From Tubulanus polymorphus (taxonomy: Eukaryota; Nemertea; Palaeonemertea; Tubulaniformes; Tubulanidae), in NCBI RefSeq assembly GCF_964204645.1, contig NC_134028.1, positions 4,128,501-4,192,500 on the forward strand: a DNA stretch of 64,000 nucleotides, read 5' to 3'. The translations under genes were made by a program, and so were the position numbers. The notes beneath the pieces are model-generated. The model did not search any database. It saw only the letters and a list, made by a program, of their open reading frames with translations, and had not been told where the DNA came from. Position 1 is the stretch's first letter; every line of letters begins with the position of its first letter. Positions 1 through 64,000 of the stretch are shown piece after piece.

Positions 1-167
1 AGAAACCTGACCAAAATCATAGATTAGATCTAGCCACGAACGTCGAAATCGAGCATCAGTATTTCTTATTGTAAATCATGGTTGAAGCTCAGCATACTAA
101 GTGCAAGTACATTTATATACAATCTTGGGGTACTATAAACCCCAAGATTCTACGCCCTGACACTTAC

Positions 168-2410
168 AGCAGACTGTCCTGCAACTTTTGGTGGTGCCGC
201 CACGTGGGCAAAATACTGAATTACTTTCTTGGTGTTTTCCGTTTTACCCGCACCAGACTCACCACTATAGTATTTAAAACATACAAAAACAATTCATATG
301 GTTACAATAGTAACGGACAATCATGGGATTTTTCAACTGGAAAATATGCAATCTTTATTCTATCGTTCGATAAACTAACGAGTACTTTCGTTCGGAATTT
401 CGTTAGGATTGGAGCCCATGATTGGTCGTTTTACCTAATCGTAATAAACATTTCAATAACAACAGAAAAAGAACGCAATCACAATCAAATACTGAAAGAA
501 TGATTTGCTTTCGAATGGTTAGTGAACGATCCAATATTTCAAAACAAGTCAAATGTGTACGTTACATTATATTTGATGAAAGTTGTTTGAATGAAATTTC
601 GAATATATTATTCTTAAATGAAATATTTGAAAAGATACTTACGTAATCAAAATAGATTGGTTTTCACGATCTGTAATGACAGAAATAGAGATATTGTTTT
701 TGAATTTCGCTAAATGTTCTTTTATTTGTTTTAGAATTTCATTTGCATTGTACGCAACCACTGTGAAATTGATACCAAGTTTCATATGAAGTTTTCAATT
801 CGGTTTGAAAAAACTCAAAATTGAATAATTGATCCATTAATTCAATGACACTAAGTGTCTCATTAAAAATCCAATTGATGTGAGAATAGTGTCGGGGTAC
901 TGGGCCCTGAGTCTCATTGACTTTGTATGTCATTGCAGGTTAAGAATAGGTTATTAATAAGTCAAGTGTAGGGTTATACATCGTGAAGAGAATGTATACG
1001 TTCATCTCGAGTAGAATGTAAACTTTCCTCATCCAGGGTTTAAAGGCTGCATGCAGTGGAGCGAGGGGATGAATGGTATGTTGAGCAGCTGTCTGTAACG
1101 CGGTGGTGTACCACAGCCACCATATATGGCAGTCTACAGCTACCAGCTTACTCATACCACTGAACACTTCTCGCTCTGCTGCAGCAGTGAGCTATTTATA
1201 TGTACGCCAATCAGAAGCAGTAATTTCAGCTAATCGGAGGTCTACGCGGTGATATTTTCATAAGATATATCATAATCTTGTGTCTATATATTTCCCTCGG
1301 TAAACACAGGAACAGCACTGATCTTTCTCTGACCTTGCGTGCGATGGTTTAATTCATAAAAAACATGTCATATCGGGACTTTTTAAAATCGTTTACCCCC
1401 ACAGTTGCGCACACGCATTTACTTATCTATTTCAATTATTACGTTAAAAATTAACGGCAAAATAAGGTTACCTATGGTGATTCAGATGAAATTTTTTCAT
1501 GATATATTTCATTGGAAATCGAAATTGTTTTTCTTATAACTTAGGTACATGCTATATTATATTTCTCATTTTTAGAAATGTTTTAGGATATCTTACAAAA
1601 TCTAAGGAAGATTCTTAATCACATTTTGCATTATTATCATTACATCTATGGATAAATTGAGGTTTTCTGAACGAAACAGATTCCTCAGCCTAGAGAAAGA
1701 GATAAAAACAATTCTTACCTTGCAACATGTCATTATAGGCGTTGTCAGCCACCGAGAAAATATGTGGGGGCATTTCATTCTTCCTCTTGCCTCTGTACTT
1801 GGAGATGACAGATTCCGTGTAGATGGGCAACCTCTTGTACGGGTTCACGGCGATACAGAACAGCCCAGAGTACGTCTATAAGGTATTAACGACGAAAAGG
1901 TCACCATCAATAAATTAAATCATCAGATAAAAAAAACGTTAGAAGCCTTGGCCTGCCCATACTTACGTAGATAAGCCTGCCACTGTAACGCGATCTCAAA
2001 TCGTACAAGACAGTAGCATCGTTCAAATAGGTCATGTTGGCCATATCATCAGTCTTCTCGAACTTAGGGGGGTTCATCTGTTCACACAGATCTTTCTTCA
2101 AAGTAACCATCTAGAAACGTTTGAAAAAAACACAAAGGATTATGCAACAACTCAAATTATATCTATAAGAAAAAACTAGGATAAACAGATGAATACTTAC
2201 ACCGCCATTCTCAGCGCGGACAGTCACTTCTTCACCCTTGATGCTGTCAACCTCTGCCTTGACGAATCCCTCTTTCTTGTCAGGAATCCAGCAGTTTTTC
2301 TTGGAGTCGAAAGCCTGTGATGTCAACTTCACCATCTCAGCCCGGTCAGGGGCCAAAAACAGGTAGTCCGAGTCATCGAACTGGATCCCTGGATAGCCAC
2401 GAGTACTCAT
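168..2410 (-). CDS. MHC: Muscle myosin heavy chain, N-terminal part (5' exons of a gene running off the left edge)
   Basis: Coding exons in transcript order are 2201-2410 (start codon 2408-2410), 1967-2110, 1719-1875, 643-670 and 168-264; the phases join without a stop. They encode about 212 residues: an N-terminal SH3-like region ([11 protein letters not shown]), the start of the motor domain ([37 protein letters not shown]) and the P-loop [15 protein letters not shown], which binds ATP. This is the class II sarcomeric motor that forms thick filaments and pulls on actin. Wording and exon pattern match bilaterian muscle myosins, the 28-base fourth exon being typical. The next exon (loop 1 onward) must lie beyond position 1. 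The start codon follows a short leader and is the first ATG of the open frame. Family identity is essentially certain; which muscle isoform is not. Confidence 0.96.
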
Positions 2411-3552
2411 TTTTGCTTTAGGTTATACCGTAGTCAAAAATCGAAAACGCAAGAAGAAAGAATCTGGAAGCTGCACTAACAGTTTCGCAAGAGAACAGCG
2501 CTTGGAAAGTTCCTCGTCTGAAAATATATCAATAGAAATATCGTCCATTATCGATACATATATCGAAAAAAGACAAGATAAATTATAGTTGCATTCGAAT
2601 TCGAATGACTTCTATCAGTGCCTGCATTGTATTCAATATTCAATCAACCATGATACTTTCAATAGTTCATATGATAAAAGATGATATATAATTCCTATAG
2701 TTGAAGTAATACTTATTCTAAGTTCATTGTTTTTATGCTAAACCGCTTGTAAATTGGGGATAAATCAAACAAAATAGTTTGCCCCATAGATGACGGCAAA
2801 TATACGTAGCCCTTCGACAAACACTGACCACTAGATTATTTGCGAATAAATATAGATAGGCCTCAATGAATGAAACAAAGACTGTTTGCTTTAGAGCTTT
2901 ACCTAGGAAAACATATTTGAATATTGTATCTAACAGCTAACTACCTTTGTTTCAAATAATTTGCTTTCCTAGACCACGAGTAAGTAAAATTAGCGCGTTC
3001 AGCATCGCATTAGACAACGCGTGATAAACCTGATTCGATGCGTAAGAAATTGATAATCATTTTAACAGTTTTATGAATAAATCCGTTAAAGGATTTTATA
3101 TGGTCTTCTTCAGTGTTAGAATATTGCTGGTATGATAAATAAGCTAACATCAAGTATCGTACTCAAAATTATGAAAGCATATATCATTTTCAAAGACGCA
3201 TGATATAACAATTAAACTTTCTAATGTTAAAACATAATTAAGATAATTGAAGATGAGTTAAATAACGAATATAAGCATGCTTTATGTTACCACAGCATCT
3301 ATTCAATAGACGGCGACCACGCCCATTTGATATGGTAATCCAGTTTATACGTTTCAACTAATTTCCGAATTCTGCGGATAATGAATTCTCAAATGTAATC
3401 AAGAATGAATTCTAATACTAGAATTAAAATCCAATTGCCTAGATTTATAAATCCCGAAACATGAGTCCTTACCGGTGTGCGGATATTAATTTATCTAACA
3501 CACTGATGGAAAAACTGTGTAACACTTACTTACGTCCCGAAGGCTGCTCTGA
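2411..3552 (-). promoter_or_regulatory. Myosin 5' leader: non-coding first exon, leader intron and acceptor
   Basis: A non-coding first exon is inferred at about 3534-3552, ending in a strong donor (GGGAC then GTAAGTAAGT, read on the minus strand). The leader resumes at 2517, after a good acceptor (ATATTTTCAG at 2518-2527), and runs 107 bases to the start codon at 2410. The intron of about 1 kb (2518-3533) holds no recognisable gene. Muscle myosin genes commonly have such a split leader. The exon is predicted from TATA box and splice signals only. Confidence 0.6.
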
Positions 3553-3575
3553 CCAGATCTTGTTTCCACCACACC

Positions 3576-3583
3576 AATTTATA
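3576..3583 (-). promoter_or_regulatory. TATA box of the myosin gene
   Basis: TATAAATT on the minus strand lies about 30 bases before the inferred transcription start near 3550 and just upstream of the predicted leader exon. An inverted CCAAT motif (GGCCAATC on the minus strand, about 3623-3630) sits some 45 bases further upstream. Confidence 0.65.
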
Positions 3584-3726
3584 CCACAGCCATAGACGTG
3601 GTATGAATGTAACGTCGTCTCCGATTGGCCAAAAGTTTGAGAAAGTTGCTCAACGATCGAATGGCGTTTAGCGTTAGAAGTGGTAAGTATGTGAAGCATG
3701 CTGAAGCTACAACTCGCACATGTGCA

Positions 3727-3736
3727 CTATTTATAG
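3727..3736. promoter_or_regulatory. Perfect MEF2-type site upstream of the myosin promoter
   Basis: CTATTTATAG matches the MEF2 consensus YTAWWWWTAR exactly and lies about 150 bases upstream of the myosin TATA box. An E-box (CATCTG, 3759-3764) is close by. MEF2 plus E-box is the usual muscle enhancer grammar. The same bases also read as TATAAATA on the minus strand, so a second TATA-like role is possible. Confidence 0.55.
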
Positions 3737-3783
3737 CCAAGTAAAGAACTATGGCTATCATCTGTACGTACATGTAAAATGAA

Positions 3784-4453
3784 TTATATATGAGCTACTA
3801 TAAATACTATCGGCATCTTTTCTTCACCACCAACACCCTGGCTTAGATCCTTCGGCTTATGGTGGACACCACTCTGCACGCATGGCAATGAGTGGATAAT
3901 CCGGCACAGGATTCACCATTTTATGTTCCAATTTCTATTCAAGTTTTATAATTCATAAACCTACATAGAGGAGGCAATCTTTAATTGAATCTAAGGAAAC
4001 CATTAGACGAAATATCTCGAAATGAAAACGAGAATCTACCACATCCTATCTGTCAAATTTTTGATTAGTCAAAAAATTCACCGAGTCGACGAAAAGAAAT
4101 TCTATGGAAAATACCGTGCCTTCGGTTTTTCTATAGTGTGAATCAAAACCTGACCGAGTCGCGATTACGCAACCGTCAGTGTGCCGCGCCGGGGATCGAT
4201 TCCAAAAGCAAGTTGACGAGGAAGCAACGAATTGCATCTAGTCTCATCTGTGGGGGAATCCCGCCCGGAAGCGATGATGGCCGCGTGGAAGGAGTTCACT
4301 TTCAATCGGTGTGCATCGATGCGTGTGAGGCTGACACGTGCTATCTGTTTCAGCTATTGATTATCAAACTGAAATTACTGCAGCCTAAAAACTGAAGTTT
4401 GGTGGTTATGTGACTGCTCTGACCGAAAAGTGGCTTTCCTCAACATAAAAAAG
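3784..4453. other. Myosin-MEI1 intergenic spacer with a tRNA-like fragment
   Basis: Between the two divergent genes there is a plus-strand TATAAATA (about 3799-3806) with no clear gene just downstream, and a GC-richer patch at 4137-4330. Within the patch, 4141-4215 carries Pol III box-like words (TGACCGAGTCG, then GGATCGATTCC about 50 bases on), suggesting a decayed tRNA-derived SINE head. I see no convincing coding exon. The MEI1 promoter must lie here but has no obvious TATA box near 4400. Confidence 0.35.
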
Positions 4454-7400
4454 ATGGAAATAGATTTACTGCCTATTCAGAATTCGCACGTGAACCACGA
4501 CCCAAAATGGTTACTCCCCGGATCACAGCCGCAATTTTTATTTTGTTTACCCTGCCTTCTGGAAATGCTGGAAAATGAAGAGATCTCGTGTAACAAGAAA
4601 AATTTCATTCTGACAGAAATTTCATCGGGGATGAATCGAAATTCGAGTTTTATTCGTTTATTGTCGGAGAATCTTCATATAGCTGCTCATATGATCAAAA
4701 TATTTGCAGGTAAAAAAAGCCCTGGGCATTGACAACATCAAATTGAAAGTAGATTCCATATCAAGAAATTATTATCATGTTTGAGAAAAAAGGCTACTAT
4801 CCTAGGCCTACACTGTCAAGAAACTATTCGACAATTTAATGCAATGTTTTGGCACGTCATCGGCCTACGATATTGGATGCTATTTAATGAATTGGATGAA
4901 TAGCTTTGTAACATTTCAGAGAAGTTCTGTAAAAAAATTAGGCTTACAAAAATGATCGATAGGGCAGGCCTTATTCGCTTAAATTGTACCGCATATGAAG
5001 ATATGAAGAGCAGGGCGAAATAACCTACCTCGATAAATGCAGTATTTTTCTAACTTTTAAAACTATCATGCAGGGTTTATGTATGCCAAAGCTGAAAATA
5101 TTGTCTCAACTGCTGTCGATGGTAAGTCATATTCTCTTATACAAGAAAAATTAACTTTTTATCGACCCGAAGTTAAGATTAAGGTCTATGCACTGTCTGC
5201 CGCCTGAGGAGCTCCGCTTTCCTCGTACGATTTTCCTGTTCAAGTATCTTGTCAGTTATTTTAGTCTGTGAATAGACTCGGTATGCTTCTTACCTCGGTT
5301 CGCGCGCAAACAACTGGATTCAGCTCTTACCTAAACGCTTCATGCCTCATATTTCCAAGCAGCTTAATACATGAAACCATACCGGTCCTTCTCACGCCCC
5401 CCCCCCCCTGAAAATCAAACTGAAGATCGTGCAATTCATTTTATTATTACGCCTATTAGGGTAAATTACTTTTTGCTTGCCGTCATCAAAGTCACTGGTA
5501 AAACCAATGTCATCCGTATACCTTTCCGTGGCCGATATCATATCATATACTGGTCTATTCATCACCTATTTTATTTTCAACTTCAGTTACATAGGCATAA
5601 CTACAATGATAGATAAATGGATGAATAAATTGATTACTAAGTGGGCTCAATTTACCATAGTTTTATTTATAACTGAAATAGGATAAGAGGGACCAGGGGC
5701 GTAGCCAGTTTGCAGCACTGTTAGACCCTGGCCTTCCTACAGCTTGTAAGAAGCTGGTTTCTTAACCCCTATTTAGTCGCTGAATCAATCATCGTAACGT
5801 TACTAATGAATGTTGTCGAAATATACCATTATAGACATCATCATCCTGACTTCACATTTGCAAAATTTAGAACTTGTAAAACAGTTCGTCATGCTGGTCA
5901 GCAAAAAGGTAAAACTAAAAGAGTTTTTCAGCAAGATTTCAATAAGAAAATGAAGTTTTGCAATCAAAGTTTATAGTTTGTTCCATGAAGGCACCGCTGT
6001 GCAGGTATTCGCTGGCAGGTAATACTGAATGTTTGTGTAACACTCGCTATAGGTGATTGAAGAATGTCAGTACGCAGAGCATAGAGCCATGTTTCATCTG
6101 TTCGGGCGTATACTGGTGAATTATCATCCACACCTTGCAGGATTCATACTGCAACAACTTGGTACGTTAAAAACTAAAACAAAAACCAACCCCACACCTG
6201 AAAAAACATCACGATCAATTCCTACGTCTGGCGGCTCCATTTTGTTCTTCATTTTTTGGTTTGAGAAACCGGCCGTCGTTTACAAATAAAACGAAGTTAA
6301 CTTGTTTTATGCGTGTAAAGTGTCATCAGAAGAATCCCTGTCATCGCGATCATAACTTTGAATCCTTTTCGTAATTTTCCATCAAAATCTATCCTTATGA
6401 AAGAAAGCTCGTCATTTTGATAAGGATACAATCATATATATTTTCTGAAAGAAAATCATGAAGAATTCGTCAAACCTAATTAATTGTTATATGAAATAAA
6501 CCTTGTATGGAAAGTGTACGCTGCTTAGGTGTGTAGGAAATGAGAAGTGATGATATAATATTACGTATAGTTATATTTGTGGTGTCTACCTTTAAGAAGT
6601 AGTGAGCTTTATCATCGGCTGTGGTTATGATTTCTACTATAAACTACAGGAACAAAGCGCTTCTCTTCATCGATGTATAGAAATTCTGTTTATAACAATT
6701 AGGCGTTTTCTTTACTCGTTTCGCTTCGCATCCTTCATTGGCGGGAAAGAGGTGGAAACTATGCCAAGGTCTTTGAAGCTCACCGCCGTCATTTCTCTAT
6801 CCTGGCAGAGATCGAACATTTTAACTAAAGGAAGATAGATTTTAAGTGTGGGATCTAAGGGCGAATGAGCCATATAACATCAACTTAAGAAATCCATTCA
6901 CATCGAAAACAAAACTCAGACAAAACAATTTTTATTGGTCTGAATTACGTCTAAAAATATTTATACAGACATAACATTTATAACGACAGCGTGCACCTAT
7001 ATACATGATACATTTACAGTGCTGAGAAATTTACTTGCACCGTTTTCCAACCGAGCAACAGAATGAACGCTTTAATCTGAAGACAGGTGTATAGCTTTAA
7101 ACCACTATTACCTGATACCTCATCGGGTTTTAACCCTTGAAACTTCAGGAACGGAAAGAGGCTGGTTCGGTTTGAATATACATGTTAAAACAGATGGTTT
7201 TTATCAATTCGTTGAAGTTTGTTCACTTGCAATCAAAAAACCAGCAACCAAGAACAATTTTCCGAACAAAAAACAGTTGCAGCTGTGATGTTTCACACCG
7301 ATATAGCTTTGTATTCAAACAATGATTTTATTTATGGAATCACTAATCGCTATTTTCTTTCTTATATAACACGTTTATAAAGTGTATTTTGCAATTGCAG

Positions 7401-10400
7401 GTGAATTTGTTGATTACCTCAGCGTCGGATTAGACAGTTCAGATGAAAGCTTGCAGTCAACTTTGATATTCATTTTCCTACAGTTATACAATGACAGCCC
7501 GATGATCAGCCCTAAAATACACCACAATATCGCGGCACATTTAATACACTTCATAACTAAAACAAAATCCAGGGAACTTATGGTTAATTCTCTAGGTAGG
7601 TGCTTTCCTTTCGTAATATTACAAATAGTACATTAGGCTGAAATAACTTAAATTAAAACTACAGTGTAGTTTTCTGCAAAAATTCCGGGGAAATACTTTG
7701 AACGCAGAATCTTTTTAAATGAAACAAATCAGCTCATATGATCGTTACGCATATTCGAAAAGGTGACCAAGTAGATGATCTCCTGGTAAGCACGCTTGCT
7801 CTCCGCGTACGAGACTCTGATTTGATCCCCGAGTATAATGTTGTCTTAATATTTCATACTTATATTTTCGATTTCTAACTTAAATTTGAGACGCGTGGAA
7901 ATTACTAAGATGTAAGATGTGGTTATAACTGCCGGCATCTCGTGTATCTCGTTCAACCTTGGATAAATAATTTCTCGCCGTAACAGACTCTCGATATAAA
8001 TAGATGTGCATAAATACACCGGAAAACTTGTTCTCTCCTCTTTCCCCCTTATTTCTTGTTCCCGTATAGTCTCAATAGGTTCACAGCCTGTAGCGTAAAA
8101 TAGCCAGTTACAATTTGCCGGGTTGTATCTAGGACAAAATGGGCTTATCACGACTTAGTGAAATTTATGAAATCTGAAAATTTGATAAATGGTCAGAAAT
8201 GAATCGATTTGTTGTTTGAAAAATCCTCCTCGCTGTTTGTTCTATTTTTAGGCTTGCTGAAGAAATTTCTTTTGAATTCAAATTTAACAGCTATTCTCAT
8301 GTCGACGCGTAGTGGTGCCGATAAGTTAACTTTACCGACGGCTCTGAAGAGAGCGCTGATTGGCTGCGGAGCTGGTGATTTCGTCAAGGTCACCGTAGTT
8401 CAATGTATCGTGCAGTTACTAGGAATCGATGAATCTCTGAAGTATACCGATCAACTTCTTGACGCGGATTTGGCTGAATTCCTTTACGAAGCCTTCGCAA
8501 CAAACAACGATAGTCTTCTCGGGTACAAAACCAGCCCGAATACGTCATACCTCTCTAAAACGAGCAATTATCTCAGTTATCACAACGAGATGATTGCTCG
8601 TAGAGCCTTCCCAGTTGGGCGTCTGGTCTGCATTTCTAGATACCAGTTCAGATACCTTACCCACGTTCAGTTAATTCCACCAGCGAGGATACCCCAACAT
8701 TTAGAATTGAAGTTTGATGTCGATGCTTTCAGATTGATATTTCATTCGCTGAATATGATGACCGCCAGTCGCAAGTTTTTCACGAAATGTCATTGCGTTT
8801 ACGGTAACTAAAAAACCCGTGTTTTCCTGAAAACCAACATGTAGCCGCAACCCACCAGAGCCATCTCAGTAGAAGAGATCGCAGGGTTTCAGCTTGCAGT
8901 CTGAGCCATCTATCTACAAATACTGTTGGTTGAATATCTATTTTTGGTTGTTTTTTTTCAGGTATGGAACCGATGCTACTCGGAATTGAACAAGCATTCA
9001 AACACAAAAACCGCGAGGCAATCATTGCCGGTTTGATGTTGTTTGACACTATTTTACTCGAGTACGAATCTTCTTGTAATTATTCTGAATAATGTATTTG
9101 AATTATACGGTATAGTAGTGTTTTATTTAATAGAATATGAATCGATGAAGATTTGATGATTTCTCTTTTTAGACACAACGAAGGCATACGGTTATTCAGT
9201 AATCTACAGTTGCTGAAGCGATCTCTGCAATCACTGATACAAGGAGTGAAATACGGTGTTAATGACGTCAGTAACATCTCGTGTCACGCTCTAGCCCGAA
9301 TTCTCGTGTGAGTACGCGCGAGCGCGCGAACCAAGGTTCCACTCTGAATTTCGAAATTTCTGTAATCTGTGACTGGAGACTCTATGTTATCTAATATACA
9401 GTCAAAACCTCGGATAACTATTCACTCTATAAAATGATGAATTGCACTTGGAAATACAAATTGGGACTCAAAAATACTGAGGAGCTGGCGATAACGACTT
9501 GGCCGAATTTTGCTTCGTATATCCATAGAACTCAAATCAACTATCCGTCATCTTCACTGCAGGGTCCATCACATGCCAGGGATAGTTCCATTGAGGGATG
9601 TTACCACGTGTATACAGGAAGTGTGCTGTTTATCGTCACAGTTCAGTCAGCCAATCAAACCTCGAGCTGCTGGAAACACTCGAGCGGCTGATCTCGAGCG
9701 ATACTGTTCAAATCTATTCACAGTGTTGAACAGCGCTTTCAAGTTTGTCTTTTTTCATGAAATCTGAATGTTTTTACATTTAATTTAAGCAGTTTCTAAT
9801 AAAAGGAAGGTATATCCATATTTAAAAACAGGTTAGTGCTTGAAAAACCGACTCCTTGTGAAGAAACTGCTTTTATAGCGCCGTCTAATGTTGAAAATGT
9901 GGAAAACTCGATGATTCTGGTGGATTTCTTTGAATTTCTCAAGAGCACAATGAATGATACTGTTATCCCACTTTACACGGTAAGCTTACGTTGGATCATT
10001 GCAAAGAACTCGCGGGAAGCTGTAATAAATTTGAGTGGATTTCTATTTTTTGTTTAGTTGCACTGGGAAGTGCTAAATGATGAGGCTAACATGCATCAAT
10101 TCGTGAATTTGCTATCGCAAGTATATAGATTCCCGTCGGCTGTCCTACAACACTGGAGTATACAACTAGCTTCGGGACACTTCATCAGCTTTCTGTTAGA
10201 TTTGAAGCAGAAATACCGGTCAGTGACGTTATAGGCCATGTATATACAAATATACATACCTACAGTACGCAGATAGGACCTGAGGTCAAAGAGACATTTT
10301 TGACTATTTTTCGCAGGTCTGTGACGAGTTGTTCGAGTATAGATGAGCTGTTGTATTTGATAGGACAGGACCTGTTCATACTTCATCACCAGTCGTCTGA

Positions 10401-13400
10401 CTGGACTTCGTTCGGTCACTTATTCACATCAGGTCTTACTAATCTAGCAGGTAGTGATAGTTCATATTGGCTCAAAATAAACATACTCTTCCTTAATTCC
10501 TTAAACGATGTTCACACTCTTTCAGGTTCCACGTTTAATCCCGTTGATTATTTGAATCGAGATGGTTGTGTCGATGCTGTTTCTGCCGCTGTTTATCTGT
10601 TGTATTTATCCTTGTATTACCAACAGAACGAGTAGGTTTTACATTTGATTGTCTTTCCTTATATTTACTCGAACAATTTATCCGTCGTTTAGGAAATGAT
10701 CTCGCCACGTCATTTCCCAACCTACTTTGTGGGTCGGTTTATTTTGTAGCTGCAAGTTGCCATTGCTAATAAAGATCGTTCACCTACTGTGTCAGTTTTC
10801 TGACTTGTCTTCCTTACCTGCGCCTAACCTTCTTCACGTAACATTCATCCTATCTGTTAAGTGTTTTTCTCAATGTTTTTAATGTTGTGCCTCGTTTTCT
10901 GGATGAATTGATTTAGAAACATGGTCGTTCTTAACTTCAGTTATTCGACGTGGAGAAGTGTGATGATGAAGTACTGAGAGGATACGGTCAAGGTTCATAT
11001 CAAATGGCGCTCGTTTTGTTCAGATTTTATTATCTAAAATGGCGAATTATCCAAGAATCTTCAACATAATCGAAATGCTCATATTTGCTATGGTCTATAT
11101 CGTTTAGCTTGCCAATCTCTTGCTAAAGCCATTGTCAACTCGCCGTGTTTAGAGAGTTGGAAAACCTTGAATTGTAAAGTACTTGAATGGTGTTTTTCGC
11201 CGCAGAAAATCTATGAAGTGCTCGGGGAAAAGTTAGTGAGTATAGAAAGTGCGGCTTGAGGGATTCTCGATTTTGAATTAAGAATCGCCCAATGAAAACT
11301 TACTGAATACGAGTTCTTCCTGTTGTAGTTGTGTGTTTGGATAGTAAATCGTTTACCATCGGAACCAGTAAAGGTTGTCATGAAACAGAACCCACTAATA
11401 ATTCAAACTCTCTTGGTAAGAAAAGTAGTCAGAAACACAAGAAATCTTCAAATGAATATACATGTACTTCAAAAATTTCCAAAATATTGAACTTCTTGTT
11501 TTCAGCACGTCGTATCCAGTAGTGACGAAGAACGTCTGGTAACTGGTGGCACCAATTTGATTTTTGATGTCTTAAATGAGGTGATTCTAAATTCGAAGAT
11601 ATCTCCCGTTAAGGAACTGCTGAATTTAATGTCAAATCATTTCAGGGGATTCCGCACAACCTTGCGCTGTCTGACGTTCAAGATTACGTTACTAGTATAC
11701 TTCAACGAATGTTCCTTAGACATGACTCGAATACAATTCCAGGTTAGACAACTTAACTGGATAACTATTTTTAAGTTAGAATTTTGAAAACATTGCATTC
11801 TTTGGTTAAATGTAATTTATCTGATTAAATCTAAATACTTAGAATGACTTCTTGTCCAGGCAGAAACATAACTTACATGGTGGAGATTCTAAATCTTGCC
11901 AAGCTGCGGCAAAATCAAGAACGAACCCAGTCAACGCAAGATCTGAAGCTGGTTCATCACGGTATGTGGTTCTGTCAGGTTATGTTGTTCTTCAAGAATT
12001 GTAGTAGTTTGAATATTTTTCCAGTTTTGAACATATTGAGCTCGACCGATGTATTGGGTAGTGAAGAATGCGCCCCCTATGTACAGTTACTCGTCATAAC
12101 AATGGTACAGTCCGTACTCGTTTCAGACCAACAAGGTAAGCGCAGTTCATGATTGTGAAGATACGTCACCTGTTGATAGAAATATCTCTGAGATTCATCT
12201 ATTTTATAGTAAGTTATTTAGTTGCTGGTAGAAGTAAAGCCTTGCAGAGAATAATTGGCTGGTTTTTCAACGGAAATGATTGTATGCGAATAATGTCGCA
12301 GCTTGTTTTGTGTTGTCTACTTGAATCAGATGTTAAGGTATCGACACTACCGTAGTTCTCTCAGAAATCATATCCAACTCTAAAAGGTATTCAACAAGAG
12401 ATGATACTAACATTGAAGGTTAAATCTTTAGGTTGAATCAGTGATTAAATGGCCGTTTGAAAGATTGGTCGAGGATCTACACTCGAAACATAGACCACTG
12501 CGGCTATGCGCATTACACCTAGCTGCACTGATCTTCCAGAACGACGGCTTTATCCGTCTACAATCGAAACCGAAAAATGGCGGCAGCAAAATCATCGACG
12601 ATCAGTTTTTAATGATCGGTACAAACGATGTTCGACGTCTCTACTTTCTGTTACAGCAAGCGTTTTTTCAGGTGAAAAAGACGCATCCGCAGAATTCCGT
12701 TGTCCTAGAGAGCATTCGAAAATGTCATTTTATTTGCCGTGTTTTGTAGGATGATGAATTATACGCTATTCTGTCATTACAATGTACGACGCATCTAAAA
12801 CATTATTTGTCTGAAAACGCACCGAAATTCGGTAAGTCAAACATTGGACAGACTTCGGTCGTCCCATTATTCACGTAAATATTGTATCCAATTGAAATGA
12901 TATTTTGTAATTTGCTTATTGTCAACTTTGAGGATATTTCTAGTTCTACGTAAGACTCAATTTCCTCGTGTCAATTAGGTTCACACATGATTTCGCAGCC
13001 TTGGAATGAATTCGTGTTTCAACACGCTACAACAACCGATCCTACTTTACCAAACCTCTTACTGATAGCCCTGGTAAGTTTAAACCAGTGCGCTACCTGG
13101 CGCACAAAATCGCTGAGTCTTTCGTCAGATTTTTTACGTTTCTTTCTGTATATCTAGTTATACGACGGGCAGCCTTTATGTTCAGAATTCCTTTCAAAGT
13201 TGACAAACTGTTTGATGTCGTCCGAAGCAAATGAGTCTATGTCAGATGAACATATTGTAGGAATGTCAATTATAGCCGAAAAGGTATGAACTACAACACC
13301 AAGTGCGAAAGTGCGATAAAACTTGTACAGTTTATATCATATCAAAACCTTTTTTACTTCAAACCCAATAAATCTAAAGCCGCGGACACACTGGGCGATT

Positions 13401-14031
13401 TCGTCGGCCGACGAAATCGGCCGACGAAATCGCCGCCGAATTTATGAACGATTTGATCGCCGACAGACCCGGACACACTGGGCGATTTCGTCGGCCGACG
13501 AAATCGGCGAACAGCGCCGCTTATTTTGAAACGACCAGCTGCTAGCGCCACCTTTAATAAATCGAAGAGCCGTGATTGGCTCGAGGTGACTGATCGCCGT
13601 ACCCGGACACACTGGGCGATTCTGTCGCTGTCGGCCGACTAAATCGCCGAAGGCGATTGCCCGGACACACACTGGGCGATTTTACCGGCGACAAAATCGG
13701 GCGACGAAATCGCCCAGTGTGTCCTGGCCTTGCGTGCTCATAGTATCCGTTACATTTTGAATGACCGAATACTTTGATTTTTGGAAATTAATCACTCCCG
13801 GTATAATCACTCACCTCTCATCTACAGGGAATTTGTAATTGCGTGGAAAGTGACAACCCTGGCAGGAATTGTACATTTTTTGAATCAGTCCATCCTCTCT
13901 TCCCGTATACAAGCATTGATAACGGCTCTGAAATTCCATTGATTATTGATGTATTTTCATATATTTCGTTATCCGCTGGTAGATACTCGCCGGCGCATGC
14001 GCTTCACTGTCAGAACAGCACGAAGAATTGA
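4454..14031 (+). CDS. MEI1: Meiosis inhibitor protein 1-like (meiotic double-strand-break formation)
   Basis: Reconstructed 26-exon gene: 4454-4709, 5074-5121, 5871-5908, 6053-6161, 7401-7595, 8252-8803, 8962-9061, 9173-9307, 9832-9979, 10058-10218, 10317-10450, 10526-10631, 10750-10837, 10941-10986, 11108-11235, 11329-11415, 11506-11580, 11646-11742, 11860-11961, 12025-12135, 12210-12337, 12432-12671, 12750-12831, 12979-13073, 13158-13283, 13828-14031. All phases close, giving about 1196 residues, near the length of vertebrate MEI1. The protein is Leu-rich and helical throughout, like an ARM/HEAT solenoid, with no catalytic motif. Stretches such as FFTKCHCVYG followed by a helical repeat, and ALSDVQDYVTSILQRMF, are what I recognise as MEI1. 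In mammals MEI1 is needed with SPO11/TOPOVIBL for programmed meiotic breaks; a germline role is inferred here. Weak points: exon 6 (possible internal intron), the 65-base intron after 11580, the weak donor at 10986 and the last exon. Another large ARM protein is the alternative. Confidence 0.72.
8523..8732 (+). other. Possible in-frame retained intron (exitron) inside MEI1 exon 6
   Basis: This 210-base stretch begins GTACAA, ends TGCTTTCAG, is a multiple of three and has no stop, so the gene reads either with or without it. Removing it joins NDSLL directly to GLIFHSLNMM and the conserved-looking FFTKCHCVYG; its 70 residues look less family-like than the flanks. The donor is weak, so the retained form may be the normal one. 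Confidence 0.4.
11581..11645 (+). other. Very short MEI1 intron or frame change
   Basis: The open frame before 11580 continues through this 65-base stretch (VILNSKISPVKELLNLMSN), but after 11645 the family-like reading (GIPHNLALSDVQDYVT) is in another frame. A 65-base intron (GTGATT ... CATTTCAG) reconciles the two and keeps phase 0. An indel in the four-G run at 11645-11648 would be the other explanation. Confidence 0.45.
13384..13724. mobile_element. Palindrome-rich inverted-repeat element (MITE) in the last MEI1 intron
   Basis: The element starts GGACACACTGGGCGATTTCG and ends with its exact reverse complement (terminal inverted repeats of about 23 bases). The same GGACACACTGGGCGATT-type word recurs in direct orientation at about 13472, 13605 and 13662. 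Nested palindromes built from GATTTCGTCGG and CCGACGAAATC fill the left part. It is about 340 bases, GC-rich against an AT-rich background, and has no coding capacity. It is best read as a non-autonomous DNA transposon; the superfamily is not clear from this copy. Confidence 0.75.
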
Positions 14032-14135
14032 TCCGATGCAAAATACACCAACTTCACGAACGCAAGGTCAGCATGGTCAAAAAGATGGCGAATTCAATTT
14101 GGTGCCAGTTACTTAAGCTGTGCGTGCAAAGATAG
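14014..14135 (+). other. Alternative MEI1 C-terminal reading
   Basis: In a second frame this stretch encodes a charged helical tail (EQHEELIRCKIHQLHERK and on to a TAG at 14133-14135) that looks more protein-like than the end of the simple exon (SPAHALHCQNSTKN, stop 14029-14031). Reaching it needs a 35-base intron (13979-14013, GTAGAT ... TGTCAG), which is shorter than usual animal introns, or an indel. Both ends are therefore recorded. Confidence 0.35.
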
Positions 14136-14177
14136 ACTCATTGCTCTTTAGATGATGATTATTTTTTTGCTGGCGTT

Positions 14178-14403
14178 AAGGCTAAACAAAAATGATACCT
14201 TGTTATTCCGCAGCGGCCGGGTCATTTTTGTAAAATATGATAAAATTTATAAACAGTTCATTTCTATAGCGGCCGGGTCTGTTATGGTGAAATTGATCAC
14301 GATTTTAAAAAAAAGTAATGTATAGGGTAGATAGGCGGCCGGCCGGGTCAACATTTAAGCTCAGCGCAGAGCGGAGAAACAAGGTATCAATTTTTTTTAG
14401 CCT
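14178..14403 (+). mobile_element. MITE family A, copy 1
   Basis: Terminal inverted repeats of the form AGGCTAAA...GATACCTTGTT bound a 226-base AT-rich element flanked by TAA on both sides, a likely target duplication. Internal landmarks shared with other copies are GCGGCCGGGTC, CAGTTCATTTCTA, AATGTA(T/C)AGGGTAGATAGGC and GGTCAACATTTAAGC. There is no open reading frame. It lies just beyond the MEI1 stop. Confidence 0.8.
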
Positions 14404-15142
14404 AAACAAAAATAGATTTTACAATAATGTACAGTGCTTTCGATTAATTCTTGAGTTGATGTGTTTTCTTGGAACCCGTTCATTTGGCCATAAAAATTAT
14501 TGAATAATACCTATTCAGAGTTTTTATTGATAAATAATTACCATAATTGAATAATTAATACGAATATATTTTCGAGTAACTACTTACGGCGTCAATTCTA
14601 TGTTGCTCATTTTCCTCTCTTTCTCTTTCTCTCTATTGTTTCGAGCGTTGTGTATAACAGAACGCGCTTTCCTATAAAAATTAATTCCCGGAAACAGTTG
14701 GGCAATTTATTCAATACAACAGCGCAAATGTTTTGTCTGTGTCGAGGCTTGATGTTGTTTTCAAATCGCAATCGAAACTCTGTTCTCGGAAGACGGTCGC
14801 CGATCCCGATGCTGACAGGTTCTGCTAATGATAATGGCTAATAGCCGAACGCAGATGACTACTTTTTGAACTTCTCAATTAAATCACGGTTCAAACACGC
14901 CTCAAAAGCGTTTTCTGCGTCGTAGACAAATTAAGTCACGCGTATTCGAGTCATGCTTGCAGAACTCTCGTGATAGCATCAGCTCTTTGAGAAATTGGTA
15001 TACTAAGACCGAGTCTACCATTATCGACCGCCCACTGCCAGATTTTTCCTAATAGAACGACATCACTATGATTATGTGTGAATCTATTCGTTTTTTGCCA
15101 AATTTTTTGATGATCTCTAAGTGCTTGAAATAAAATTTCATT
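14404..15142. other. Intergenic DNA between MITE copies
   Basis: AT-rich sequence with a CT-rich run (about 14610-14640). I see no gene and no repeat beyond the flanking MITEs. Confidence 0.5.
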
Positions 15143-15357
15143 TAGGATAAAAATACATGATACCTCTTCCTCTCCCGATCGGCTGGGTAATATAACTTTT
15201 GTAAACTGCAATGATATTTGTAATCAGTTCATTTCTAAAACTGCAGGGTCTTTTATGATTAGCCTGGCCATAATGTTTTTTTTTAAAGAAGTAATGTACA
15301 GGGTAGATAGGCGGTCGGTCGAGTCAACTTTTAGGCTTCAGAAAGAAGGAAACAATC
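15143..15357 (+). mobile_element. MITE family A, copy 2 (degraded ends)
   Basis: Same orientation and internal landmarks as the copy at 14178: ATGATACCTC near the left end, GTAATCAGTTCATTTCTA, AATGTACAGGGTAGATAGGC and GAGTCAACTTTTAGGC near the right end. The right inverted repeat is eroded. Confidence 0.7.
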
Positions 15358-15360
15358 ATT

Positions 15361-18300
15361 TGTTCTTGTCCCGTTTAAATCATCACCATTCTCATTTCCG
15401 AAATGAATTCCATAAATCTTCATGGATTTCTTCCAATTTAAGTCTAAAGGTTTATCGTTTCTAGTTTTCCAAGATCCTAACCACATACACTCAGTTTTGT
15501 CTTTATTAATTTTTGCACCCGATGCTCGTTCAAATAAAGTTTAAGTTGTAAAGGCTTGATTCAATGATTCTAAGTCGGTTAGACATAGTGTGCGTATTTT
15601 TTTATTTTAATTTCTGTGTCGTCTGGTAATTTCACTCCTTTAATCATTTGTTCTTAGCCTCAATGATTGTATCTGTTGATATTGTATTTTAGAAGGTCTA
15701 CGGTGGTGTAATTATCGGAATGATTACGGTCATCGGGCTCGGTGTGCGGTTCGCTGTAGCGTAACTAACATCGTTTTGACGTCATCACTTTCTACCTTGT
15801 GAAAAACCGAACGGCGATCAATTCATGCAACACATGTGTACATCATACCACGTAAATTACGTGTAGGAATTTTTGCGTGGTTACATAAAATAACGCTAGT
15901 TCTTCTCGACCCCATTTCTATGTCATTACTACTAACTATCGACCGGTTTTGTGTATGCAAGGGAATCCAGACACTCAATCGCCCAACCGCCCACGCACGA
16001 AAATTATGCATAGTCGAGTATCATCGTGGAAACCCCTTGTTGAGAGTTGCCGGTAAACACGGGAATACTGAGGGAGAAAAACTATATCCGATTACCAAAT
16101 CTGGTAACTTAAACAAAAATCCGGCTCCACCATCGCCAGTTTCTGAAATGCTGTGTTTAGAGTCCCGCCTGATAACACAGTTTCAAATTCGGTTTTAAGG
16201 ATCGGAAAAACGGGTTTAATTTCTTCAATGCTGAAAGAATTCATTCATTCGAGTAGTTCCCGCATATAATCTCGGATGGGATGCGGAAAATGATGTAAAA
16301 AAGGTGTAAAATTCGTGTGAATCATAGATCATAACATGAATCATAGGCCCTAGTGACAGAGAATAACATACCAATTTGAGAAAAAGAATAATCTTCCATT
16401 ATCCTTTGATTAGTCAATGGTTATCAATGATATGTATATAATTATTGGTAATAGTCGACCAAATGCCTTTGAAATCGCGTTTCTTCTTCCAAATCTTTGT
16501 CATTTGTTACGCGATTTTAATTTCTATCGATTGTCGTTTTGTTGCCTATTTCTTGAAAATAAAAAATTACACGCGAACTGTAAAAATTCTTTTGAAATTC
16601 GTTACTGTCTGGTTGTGGATTAACGCACGCCTCGCCCTTGAAAACGATTTCTTGGAAATCGAAAGAAATTCAATCAAATATTTTTCATTAATTCTCAGAA
16701 ATGTCGATTGTCTGCTCCTTTGCCTTATCGTTTAAAACTGATGGGGATGATTACGGTTTGATTAACATTTTAATGATGAAAGCTTTCATGTAGTTAGACC
16801 GTTTTAGTCCATTGATTAACAAGGCAGATACAGACATGAGTGTTAGAGTTATACAGTCTTTAAACAATCATTAATACCTTTGCATTATACTTTAGACATC
16901 AAATCCATACATTATTATTAGGGCAGTGGCAAGAGGAATATGTGAGTGGGTTCGTTTATGAAAAAAAATCTCGAAAATTTGAGATATCCTGGCCAAATAT
17001 CTGGCTTCAGTCTAGATTAATGAACAAAAGTAATAGCGGTTCGGTATCTGGGTTCCAGAAGAAAAGAAAAATACATTTCTAGAAAATGAGCTGCGTCAAA
17101 GGCTACCAGCGGGTGGCAACCTTGGTGTAAGATATTTTGAAGATTCCCAAGAAGATCTAGTGTCAAATTTCTAACCACCACACTCTGGTAGTACCAGCCT
17201 GATCTTGTAGAACCTGTAAATTTTCTTTCGAACGCCATGAACCGACACGAGTAACGCAAAGTGCTGCCACCTACTGGCGCCGTATAAAACTAGAACAAGT
17301 ATGGCAGCTCTACTCGAAAACGAATTTATTACTCATCTACTGGGAATCAAATCTTGATGACGTCAGGGAATGGTTGTTTATTCGTTGTGATGTCATCACA
17401 CGTAGTAAAAGCGGAAATGGGCTTGGTATATGTGAGAATGGAATTCTGAGAAATCTGCAACTCAAGTCGAGAGAATGAATGACTACAGGGGATAAAATAA
17501 AGTAATTCCCATACTATGGGAGACGTCTAGAATAGTTCCTAGTAATAGTTGCTATAAAATGATTTTACGACGGCCCTTGCTCGGTACGAAAAACCACATT
17601 CATTGATAGCGAGAAAGACTAAAGCAGAAAGAAAAAATATGATATATATCAAGAATATTCGCAAAAATGTTCTTTCTAACCCTTCCGAAATTGAACTAAA
17701 AATTGAATTTAGCAGTGTTTAATTGCCTTTTTGGAAGAGAAGCCATATTGATTACAGACGTTGAAAAACATTCTCAATATACTTTATGTACCGAATATAC
17801 TTAAAATTCACATATTGTATGTATTTCATAAAATTCATCGTGTCATAATTGATGGCAATCAGATTTCTGTGTGCAATGGACCCATAATCACGCTTGTTGA
17901 CCTGTAATGGTTCTAACTAGCTTAAAAGATGGAAAGTTCTGAAAAGGAATTTCGTCAGTGTAGCCTACGTAGCCATATCTTATGAAATGTGATTATTGTA
18001 AAAGAGTCGGAGATGAGTTTCATATTCTTTACGAATATAAGAATCTTAGTTATCCTCCGAGAAAGGTCGAAATATTTCCCTCGTTACTTTTGGCAAAGTC
18101 CAAATTCTCTTCAGAAACGAATATTTGATTTCCTAAATCGAAGCAGCTATTTGATTAATCAGATTTTCCACCAACGAGCGTATAGTATGACGAATATATA
18201 ATTAACGAACTGAGTGGTAGAATGAGAATAATTAACGCTATTTCAGAGAGTTCGTCGACCTGACATATCGTAGCAAGCAATTAATATATTTGTATGTGAA

Positions 18301-19495
18301 TAAGATCGAGACAGATTAAGATTAAGATTACCTTCTAAGCGGATTCAGTTTCTTACAAAACAGTTGCTTTATGTTTGTTCCTCTAACCTGGTGTGTTCTA
18401 TGAAGAGTGAGGGAAGCATTTTTTTACAGTTCCAGCCTCACGCGTTATATAAAAAATGTAACGATAGTTTTGTATCAACAATTTAGTAAAGAAAAGATAA
18501 ATAACTCGTAAAAAAATAGGTTACTAGAATAAGGTAGCAAATTCATGAAAAAATCATTGAATTACTAAATGAAAACAAAATTTCAAAAACGTGATAAATA
18601 TATATTATCTCAAAAGCAGTCAGCGCTCAACAAAAATGCAGCAGAAAAATATTATCACCTTCATGACCGTTTTGGCAAGTTGGTTTTTATCTAGCAATAA
18701 TTTTTCATGAATTCGTTACAGTGTTTAGGCCTCTTTACACACAGTTACAACGGTGAAAGGAGCCCCGGGTATGTTGACTCATTATGTGAGTAATGTTCAA
18801 AGCTTGCCTGGAAAACAGAATAAGCGACATTAATCCGCTGAATTATTATTATTTTCAAATATCATTGAATCACGTTGTAAAACATCATCAAACGTTGCGA
18901 AACAACAAGTTCTCGTAGCGAGAAATAATAAAAGTTTTAATTCTCAGAAAAATGCAGTAGATTGTGCTAATATTGATGCTAGATCTTCCCGAACCGATGA
19001 AATGTCAACCGATATTTATGTCATATTTCTGAGAAAATTAAACTGCTTAAGTTGCGTCTCTGTTTAGATGGTTTTATTTAACTATCACATTCATGAAAAC
19101 ATATGAATATTCTGTTCTATCTATTTTTTTTAATGATAAGTTCGACTGCGTAAAGTTTATTTATGGTCGATTGTGTAATCGATGAACCAATGTAGGCTGC
19201 ACACATTGATATTTAAACAATCAGAACCAGTCCTGTGTTCATTCATCATCCATACCTCCCTCAAACTTCACAGCTCTTGTATAGAGATACACGCTGAGCT
19301 GTGCATGATCACGATCCTTCATGACCACGACCACTATTACCGACGCCTTAATCCAACCAAAATACGCCTCTTGCTGTTTTACAAATCAACACGATTAAGG
19401 GTGATTCTCTCATCACCAACCTACTTGTCAATCCTCGTCGAAAATCAATGTACATCATCGGAAACCTGTATATGTTGTGACTGGGTTTGTTGTGT
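15361..19495. other. Gene desert
   Basis: AT-rich DNA with no supported gene. The one item of note is a CTCF-like motif at 17263-17278. Open frames here, for example at 15836-16198, have no recognisable domain and no splice context. Confidence 0.5.
17263..17278 (-). promoter_or_regulatory. CTCF-like insulator motif
   Basis: On the minus strand the sequence reads GCCAGTAGGTGGCAGC, which contains an exact match to the conserved bilaterian CTCF core CCASYAGRKGGCR. It lies in the desert between MEI1 and the SOCS gene. Function is inferred from the motif only. Confidence 0.5.
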
Positions 19496-19709
19496 CTAAC
19501 TTAACTGAACAGACAAATCAAACACCTTAGGTATAATTTCAATTTTTACATTCAAGTCTGGTCCATTCAGACATTGGATATTCTTGAGCAAGGCAAGTAA
19601 AGCATTTTTCGTTCCTACTTCCTTTCCCATTTCTTTAAACCTGGCATTAGCCCGGAATTCATCTACATTTGAACCCGGGATTTGAACGCATCCAACAAAA
19701 ACGTATATA
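19496..19709 (-). CDS. Candidate terminal coding exon of an unrecognised gene
   Basis: Minus strand: a good pyrimidine-rich acceptor (CTTGTGTACAG) is followed by an open frame of about 70 codons ending in TAG at 19496-19498. The peptide (IPGSNVDEFRANARFKEMGK and on to FDLSVQLS) has a protein-like mix of charged and hydrophobic residues, but I do not recognise it. No confident upstream exon was found, although weaker minus-strand candidates lie at 24051-24386 and 26024-26117. It could equally be a piece of an old retrocopy or chance. Confidence 0.25.
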
Positions 19710-19989
19710 CTGTACACAAGAGTGATGGGTTTCGAAGAAAAGCTGGTCAGTACTGAAAAATATATTTGTTTGTGGACATCCTGGTAGCGTAATTTGTCTG
19801 AACTTCATGGAAACTGATGACTCAAAACCAGTTCATTTTAATGTTAGAATAGGCTGCTTCGATGTAGGAAAACCGCAAAGTTTATGATTTGATAATTTAC
19901 ACCGCGAACCGCAGACTCCATTGTAATCAAATTAATCTACGAAAGGCAAACAATGAAAAAAGTACCTAAAATCAGTGGTTCAACTTGCG

Positions 19990-20500
19990 ACAGGTGCCGC
20001 CAACAATGAAAACGTGGTCCCTGTTATCGGAAATCGCGTAGTTCCAATATGCGATTGATTACCAAGAAATATTGATACGATGCGAGTATATACAATGGTT
20101 TTCTCATAAAGTCTTATAAGGGCCCTTTCATTGATTACGCACGCGTAAGGGAGGAGTTAATGCGATGGTATAATATATCTAATGCTTAAAGAGTGGGCAA
20201 ATGGCTGATTTGAGGGTGGAGATAAGAAAATTCAAATTGTGCCGCCATCGATAAGAACGTGTTACCAGTTAACGGGAATCGCGTGTAGTTCCTGTATTGA
20301 AATCAATATTCGATTGATTTCCAAGAACTATTGAGCCTTTGATACGTGCAAATATAAACCATATTTTTCTCATATAGATGAGGCATTCATTCATTACGCA
20401 TGCATTAGAGGAAGGAGATGGTGCTTAAAAAGTATATAGGAAAAAAGCTGATTTTGCGAACAAGGGGAGGGGTTTGAAAAATTCATATTTTATGCGTACG
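19990..20500. repeat. Diverged tandem duplication, unit about 245 bases
   Basis: Two successive units share an ordered set of words: GTGCCGCC then AA(C/T)(G/C)...AATCGCGT...AGTTCC, GATTGATT(A/T)CCAAGAA, TTTTCTCATA, ATTACGCA(C/T)GC and a GCTTAAA(A/G)AGT tail. The first starts near 19994 and the second near 20239. Neither unit codes for protein. Confidence 0.65.
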
Positions 20501-20504
20501 CAAT

Positions 20505-21880
20505 AAATGAACGATCCCTTATGATTATAATACGTTCTAAACTTTACGATAGGTTCTATACTGCCGTCTGCCGTCAGTCAAATATCGAGAATAACGAACA
20601 CGAGAATAAAACTAATTTCATTCTTCCCTCTGTTTGCATAATTTATGTAATAAATTCTGACTAGTTATAAGTCACCAGAGATTATGCAGTGAAATGTCGC
20701 CGGGCCTGCTGGATATTTGGCATTCTAATGATAGCAATCGAAAACCTTCAACCGAAATCGTTAGTTCGATGAGAATGACTATTTTTACCTTCGCCGGCAT
20801 CATTAGATTAGAAACCAGAAGTTTTTGCTCTTCTCTGTGACATTTTCTAACCGTTTCGAGACACCTAGCTTTGCCAGGTTACAAAGAAAAAAAATTAGTC
20901 AGTTGGAATCTGTATACGACAAATTAATTCTTCCTCGCGATTCCGACCAAACGAACCGGGATTGGGCAATATTATAAAGACTCCTTTCATTTAATCAACT
21001 ATTCCGAAATTCAAAACTCTTTAGACGAATAGCGTAAAATAATTCAGATTATGACGACTGAAGTTCGTCCTATTTTATCTCGCGGTCGCCTTTGAATATT
21101 TTGAAAAGCAATGACGCTCTGCGAATCTGGGTACGAGATTATGATATGGCGGAATTCAGAATGCGACGATGCTGGAATATTGAAACCAACCGTTGGTGAG
21201 AAGCTGTCGAGATACGGAAGAGAAAAGAACCGCCGTTTTTCCGAGAAACGACATTAATTCGCTGGCGATGTCCCCGAGCGAGCGAGCGAAAAATTGTCTG
21301 CTAATAGAAAGCCAATTATTTCCGTCGGCTTGTTAACTTCGCGACGTCGAGAATGAAAATGGAAATGTGCATATACTAGACATCATTCGGGGCTACTGGA
21401 AACCTAGTTCTCCTTACGCGAATAATAATTGTTTGATATACGATCAGTCTTAGGCAATAATTGCATCTTATTCACGAATAATTCCTTTGAAACAGATTTC
21501 ATGGTCCTCCATCAAGGGAGTTGATAGATAGATTTGCTTTTATTATTTGTTAATTATTTCCATGAAAATTGCGGTTCCATCGCCTGATATTAAATGTGTT
21601 GTTTACTGCCTCGTAGGTAGCCGTTACATATAGTAGGAAACGTATATTCATGTTGTTAGAAGCAAGAATCCGCTCTGCAAATTTTTTTTTGTTTTTAAAC
21701 TTTTGATAGAACTATATCAATGAACAGTAGTTAATGAATCACTTGAAATAGTAAAATCCGTAATTTAGTAATAAAACGTAAAAAATCCCACAATTTTAGA
21801 TGGACTCATAAGCGCAGCTTATTGGAATATAGAAAACATTTCGGGTGGGTACCACTAACCTTCGTCTGTCTAAATGATAG
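20505..21880. other. Gene desert
   Basis: No gene, RNA gene or clear repeat seen. Confidence 0.45.
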
Positions 21881-21882
21881 TT

Positions 21883-22058
21883 AGGCTAAAATTACCTTAC
21901 CTTCTTTCTGCTGCGCTTAAATGTTGACCGGACCGCCAACGTTACTGTTTTTAAAACCATGATCAAGCTAACCATAACTAACATAACTGATTACAAACGT
22001 CATTGCAGTTTACAAAACGACCCGCCGATTAGGAGAAACGAGGTATCATTTTCAGCCT
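21883..22058 (-). mobile_element. MITE family A, copy 3 (reverse orientation)
   Basis: Reverse-oriented relative of the 14178 element: right end GAGGTATCATTTTCAGCCT, left end AGGCTAAAAT, and the internal words GACCGGACCGCC and CTGATTACAAACGTCATTGC. It lacks the AGGGTAGATAGGC block, so it has an internal deletion. Confidence 0.72.
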
Positions 22059-23584
22059 TATTCATTTTAGATTGACGAAGGGTGGTAACAACCGAAATAT
22101 TTCTGTATTTTAATTTTTTATTTTTTATTTAATTTTTAAAAGGTTTTATTCAATTTGCAATTGTAGGATATCTTGTTTATAACATAGTTAATGCTTGATA
22201 TGATTTGCCGTTTTAACTATAATATATTGTAATTGTTTGATCTAAGTTATGGGAAATCACCACTTTTACTCACGCACATCTGATGGTTTACATACGCGTG
22301 GAATCCATAATTCATGAAGACTATAGTCACCGTGAATTTAAGGTAGAATATCATGTAATATACTAGTCATTCGTGTCAATTTTCAAATGTAAGATGCGTG
22401 ATGAACCAAAACTACATTCTATCAATTTTGCACTGGCCTGACCTTTCATTTACAATATAGCTAAAATGTCAGCGGCACAAAACGGTTTCCGGAAAATCTA
22501 TTAGTAAATGAAAACCGTGTAAAAACCTCTTAGAAAATTGACGTAGTGTTAATTATTATGATGATACGAAATCTATGTATTCATGGGTTGGGGACATTTA
22601 AATCGTTGCTTACTTCGTTCTTCTCGAATAGAGGTTATAATAAAGATCAATAAGTGAAAAATTCCCCGTGTGGAAGCCCTATGGATTTCGGGTAGATATA
22701 AGACAAATGTTGAATTTGTTCTCCTCAAGTACAGGACAGAATGAAAAATATTCATTTGTTTATTTGTTCATTAAGCGAATGATGATTTTATCAATCCAAT
22801 CTTTAGGATGAAAATGAAAAATCTAATGTCTATATTTTTATTTCGTCTTTGTTTTGCTTTTTTATTTTACTTGATCAAAATGTTCGTTAATCCTTGGTCT
22901 CGGGTGTGTAGCTATATAAAGATACATTTCTCCCAACTGCTTGAAATAACTTATCGGCCGAGTTTATCGTAAACCCGGGATAGCTTCTCGAAAGTCGAGA
23001 ACAATAATTCATTAATTCAGTTCGTTCCTGGAATGATCCGGATTAACATTAGCGGTGTTAATAGACACTTCCTCTTGCTGCAGTTAACAACTCGGTTTTA
23101 CAGCCGGTTATAGTTTCTAGGAAAATAGAGTTCGTATGGAAGGATAGAACATCTGCCTTGTCGTGAATATAGACCATTTTATGAATTGTTACTTTTTAAA
23201 ATTTAGCTGTGTGTATACATTGGTTTCCGGATGATTGGAAAACCATTAATGTCGATTGAAGCAGCGGTCTGGAGCCATTTGGGATCCTTACGATTTTCTG
23301 AGTAAATAATACTGGGAGAATTTGAATCATTATACATCATACAGTGGGAACTCGTTAATACGAATCTTTTGGACAAAAGTATAATTGTGTTCTTAATCGG
23401 GTTTCGTATTATCCAAAGTTTGATTGATATAAATATCTTAGCTGGGACACGCTGGAAATCATCCTAATAAACAATTTTCGTCTTAAACAGAATTATTGTA
23501 CTGTAGTGGCGAGGTTTATGAATTTCTTATATTATTTGACGAGGCCTGACTGGTCAACTCACTGACAGGACAAAATACCTAAAA

Positions 23585-23650
23585 TAACGGCTCAGTGGTG
23601 GTAGCGGCTAGTACCCGGTGTTTTTGAGTTCTAGCTCCGATCCATGGAAC
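23585..23650 (+). mobile_element. tRNA-derived SINE head (fragment)
   Basis: A-box-like GGCTCAGTGGTGG is followed about 40 bases later by a B-box-like GAGTTCTAGCTCC, the spacing of a Pol III promoter. No complete cloverleaf is evident, so this is called a SINE fragment rather than a tRNA gene. Confidence 0.45.
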
Positions 23651-25290
23651 ACTTATGAAATAATTTTCAGTATTGAAAGCGAGAGTATTTTCAATTGTCA
23701 TTCCCAGGGTTCATTGATTTTTCCATTCTGTAAAAGTTATTCATCGTCGTGCCGAGATTTCTACATTGAATATCGATATAACCGATAATGTTTTCACGTA
23801 CAAACGCGGTTTATATCAAAAACGTATTTCAGTATCTCGACTGTCATCGGGACATTTTTTAGATTTACTATTGAAATCGTAGATAACGATTCTACTGTTT
23901 GAATGCGATATTATCTAAATGGGTCGTATTTTAATGAGGTTAGTTGGCATTCATGTACTTTCTTTTACTTGTTCCGAGTTCAAATTGTCATTTTACGCCA
24001 TCACCAAAACCTTATTCGCCGATTCAAATTTTGTCTATGAAATCCGACGCTTATATTTGCAAGGTGTGTATAACATGTTTGTCATATTCCGCTTTTTCTT
24101 GATGCGCATCTACAGTTTCATTTGACAAAATGGATAACGTAGTCACGGGCATTTTCAATTTCTCAGAAGCCATTGTTTTATGTGCATCGTAGCGGTGTTG
24201 GTTGACTATGCACCACGCACGTAAAAACATAAAACAAAGTTTCATTTTCCGAGAATCTTTCGATAAGAATTGTAAAAAGCTTATACTAAAAATGGACACT
24301 CGATCGCATCCAGTGAGTTGCGAGATTAGATGCTTGCCTACGTCAAGTAGATCCGATATGGTTACCATAATCACGAACATAAACATATCTAGAAGGAACT
24401 AAACTCGTCCAAGAACGAGTTTATATCTCACTTGACACTTGTGACGGCCCTTATCTTTGTTTCATAATGTCTATTCTTTATTTTCGGATATCGAATATCA
24501 GAAATATACTGAACAGGAATTGAACCTTTCAGACATGAGTCTAAAAATAAGCTGACCATACCGTTAAACGTCGAATAGATTGATAAAAAGAAAAAGGTTC
24601 AAGTTGTTTAATGTCGGTTACTATTTCAGAATTTCTTGCATTTCATTTGTTTTGAATATAGCCGATTTCTCTTTTCGTTTTTGACTCGACCAATCTACAT
24701 GTCTTTTGGCATTTTCCTATATTTCATTCCTTATGAAACATTCCTTAAAAGAGTATTCTTACCTCTAGATCTGAATTCTATGTACATCCACATCTTTGCG
24801 GATTTATCGTAACGTTGCAAATCGCTTTTTTAATCTAGAATTTTCATAAGGTTTTCTTTGAGTTCTACTCTTTCAATTGGATTGAAGCAGGTTCAATCGT
24901 TCGCATGGAAAATAGCTTTTAGGTCTAAAAAGCTAAAAATGTCATCATAATCATGATATTTTTGCCCGAGTTGCCCTCAAAAGAGGTAAATTTCAAAGAA
25001 TTCTGTCTCATGACCACGCGTGCTATACGAGTTCACAAAAATATCCATTCCAAGAAACCGATCTTACCTAGACTTTTCAAACTAGATAACTTGCTGCATA
25101 CGTCTGAATCTTAAAAACCTATAATTGCTCACTTTTAAGTTTTGTAATGGAAAAATCTAAGATTAGATAAGCAAGGTGAATGATTGAAAATTTCACCATT
25201 CTATCGTGTTAGATTATCTCTTATCGAGCGACTAAAATGATGATGACTCTGACAGGATGAAGATATAAGCGTTTCAGACAAATTCCAATG

Positions 25291-25780
25291 TTTTGACGCC
25301 GTAAAAACCGTTACAAAAAATAATTTTATACATCGAAAAATATTGGGCGCTATTCAATGATAATGAATGAAAATAAATAAGTTTTATATACGTAGCGCAG
25401 GTATTTTATTGAAACAGTTCAGATGCGCTCCTCGGTAAGTGTCGTCCGAGTGGTAGTGAGTGCTCGAGTGATAGTACGTACGTCGATGTGCACTACGTCA
25501 TCAATATTAGTGTTTCAGAATAAAACTTACAATTGGGAATATTCTATTTGTACAAAAAGGTTCACAGCCTCTATTTCATGAATTTTCATTTGATTCTAAT
25601 AATGCATTTAAATTGAAATTAGGACATTGTGCGAGTGGATGTGCACTACGTCATCAATACTGGGGCTCGACTGGTTGGTGGTCAATTGTCGATAATTCGA
25701 AATTCAAGATATTTTGTTGGTCCTGAATATTTCTTTATATATTATATTATATCAATCACTGTCGACAATATTAAGAAATA
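25291..25780 (+). repeat. Dispersed repeat B, copy 1
   Basis: Shares an ordered series of words with 36151-36475: TTTGACGCCGTA(A/G)AAACCGTTAC, TCGATGTG(C/T)ACTACGTCATC, GTTTCA(G/T)AATAA, a second CACGTCATC/TACGTCATC word and CACTGTCGACA-type sequence before TTAAG(A/C)AATAT. It is non-coding. Each copy contains two TACGTCATCAATA-like, CRE-related words. Confidence 0.6.
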
Positions 25781-26023
25781 TATATACAAGCGCAGGCCAC
25801 TCCCTGAAGCAACAGGTCGAAGTCAATCACAGAATCTGGACCCATATCTATCATTTCTGAAAATAGAAATTCTCGGTAAAACTATCATTGTCATATATAT
25901 GATTGGTTACATTATTTTCTAGTAAATAATCACATTCGTTTGTTTGTGAAACAAACAAACAAATACGTTCTCGATAAATAGAACATTGTGTTGCGTGTAT
26001 GCACACAATACGTATATCATTAC

Positions 26024-26117
26024 AATAAAAACGGGCGAGGTATTTCTTGGAACTGGTTCCGCTCGGTAAATCCGACTGGATTCCAGGTAAAGCCATCATT
26101 GCAGCGACACCCGCCAT
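26024..26117 (-). CDS. Candidate 5' exon of an unrecognised gene (weak)
   Basis: Minus strand: TTGAAATGGCGGGTG places an ATG in a YY1-like context. It is followed by a GC-richer open frame (MAGVAAMMALPGIQSDLPSG then TSSKKYLARFY) and a possible donor (GTAATG at 26018-26023). I do not recognise the peptide. Together with the minus-strand candidates at 24051-24386 and 19496-19709 it might mark an unknown gene, but the link is speculative. Confidence 0.2.
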
Positions 26118-26621
26118 TTCAACTGTTAGCAGTATACCATCAGTACAGATGTTACCTCGAGTCGCGATGGTCTATCGTATTATTTTTCGTGTTGTTTTGA
26201 GGCTGTTATAGTGTCACCAAAGTTCAAGGAACTCGGGTCCATTTTTAGTTCGTTTTCTAGATAAACAACATGTTTTCATTTCCAATTCGAGTATGTATCG
26301 ACCGTCACAGCCGAGTTGGAGCTTCCATTCATCGCTTCACATAACGACAGATTCTAATCGATATTGTCGTTCAAGAAAATAATAAAATTGTTTGCAACCA
26401 AATAAAGATGTAACCGTACTTCAGTTTATTAAATGAATGTTCCACAGAGGCGTGGATCAACGGGAAACGTGCGTAAAAAACATGGATTCTAAAACGAATC
26501 GGAGTCCATGGTAAAAACTCGCACGTACGTATCAGTGCACAGTCTTCATCTGTGAACACCTCTTTCCTTTGATCGCGTAAAACTACTAACACCACATGAC
26601 TGGTCGATTGCCTCCTTTAGC

Positions 26622-26623
<2 letters not shown>

Positions 26624-26686
<63 letters not shown>
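26624..26686. repeat. TA microsatellite, interrupted
   Basis: Two (TA)n runs flank a short GAAAAAAAAAA block, giving a potential cruciform or hairpin. Simple repeat, no gene. Confidence 0.9.
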
Positions 26687-29600
26687 GGATATCTCTGTTT
26701 CCAGGAAATGTCTCGTACCAGTTTCAGATAACCTTGAGGTTCGTATATTGAAAAAAAAACCGCTCAATTATACCCGAGTTATCAGTTGTATACCGAACCT
26801 GCGATAAGGAAACTTCGGCCTCACATTCTTTAATTCAAAGAAAAGTTCGCTGGTAAGGTGTAATCCTACGTGCAGTTTTCTCACCGAACATGAAACACAC
26901 CCGACTGTCTATTCCAAATACCAAATCTGAAAGGTCAAGAAAAACGATAAGAGGCGACGCACCCCGTTTTAAAGGAAAGGGGTATCTTGATTCTTGTATA
27001 AGTTGCGTCGAAATATCACACTATCTATATCCGTGTCTGTTCGTAGTTTTTTCTTTCGTGTTCTTAGCTCTCAAGTCTATGATCTAGATCAATCTATTGT
27101 TTTTGTATAATGAATGATACCAACAGGCTGTCAAGTGGTCTTTGAAAAAAGCAGATGAAAATAGGGATACTCCTATTGGCATATTTTAAGTATAGATTCT
27201 AGATTGCTGGACAAGGCCGGGAATTGACTCACAAATATATATTGTTTTTTACTTATGCTACGGGAATGCTCCAAACATGAAAACATGTACGTCATTAAAT
27301 AGACAATCAACGCAACAACAATACGTGTGAGTCAAAATCATTTCTTAAAAGCGCAGTGTAATCAAGTATCGATATAGCATCCCTCAAGGGCGGGTACAAA
27401 CATAGCCAAACGGTAGGAAACCGGTACGACAAAAAAGAAAAAAACAGTATATTTCATGGCGTGCGAGGTGTTCATTTTGCACAAAAAAATGAAAACGAGA
27501 ATAGGTTATTTTCTTTTCTAAAATCTACCCCATTTCTGAAGTCAATTTTGCACGTTGAACACCCAACTTCTGGCTACGGGCATACTATGCTAGTCGTCTT
27601 CGTTCCCTCCGAAAGTACGTCTGTCGACATGACCTCTGCCATAACATGATTTTACCCTTCCAGGTCACATTAATTGCACCCGTATTCCAAGAAATCATGT
27701 CAACCACACATATCACATTAGAGTTCCGGTTGGTCATTCGACTGGTCAACTACTGCACCCACCACAGCTGAACACAATCATCGGTTACGTAGATTGAACT
27801 CCTGTTCATTTTCCGGATTCTACTTATATGGAATATGAATTCTCGTAATAATGAAAATATGAACAACTTTTAAACACCAAATCAAACGTTATAAGAGAAG
27901 TACATGATAAAAGAAGACAAATAATGATAAAATGGGAAACGATTTTACTTGGGTTTTCAATTTCAGACAACACCGATAAGAGTTAATTATCTGTACTTAT
28001 GTGATTAGAATTAGGGATGCAATGAATCTATATACAAGCATCAGACCATCTTGGATAATATACAAAAATCCATCCTTTAAGAATGCACTGCACTTAAAGG
28101 TTTGCACGCGATGTCAGGACGAGAAGTTCATGATAAAATCGCATTCAATCTTCTTGGAAAAACATTATCAATAATCGGATAATTGCAATTCAAATATAGA
28201 TAAGCGACTATAATTAGTATTGATAGAAACATGTAGCCGTTCTGTTACGCGGAATTATACTAAATTTTCTACAGCTTGAAGTTTGAACCCGCGTACGAGT
28301 TATTTGAATAACGGTATAGTATCGATTCGTGAAAAAAAGAAGATCGAAACGGTAACGGAAAATCTTATCGTTTACTGAAAATCGTTCGTTCTTTTGCGTA
28401 ACATTCACACAAAATTCATACAAAGGAATCGCATGACACAAATAAAGAAATGGAAAGATCATGGTACATTCTAACGGATTCTATTTCTGGCTACGGACTG
28501 GAACACCAACTGGAATCATTACTTTATGGTTATTATCCTTGACCTAGAGACTTCTGGAGAGACTTGCGGTTTAGGTTTTTCTTGTAAGATTTATAGCGAC
28601 AAACCGATTTCCATTCATTATATATCGGAGGTTTTCGTGAATGAAGAAGAACAGTGGGTTGTTTACAATTTTCGTTTTATGAACGAAACTAGATCCTTGA
28701 TTGCGGTTAAAGGCCCTATCTCTTAACCGGAACACGGACTAAGCCTAATATGCACTGATTATTATTTCACAGGCTTGGTTCCAATTCAGTTTGTTTACTT
28801 CTAACTCATCAGGGGTCTAGACGTGATGGGTATGTCGTTAGATTCTTGACACGTTCATCTGCCAATTCTCAGTCCCAGCATAACGAAATGGTAAGGATCC
28901 TTGTAAATGAAAACACTGAACAACCAAAACTGTTTATCGGTCTTCTGATGAGCGTGCACGAATTTAGATGGTCAGCAAAAAGGATAATTGAAAACACTTT
29001 TCTATTTCAAAGACTATAGAAACCGGCGATCTCGGATACGAGATAATTGGTTTCGATGAAATAAATCGAATGAATACACGAAGACTCGTGACTCTGTATA
29101 GGATGACACGGTGGGCGCCGTATGCGAGGATTTGAAACTGACCGCCATCTGTTCCGAATCTGTCCTGTGGCGATTTTCTTTCCATAGATGACCAATTAAT
29201 TCAACATTCTGACCACAGCAGATTCGGGTAAATTGCACTATTAAATAGAATGTTATGATAGTTCACGTTGGTCCGTTTCCCAGAAATTATACACCGTTAA
29301 CAACTGTCCATTACTTCATATATTCTCCTGTTCGGTGAACTTTCCAAGAACTCCGCCTGATGTCATATCACGTAACAATGCGTGGTCGAACTGCTGACAA
29401 CATCTGCAGATGTATATACATGATCCTCAGTTTAAAGCGCTCGTATTTTTAAAGATTTTTATGAAAACTAATGATACCGATACCGGTACCGTATACATTG
29501 TACCGGTACCGTATACATTGTACCAGGCGTTTAAAGTTCTCTGACGGCATTAAGAAAATGTCTAACTTTTTGCTTATAGCGCAGGGAGCTTCTCCCACCT

Positions 29601-31927
29601 CCCTGGGTAGAGTGAGAGCAGTGTTGCCGCTTCGATGGACTATATATTTCTACGCTCACGCTTCCCTTTACCCGATTATCTGTTACCGTTGGCGTTTGCA
29701 CCGACCCTGGCAGTAGAGGTTGCCATACCGCGCGCGGCAGGCCGTCTGACATTATTAATAGTGGAGTTTCCAGGAAACTAGTACATTCAACAACAGATTG
29801 CTGTATTAATAGTCGTAACTCCCATAATGATATATTACTGCCATATGCAAAAAGTATATATTTGGACTACATATTCGTACGTTAATCAATGAAGTTTCTT
29901 TTTGTAAAATGATATCTATGATGCGTAATTTGTAAATGTGTCTTTGTATATTTTTGTTTCGAATGACTTTTACTCCGTCAGATCTCGTAATTCTTTGCGA
30001 AGTGTGCCCGAGATAATCATTTGCGGTTTCTTTCAATGTAGCGTATATTTGCTTTTTGACCCGTGTTGTCAGTTTCTGTATGGAACGCCAAGTTATTCGC
30101 GTTTCAACAAAACGGAATTGACCGCAGAGTACGCCATTCATTACACTGCGCGAACGGATTAACAGACGATCTCGTTTTCCTGGAAATACTTCTTCTGCTC
30201 TGGCGTTGATCCAAGTAGAAAGCGCTGTCAACGCGCTATTCCATAAAATACATCTATTTTTTACTCGTCGATTCCATTATAAGATATCTCATTTTCTATT
30301 GTTATCAATCTTGCGACCGGAGATTGACCCTGCTTCCCACGAACCGAGGAACAGGGATGCGACATCGAAATTATCTCAATTCATTTTGAATTATTTCTCA
30401 TGGACGAATAAGATCTGAATTTTAAAAACATTAAGAAGATACATCATTAGAAAATTGCTACATGAAGAAAATGCATATAAATACCACCTAACGCGGTAGC
30501 GTCGGGACTGAAAATATCTATGTCAGCGTGATAACCGGAGAATTTGAAAGTTTTTCCTAATTAATTTTCGTACAATGAATTACCGAAACTCGAGCGATTT
30601 ACCGAGTTGGCCAGTTCCGAGTAAGGAGTCTAAAACTGTTGAAAGGGTTATAAATAAAAGCATGGGAAATGATGCGTGGGGTTTAAGTCTACTTTAACAA
30701 ATTAACATTCCCTGCCGTTTCAACATGCGCTAAGAAAAATACGAAAACTCGCGCCGAAGAATTGGCGAAAACACGAACAAATCTCTACGTAAAACTATTA
30801 CATGTTGCGGTTTCGTGACAAAAATTTAGCCGTCCACTTGGAAAATGCTCTCCTACGCACACTTTCCTTATTTTCGTGTAATGATGTATTGTTTGCTCAG
30901 GCGACGACGGCGGAATCGACAAGTGCCGGAGTACTACATTATGGCGTGAAATATCGTAGTACGAAATTAATGATTTTTCCATCTATCAAAACATATCCTT
31001 ACGATATTACGCGTTATTTAGTAGCGCAGTTCCGTGGTTAAAATAAGATTCGGAGCGAAAACAATAATCTAAGAGTTTACAGCTGTTCAGCGTAAATAGC
31101 AAATTATTTCAGATGGGGTTTTTTCATACAATGTAGAGTTGGGATTACAATGTACCTGTCCTGTTTTCGTTATGAGCAATAGTGTGGAAATGTTTAAATT
31201 CTGCAAAAATTTGTTTAAAGGTAAAACAATGTACATTGTTGTCCGGTACACTTTGATAAAAAAAGATTCTCATATACGAGGAACCGATTTCAATAATCCG
31301 AAATCAAATTAACATTGTTCATTCATTTCTTTAGTTAAAAAATATCAATTTTATTCGTCATTTTAAAAATCTATTTTTTTCAGAGCTCAGTACGCTACAT
31401 CGCTCGAAACTTGAATGAATATAATAGTTTTTTGATCTGTCAATATTTAATAATAATGATAATAATAAAATTTTCTTTTTTACATACCATTACAATATAT
31501 ATAGCTCGGTACATATATGTACATGATGTACACCAACTATATATTGATTCAGTTTTCCATTTAAGTTCCACTTATGTACATCAGGTCTATAGCATAAAAA
31601 TGTATTGCACAAAATATATTATCATTTAGTAATATTATAAACACATAATTTTAATTATATATTAAGACCCTTTGTCGTCGGTTTTATATTGAGATATACT
31701 GCATTTGCAGAACAACAAATCCCTGTAATATCATATACATGTAGTCCAATTCATAACATATAAAATAATCCATAATTTCTTCCAACCCGTACGCGTTATA
31801 TATCAGAAAGTTAGTTCTCATTTCTATACCCGGTCTTGTATTCGATTAGTAATAAATTAAATCCATATTATCACAGATATCGTGTGTGTTAAATCCAAAC
31901 ATACTTTCGCCGGCGATTGTTTCCTTT
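26687..31927. other. Gene desert 3' of the SOCS gene
   Basis: No supported gene. A 20-base unit (CGGTACCGTATACATTGTAC type) is repeated in tandem at about 29481-29525. The longest open frames (29806-30231 minus, 30802-31041 plus) have no domain, splice context or protein-like composition. The SOCS 3' UTR should occupy the right-hand end. Confidence 0.45.
29481..29525. repeat. Short tandem repeat with KpnI-like palindromes
   Basis: Two and a bit copies of a 20-base unit containing the palindrome GGTACC and GTATAC. Confidence 0.85.
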
Positions 31928-33121
31928 TTACAAAGGGTATGGATACTGACTTAGATAGCTTTTCAATAAATTAGGTAATGGCAGTCGATGTACGTCCGCG
32001 GATGGATTTCTCAAAGTTCGACAAATTGCTTTACGTGAGCAGTGTTTCATCATTGGGACGCATTTCAACACAGGCTTCGTGATTTTGACAGGTAAATCGC
32101 GCCGTCCTGTGCTGTCCAATAGTACCCGTCGACCCGACTTTCCTTGTACTCTCTTCACGTAGTACATTATCAAGCTAATCACACAGTCAAACGTAGGCAT
32201 TCTAGTTTTGAGACAGTCCTCGCTATCCAAACGAAATTTACCCTTATGATACTCGATTCGAACGCTTGTCGTACCGCGGGGAGTTTTCAGACTCAGCGAG
32301 AACAAGTGATTCGGGTCGGAACTGTCGCGAAGCAAGAACGACCCGTTTTGCTTGCCCTCCAAAAGCTCAGTGGCTTCTTTACTCGAAAGCCCTTCATAGT
32401 AAAATCCACTGATGTACAAACGATGCATTACAGACTTTAAGCTCGAATAATCCTGTTCTGAGGTAAAAGGTATATACACAGGTGGACAGGCCACCGAATT
32501 GTCGGTTTCTAAACCACGAGAAGTACTGACCGTCGATGATTCGTCACCACAAGTTTCCGAGGTTGAAGTTGGCACATCTGGAACGTTAAAAACCACAGAT
32601 TCGAAAGAACACAACAAATTAGGGCTACACTGCTGTTGATCGTCGTCGCAAGTTTGTCCGGCAAAACTATCGCTACTCGTGCTGGCGACCGGCTGTAACA
32701 GATCTGACGACGAGTCCTGTGTAGTTTGTACTCGAAAAAAGTCGCTGCCGCTATTTTTTGCAACTGTATCAAACAGACAAAGTTGAGGAATGTCATGATT
32801 ATGATGAGATAGTAATCCTTTTGCTGCCGAATTAGTAGACGTTGAGGTGAGCTGGGCACCTCTTGAGTTTTGGCCGCAGTTGTCCACGCACTGCGGATTT
32901 GTAATCCGTTTGTAGCCATCGTTAGTAACACTGGGCTGCTGTACATCGAGTTGCTGTGGTTGCTTGGACATCACCAGGCATCTGGACCTTGTTTTATAAA
33001 ACAGGTCATTCGATGACAATAATTTCACACCTTTAATGAGTTTAAAACATTTTGACGCTGTCGCTTTTAGATTAGTTGATCGGTTGCTGTTCGGGACACT
33101 CACTGAAAAACTGTTCGTCAT
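31928..33121 (-). CDS. SOCS2: Suppressor of cytokine signalling, SOCS2/CISH type (SH2 + SOCS box)
   Basis: Intronless reading frame of 397 residues from the first in-frame ATG (33119-33121); a second ATG at 32968 is also possible. The first 230 or so residues are Ser/Thr-rich and low in structure. An SH2 domain follows (about residues 230-320: GFYYEGLSSKEATELLEG, phosphotyrosine-binding FLLRDSSDPN, VRIEYHKGKFRLDS). The C-terminal SOCS box contains KHCSRKAICR (elongin BC box region) and LPLPNLLKSYL (Cul5 box), ending SQYPYPL. By family knowledge it docks on phosphorylated cytokine receptors or JAKs and recruits an elongin BC-Cul5 ubiquitin ligase, giving negative feedback. The SH2 and C-terminal wording is closest to SOCS2/CISH; SOCS1/3-type kinase-inhibitory regions are not seen. 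The exact paralogue name is inferred. Confidence 0.93.
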   Translation of the reverse strand: MTNSFSVSVPNSNRSTNLKATASKCFKLIKGVKLLSSNDLFYKTRSRCLVMSKQPQQLDVQQPSVTNDGYKRITNPQCVDNCGQNSRGAQLTSTSTNSAAKGLLSHHNHDIPQLCLFDTVAKNSGSDFFRVQTTQDSSSDLLQPVASTSSDSFAGQTCDDDQQQCSPNLLCSFESVVFNVPDVPTSTSETCGDESSTVSTSRGLETDNSVACPPVYIPFTSEQDYSSLKSVMHRLYISGFYYEGLSSKEATELLEGKQNGSFLLRDSSDPNHLFSLSLKTPRGTTSVRIEYHKGKFRLDSEDCLKTRMPTFDCVISLIMYYVKRVQGKSGRRVLLDSTGRRDLPVKITKPVLKCVPMMKHCSRKAICRTLRNPSADVHRLPLPNLLKSYLSQYPYPL

Positions 33122-33272
33122 TGACTTGATGTATAAATTTTCGCACGAAAGTTTCTTCTTTTCAGATTTCAAACACGAACTCCTGAGAGGTGTGTAGAGT
33201 AGTACTGTCTCTGGCAGCTGTTCGAATATTACTGAACTAGTTAGTGATTGCGTATAGCACGCGCGAGTTCAC

Positions 33273-33280
33273 TATATACC
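33273..33280 (-). promoter_or_regulatory. TATA box of the SOCS gene
   Basis: GTATATAG on the minus strand, about 150 bases upstream of the start codon, predicts transcription from about 33245 and a short unspliced leader. Confidence 0.5.
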
Positions 33281-33417
33281 GTTCCACTGTGTTCGTAGTA
33301 CTGGTTCTTGCCTAACGTGTCGATGATAAGGTTTTACGCTGAAATCTAGCAAGAAAATGAGCTGTATCTGCGGTTCTTCTTCTAACTGAATGACACGTCT
33401 GACGGCGAGAGCAGCAA

Positions 33418-33523
33418 TTCTTCGAATTAACCCCTCGATGCTCGACCTGACCCAGTTTGATAGATTCCAGGAAACGTATATAACCTAACTAAGCATTGCG
33501 CTACGTCACCGAATTTCCAGGAA
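33418..33523. promoter_or_regulatory. Cluster of three STAT-type (TTCNNNGAA) sites upstream of the SOCS gene
   Basis: TTCTTCGAA at 33418-33426, TTCCAGGAA at 33465-33473 and TTCCAGGAA at 33515-33523 are spaced 47 and 50 bases apart, about 140-250 bases upstream of the TATA box. All three fit the palindromic STAT consensus. Vertebrate CISH and SOCS2 promoters also carry clustered STAT5 sites, consistent with feedback induction by JAK-STAT signalling. Confidence 0.7.
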
Positions 33524-33957
33524 TCCGCGTAGTTGTATCGCCCAATTCTGCAATCCGATAAAAAGCTCATACATAATACACTACAAAAACTGCTGGAATC
33601 CTTCTACCAACATACTAAAAATAATTAGCAATATTTTGATATGAATATTTACGCGTTAAAGACGTTGATTCGATACTATAGCCGCAAAGCATTCAGATGT
33701 CGTCGCAACATTAGAAAAACAAAATGGCGGACAAAAATATCAAAATTTCGTTTTGAAGATTGATATTCATGATAAATACAGGCGCTAATAATCAAATTTC
33801 GTGGTAAGATTAAAATTCATGTTTGCTCTCACTACTGCTTCGCGGTTACGATTCAAATCTATGACGCTCAGGTGGGCCATTGTTGTGATTTATGACTTTC
33901 GAAAAAATAATCTTCTAAACGCTGCAGACAAAGCAAACTAGATAGTGCCAATTGAGT

Positions 33958-33973
33958 ACACTAGATGGCGCCA
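33958..33973 (+). promoter_or_regulatory. CTCF-like motif
   Basis: ACACTAGATGGCGCCA differs at one core position from CCASYAGRKGGCR. It lies upstream of the SOCS promoter. Motif evidence only. Confidence 0.35.
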
Positions 33974-36150
33974 CAAGACGTTCATCGCAATCTTAACTTT
34001 CGCGCGCGGGTTGGTTCGAATCCACGAAATGCGTATCTTTTTTTAAACATTTTGTATCATCTAAAAATGGGATCAAAAGTTTTTTTCTGAAAAAGGCGAC
34101 TGATAAGTTCAAAAATTTCCTTAACGTTATTAGTCATTTTACTTGTCACGAGGGCAGTGCTTTCGGTGCAGATCTTGGACTGGTGAAGCCTGAAATACTC
34201 AACCAATCCCAGGGTAGTGTCTGAATAAAGTTTCTTTTTTTACATTAGAGTTTGAAACTGAACCTTTCGTGGTTGAACAGGGACGTAGTAGTTTTAGAAA
34301 TTGCTTTGAATTCTATGAAAACTGAAAAAAAGAAACTTATTGAGCCGCCTTTGTACCCACGTTCATAGATACCAATAATTGGATAATCTGTGAAATGAAA
34401 GCTACATAAAAAGTCTTGTCTGGAATTCTGGAATTTTCGTAGAATCTTTAATGCAATTTTGTCTCCGTTCTATACATGTATTGGTTATTCAAGCGCAATG
34501 CAAATAAGTGAAAACTTTTAATATATGTTTGTACAGACAAAAATACGGTACGTAGAAAAACGGAGAAAAAACTATTTTCTGAGAATTTTCGTTTGATTGG
34601 ATATTTATCTAGGCTTCCTAGAGTCGGTTTTTTAGTCAGATCAATAAACTGCGTGTAGATCGTTAGCAGAGGTGTTAAACTGCCATGGAAATAACAAAAC
34701 TTCGATGCGTTCCCTGTTAGTAGAAATGGGAATTCGATATCATCATTGTGGGCGAGAAGTTTTCACGGTATCAAAACTTTTGTCGCGAAACCCAGTAGAA
34801 ATAGGTACAAAGTTGATAACTTGAAAATGGTTTCTCTTTAAAAGTGACGAAAATATGTATGATTTCTGTGAAACGATCGATTATTCGTGCTATAAAAATA
34901 GACGATACGTCGACGAGAAATGTCGAAATTTTTTTCAGAATGTTGCGAATGAATGAATAATAATCAAGTCATGCGATGAATTTGATATGTAATAATCTTT
35001 CTCGTGTAGAGCTTTTTAATGAATACATATTTTTTTCGACGCCTCTCACAGCATGTCGCACTGCCTACCAGTGATTGTAACGGGTTTTATTTAGACTCGT
35101 GTGATGGCGATTCCAAGAATTTATCAGTTTGATAAAAACCAGTCTAAAAATGGCGCGTCTTTTTCGATATCCAGGGTTGTATACGGCATTATTATATAAG
35201 GTATAAGGATAATATAAGGTCTGAAATTTCTATGACTAAACTGATATTTGGGATTACAAGAATTGATAAGATAATCTTGATGAAACGCTCTGTCCGATGA
35301 AATCTCAAATTGTATAAGAAAAAAAAAACGATTCAAAGGGTTGCCTAGAGGAAGTTTATTTCAACGCTTCCACTCTATATCTTCAAGAATACTAATGTGA
35401 TGATTAAAGCAATTTTAGTGTATAACTTAAATATATCTGCGAGATGACTGCGCAATTCCAAGAAAATCGGCGAGAAAAAAATGCGTCAATTTTCTAGAGG
35501 CTTCAAAAATCCCCCCTGGAAATTTGAAACATCGATCATGTGTTGCCTCTTAACTGTAAAGTCTATCGCCTCCTAATTGAAACACTGATATTCTAACGAT
35601 AGTTCGGTGGTGACGCCCGGGTAGTTTTCAAGTTTGAAATTACCAGAAAATTCTGGGAACCTGGTACCGATTTTACAAAAACCATCACCTCTTCATAGAT
35701 TCAACTCTGGTGTAACCTAATCGCACGGTTACGTTACATTTCTGATACGTATTACATACATACATATACATTCGTGTTCGTTTTCTCAGAAATCATGGGC
35801 GATGCCACCGCGCACCGTTATAAAAATGTCGTCTACATTTTGTCATTCCGTGATTAAAAAGACATTTTACTGTCAGCGTTATGTCGTATATAGTTTCAAA
35901 AGAAATTGCGCTGAAAATTACCTACATCGTTGACGATAGATTAACTGTTCTTTTGATTACATTCATGTAATTTGTAAAACTTTTTTTTTCATCCTTATCA
36001 TATTTGATCTTCTTTTGTGCGGCGTTGCTCTTTTTCGACTGTCAGCTGGATTGGGATTCATGAGGTAGGCCTAACCAATTTTAGGTGCGTACATATCAAT
36101 TCCCGTTCGACCAGTACCCGCGTTCTATATTGAAATATTGCAATGTTGTT

Positions 36151-36475
36151 TTTGACGCCGTAGAAACCGTTACAATTAATGTTAACACGACATTACAGTG
36201 TTAGTCGATGTGTACTACGTCATCAATATTGGCGTTTCATAATAACAATTACAATAATGAATTTGTCGTTTATTTTGTAATTGAATATGATATTTTAAAA
36301 CTTATTCTATTTTTTACAAATAAATTTGAGAGGATGCACCACGTCATCAATAATTATCGGCACCGGTCAATTCAATTCAATTATCGATATTCAAATCCAA
36401 AATAATTTTATTGGTCCTTAATATTATATGATTTATATCATATTATTTATTGTCGACACTATTAAGCAATATGTG
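36151..36475 (+). repeat. Dispersed repeat B, copy 2
   Basis: Same order of shared words as the copy at 25291-25780, starting TTTGACGCCGTAGAAACCG and ending near CGACACTATTAAGCAATAT, but about 165 bases shorter. Non-coding. Confidence 0.6.
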
Positions 36476-37140
36476 TTATTTTTCTAGGCGTCAATAAACT
36501 TTCAAGTTAATTTTCTTGTTTTATGTTCGACGTTTCGGATCAGGAGAATATTCTACTGTTCTTTTTCTTTTAGGACTATTTTGAATTGATATTTATGTAT
36601 ATTGGCGACTCGTGTGTAAATATGGGGTTTTGGTTATTTACGTGGCGTGTTTCTCAATCAATCTAATTCCATCCTTATTTTCAAACCAACTTATCATAAT
36701 TCAACGAGATTTTCCTCCCGGTGTTGCGAAGATTTATCGCAAATTATATTTGTTCCGATTTGCATCTCTTCAATTCTCCACGTATAGCCTATTGGAAAAT
36801 AGACATCGCAGCCGTCATTAACTGAGACCTGAATTGATTTTTTCCTGCTGATTAAAAGTTTGATGCTAACAGCAATTTCAATAGTCTATTCGTGGAATTT
36901 AGTTAATTCAATATAAGTCGATGGGCATTTTGCTTATGTTAATCAAACCAGACACCGACGGTAGAGTGATTGTTCATATTTCCGCGCCCCAAGGCTGTTG
37001 GGGAACGTAAACTTGCTTTCTCTTGCTGTGTGATTATTTTCTTCAACTGGTTCTTGGAAATTCTTCCGCATTGAGACACACGATAAGACGCTGTTGATTC
37101 GTGTAGGCGGATTGTCGGTACGTAAATAAGAAATCACAAG

Positions 37141-37344
37141 ATGAGCTCGGTGGTCGACGAATCCTTCTTAACGTGTTTTCGTTTCGTCTACAAATATAAC
37201 GAGTGGCGACAGGTTAAAGGCTACCCGCTAGAAAAGTCTCTATCCGAACTTTCCATCCCCTCGAAGCTGATAGTCGCTATAATCACGTCGCCACCGCTGA
37301 AATATTTTCATCAGGATTTTCTGCACGGCATTCCACACTCGTAA
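37141..37344 (+). CDS. Small hypothetical open frame
   Basis: 67 codons from ATG (context ACAAGATGAG) to TAA, with higher GC than its surroundings. The peptide begins MSSVVDESFLTCFRFVYKYN and has no signal peptide, membrane segment or motif I recognise. No neighbouring exon or promoter supports it; it is possibly chance or a fragment. Confidence 0.15.
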   Translation: MSSVVDESFLTCFRFVYKYNEWRQVKGYPLEKSLSELSIPSKLIVAIITSPPLKYFHQDFLHGIPHS

Positions 37345-39302
37345 GCCGTATTTCCAGGAAAATTCAATTTGTTCGCTCCTTTTTATGTCAGGCGCTGTCG
37401 CTGATGTTGAGGCGAGACATAAGCGCCGCGCATCACTGAGTTATTGGCGTTCACCGAAAATCACATTATGCGCGATCTGTCTATAAAAGTATTTCAACAT
37501 AGATTTTCTATCCGCCCGAAACTTATCGCAAAATCGATTTCTTTTAAATCATCTTTCAGTCTAGACACACGTGTTAAGTTTACTAAGGGTTTTTTGGTAT
37601 GTTGCGGAGAAAAACCGCAACGACCTTTCGATTTCAGAAATATATCTGAAAAAGGTTCATCGAATAGCCACTTCATAGTAATTACTTATCTCAGGTATTA
37701 TTAGTATTGGAGATAATTGCGCAGGTAATAACACATTATTAACATCACGATAAACTCTTCCACAATTTTATCCATTATAATTTCCGCGAATCAGGTACCA
37801 ACCTTGGAGGGATTGTTATCTGTGTCGATGGGTTCAACTTCAGGTGGTAAAAATGTCATATATATTCTCCAATTTTCTGATCGTGTCACAAGCATCTGTC
37901 GGGGTGTCGATGGCATTTTGCCTGAATATTTCATGCAGAAAATGTACCTCTTACAGAGGTGAACTTGAAAGCGATCATCAGCGGTCAATGATCTCGTCTT
38001 CTTGCTACTCGTTAACTCAGTGGTCATTGAAAGGTTGACTTTTAATGGTTTGCTGTAACGAGCTTCGTTGCTGCGTCTATAATAATGAAGGATGTAGGTT
38101 TACAAAACCACTAAAATCAGAATTAATGTTTCCTTGCGATGAAACTATGAAAAATTGGTGCTGAATATTTGACTTTCAGCCAAAATCCGTCCGCTTTTTA
38201 CGTCGTTGCTTAGAAATTATCCAATAAAACCGGATCACTGATCGGGGCAGCCTTGTGTATAGCGTTCCAGGAATTACCATTACAATACTCAACCTGGCTG
38301 AGTTCTGGGAAATCGACTAGGCAAGCTCTATTTTCCGCATACCCTGGTTTGTGACACCTTTATACGGCTTCTGATTTGGATTGATAGGAGAATATTAATT
38401 AGATATCGATTTGGTTTGTAGGCCGCCGCAACACGGAGGAGAACATCGAGATGAAGGAGATTCCATGTTAATAGAATTAATTCAACTATTTTTGCACATC
38501 ATCCAGCCCCAATCAGCTTCACTGGGGTATGGAGTGTATGGGGATAGGGGCTGGTAATGTGTCGTTTTGCCGTATTAACATTATTAGCTATTTCTGGAAA
38601 GAGGGAATAAACTTATCGCGAAATATAACCCTCAGCTGATTACAAAGCGCAATTTTTCGTTTTTCTACGAAGCTAGTTTCTACGAAAAAGTCGTATACAA
38701 CAGGCCGGAACTTGTCTATGATATTTCATATCGTTTGCTGCTACCGTTACCGCCATCTGTATCAATGAATATATTTTGTAATTCATCGTCAGTTTTGGGT
38801 TTATATTTGTAAGCAATATTTGATAGCTTATTTATTGGTTTGGAACTGGGTCCCGAATAAAGGAAACTACAATCGATTTCGAGCCCAAACCGGCACACAT
38901 TGCGATACGTGAATCAAAAAAATTGCAATTCTCGGAAATTCATTCAATCAACGCGTGAATGTTGTGTTGTATATTGATTCAATATTCGTTTATTGGAGTG
39001 GCTTTGAAGAGATCGTGCTGATATCTTCTCATGTTTATATTTCCAGAATATTCATTCATAATTCGTTTTATGTCGATACCAGACACGAATTGCCGCGAGA
39101 TATTAGGGGGAAAAAACTTTGTATTATACAATTCAGTTTATTGCTTTTTTGAATGGGGACTTTAGGGCGGGGTGATAACTTTTAAGGATGAGGCTGATTG
39201 CACTGTCAGTCTGAGTAACTTTTCCGCAAACTAATAAAACATTGATAATATCGTTTGTTTTAGAATAGATATCCACACCTTTGTTATTTATATATTGTAG
39301 CG

Positions 39303-41260
39303 ATGTCTGTCAAGTACAGTCGGGTAGCTCTGTCAGATGATGCCGTGTTCGACTGCTCGTCTACGTTCGATTACTCAACGATACACAGATATAAACCACA
39401 GAATTACGGCATTGGTATCGATTTCCCGGGTACTCAACCCCACGCAGATGATGCCTACATTCAAGGTAGCTATCGAATTGCACATTCTGAAGTCTTTGAA
39501 GTAGACTTGATAATAAAACTGCAGTTAGGCTATATCTGCTGGAATAAAGGATGTTTTTTGGTCAATTTGTGCCAACAATATCCGTATCTCTCTCGGGTCT
39601 CGTCAATCCAGTGATCAAGGGTTCGAATCCTGGCAACGGAGTTTCTTGGTCGAAGGTTCTCGCGGTCTCTCGGCCTTGATTGGAAAAGAAATGAATATAA
39701 AACCTACCAATATATCCTTTTGTGGTGTTCCGTGGGTTGAGGGTAAAGGAAAGAAAAAATAAGCCGTTTTTCAAATTTCACACATTATAAGTAGTGTTTT
39801 TATTTTTTCCATTTCCGAGAAATTCTCTTAAGAAATATTGAACATCAGATTATTGTATTGATATATAATTTTTAGATGGCCTGTTTTTTTAGATCCAGGG
39901 ACGCCATTGAAACACAAATGCTTCATTATAAATAACTTTTTCGAAGATTTTCAATTATTACGACGAAGATAGCGGTACAAAGATTGTTTAACGTGTCAAT
40001 GAGGTGACATTTACTGTGATTTTGAATTGAATAGTTGAAAATATTCATTGAATGAACTGCTGCTTTTGGAATTCAAAACCAGCTCGCGGCGTTTATTCGT
40101 CGAAAGTGCCAGTTCTAAAAATATCCGTGTAAAATTTCTGTGAAGTTGTTACCTGACATGGTCGTTCACCCACAAACAAAATGACTTATTTTTGAAATGA
40201 TCTGTTGATGTTATCACTCCGAAGGTGCCAAATTCGAGATCGTGGTTAAACGAAGCTAAAATTGCTTATCTATACTGAATATATACATATATATATACGC
40301 GGTTTGTAGTACAAGGCCTTGACATTGAGTTCTTTATTTCTTGGAATTCTAAATTGACAAACGAACGATTCAAATTGTTCGGCATTATGTATATATTCAA
40401 CGTTTTATATATTTCATACATGCATAAATTACACATGAGACGGAATTGTTTGACAGATGTTATTGAATTATTGCCAATCTGAAAGCATAAAATCGGCAAA
40501 TTTCTTTCAAGTGTGGTGCATCTTCCCTTTGGGAATTTTTGAATAAAATTGGCTCGCAGTCACTTTCCTTAACGGTATTGAATTGAAAACGGTTGAGAAA
40601 ATTCTTGTGGAACGAATTGTGGAACCTATTAATGAACGATACATTTCAATTAATAGCAGCTAAACTTGGCTGCCATCCTTAATACAAAATGCCATTTAAA
40701 TTGACACTCAGTTTCTTCAACAGCAGCAACATTGTGATTTCCAGTTCTGATTGACGTTTATATGTATATCGTATTTTCAGGTAGACAGTCACTTTTGATG
40801 CGTTGTTTGACAGCTGTTATTGTTGCTATTTGTTACTTTATCACTCTGATTACATTCCCGATTTCATTATGTTTTGCCTTGAAAGTAAGTAGATTAAGAA
40901 GTTTTTACGTTCCCCTGTGATATAGCATAGTTCATAGTACATACCGCCTAGAAACATAAAACAATGAATATAAACAAACGAATTGACTATCATTACAACG
41001 TCAGTTGAATCTAATGAAATTATCAATTTATCTTTAAAGAATGTTAATCAGTATGAGCGAATTGTCGTATTCAGATTGGGGCGTCTACTTCCAGCTAAAG
41101 GACCAGGTAAACCAGTGTAGTTTTGGCCGTGAACATGTATACTTTCGTTTGAATTAACAATGAATTATTATTTTGCGCAGGTACTGTGATGGTTTTACCA
41201 TGTTTAGATCGGTGGAGGAAAATTGATATGAGAATGAGAGCGTTCAATGTACCCCCACAG

Positions 41261-41291
<31 letters not shown>

Positions 41292-43256
41292 CTACATATC
41301 TCTACGAAACACAAAGGATTAACAAAATTCGCTTTGGAGTCCAATTTCTACCCTATTTTTGGCTGACTTTTTTCTATTCATCCTCGTTTTTTCTATCGTC
41401 TAACATTTGGCTAATGTTGCCTACTTCTTTGTTTTGTACGGTTTAACTATCATTTGTCGGTGAATCTTATATGAAATAATCGGGGGAGGGGTGTTATCTT
41501 ATTAACGTGAAAAAATAGACTCTTTTCAACAATCAAGGCAATTCTGAGAATGTTTAACACGGCCGATGAATGCCAGGGTTGCGTTGTAGGAGTTAGATCT
41601 CGTTTTCTGATAGTCATGGCACTTCCGTGTTGTCATTGGGCCGTTGAATAATGGACCGGTCATGTTTTATAAGGTCCCTTTCCTTAAACTATCTGTCACT
41701 TAAAATAAAATTACATTTATTGCAAGAGAACCCAGCTATGTTTCAGTGCGGTTCAGCCTAAGTTACCGGATCATTTCAATGACGTATTTTTGTTATTTTT
41801 CAGGTTCTGACGCAGGATAACGGAGTCGTTGAAGCCGGAGCCGATATTTACTTTCGCGTCAATGACGTTTCGTCTTCGGTTACTCACATCCGAGACCTGA
41901 ATCAGTCGCTGCGGATACTCGGACAGACGTCACTGATTAATCGACTTGGGAAATTAGACAGCGATGAAATAGAAACTTCGCGAAATGTGATCAATACAAC
42001 TATCCAGGTTTGCCGCCTTCATTTGCATATTTTCAGTCAACTCCGAACTTAAAGATTTATTTTCGCGCAGAAACGCTCCTCGAAAATTGATGTTCTGACA
42101 TTTTTTTTCGAACAGGAAGATCTCAATCAAATGGCACGCAGCTGGGGTGCCGAAATTGGGAGGGTAAACCTGTAAGTTCCGTGTTACACCGTAAGATTCG
42201 TGTTTCATCATACAGATCATTTGGATATTCATTTTAGAATATGTTCTTCAAAATATTTCAGGTCAGAAGTAAAAATTATCCATAAACCTCCAGATAAAGT
42301 CAGTCAACTTGGATCTCTATTATTTCCACAAGCGCTTAGCGCATCATCTTCAGAACAAACAAAGCTTTTGAATCTACTAGCAGGTAAACTCGATTTCAGT
42401 AAGAAGAATTGCTGTTGAATATTTCATTTCAAGCAAGGAGAATCATTTATCCTTTATGCGATCGACCTTATAAAGCGAGGATGTTTTTTTTGTTCTATTT
42501 AGGGACAAAAGCTTCAGATATAGCTTCATCGACTGATACTCCGTCTAACAACACCGAATCAAGCAAGTCTGTGACAATCGAAATGAATCCAAATCAAAAT
42601 ACGCCGTCAATGTTAATAGAAAGTGCAAGACAAGCTCTTAATTCGAGCATAGTCAATATGATCGGTGCCATTTATAAGTTTGACTTGCGAGGTGACGATG
42701 GTGGCGTTTATTATCTGGATGCTAAACACGGTATTTATACTTGCTTTGATATTGATGACAGTAGACTCTGCTTGAGTCGGATCCGATCAACTCGGATAAC
42801 CGTTCAACTCTGAGGAGATGTTCAATCATTGTTAGATATTTTTGTGGCTCTAAAAAATATACATGAAGTACATTATATGTCCAACTCGGATATCATTAGT
42901 CAAGTCGAACACATTGTTACGGTCCCAAAAGGTCAGATTTCAGCGGAGTCTACGTTAATTGAAATCTTTTTTACTTTTTCTTAACTAAGGACATCGTTTC
43001 AGGTGAAGGATCAGCAGGTAAAGGTGAACCGCCTACTGAGCCCGACGTTACTTTGACTTTCAACACGTCAGATTTGCAGCCATTGCTGTCTGGACAGTTA
43101 GAACCGTTTCAAGCTTATATGGACGGTAAATTGCATTTAGCCGGTGATATGGGAGCGGCGATGAAATTACAAAAACTTTCCGATTGGATCCGCGGTTCGG
43201 GACATCTACTGAAAGCCTCTGATCATCACCAACCCGGATCTGTATTTCAAGTTTAG
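39303..43256 (+). CDS. STOML1: Stomatin-like protein 1 (PHB/SPFH domain fused to an SCP2 domain)
   Basis: Nine exons: 39303-39465, 40781-40884, 41040-41106, 41181-41263, 41804-42007, 42116-42171, 42262-42383, 42503-42730 and 43003-43256, all in phase, 426 residues. A cytosolic N-terminus is followed by a hydrophobic hairpin (about residues 58-86, LTAVIVAICYFITLITFPIS), a stomatin/PHB domain (ERIVVFRLGRLLPAKGPG, VEAGADIYFRV, SRNVINTTIQEDL; about 92-235), a Ser/Thr-rich linker and a C-terminal SCP2 sterol-carrier domain (TFNTSDLQPLLSGQLEPFQA, YMDGKLHLAGDMGAAMKL). This PHB-SCP2 fusion defines STOML1, a late-endosome membrane protein linked to cholesterol transfer in mammals. Length and order match the family. 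An AATAAA lies at 43355-43360, about 100 bases after the stop. Intron 1 holds a SINE fragment. Confidence 0.95.
39585..39765 (+). mobile_element. tRNA(Leu)-like SINE, 5'-truncated copy
   Basis: Shares with the reverse-strand element at 62090-62280 the B-box (GGTTCGAATCC here), the downstream block GAGTTTCTTGGTCGAAGGTT, a GGTCTC word, and the tail word GTGGGTTGAGGG. The A-box part is missing. It lies in STOML1 intron 1. Confidence 0.75.
41264..41292. repeat. TA microsatellite in STOML1 intron 4
   Basis: A (TA)n run starts right at the donor of the fourth exon (GTATATATA), so the splice site itself is part of the repeat. Confidence 0.85.
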
Positions 43257-43360
43257 ATCAGAATTTGATGGAACTAGATAGCATACTTTATTAATCTCTT
43301 AATCTTGATAAGAACAAGAAAGAGTGCTCTCCATCTGGAATATTTTTCTTTATCAATAAA

Positions 43361-43848
43361 GTAAAGCCTCGTGCGCCGTCTAGCTTATTTATGACATAGT
43401 CACATATCAATCGTTTTGATTACGTTGTTAGAATTTGTACAGTCTGTAGCCTACGGTTTTTTGTTTTCTCGGTAAAATATAAACGTTGTAATAAAAAAAT
43501 CGTTACCTGTTGCTAATTTTTTTTTTCGAAACGCAACCTGGTCGGGGATCAAAGACTAATTTATCAGAGATTTCACTGAAGGACCCGCGGCCGGAGTGAA
43601 CGACGTGCACCAAAACATGATTGGGACTGAATATCTATTTAGTCTTATGGGAACTTCATGAATGTATATTCTCTCTTAATTCGGGGATTAAAACCAAGGC
43701 GTTATGACGAACTATAGTAAGCCCTTAGTCGAACTTACGGCGTCAATTATTTGCTACTGAGCGGATTCGAAACCACCACACGTTTAGCTGATTTAAGAGT
43801 ACCCCGTTTAGCTATTACCCTGGACGTGCAGTCATGTGATCAGTCAAA
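43361..43848. other. STOML1-SGPL1 spacer
   Basis: It holds the STOML1 3' end and the SGPL1 promoter. Just before the SGPL1 start is GTCATGTGAT (43832-43841), an M-box/E-box-like word. No other gene is seen. Confidence 0.5.
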
Positions 43849-46800
43849 ATGGCGGACGGACTGAAAGCAACTGTTACGAAACAAATTCTGGTAAGCCGGC
43901 CACTTTTTTGATCGTGTCGCTTTTAGTAACCACTTCTAAAGGGTGTATTTTATTTATAAATTACAGTTGCAATGTGTTTATGCAATCATAACTTATATAG
44001 CGCCTCCTCAATTGGCTTAAACGACGCGGCCTATATTACCTGTCAATCAGTTATGTCATTCATGATTCTCTGCCTGGCTGCTGTTCTGCTGTCAAAAGTC
44101 AGATGATGGTCAGTGAGTGACCTTAAGTCAACCTTTCTGTGGTTTAGTTTCACGATCGGATATTTTCACAAACCACAGTCAGGAATGAAATTGTTTGGTA
44201 TAATGCCACATGAACTAAAATTAATGTTGAAAATACTATGACTTTGAAGAAATTTGTTGAAATTCCCAAGGCCATGAATTCAATATGAGTTAATCGTCTG
44301 AAAATCTTTGAAAACATTTTCACCGTTTGCATGTATTTCATATTAACCCCTTTTCACGTCCAATTATCTGCAACTCAGAATCAACTTCTTCAGCTTGAAA
44401 ATGTTGTCGTTGTTTGGTAAAGACAGTTTCCATTCTATGAACAAAAATCAAAATTTTGGAAATAAATGAAATCTTTGATAATATTGTAGTTTCTATGCAC
44501 CTGTGACCACCATGCAGGCATCGGACGCTTAACTCGTACCCGAGTTCCCATTGTCTAATCAGAAATTTCATGTGATTAACAATGACGGATGTTATTTAAT
44601 ATTTCATGTAGGAGCCGATTGCTCCTTATATCGAATTGGCTCGACTTCATATAAATGAGCGTTGTAACGGGTTAGAAGCATGGCAGATTATATTCTACAC
44701 ATTCGGTATTACAATGATACTAGTCTGGTTACATGGGCAACTCTTCAAACAAGTCAGTAAGTATCAGCTGCTCATGTTTTCACTTCAAATCATTTCAATA
44801 ACATCGTAACGCACTTGAACGAGGGAATTTTGTTGAGATTGCTAGATTGCATGTAAAATCAAACAGTTTCTGTCTATGTCTTACATATTTTGACTGTGTT
44901 TATTGGTTGGATTCTTCAGATCAAGTCAGGGAAAATGAAATGCAGGGAATAGTCGGGGAAAAAGTAAGTCAAAAAGTGGCAACCCTGTTTAAAACATTCC
45001 ATTTTTTCTCTAGGTTTGAAGGTTCGGGTGAAGAAGAAGTTCTTTAGATTCGTTCGCAGTTTGCCGATCGTAAAAGAGAAAATTGCCGCCGAAATTAACA
45101 AGATTTCAAAAGATTGCGAAGATCAAATGCACAAAGATGTACCGGGTTACGTCAAACAGATACCAAAAGTCGGACTTGCAGAGGTAAGGGTAGTGAAGAT
45201 CAGACTTTTCGTCTGAAGATTTTATGCCTATTGTATCAGATATGTAGCTTCTACTGAGATAGCTGTTAATTGATGCATTATTTTCATTTTTCAGAAAGAA
45301 CTTTTTGATGAGATAGACACTTATAGAAGTTTAGGTCAGCTTCAATAATATCGCTACCAATATTTAATTTCAATTGTGAAAATCAGGATTGATGATTAAT
45401 GATATTGTGTTATTGCAGCTACCGTTGACTGGCAAAATGGTAGAGTATCAGGAGCTATATATTCCGGTGATGCTTCACTTGCCAGAATCATGACTAAAGT
45501 AAGAGTATTTTCATAAAACCTCCTCTGTCTCTTCATAGATTTGATAGTAAGATCAGTCGTTTTCGATATATTACAGGTTCTTGGAATTTTTGCATTTTCG
45601 AATCCACTGCATCCGGATATATTTCCTGATGTGAGGAAAATGGAAGCTGAATTGATTAGAATGTGTTGTACTATGTTTCATGGTAATGAAGCTTCTTGCG
45701 GAACTGTAAGTAGAAATCAATCATCCAAATAAGTATAAGTGGACTTCCTAATCCTCTAAAATTGGTAATGGTCCCATTTTTACCATTTTCCCTTCAAAAA
45801 AATGAAGCAGCTACCTGTATATTACGTGCGGTATGTGATTCATGTACTGATTTATTTTTCTGTAGACTACCTCAGGTGGCACGGAAAGCATTATGTTAGC
45901 GTGTAAAGCATATAGAGATATGGCTCGTGATCGCGGTATTGAATATCCCGAAATGGTTGTTCCAAAATCTGCTCATGCCGCGTTCGATAAGGTAATGATC
46001 TGTTCGCTCGTAAGGAAGTTGGCCAAACTGTGGACATATTTTCTCTAATTTCGATGCGCCGCTTACACATTTCAGGCTGCGGAATATTTTGGTATTAAAT
46101 TAGTACACGTGGATCTTTGTCCGAAAACAATGCAGGTCAACATGAAGGCGATGAAAAGAGCTATAACTAGTAATACTTGTATGGTACGTCACTATGAGTT
46201 TCATCTGAGTTTTAACATTTAGCTTGTGCTAGATTCAGAATGTGTTTCATATCGTTCGTTTGATTTCAGTTAGTCGGTTCTGCTCCACAATTTCCACATG
46301 GAATAATAGATCCAATTCAAGATATTGCCAAGGTACTGTCTTTTTTGTACGCAACAGAAGTTTTTACTTACCTACCATTTTGCGTGTGGCTAATCTTTGT
46401 GTTTTTCTTATACAGTTAGGAAAGAGCTACAACATTCCAGTACACGTAGATGCATGTTTAGGCGGTTTCCTAATCGCTTTTATGAAGAAAGCTGGTTTCG
46501 AACTGCAGCCATTTGACTTTGCTGTGGATGGAGTTTGCAGTATTTCGTGTGACACTCATAAGGTACGCGCAATAATAAAAGATACCATTCTGGATAACGC
46601 ACCGTCGGATGAAAACGTGATGTTTTTGTATTATTTCGTAGTATGGATTTTCCCCAAAAGGAACATCAGTGATTCTCTACAGCGAAAAGAAGTACAGAGA
46701 TTGGCAGTTTTTCGTGGCACCTGATTGGTTGGGTGGTATCTACGCTACTGCTACATTCGCTGGTACGTGATATTCCAGTTCATGTGAATGCATCTTCTCT

Positions 46801-47916
46801 CTTATCCTTATGTAAAATATTAGTTTGATTTCTTACTTTGTTTGCATGTACTCATTTTAAAGTTCACTTCACTTACTTGTACTTACATATATTTTTTCAA
46901 CTTTTCCCTCTGAATCTAATTTGCTTAACTTATTTGTTAATACTGGTCTTCAGCCTCAATCTATGACTATTTACTCAATAAACATTGAATTGTGATACAT
47001 TAATCTGGACTGTAAGTCGTAAGATATTCTATTTGCTGTTTTGTAGGAAGCCGTTCTGGGCAGGTAATCGCAGCCACCTGGGCCACTCTAATGTATATCG
47101 GTGAAGAAGGCTACGTGACACAAACAAAGAAAATCATAACAACCACAAGATATATGATAGAAAAGTTAGTATTACCGGGTACTATAATCCTTCTGTTGAT
47201 ACGAAGGGATCGTTCTGAAGAAGAGAAGAAAGTACTGAAACTGCATAGATTGAAATGAATAAGTCAATGTATATTTTTAGATTGCGATTGATCAATGGAA
47301 TTTATGTTATTGGTGAACCTGAGGTTAGTGTTATCGGTGTCGCATCACTAGATTTCAACATATACCGGCTGTATGACGCTTTAACTGCTAAAGGTTGGCA
47401 TCTTAATGCCCTACAATTCCCTTCAAGGTAAGTAATTGAAATTCGATATATGCACATTCAGTGAATACAGCCTATTCAAATGTTAGGCTTCTCAGTGATC
47501 AGTGTTGGATAGATTTATCTCTTTTGAATTTTCAAGTTTCCATCTATGTGTTACTAAATTACATACACATTCTGGGGTGGCCGATTCATTTGTGGCTGAT
47601 GTTGAAGAATGCACTGCCGAAATCATGAAAACACCAAATGCCAAGTGTGGTGGAATGGTGAGTAGTATTGAATCATTTAAATTATTCATTCTGATAGATC
47701 AGAAATATTTAGACGTTGTCTTTGCTTCAAAATGTATAAATAGTGAGTTGAGATGATTTATGCAGACATTTTTTCTGTTTACTAAAGGGTGCGATCTATG
47801 GTATGGCGCAAAGTATCCCTGACAGGTCAATGGTTTCGGAGATCGCTCAAGGTTACTTGAATGCCGTTTACAGTACCGGTGATTCGAGCATTCCTAACGG
47901 CAAAAAGATGCACTAG
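43849..47916 (+). CDS. SGPL1: Sphingosine-1-phosphate lyase
   Basis: Sixteen exons: 43849-43890, 44612-44756, 44920-44963, 45022-45183, 45295-45334, 45419-45498, 45577-45705, 45866-45991, 46076-46183, 46270-46332, 46416-46562, 46642-46762, 47047-47164, 47281-47427, 47537-47657 and 47788-47916. They encode 573 residues, close to the animal enzyme. A single N-terminal membrane segment (about 30-55, [17 protein letters not shown]) anchors it in the ER. The type I-fold PLP domain includes [38 protein letters not shown] and the Schiff-base lysine in SCDTHKYG (about residue 362, split by the exon 11/12 boundary). The enzyme irreversibly cleaves sphingosine-1-phosphate to hexadecenal and phosphoethanolamine, the exit step of sphingolipid breakdown. 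All catalytic landmarks are intact. Exon 4 needs the second of two nearby AG acceptors to stay open. Confidence 0.97.
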
Positions 47917-49810
47917 TTCAGAACCCTGTTGTCCACCGAGTCCACCAGATGGGAAAGATCTTATTGAAATTCAACCAAGTGATTAATCCTCTAAATACCA
48001 TGAAGATTTATTTGTCAGTGAACTGTTATGTATCTTCTATCTAGAATCGGTTTAATTCATAACTAGATTCTGTTCAGTGTTTTCTGTTCAGATGGTTGTA
48101 TTCTGTTCAGTGTGTTTTCTGTTCAGATGGTTGTATTCTATTCTCTGTTCAGATAATATTCTGTCAGACTTGATCATGAATATACATGTTATGATTGATG
48201 TTTGTGGTCCAAGCCAGTGCTGAATCCATGCCATCCATTAAAGCCACAATATAACTGATCTATGTAGTGTGTAAACTTGTAAGTGTTTGTAAATTCCGCA
48301 TTATTTAAGATAAATTTATTTAGATTCATACGTATATTATACAATTATTATCATTATTACAATTCTAACATGAATATTTTTACTAATGCAAGATTTAATC
48401 GATTGATACAGAGTGCTCACGTGCGCTACCTCTGATGTTATTTCATCTCTAGCACCATACTACAATGTGATAGTATGAAACTTCACAAAACTAATTTTTA
48501 TACTGTCCTTAGAATGTAATCTAAGCAGATTTTTTAGTGTATCATCTCTAAATATGTAATGATTACATTTTGTTCTAGTTTCTCTTAAATATGAACTTCC
48601 ATAGAAAACTTTCCGTTCTTGGTTTACTGTTTCATGAAGAAGTACGTTTGAAAGCCATAAGTCAACAATGGTGGGGCATAAGTTTCAGTGGGGGATGGTT
48701 GCTGAAAAAAAATTACCGCAGCTAACCGATTAGGAAGCAGTCCATGCGGAGTGACCAACAACGGTGCATCATTGTTCTCCGGTGCAGGATCGATCAATTC
48801 AAACATTCACTTTTTGCCACGTCAACAGTCGATTGGTGTTCCCTGTGACAACATAGTCAGCCAACCGAGTCTAGAGGGATTCTAGCCGCTCTCTGCAGTA
48901 CATAGACTAGTGCCAAACACTATTTATCTCCCCATAGCGTAATGCCACGCTTTTGCAGCAACTCGTATGTACCACACTGATACAGAAGATGCCCAAACAA
49001 CTTGGTACAAAACAAATATTTAAATATAATTCAAAATTAAGGACTAATTTATATCATCATTGTTGCAAAACACGCTATAATAACAAGAATATCTCTCAGT
49101 TTAAAACCATTCAACAAACAACGGAACTAACAAATATTCATTAACTATGTATTATTATAAAATATTTAATTCCAATTCAATAAAAATCCTATGTACTACA
49201 ATAAACCTTCGGAACATACATAAATTCTTTTATGTACACAACAGTATAATATACGATACATGTGCATATACGGAGTAGAAGCTTACTTGATTAACCTCTC
49301 TGAGGTGAATAAAACAATATTTGATTTTCATCTCAAATTACTAAGGAATAGATGCTAAATATATTGAAAATTAGCAAATAAAAAATTGAATGATTTATTG
49401 AAATTGCATAGTCACAATTCTACCATGAATCCGTAAAAATACATCTAAATAGAAGTTATCCTTTATTTTTGATAAAAAGCTGAATTCAGTACATTACATG
49501 TACTTGTATTTGTCATGTTAGCGGGAGGGATACCAGACTTATACTAGTGATAATTTTGATTTGATCATTTTGTAATAATGAAATAGTTGAACAGAAAGCA
49601 TAACTTCACAGGCTGAATCATGTATAAAGGCTAAGCTCAGTAGTGTGTGTACTTGCTGAACACTGTGTATTGTCAGTCAGTGTTATACAAAAGCAGCTGT
49701 GGTTACCGGGTATATACTGGTCATTTCATTAACCCATGAAATGTGAACTTGGCCTCAATAATAGACGCACCTAGTGAACTTTATGCACCCCCTGGTGTCA
49801 ATAGATGAAA
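47917..49810. other. Convergent 3' region of SGPL1 and the TMEM243-like gene
   Basis: It contains a tandem repeat (48066-48152) and AT-rich sequence. A minus-strand AATAAA at 49462-49467 could end the TMEM243-like transcript. AATAAA words on the plus strand (near 49178 and 49202) could end SGPL1. A 60-codon minus-strand frame at 48624-48806 (MFELIDPAPENNDAPLLVTP and on) follows an in-frame stop directly and is not recognised. Confidence 0.45.
48066..48152. repeat. Tandem repeat in the SGPL1 3' region
   Basis: Two and a half copies of a unit of about 35 bases built from TTCTGTTCAGTGT and TTTCTGTTCAGATGG. Confidence 0.85.
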
Positions 49811-51517
49811 CTACAAAACACGAGGCGCTTTTGGAATAGCGGTGAATGTAGCAGCAGATACTGTTGGCCTCATCGTCGTCGTTGTCGGAGGAGGGAGAGA
49901 AGATATGGAATGGAAGGCATAGATATCAACAGTAATACACTGGAATAGGATGACACCGGCGACAAGAAATAGAAACCAAGTTTTATCAGCCATCTGAAAA
50001 TATACATAATTACATTCTAAACATTGAAACTTAACCGCAAGCGACCGAGCTTTGAAAAACCTGTCATAGAATATCGTTACCGGAATGAAATAGATCTCAC
50101 CATGTTTTACTTACCAAGTCGCCCTTTCTATACCACCAGCTCTGCAAAACAAATCACTCAAATGCTTAACACTTTTATCTAACTAAAAACTTTTAACATA
50201 TTGCAGCAAATAATATAAAACCAATGGCGTAGGAGCCCATATTTAACTTACCATCATGAATCCGATAATTGCGCTTACTGAAAATACATGACAATGAAAT
50301 GACATAGCAGGATATTAAAATCATTATTCATAATTATCATGTTTATCATTATTCATAAAACGTATCAGGCTAAGAAAATATAGTTTGTTTCTCATTTCTG
50401 CTGGTGCTTATAAGTTGACCTGGCCAGCTGCCTATCTATCCTGTACACTTCTTTTTTTTAAATCAGACCTGGCAGCTATAGAATTGAACTGATTACAAAT
50501 TTTATTGCAGTTCACAAAATGACCCAGCCGGTTATGAGAAACACGGTATCATATTTCAGCCTTTGTGTGTCCAAGAAGGATTAAGGTACTTACTGACTAG
50601 ATTGGTAGTTAGAAGATAATTTGCACTGTTATGGGGACCACGTGCCAAGGTGATGATTAATGCGATCTAAACAAAAATATTAATATGTAAACAAGTAGCA
50701 CTGGGCACCAGGAAATTATACAGTGTTACAGGCATATACTTACAATAAGCATAAGGGCAGTTATTCCACCAACAATCTTTGCGAATAATACCTATAACAT
50801 AAAAGGAAACATATTTTAAATTTTACAAACTGAAGATAATCTATATTCAAAACAATAGATGGCGCCTGATACAACGTGATGTCTCTATTTCTATCACTTA
50901 CCCCCCCCCCCCCCCCTGTGCAGTATCCTAAGAGTGTAAAGGTATGGCCTAAAACATATGGTACCTAGGATATTTGGGCTGGGATGCTGCTGCTGGTTTT
51001 AGGTTTCTCAAATAGATATGTACCTAAGTTAACCATAACACTATTCTTCAACAACACAGGCCATCCAGTGGAAAGGTGACCTAAAGTGCAGTTACACCAA
51101 GTACTGCCAATGGTGACATTAAAAAATGAACCGCCAACCGCATCCGAAATAACTTAGCACAACTTCACAAGGTTTGTAGCTGTACACAGACCACCTAACA
51201 TCAACTTATCTCTCTCCCATTGCATATATGAAACATTTGAAGCAACGTACCACACAGATACAGATACACACACTTCACTTGACTGACATTTTATTGACAA
51301 TACGTGTGTGACACTTTTTGACACAACTTTTGACATTCTTTACAAACAAGTGATTTAAAGTAATTCCAGAAAGAATTCTTAAACAGAATTCCAACATTTT
51401 TGAAAGAGAAAGTGTATTACTCACTAGACGAGGTGATGCATCGTGATAAATAGCGTTCGGGTCCTGCCAATGAGCCGGGTCTCCGCCGGTACCAGCCTCG
51501 GGATTAGGAGTCGCCAT
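49811..51517 (-). CDS. TMEM243: Small multi-pass membrane protein resembling TMEM243
   Basis: Six exons in transcript order: 51425-51517, 50744-50791, 50594-50666, 50252-50277, 50115-50141 and 49811-49993, in phase, 149 residues. Four hydrophobic segments are visible (FAKIVGGITALMLIIALIIT, LVISAIIGFMMSWW, WFLFLVAGVILFQ and neighbours). The loop WYRKGDL and the later IYAFH match the human TMEM243 words WYRQGDL and LYFH in the same relative place, so I assign it there on topology plus these words. The N-terminus is short and polar (MATPNPEAGTGGDP). The C-terminus carries a Pro/Thr-rich extension (LPPPTTTTMRPT) that the human protein lacks, making this one about 30 residues longer. Molecular function in the family is poorly known. 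Very short exons (26 and 27 bases) make this gene easy to miss. It is head-to-head with METAP1. Confidence 0.62.
50367..50562 (-). mobile_element. MITE family A, copy 4 (reverse orientation)
   Basis: It lies in intron 3 of the TMEM243-like gene. Ends AGGCTAAGAAAATATAG and GGTATCATATTTCAGCCT; the reverse complement shows CAGTTCAATTCTATAGC, GTACAGGATAGATAGGC and CAGGTCAACTTATAAGC, matching the copies at 14178 and 15143 block by block. Confidence 0.78.
50853..50866 (+). promoter_or_regulatory. Weak CTCF-like motif
   Basis: CAATAGATGGCGCC shares the AGATGGCGCC half with the word at 33958. It is intronic. Motif evidence only. Confidence 0.25.
50901..50917. repeat. Poly-C tract
   Basis: A run of about 17 C residues in intron 1 of the TMEM243-like gene; such tracts often vary in length and are prone to assembly error. 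Confidence 0.9.
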
Positions 51518-51592
51518 CTTGAACTAATTGTCATCATGTGACACTGTCGCGGAGTCGAGAATGTGGAGACATTTACCGTAACCGAATTCAAA
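51518..51592. promoter_or_regulatory. Bidirectional promoter between the TMEM243-like gene and METAP1
   Basis: Only 75 bases separate the two divergent start codons, so both transcripts must start inside this interval or inside each other's first exon. It contains TCATGTGAC (E-box/M-box type) and no TATA box. The METAP1 start sits in TTCAAAATGGCAGCC, a YY1-like context. A shared CpG-type housekeeping promoter is the simplest reading. Confidence 0.7.
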
Positions 51593-54500
51593 ATGGCAGC
51601 CTCCATGAAAATCTGTGAAACCGCCGGTTGTGGAAACGAAGCCAAATTGCAATGCCCAACGTGCATTAAATTACATATTCCAGGTTCATTCTTCTGTAAC
51701 CAGGTATTGCAACTAATTCAATCAAATAATTAGAGTTGTAAATTCGTAACAACATGTTAAATTTTTACTAAAGAAAAGACCCATCTCATTCATTCTCCTC
51801 ACTCAAACGTCGAGGCCCTGCATCCTCGCTTGCCAGGGTTTGATTGCCTCCCACTGAAGCTCGAGTCAACAGAAACCCTGGCTGCAGACCCTTCATAGGT
51901 CTGTAAATCACCCACGATTTCTTGAGCAGATTGCTGCTAAGCGGGCACCCACCAGTCTCTCAGCCAATCAGTGAATCAGATGCATTGTTTTTCCCCTGTC
52001 TGTTTTTCGCTCTATAAGTCTAAATCAATCAATACAGCACAACCGCTTGGCTAGATTATGACCGCTGAATGACAACCTGGCCACCTAAATCTTGGGCGGT
52101 GTAGTAGACCAATGAAGGGTCTGCAGGTAGGGTTTGCATTGGCATGCGCTTCAGCCGGAAGCAATTAAACCCTGGCAAGCAAGGATGAGGCCCTGGTGGG
52201 CTTGCGAACAACCGGTCTGTTTAGTAGTCATTTAGCTGAAATATGAGTGAATGAAGAATACTATATATCTTACAGGAATGTTTCAAAAACAGCTGGAAAG
52301 AACATAAAGCTGTACACGCTAAAGCGAGTAAGTTTAAATACACCCTGATGATTCTCTTTTAACCGTGAACGTTTGTCTATTATTTGAATTTGTTGCATTA
52401 CCGTATAAGCTTTCCTTTTTGACAGAAAATGAAGCGAAGGCAGCCAGCGAAGCATTATCCAACTATAATCCGTGGCCGGGATATCGTTTTACCGGTAAAC
52501 TAAGGCCTTACCCGCAGGTAAAATAAACAGCTAACTAAGTACCGATATTCTATCTATAGTCGAATAGGTCACATTTGGTTTCTATAGACTGTCTGATATA
52601 AATTAAGTGAAACACCCACAATAAGAGGAGAGAATCTGACATTTCGACTCAAATCTATGAGCAATTTTCAAAATCTTTTTTTTTCTAAGATCACATTTTA
52701 TTCAATGAGAATGTTAATTATTTTTTAGACCCCAAAACGATTGGTGCCTGATACAATTCCTCGACCGGATTATGCCGATGATAAAGATGGTAAGAGTAGA
52801 TTTCACTACTTCACTCATTTCTAGAATTTGTTACTGTCTTTTGTGTTTTAATCTGATGTACGATAAAATCCTTTATCATGAAAATGAGTCAAGTTTTCTT
52901 AATCAAGGAACACTGAATTCCCAGTATAATACAGTATTTCTAAAAATGACTATTAGAATATACAGTCAAAGTCCATTATAATGCAACTGTTGGCACCAAT
53001 GGAATACATGGGGTTAAAACAAAATTGGCGTTTTGAAAAATCAATGGTATTTCATCGAGTTTGAGTTAGTTTGGGCAAATTTGTCATCTGAAAATTGTTA
53101 AGCGAGCAATGGCATTAAAAAGGATGGCGTAATGGACTTGGACTCAAGTCGAAACATCGAAATAAACTCCCTAGCTCAAAAAAAAAGTTTTCGCACTCGT
53201 TTTGGGATTTAATCGTAGTTCATCACGATTATCTATGTGTTTGTAGGAATCCCGTATAGTGAACGTGCTCTACGCGGAAACAATAGCATTCAACAATTAG
53301 ACGACGACGACATCGAATCGATGAGAGTTGTTGGGAAGGTCAGTCAGTGCTGCAAGCTTCTAATTCATATCCGCAGATTTGAAATGTTGGGCTAAAATTG
53401 GCTCCGCAGACTTTTACAAAGCGTATTGGAGATTCTGATTGATTTTGATGGATGTATATTTTGTAGCTGGCTCGTGAAATTTTAGATATCGGTGCCGAAG
53501 CTGTCGCTGTAGGGGTTACAACTGATGAAATCGATCGACTTGTTCATGAGGTAAAATACAACAGTGAAATCCGCTTAATTCCAAAAAGCAGCCCTCAGAC
53601 AAAAGATTAGCCTACAATGCTGAACAGTCAGCAAATTCTGCGCGGAAAAAAGTTTCCTGAAAAATATCTGAAAAAGTTGATGACCTCTAAGCTTATCCGA
53701 TGATGGTGATGTTTTAGACATATCTCTTCAACTCGATGAATTATGTCAGTCCCAAATGATCCGGGTTCTAATGTAATCGATTTACTCATTGTTCACTTCA
53801 TTTCTTCCTTGTTGCTTTCATCAGCTGCGTGTAAATCAGAATACTTCTACTTTCAGGCTTCTATCGACCGAGAATGTTATCCTTCCCCGTTGAATTACTT
53901 CACGTTTCCGAAATCCTGCTGCACGTAAGCCACAAATCATCTACTGAAAATCAACGCATAATTCGTAGATATTTTCTAGTGAACGCGCATATCTTTTCAG
54001 GTCTATAAACGAAGTGATTTGTCATGGAATTCCCGATCAAAGAAAGCTAGAAGATGGAGATATTCTCAATAGTGAGTTAACCCCGTACAAGTGATAAGTG
54101 GTGTATATGTTTATGTATATTCTCCAATGCTTATTATGGAAATTTTTCGAATATTGTGTTTCAGTTGATGTAACTGCTTATCACAGAGGTTTTCATGGTG
54201 ACCTGAATGAAACTTTGTTCGTCGGAAACGTTGATGAAAAGAGTAGAACTTTAGTCCGCGTAACTTATGAATGTTTAGATCAAGCTATTCAAAATGGTAT
54301 GTCATTATTTCATACTCGTTATTGTCTATATTTTGCTGATTCGATTAAGATTTTACTGCGATGCTTTATTTAAGTGAAACCGGGCGTAAAATATCGAGAA
54401 ATCGGAAATATTATCCAGAAGCATGCTCAATCTCATGGATTTTCAGTAGTTCGTAGTTATTGTGGACATGGAATTCATAGGTAACTTTTTTTTCATAAAA

Positions 54501-55293
54501 TCCAAAACTTCCTCTTACCGATGATTCGTTCTTGTGCTATAATATTGCATTGGAAAATGTTTTTAAGTATCATGTTTTCATTGGTTATTATGAATTGCAG
54601 TTTGTTCCATACAGCACCGAATGTACCTCATTATGCAAGTAAGTAAAATATGAATATCTGAGATTAAGTAAAGTGACTTCACATCCTCCCTGATTTGAAC
54701 CTGATGTCATCGCGAGACTCTGCCATGGGAGGAAACCCTCGATAATTAGCCCCAGTGTACACATACGCAGGCTTAGTCCCACGAAAACGTGCAGCGCCAA
54801 TCAAATTTCCTGAAACAAATTTGCAGATAGTTATGAACTGATTAACTGGGGCTGAAATGAAACGTGATTTATGATGGGTTTATAATGACATCATCACGTA
54901 GCTGTGCACTGCGGACAATCATGCATAGTTTTGTGACGCGGCGAAGTCTCGCGATGACATCAGATTCGAAATCCTGCCGAAGAAGGACTTCATCATCCGA
55001 CATTTTATACATGTGAGAAATGTTCAAGTAACATGTTACACACGTCGTTTCTATTATTCTTCACAGAGAACAAGGCCATCGGAATAATGAAACCCGGCCA
55101 CACATTTACGATAGAACCGATGATATCGGAAGGAAGTTGGCGCGATGATACGTGGCCCGATAGTTGGACGGCGGTCACGCAAGACGGAAAACGATCGGCT
55201 CAGTTCGAACACACGTTACTAGTCACAGATACCGGTTGTGATATACTAACTGCTCGTCGACACAAAGGTGGACAACCTTTTTTCATGGATTAA
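51593..55293 (+). CDS. METAP1: Methionine aminopeptidase 1
   Basis: Twelve exons: 51593-51703, 52276-52327, 52426-52517, 52729-52789, 53247-53338, 53467-53550, 53857-53924, 54001-54071, 54165-54296, 54375-54480, 54601-54638 and 55067-55293, in phase, 377 residues. An N-terminal zinc-binding region (Cys/His pattern in [17 protein letters not shown] and the following [15 protein letters not shown]) is typical of eukaryotic MetAP1 and mediates ribosome association. The pita-bread catalytic domain carries all five metal ligands: D212 and D223 ([14 protein letters not shown]), H286 (CGHGIH), E319 (TIEPM) and E350 (QFEHT). The enzyme removes the initiator methionine from nascent proteins in the cytosol. 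An AATAAA lies at 55724-55729. Length and motifs are complete; nothing suggests a defect. Confidence 0.98.
51812..52196. mobile_element. MITE with long inverted repeats in METAP1 intron 1
   Basis: The left arm (GAGGCCCTGCATCCTCGCTT and on through CTTGCCAGGGTTTGATTGC, GCAGACCCTTCATAGGTCT) is repeated inverted on the right (GACCAATGAAGGGTCTGCAG ... GCAATTAAACCCTGGCAAGC ... GGATGAGGCCCTGG). The arms are about 100 bases each with mismatches, around a central loop. No coding capacity. Confidence 0.75.
52963..53147. mobile_element. Possible pogo/Tigger-type MITE in METAP1 intron 4
   Basis: Left end CAGTCAAAGTCCATTATAAT and right end CGTAATGGACTTGGACTC form imperfect inverted repeats. The internal sequence is non-coding. 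Confidence 0.4.
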
Positions 55294-58200
55294 AACATTC
55301 AGTGGAATCTAAAATAGATTTCGTTTCTATCATAGTGCATGGAATGAGTTGCATGATGTTGGCTGAATAGTTTGAGTTGTTGAGGATGAATCTTTGCTAG
55401 TTCTCAATACGTCGAGTCAATTTATAAGCGTTTGTTGAAGCGTGTAGTTCATTTTACACGTATTTAAAATGCTAACATTTTTTGACCGCATCGAACAATA
55501 GAATGAATCTAGCAGATTCGCCTTGTATTTTTTCTGCTTTCTGAACCCGGCTGGATTTTATGGCCAGCATATTTCTGGTCAGTGTCAAATCATTTGCTTC
55601 ATTTCTCGTGCATGAAAAAGTTCAGTGCTATGTATTTCAGGACTTTACATGGTATGTAAAAGTAATAATTCAATCTGATATTTATAGTTTTGAAATATGT
55701 TATTGTATCATGCGTATGAATCTAATAAAAATATTTTATATCGACTGAAATTTTAATCTTCTCTTTTGTGTTTTTCTCTGGTTTGAAGTCACATCTTGAT
55801 AGGAACAACTCTTCATCATCATTTTTAATCATCTTTCAGTGACTAAAATGATCTATGTACTGTAAATAATATTGAAATCTATTAAATTAATTGATAAATC
55901 TATTACACCTGGATTCGAAGGATGCTGGCCAGATGAATGAAAATCAGCCCAAAATGTGAGAGATTCTAAACAAGATCATGAGATTCATCTACCGTACATG
56001 TTAGTGCATGAATTTGCATGAGCATAGTGGCAGTACTGTCTACGTTCTTTGCTGCTTTCACATCAGTCAAATCGTCCTACCTTCCCACTGAAAAGTGCAC
56101 CACCAGTAAACATCCACTCATAAAAGATCGGTTTATTTTTAAAAAATTTTATCGTTTTATTGAAAATTATTTTCACAAATTTTTTTCTTGTGTGTGAATT
56201 ACAGTTTTGTCATCTTCAGAAATAATAATAATAATAATATCGTTGCATACAATGTGAAACAATGGCAAGTGAAATACATCATTCACATGATTCTAGTATT
56301 TATCATTAACTAACTGTACAATATATCGTAATACATCATTTTCTGGTTGTCTTACTTTGTAGAAACCCTAACTAAAATCGGTAATGAGATTACTAAGGTA
56401 GAATTCCGTACGTACATATTAAGAACATTTTCTGCATAAGCAATTGAGATCCGAGACCTCGTAATGCACATGTGCATTATGTATTAGAGATTACAAATTG
56501 GTGGATTTATGCGCCCTGCCCATAAATGTTATGTTCAAGTGATGATTTTGTCTAATTTACCAGGTACTATCAAAATGAAGAGCATAAGTAAAGTTATTAC
56601 TGTAAATAATGTTGAAATGATTAATCAATTACTATGATATTATGATTCGAAAAGTATTCTATCTAACTTTCGCCATATGAATGAAAATCAGGCCAGGATA
56701 TGAGTGAGATTCTTTACAAGAATTTGAGATTCAGTAAAATGTATAGTGATTGGAAATTCGTAAATATGTTGAATTTTGGGTTCTTCCATTGCTAAAGAAC
56801 AATTTCGAATGTCCTAACAATTTGGTCGCATAGAATGAAAACAATGATAATGACAACTTAAAAAGTGCAAGCAATGAGCACAATGCATAGTAATAACAGA
56901 AAACACCAAGACATACTTCAAGAAGCACCAATCGCAAACGATAAGTAAGTTAAAATCAGGTAAAATGAAAGTCGATCATAAAATCATAGCAGGCAATGAA
57001 TTGGAAGATATTAATAGTAAAATCAAAACTGTTTGCAAGGACCCCCAGAAGCAAGTTTACTCTGAAAGCCCTCAAACAACTCAGGCACCAATAACAAAGT
57101 TTCTTCAAAATGAATTAACAGGCGTCAGCTACTCTGTTGTGTGGTTACAAGATATAACACAAAACAAGTGTAAAAATGAGTAAAAAATTGATGACATAAC
57201 ATAGCAATATACAATATATAATTATGAAGGTTTGTTCGCTAATCTCATGGTTAACAAAATTCTACCGAGGAAGACTTCTCCAAATGATTAATATCTATAA
57301 TGATGTTCATAACATAATCGAACAATGCAGTGAATTACAAACTAATCTCAAATGGAAATAAAAAACCATTAACTGGTCTCCTGAAAATAATCTCAATTCA
57401 AACGGAAGACAATTCGATCCCTAACGAAAACACTTTGGAATCGTAACTCGAGAAAGTATGGCTTCGTAAGGCCTGGATCCAGAATCGTGACTTAGGGAAT
57501 GGTTTTAATTTAAGATTGGTTTCACAGTAGAACCTCGCTACAATGAACTTCACCGGACCAGAAAACCTGCTTGTTATTACCAATAGTTCATTATATCCAG
57601 CATGAAAATATTCAAACTGTCTTACTAGGGAAACAATTTTATATTCTTAATATCCGATGAATGGTTTTATCTGAGTTCGATATAACGAGGTTCCACTGTA
57701 TGACTAAAATGAGCTAAGCCCTACGTGATCTCAAATATGAACTATTAACCGGAACCAGGCCCCGGGACTTATTAAGCACCAGCTGAAAGCATACAATTTT
57801 TCTACATAAATTAGAAAAATAACACTCAGATGCTGAAATTGAGTTGCATAAGACTGATTCAAGGCAATTTGAATTCACCATGCCACATAAGTGGATCTAA
57901 ATTGACATATGAGAAACAAATCACTTTGAATTTTACATTGTGACAAAAAAACTCGTAACAAAACATCATAAAGGTATTTTTTGATTAGACAAAACATATT
58001 ATCATTTAACAATACAAGTGTAAATCATTGATAACGAATCAGAAATTACTGGTAAATTACATAATTTTGAAAAAAATGTTTAACTTCTGGTTAATTAAGT
58101 AGATTTGCCAAATATGACAAAAGTAATCTACAGTAACTGATAAGTACAAGGAATATGAAACAGACTCATCCAGTTGTGATGACACTAAATCAATGGATGC

Positions 58201-60270
58201 ATGAGGCTCAAAAATAAAATTAGATTTCCCTACTGGATATACGGGAAAAGCTTTTTGAAAATTATTTCATGCATGAAATAATCGACAAATACATGATTTT
58301 AACATTTAAAAAATTGCACCTTGGTAAAATTTCCTTGAAAAAAACATGCGGCGACTAAAAAATCATCTAGATTTTAAAAGGTTTGAAATCCTTAGTTAGA
58401 ACGATAAAAGATTAAATTTTTGACATGATTTTAAAAAACAACGAATAATAATTAAGTTACACGCACCGATATCAATTAACTATATCATGATGCATAATTT
58501 CTAAAAAATGATTTCAAAGTTTACATCAATTTGTGTGATGTTGTGAGGAACAGGGTAGTCGGAGAGGTTCTTCGAAGACCGTTCTATTGGTTCGTCTATA
58601 CATGGATTGGCAAAACTTCAGAAACATCTACGAAGCCGTAAAATTTCATTTCAATTTTTGACACGAACCAGAAACAGCATTCTACTTGATTTATAAATAT
58701 TTTCGACACAATGAGGTAGCAAAATAATCGTTTTAAGTTACAACTCAAATAAAACTAATTGAAATCAATTACTCGTGATTTTCAAAACTAATTGATGAGC
58801 GAAATAAATTAGTTTCAATGGTGAAAAGTGAGAAAAGATATGAACATAGCAACGTGTTATATGTATGTGGCGCCATGATATGATGGCAGGTAGTCCTGAG
58901 ACACTAAAAATACATTCTATTTACAATATATTATCGACAAAATGAATACTAAAAAAAATCTATGTACAGAAGTGCATGATTCACACAGAATTCTAGTATT
59001 GTGTTATTGTGTGCTAAGACTCCAAAAAAGCCACCAATAACTGAAACCAAGCGGTGAAATGAAAGTGGATGATTCTTGGTGATATTCAAGCCTTATGCAG
59101 TTTCTCCGGTGGTTTTTCAAGTGCTGCTAAATCTTTTCAAATTGGAAGCTTAAGTAGAGTCACTTCTCACTTCCTCGTTTTCAAATTTTTTCATCCATTA
59201 TCGCATTCGGTGAACACCTTTCAATAGGTTCAAAACTCGGTTTCAAATTCATTCCCAAGCCAGCCGCAGCTGTTTGTCGATATCCGAAACCTCGCACAAA
59301 AACTAATTCCATTCAATTTTCAAAGTCTGATATAAGATCTTAAACATATGGGGCATAAACAACTGAAATTCTATACTGCTTTTAAAATAAACTATTATAG
59401 ATTTTCTGACTGTGGTACTATTACATGTATGGATTTTTAAGTCCCTAGTTCCGCAGTTGTGAGTTCACTAACTTCTAGTCAAGTTTAAGTAATATTCTAT
59501 CATTTTTGACTTACTCATCAAGGTGGAACTAGACCCTAAACATGCACTGCAAAATAATCATATTATCATGTAGCATGATGACAATTCTGTATATCTATGT
59601 ACAGCTGGTCTATTAAAATGTTTATTTACATAATATGATTAATTATAAAATGATATCTTTATTTACAGTCAGTGTAAAAAAGTTACTGTTATTCAAAGTT
59701 AACTTCACGATGATAGAAAACATAGTATCTAATATGCATGTATTGTGTGTTTGAAATCTGCCTTTTTGCCCGAATATCAAAATAACATAGCGGGGGTTAA
59801 AGAGCTACGTAATCTGTTCGCTCTACCGGTAACTCTGAGACTGACCCAGTTGGTCGGGAAAAGCCAGACCAGCAAACTCGACATTAATTATTCGTTTGTT
59901 TCGTTCGTTTTCTTAACACGCCGACAGATCCATGGATTTTAAGCGATGAGAGGTTTTTTTGTGACGGTTTTCAAAGAAAAACAAACTGTGATATGTTACA
60001 TACGCGATTAAAAAAACGCCTCCAATTTCAGCTCAAACTGCTCATAATCGGTGGCAGAGTTTCCGGTCAGTATTTGCGCTTCGCTGACTTGACGATAATT
60101 CCTGAACTGGCACGGCCATTAGAAATGAAATTCAAAGCACATCCGCGCTGATCAGGCCGAGTGGCTGAATGAGCTGCATTTTATGAACGATCTCGTGATG
60201 TTTTAATAGCACCATAACGCAACAGTGGTTCCACAGCGGTCACTCTCAAGCGGTGACCGACGCACGTGTC
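55294..60270. other. METAP1-BMP receptor convergent spacer, probably including a long receptor 3' UTR
   Basis: About 430 bases of METAP1 3' UTR are expected up to the AATAAA at 55724. The remainder is AT-rich; minus-strand AATAAA words (TTTATT on the plus strand, near 56130 and 56155) could end a very long BMP receptor 3' UTR. It contains a MITE (57525-57698) and a short (AAT)n run (56221-56240). No coding exon seen. Confidence 0.45.
57525..57698. mobile_element. pogo/Tigger-type MITE
   Basis: Left end CAGTAGAACCTCGCTACAAT and right end TATAACGAGGTTCCACTG are near-perfect inverted repeats of the CAGTNGAACCTCG type seen in pogo-like elements. It is 174 bases with no coding capacity, followed by TA on the right side. 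Confidence 0.7.
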
Positions 60271-63329
<3,059 letters not shown>

Positions 63330-64000
63330 CTGAAAATAAGATTCGAAAACATACTAATTTTTTGATGATACATGTTTATACTATATCAGACGGAGCTACC
63401 GGTGCACGGGAAAGAAACTGCGGCAAGTGAGCGTATAGGATTCTGTACACGAGCGAAATCAATCGCGATCGATCAAAGTTCAAATAAATCAAGTTCCGTT
63501 CAGGTTTTGATCTGTCAATTAGTTCGAACAAACACGTTTCACAGACCTCCCAGAACATTTATACACCGGGAGAGATCATACGTAGCGCATGAAATGAGAC
63601 TGCGCTGAATGATGAGGGGGTAGCTCCACAACAAACGAGAGACGAACAGAGCGAAATCGACCTCACATCGATTAGAGAACCACCTGTATCTCGGGAAGCA
63701 GACGGCTCTTGAATGAATCTTATAATATCCTCCTCGTAACTTATGCTTCACATCGGGTGAAAATACGTTTTTTTTACTACACTACTACATCAGATGAAGA
63801 AAACATTCTTATAATGAAATGTGCCGACCACATACCGGTATGTAACTGCAATACACTGTATACAGATTGCACGTCACATGTATCAGAAATCTGTTGTTTT
63901 TTTTAAATATTTTTAATAGATAGTTCTAATATTTCTACGAATTCTTATTCGTATAGATAGAATGTTGTCTGCATTTGCTAAATAAGAGAAAGAAAGAGGA
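63330..64000. other. BMP receptor intron running off the window
   Basis: No further kinase exon is visible up to the right edge. I see no repeat or other gene here. Confidence 0.5.

What the first reader, a model, noticed from the sequence alone, without database searches (positions are those of the whole stretch)
33418..33523. Three regularly spaced STAT sites in the promoter of an invertebrate SOCS2/CISH-type gene
The sequence shows TTCTTCGAA and twice TTCCAGGAA, spaced 47 and 50 bases, just upstream of a TATA box and an intronless SOCS gene. Vertebrate CISH/SOCS2 promoters use clustered STAT5 sites for feedback. If this is real, the feedback wiring is an ancestral bilaterian feature or a striking convergence.
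Basis: partly seen in the sequence, partly recalled or inferred. Interest (0 to 1): 0.7.

Follow-up and report, generated by a model that had tools for sequence, protein, structure and literature searches.

The report
STAT-site-loaded domain around SOCS gene
The three STAT-like sites in front of this invertebrate SOCS gene (a brake on cytokine signalling) belong to an array of about 39 such sites spread over some 27-31 kb around the gene, about 13 times the genome's normal density, which suggests that the pathway switches on its own inhibitor through the whole neighbourhood and not only through the promoter.

Summary
Only the last two fit the STAT5-type consensus TTCYNRGAA. The "regular" spacing rests on two intervals and means little. 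The gene is a real intact SH2+SOCS-box gene, best matched by SOCS2. It is more exactly the invertebrate SOCS1/2/3/CISH type. The genome has one detected STAT gene, and it is STAT5-like.

The promoter is only part of a larger signal. The window holds 39 TTCYNRGAA against 6 expected from the genome-wide rate. All lie in 14.4-45.6 kb (2.9 expected there), 38 of them in 14466-41542, and none in the other 33 kb. Only the 3-base spacer is enriched. The flanks extend to ATTTCYNRGAAAT, and the sites sit in unrelated sequence, so this is no repeat. No other Pfam-recognisable gene lies in that stretch. The SOCS4/5, two SOCS6/7-like and STAT loci are near background.

Best explanation: a locus-wide STAT-responsive domain driving feedback on the CISH-type SOCS gene. 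The wiring is known (Drosophila Socs36E, mammalian Cish/Socs2); the scale is unusual. Ancestry versus convergence could not be tested because no related genomes were available. Binding, expression and the TSS are unproven.

The parts
31928..33172 (-). Intronless ORF of a SOCS protein (SH2 + SOCS box), SOCS1/2/3/CISH type; up to 414 aa, true start codon uncertain; frame open up to 33268
33418..33426 (.). TTCTTCGAA, TTCN3GAA but not YNR; doubtful STAT site
   Evidence: class hardly enriched
33465..33473 (.). TTCCAGGAA, consensus STAT5-type site, promoter-proximal
33515..33523 (.). TTCCAGGAA, consensus STAT5-type site, promoter-proximal
33274..33279 (-). TATATA, possible TATA box; Inr-like TCACT with A at 33246
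   Evidence: weak, TATATA is common here
14466..41550 (.). STAT-site array: 38 TTCYNRGAA (about 1.4/kb vs 0.094/kb genome mean); a 39th at 45578
14466..14791 (.). three sites at the left end of the array (14466, 14685, 14783)
29277..30185 (.). four sites 3' of the SOCS gene (29277, 29342, 29768, 30177)
34577..35791 (.). five sites upstream of the promoter (34577, 35111, 35456, 35651, 35783)
41798..43178 (+). Neighbour gene at the right edge of the array: Band_7-like match followed by SCP2 domain (stomatin-like-1 arrangement)

Best explanation
The SOCS gene sits in its own regulatory territory of about 27 kb that is loaded with binding sites for the animal's STAT5-like protein. When a cytokine receptor activates JAK, STAT dimers would bind the promoter-proximal pair at 33465/33515 and many dispersed sites up- and downstream and induce the SOCS gene. 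The SOCS protein, through its SH2 domain and SOCS box, would then shut down receptor/JAK signalling: a negative feedback loop. The many scattered sites probably form several enhancers that act additively, making the induction strong, sensitive and available in many cell types. Shown: gene identity, sites, their enrichment, shape and boundaries, absence of the array at the other SOCS genes and the STAT gene, presence of a STAT5-like protein. Inferred: STAT binding, inducibility, target gene, feedback.
For: 39 TTCYNRGAA in the window vs 6.0 from the genome rate (Poisson p 4e-19); all in 14.4-45.6 kb where 2.9 are expected, 0 in the other 32.8 kb. Only the 3-base spacer is enriched; spacers of 2, 4 and 5 and the inverted motif are not, against Markov models of order 1-3. 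Unbiased tests: TTC-N3-GAA is the strongest dyad apart from TA-rich ones among 26,945, and TCTTGGAA/TCCAAGAA top the 8-mers against 221 kb of the same genome. Flanks show ATTTCYNRGAAAT (T at -5 in 43 of 78 half sites, p 1e-5), the extended STAT5 motif (my own knowledge). Flanks are unrelated among sites and the promoter is single-copy. No other Pfam gene in 14-41.7 kb in six frames. Counts near expectation at the other SOCS loci (1, 2, 2 in 22-25 kb) and the STAT locus (5 in 24 kb). The one detected STAT has a DNA-binding region matching STAT5A at 6e-87 vs 5e-13 for STAT1. In 1.1 Mb of C1 the most sites in any 31.2 kb is 8.
Against: No expression, chromatin or binding data. No related genome, so no conservation test. 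TTCYNRGAA is also recognised by other factors (BCL6-type zinc fingers, from general knowledge). Genes without a Pfam domain or non-coding RNAs in the array could be the real target. Domain edges were chosen after seeing the data (the whole-window p of 4e-19 does not depend on them). The genome could not be scanned for all comparable arrays, and a second dense segment exists (C2:6434295-6438950), so the property is not unique to SOCS.
Confidence: 0.72

Rival explanations
1. Only the promoter-proximal sites matter; the remaining array is a passive by-product of base composition, repeats or drift.
For: Two consensus sites lie within about 280 bp of the presumed TSS, the usual place for STAT sites in SOCS promoters.
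Against: The array is enriched about 13-fold over the genome rate with a specific spacer and flanks, is not made of repeats, and spacers of 2, 4 and 5 are not enriched.
Confidence: 0.1
2. The array is read by another factor with a STAT-like motif, such as a BCL6-type zinc-finger repressor, alone or in competition with STAT.
For: BCL6-type proteins bind TTCYNRGAA-like sites (general knowledge).
Against: The BCL6-type site TTCCTAGAA is not enriched (1 in the domain); the favoured cores are TTCCAAGAA/TTCTTGGAA, TTCCAGGAA and TTCTCAGAA, which fit STAT5. A SOCS gene at the centre favours STAT.
Confidence: 0.1
3. The array regulates a different target: an unannotated gene or long non-coding RNA in 14-30 kb, or the neighbour with Band_7/SCP2 domains.
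For: 23 of 39 sites lie 3' of the SOCS TSS; some short open frames have mild coding-like scores.
Against: No Pfam match in six frames and no Rfam match in the stretch. The array stops near the flanking genes, surrounds the SOCS gene, and includes its promoter.
Confidence: 0.08

Closest known systems
Drosophila socs36E, direct STAT92E feedback target
   Same: SOCS gene with many STAT sites near it (19 putative STAT92E sites in the promoter region; reporter from first intron; PMC3238392), in an invertebrate
   Different: socs36E is related to SOCS5 (PMC3238392), and the fruit fly is reported to have lost the SOCS1/2/3/CISH type (PMC3296744). Here the CISH-type gene carries the array and the SOCS4/5-like locus is at background; here 39 strict TTCYNRGAA over about 31 kb
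Mammalian Cish, Socs2 and Socs3 promoter-proximal STAT elements
   Same: STAT sites of GAS type near a CISH/SOCS2-type gene, bound by several STATs in many cell types (PMC3564941)
   Different: the mammalian conserved elements are described as promoter-proximal; here sites extend over the whole intergenic territory
Clustered STAT92E enhancers, e.g. Drosophila vvl
   Same: distant clusters of TTCN3GAA sites acting tens of kb from the gene (PMC2877871)
   Different: in vvl 85 sites of 3n plus 4n type in 144 kb, a modest excess over chance; here only 3n sites, about 13-fold for the strict motif

Membership tests
SOCS family, SOCS1/2/3/CISH type | SH2 domain followed by C-terminal SOCS box | tested here: met
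   Pfam SH2 4.2e-8 and SOCS box 1.5e-5 over their cut-offs
SOCS family, SOCS1/2/3/CISH type | closer to SOCS2/SOCS3/SOCS1 than to SOCS4-7 | tested here: met
   SOCS2 2e-27, SOCS3 8e-23, SOCS1 1e-15, SOCS4 5e-10, SOCS6 2e-8; no tree could be built
STAT5-type (GAS) binding sites | TTCYNRGAA core | tested here: met
   33465 and 33515 and 37 others; 33418 does not fit
STAT5-type (GAS) binding sites | bound by STAT in vivo | not testable with these tools
   needs ChIP-seq or CUT&RUN
Homotypic cluster of transcription-factor sites | local site density far above genome background, not from repeats | tested here: met
   39 vs 2.9 expected; unrelated flanks
STAT-induced negative-feedback SOCS gene | transcription rises with STAT activity and the product inhibits JAK-STAT | not testable with these tools
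   no expression data; inferred from homology
STAT-induced negative-feedback SOCS gene | a STAT with an intact DNA-binding domain exists in the genome | tested here: met
   STAT exons at C6:5284818 onward, STAT5-like
Ancestral bilaterian SOCS promoter element | sites conserved in orthologues of related species | not testable with these tools
   no related animal genomes held

The most novel reading that the evidence does not exclude
The CISH-type SOCS gene of this lineage is controlled by a locus-wide STAT platform of about 39 sites over its whole territory, a feedback design in which the inhibitor is among the strongest STAT targets in the genome, and this is the ancestral bilaterian state that flies moved to the SOCS4/5 gene after losing the CISH-type gene.
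Probability: 0.2. Interest if true: 0.75.

Novelty: new variant of a known kind. Interest (0 to 1): 0.55.

Why it matters
SOCS feedback in invertebrates is usually described from one or two promoter sites or from Drosophila, which is reported to have lost the CISH-type gene. A 27-31 kb array in sequence alone gives a direct, testable prediction of where STAT acts. It suggests that feedback strength is built by many dispersed sites, and it makes the question of ancestral versus repeatedly evolved STAT-SOCS wiring answerable by counting sites around the orthologues in other animals.

Tried and rejected
Repeat origin of the sites: rejected (no shared flanks; few repeats in the window; the TTCCAGGAATTCCAGG dispersed repeat of this genome, does not match the promoter, which is single-copy). 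Base composition: rejected (Markov models of order 1-3, other spacers). TTCN4GAA (STAT6-type) enrichment: none. Regular spacing or close pairing inside the array: 8 gaps under 100 bp vs 4.5 expected, p 0.06, not convincing. Blood-cell co-factor signature: RUNX-like AACCRCA 19 vs about 7 and CGATAAG 12 vs about 4 are raised, but general GATA is not and many words were tested, so it stays a lead. Other coding genes in the array: none by Pfam in six frames; codon scores inconclusive. Rfam: nothing. A protein-tyrosine-phosphatase gene near the second cluster: none listed near C2:6.43 Mb.

Full report
OBSERVATION. The three motifs are at the stated places: TTCTTCGAA 33418-33426, TTCCAGGAA 33465-33473 and 33515-33523. 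The gene on the minus strand is an intact single-exon ORF with SH2 and SOCS box, closest among solved structures to SOCS2 (2e-27), then SOCS3 and SOCS1. The genome (268 Mb, unnamed) holds four SH2-SOCS genes by protein search: this one, a SOCS4/5-like one on C1 and two SOCS6/7-like ones (the 4/5 and 6/7 labels are my reading of the sequences). That is the complement inferred for the bilaterian ancestor, in which a single SOCS1/2/3/CISH gene precedes the vertebrate split, and which the fruit fly is reported to have lost (PMC3296744). So "CISH/SOCS2-type" is right in kind but better called SOCS1/2/3/CISH type.

STAT. One STAT gene was found, on C6. Its DNA-binding region, joined from the exons, matches STAT5A/B (6e-87), STAT6 (4e-53) and STAT1 (5e-13). 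The expected site is therefore the STAT5-type TTCYNRGAA.

PROMOTER. Two of the three sites fit TTCYNRGAA; TTCTTCGAA does not. The pattern of two TTCCNGGAA and one TTCNNNGAA with gaps of 20-50 bases gives 37 rows over both strands in the genome, nearly all of them tandem or dispersed repeats by eye; this locus is one of about three that do not look like repeats. The promoter has no second copy. So the promoter cluster is not chance, but the "regular spacing" is two intervals. TATATA at 33274-33279 with TCACT (A at 33246) downstream is a plausible core promoter, yet TATATA occurs 73 times in 31 kb, and a TATATAA reading the other way lies at 33477-33483, so the TSS is open.

THE ARRAY. TTCNNNGAA occurs 76 times in the window against 30 in dinucleotide shuffles, while TTCNNNNGAA does not exceed chance (32 vs 31). 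Markov models of order 1 to 3 give 7 expected TTCYNRGAA against 39 found; spacers of 2, 4 and 5 and the inverted motif GAAN3TTC are not enriched. The genome-wide count, 25,192, gives 6.0 per 64 kb. All 39 lie between 14466 and 45586, 38 of them between 14466 and 41550; none lies in the remaining 33 kb. The whole-window p is 4e-19 and that of the domain 5e-30, the latter with edges chosen afterwards. In 1.1 Mb of C1, counts per 31.2 kb have mean 2.5 and variance 2.4, and the most found in any 31.2 kb is 8, so the Poisson yardstick is reasonable.

UNBIASED CHECKS. Among 26,945 trimer dyads TTC-N3-GAA is the strongest apart from TA-rich ones. Against 221 kb of the same genome, TCTTGGAA and TCCAAGAA are the top 8-mers. 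The flanks are shaped: T at -5 in 43 of 78 half sites (p 1e-5), C depleted, A at -6, giving ATTTCYNRGAAAT. From my own knowledge that is the extended STAT5 motif. Flanks beyond that are no more alike than random pairs, so the sites arose separately.

SPECIFICITY. The other SOCS loci (22-25 kb each) have 1, 2 and 2 sites, and the STAT locus 5 in 24 kb (about 2.1-2.4 expected for each from the rate). In the part of a genome-wide search for close pairs that is listed (C1 to early C7), this locus has three separate pairs within about 9 kb. The only other apparently non-repeat place with two pairs within 31 kb, C2:6436813 and 6450453, proved on reading to hold 8 sites in 4.7 kb (C2:6434295-6438950).

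GENE CONTENT. Six-frame Pfam scans of 14-44 kb find only the SOCS gene and, at 41.8-43.2 kb on the plus strand, Band_7 (weak) and SCP2 matches. The array thus fills the intergenic territory of the SOCS gene and ends near its neighbour.

MECHANISM. The most likely reading is a STAT-responsive domain: promoter-proximal sites plus many dispersed ones inducing the SOCS gene, whose product inhibits the receptor/JAK. Sites, enrichment, motif shape, gene identity and STAT type are shown. Binding, induction and feedback are inferred. The spread of sites over 27 kb, without clear pairing (8 gaps under 100 bp vs 4.5 expected, p 0.06), suggests several additive enhancers rather than a few tetramer sites.

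KNOWN. socs36E of Drosophila has 19 putative STAT92E sites in its promoter region and acts in feedback (PMC3238392). Mammalian Cish, Socs2 and Socs3 carry STAT elements shared across cell types (PMC3564941). Distant clusters of STAT92E sites work in vvl (PMC2877871). The wiring is therefore known in kind. What differs is the scale and its placement at the CISH-type gene with the SOCS4/5-like locus bare. I found no report of such an array in the papers searched, which hold only open-access text.

LIMITS. Ancestry versus convergence is undecided.

Noticed in passing
G000 C2:6434295-6438950 (L064 296-4951): A second STAT-rich segment: 8 TTCYNRGAA in 4.7 kb against about 0.4 expected; its left end and its target gene are unknown.
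   Followed up: partly
window 14400-45600: RUNX-like AACCRCA (19 vs about 7), CGATAAG (12 vs about 4), GATTAAC (13 vs about 2.6) and TGACGTA (9 vs about 3) are raised in the array; possible co-factor sites, many words tested.
   Followed up: partly
window 33477-33508: TATATAA on the plus strand between the two good STAT sites, with TCACC 31 bp on; a possible divergent promoter.
   Followed up: no
window 25482-25540, 25635-25693, 36204-36262: Three copies of a roughly 25-60 bp element (GTCGATGTGCACTACGTCATCAATA...) on both sides of the SOCS gene, each with a CRE-like TACGTCA.
   Followed up: no
window 13378-13702: G+C-rich repeats (GGACACACTGGGCGATTTCGTCGGCCGACGAAATCGGC) just outside the left edge of the array.
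   Followed up: no
G000, e.g. C1:1806748, C4:16725942, C10:8779379: A dispersed repeat containing TTCCAGGAA several times (TTCCAGGAAAAGCCCTTAAAAACCCTGAATTTCCAGGAATTCC); it will confound naive genome scans for STAT clusters.
   Followed up: partly
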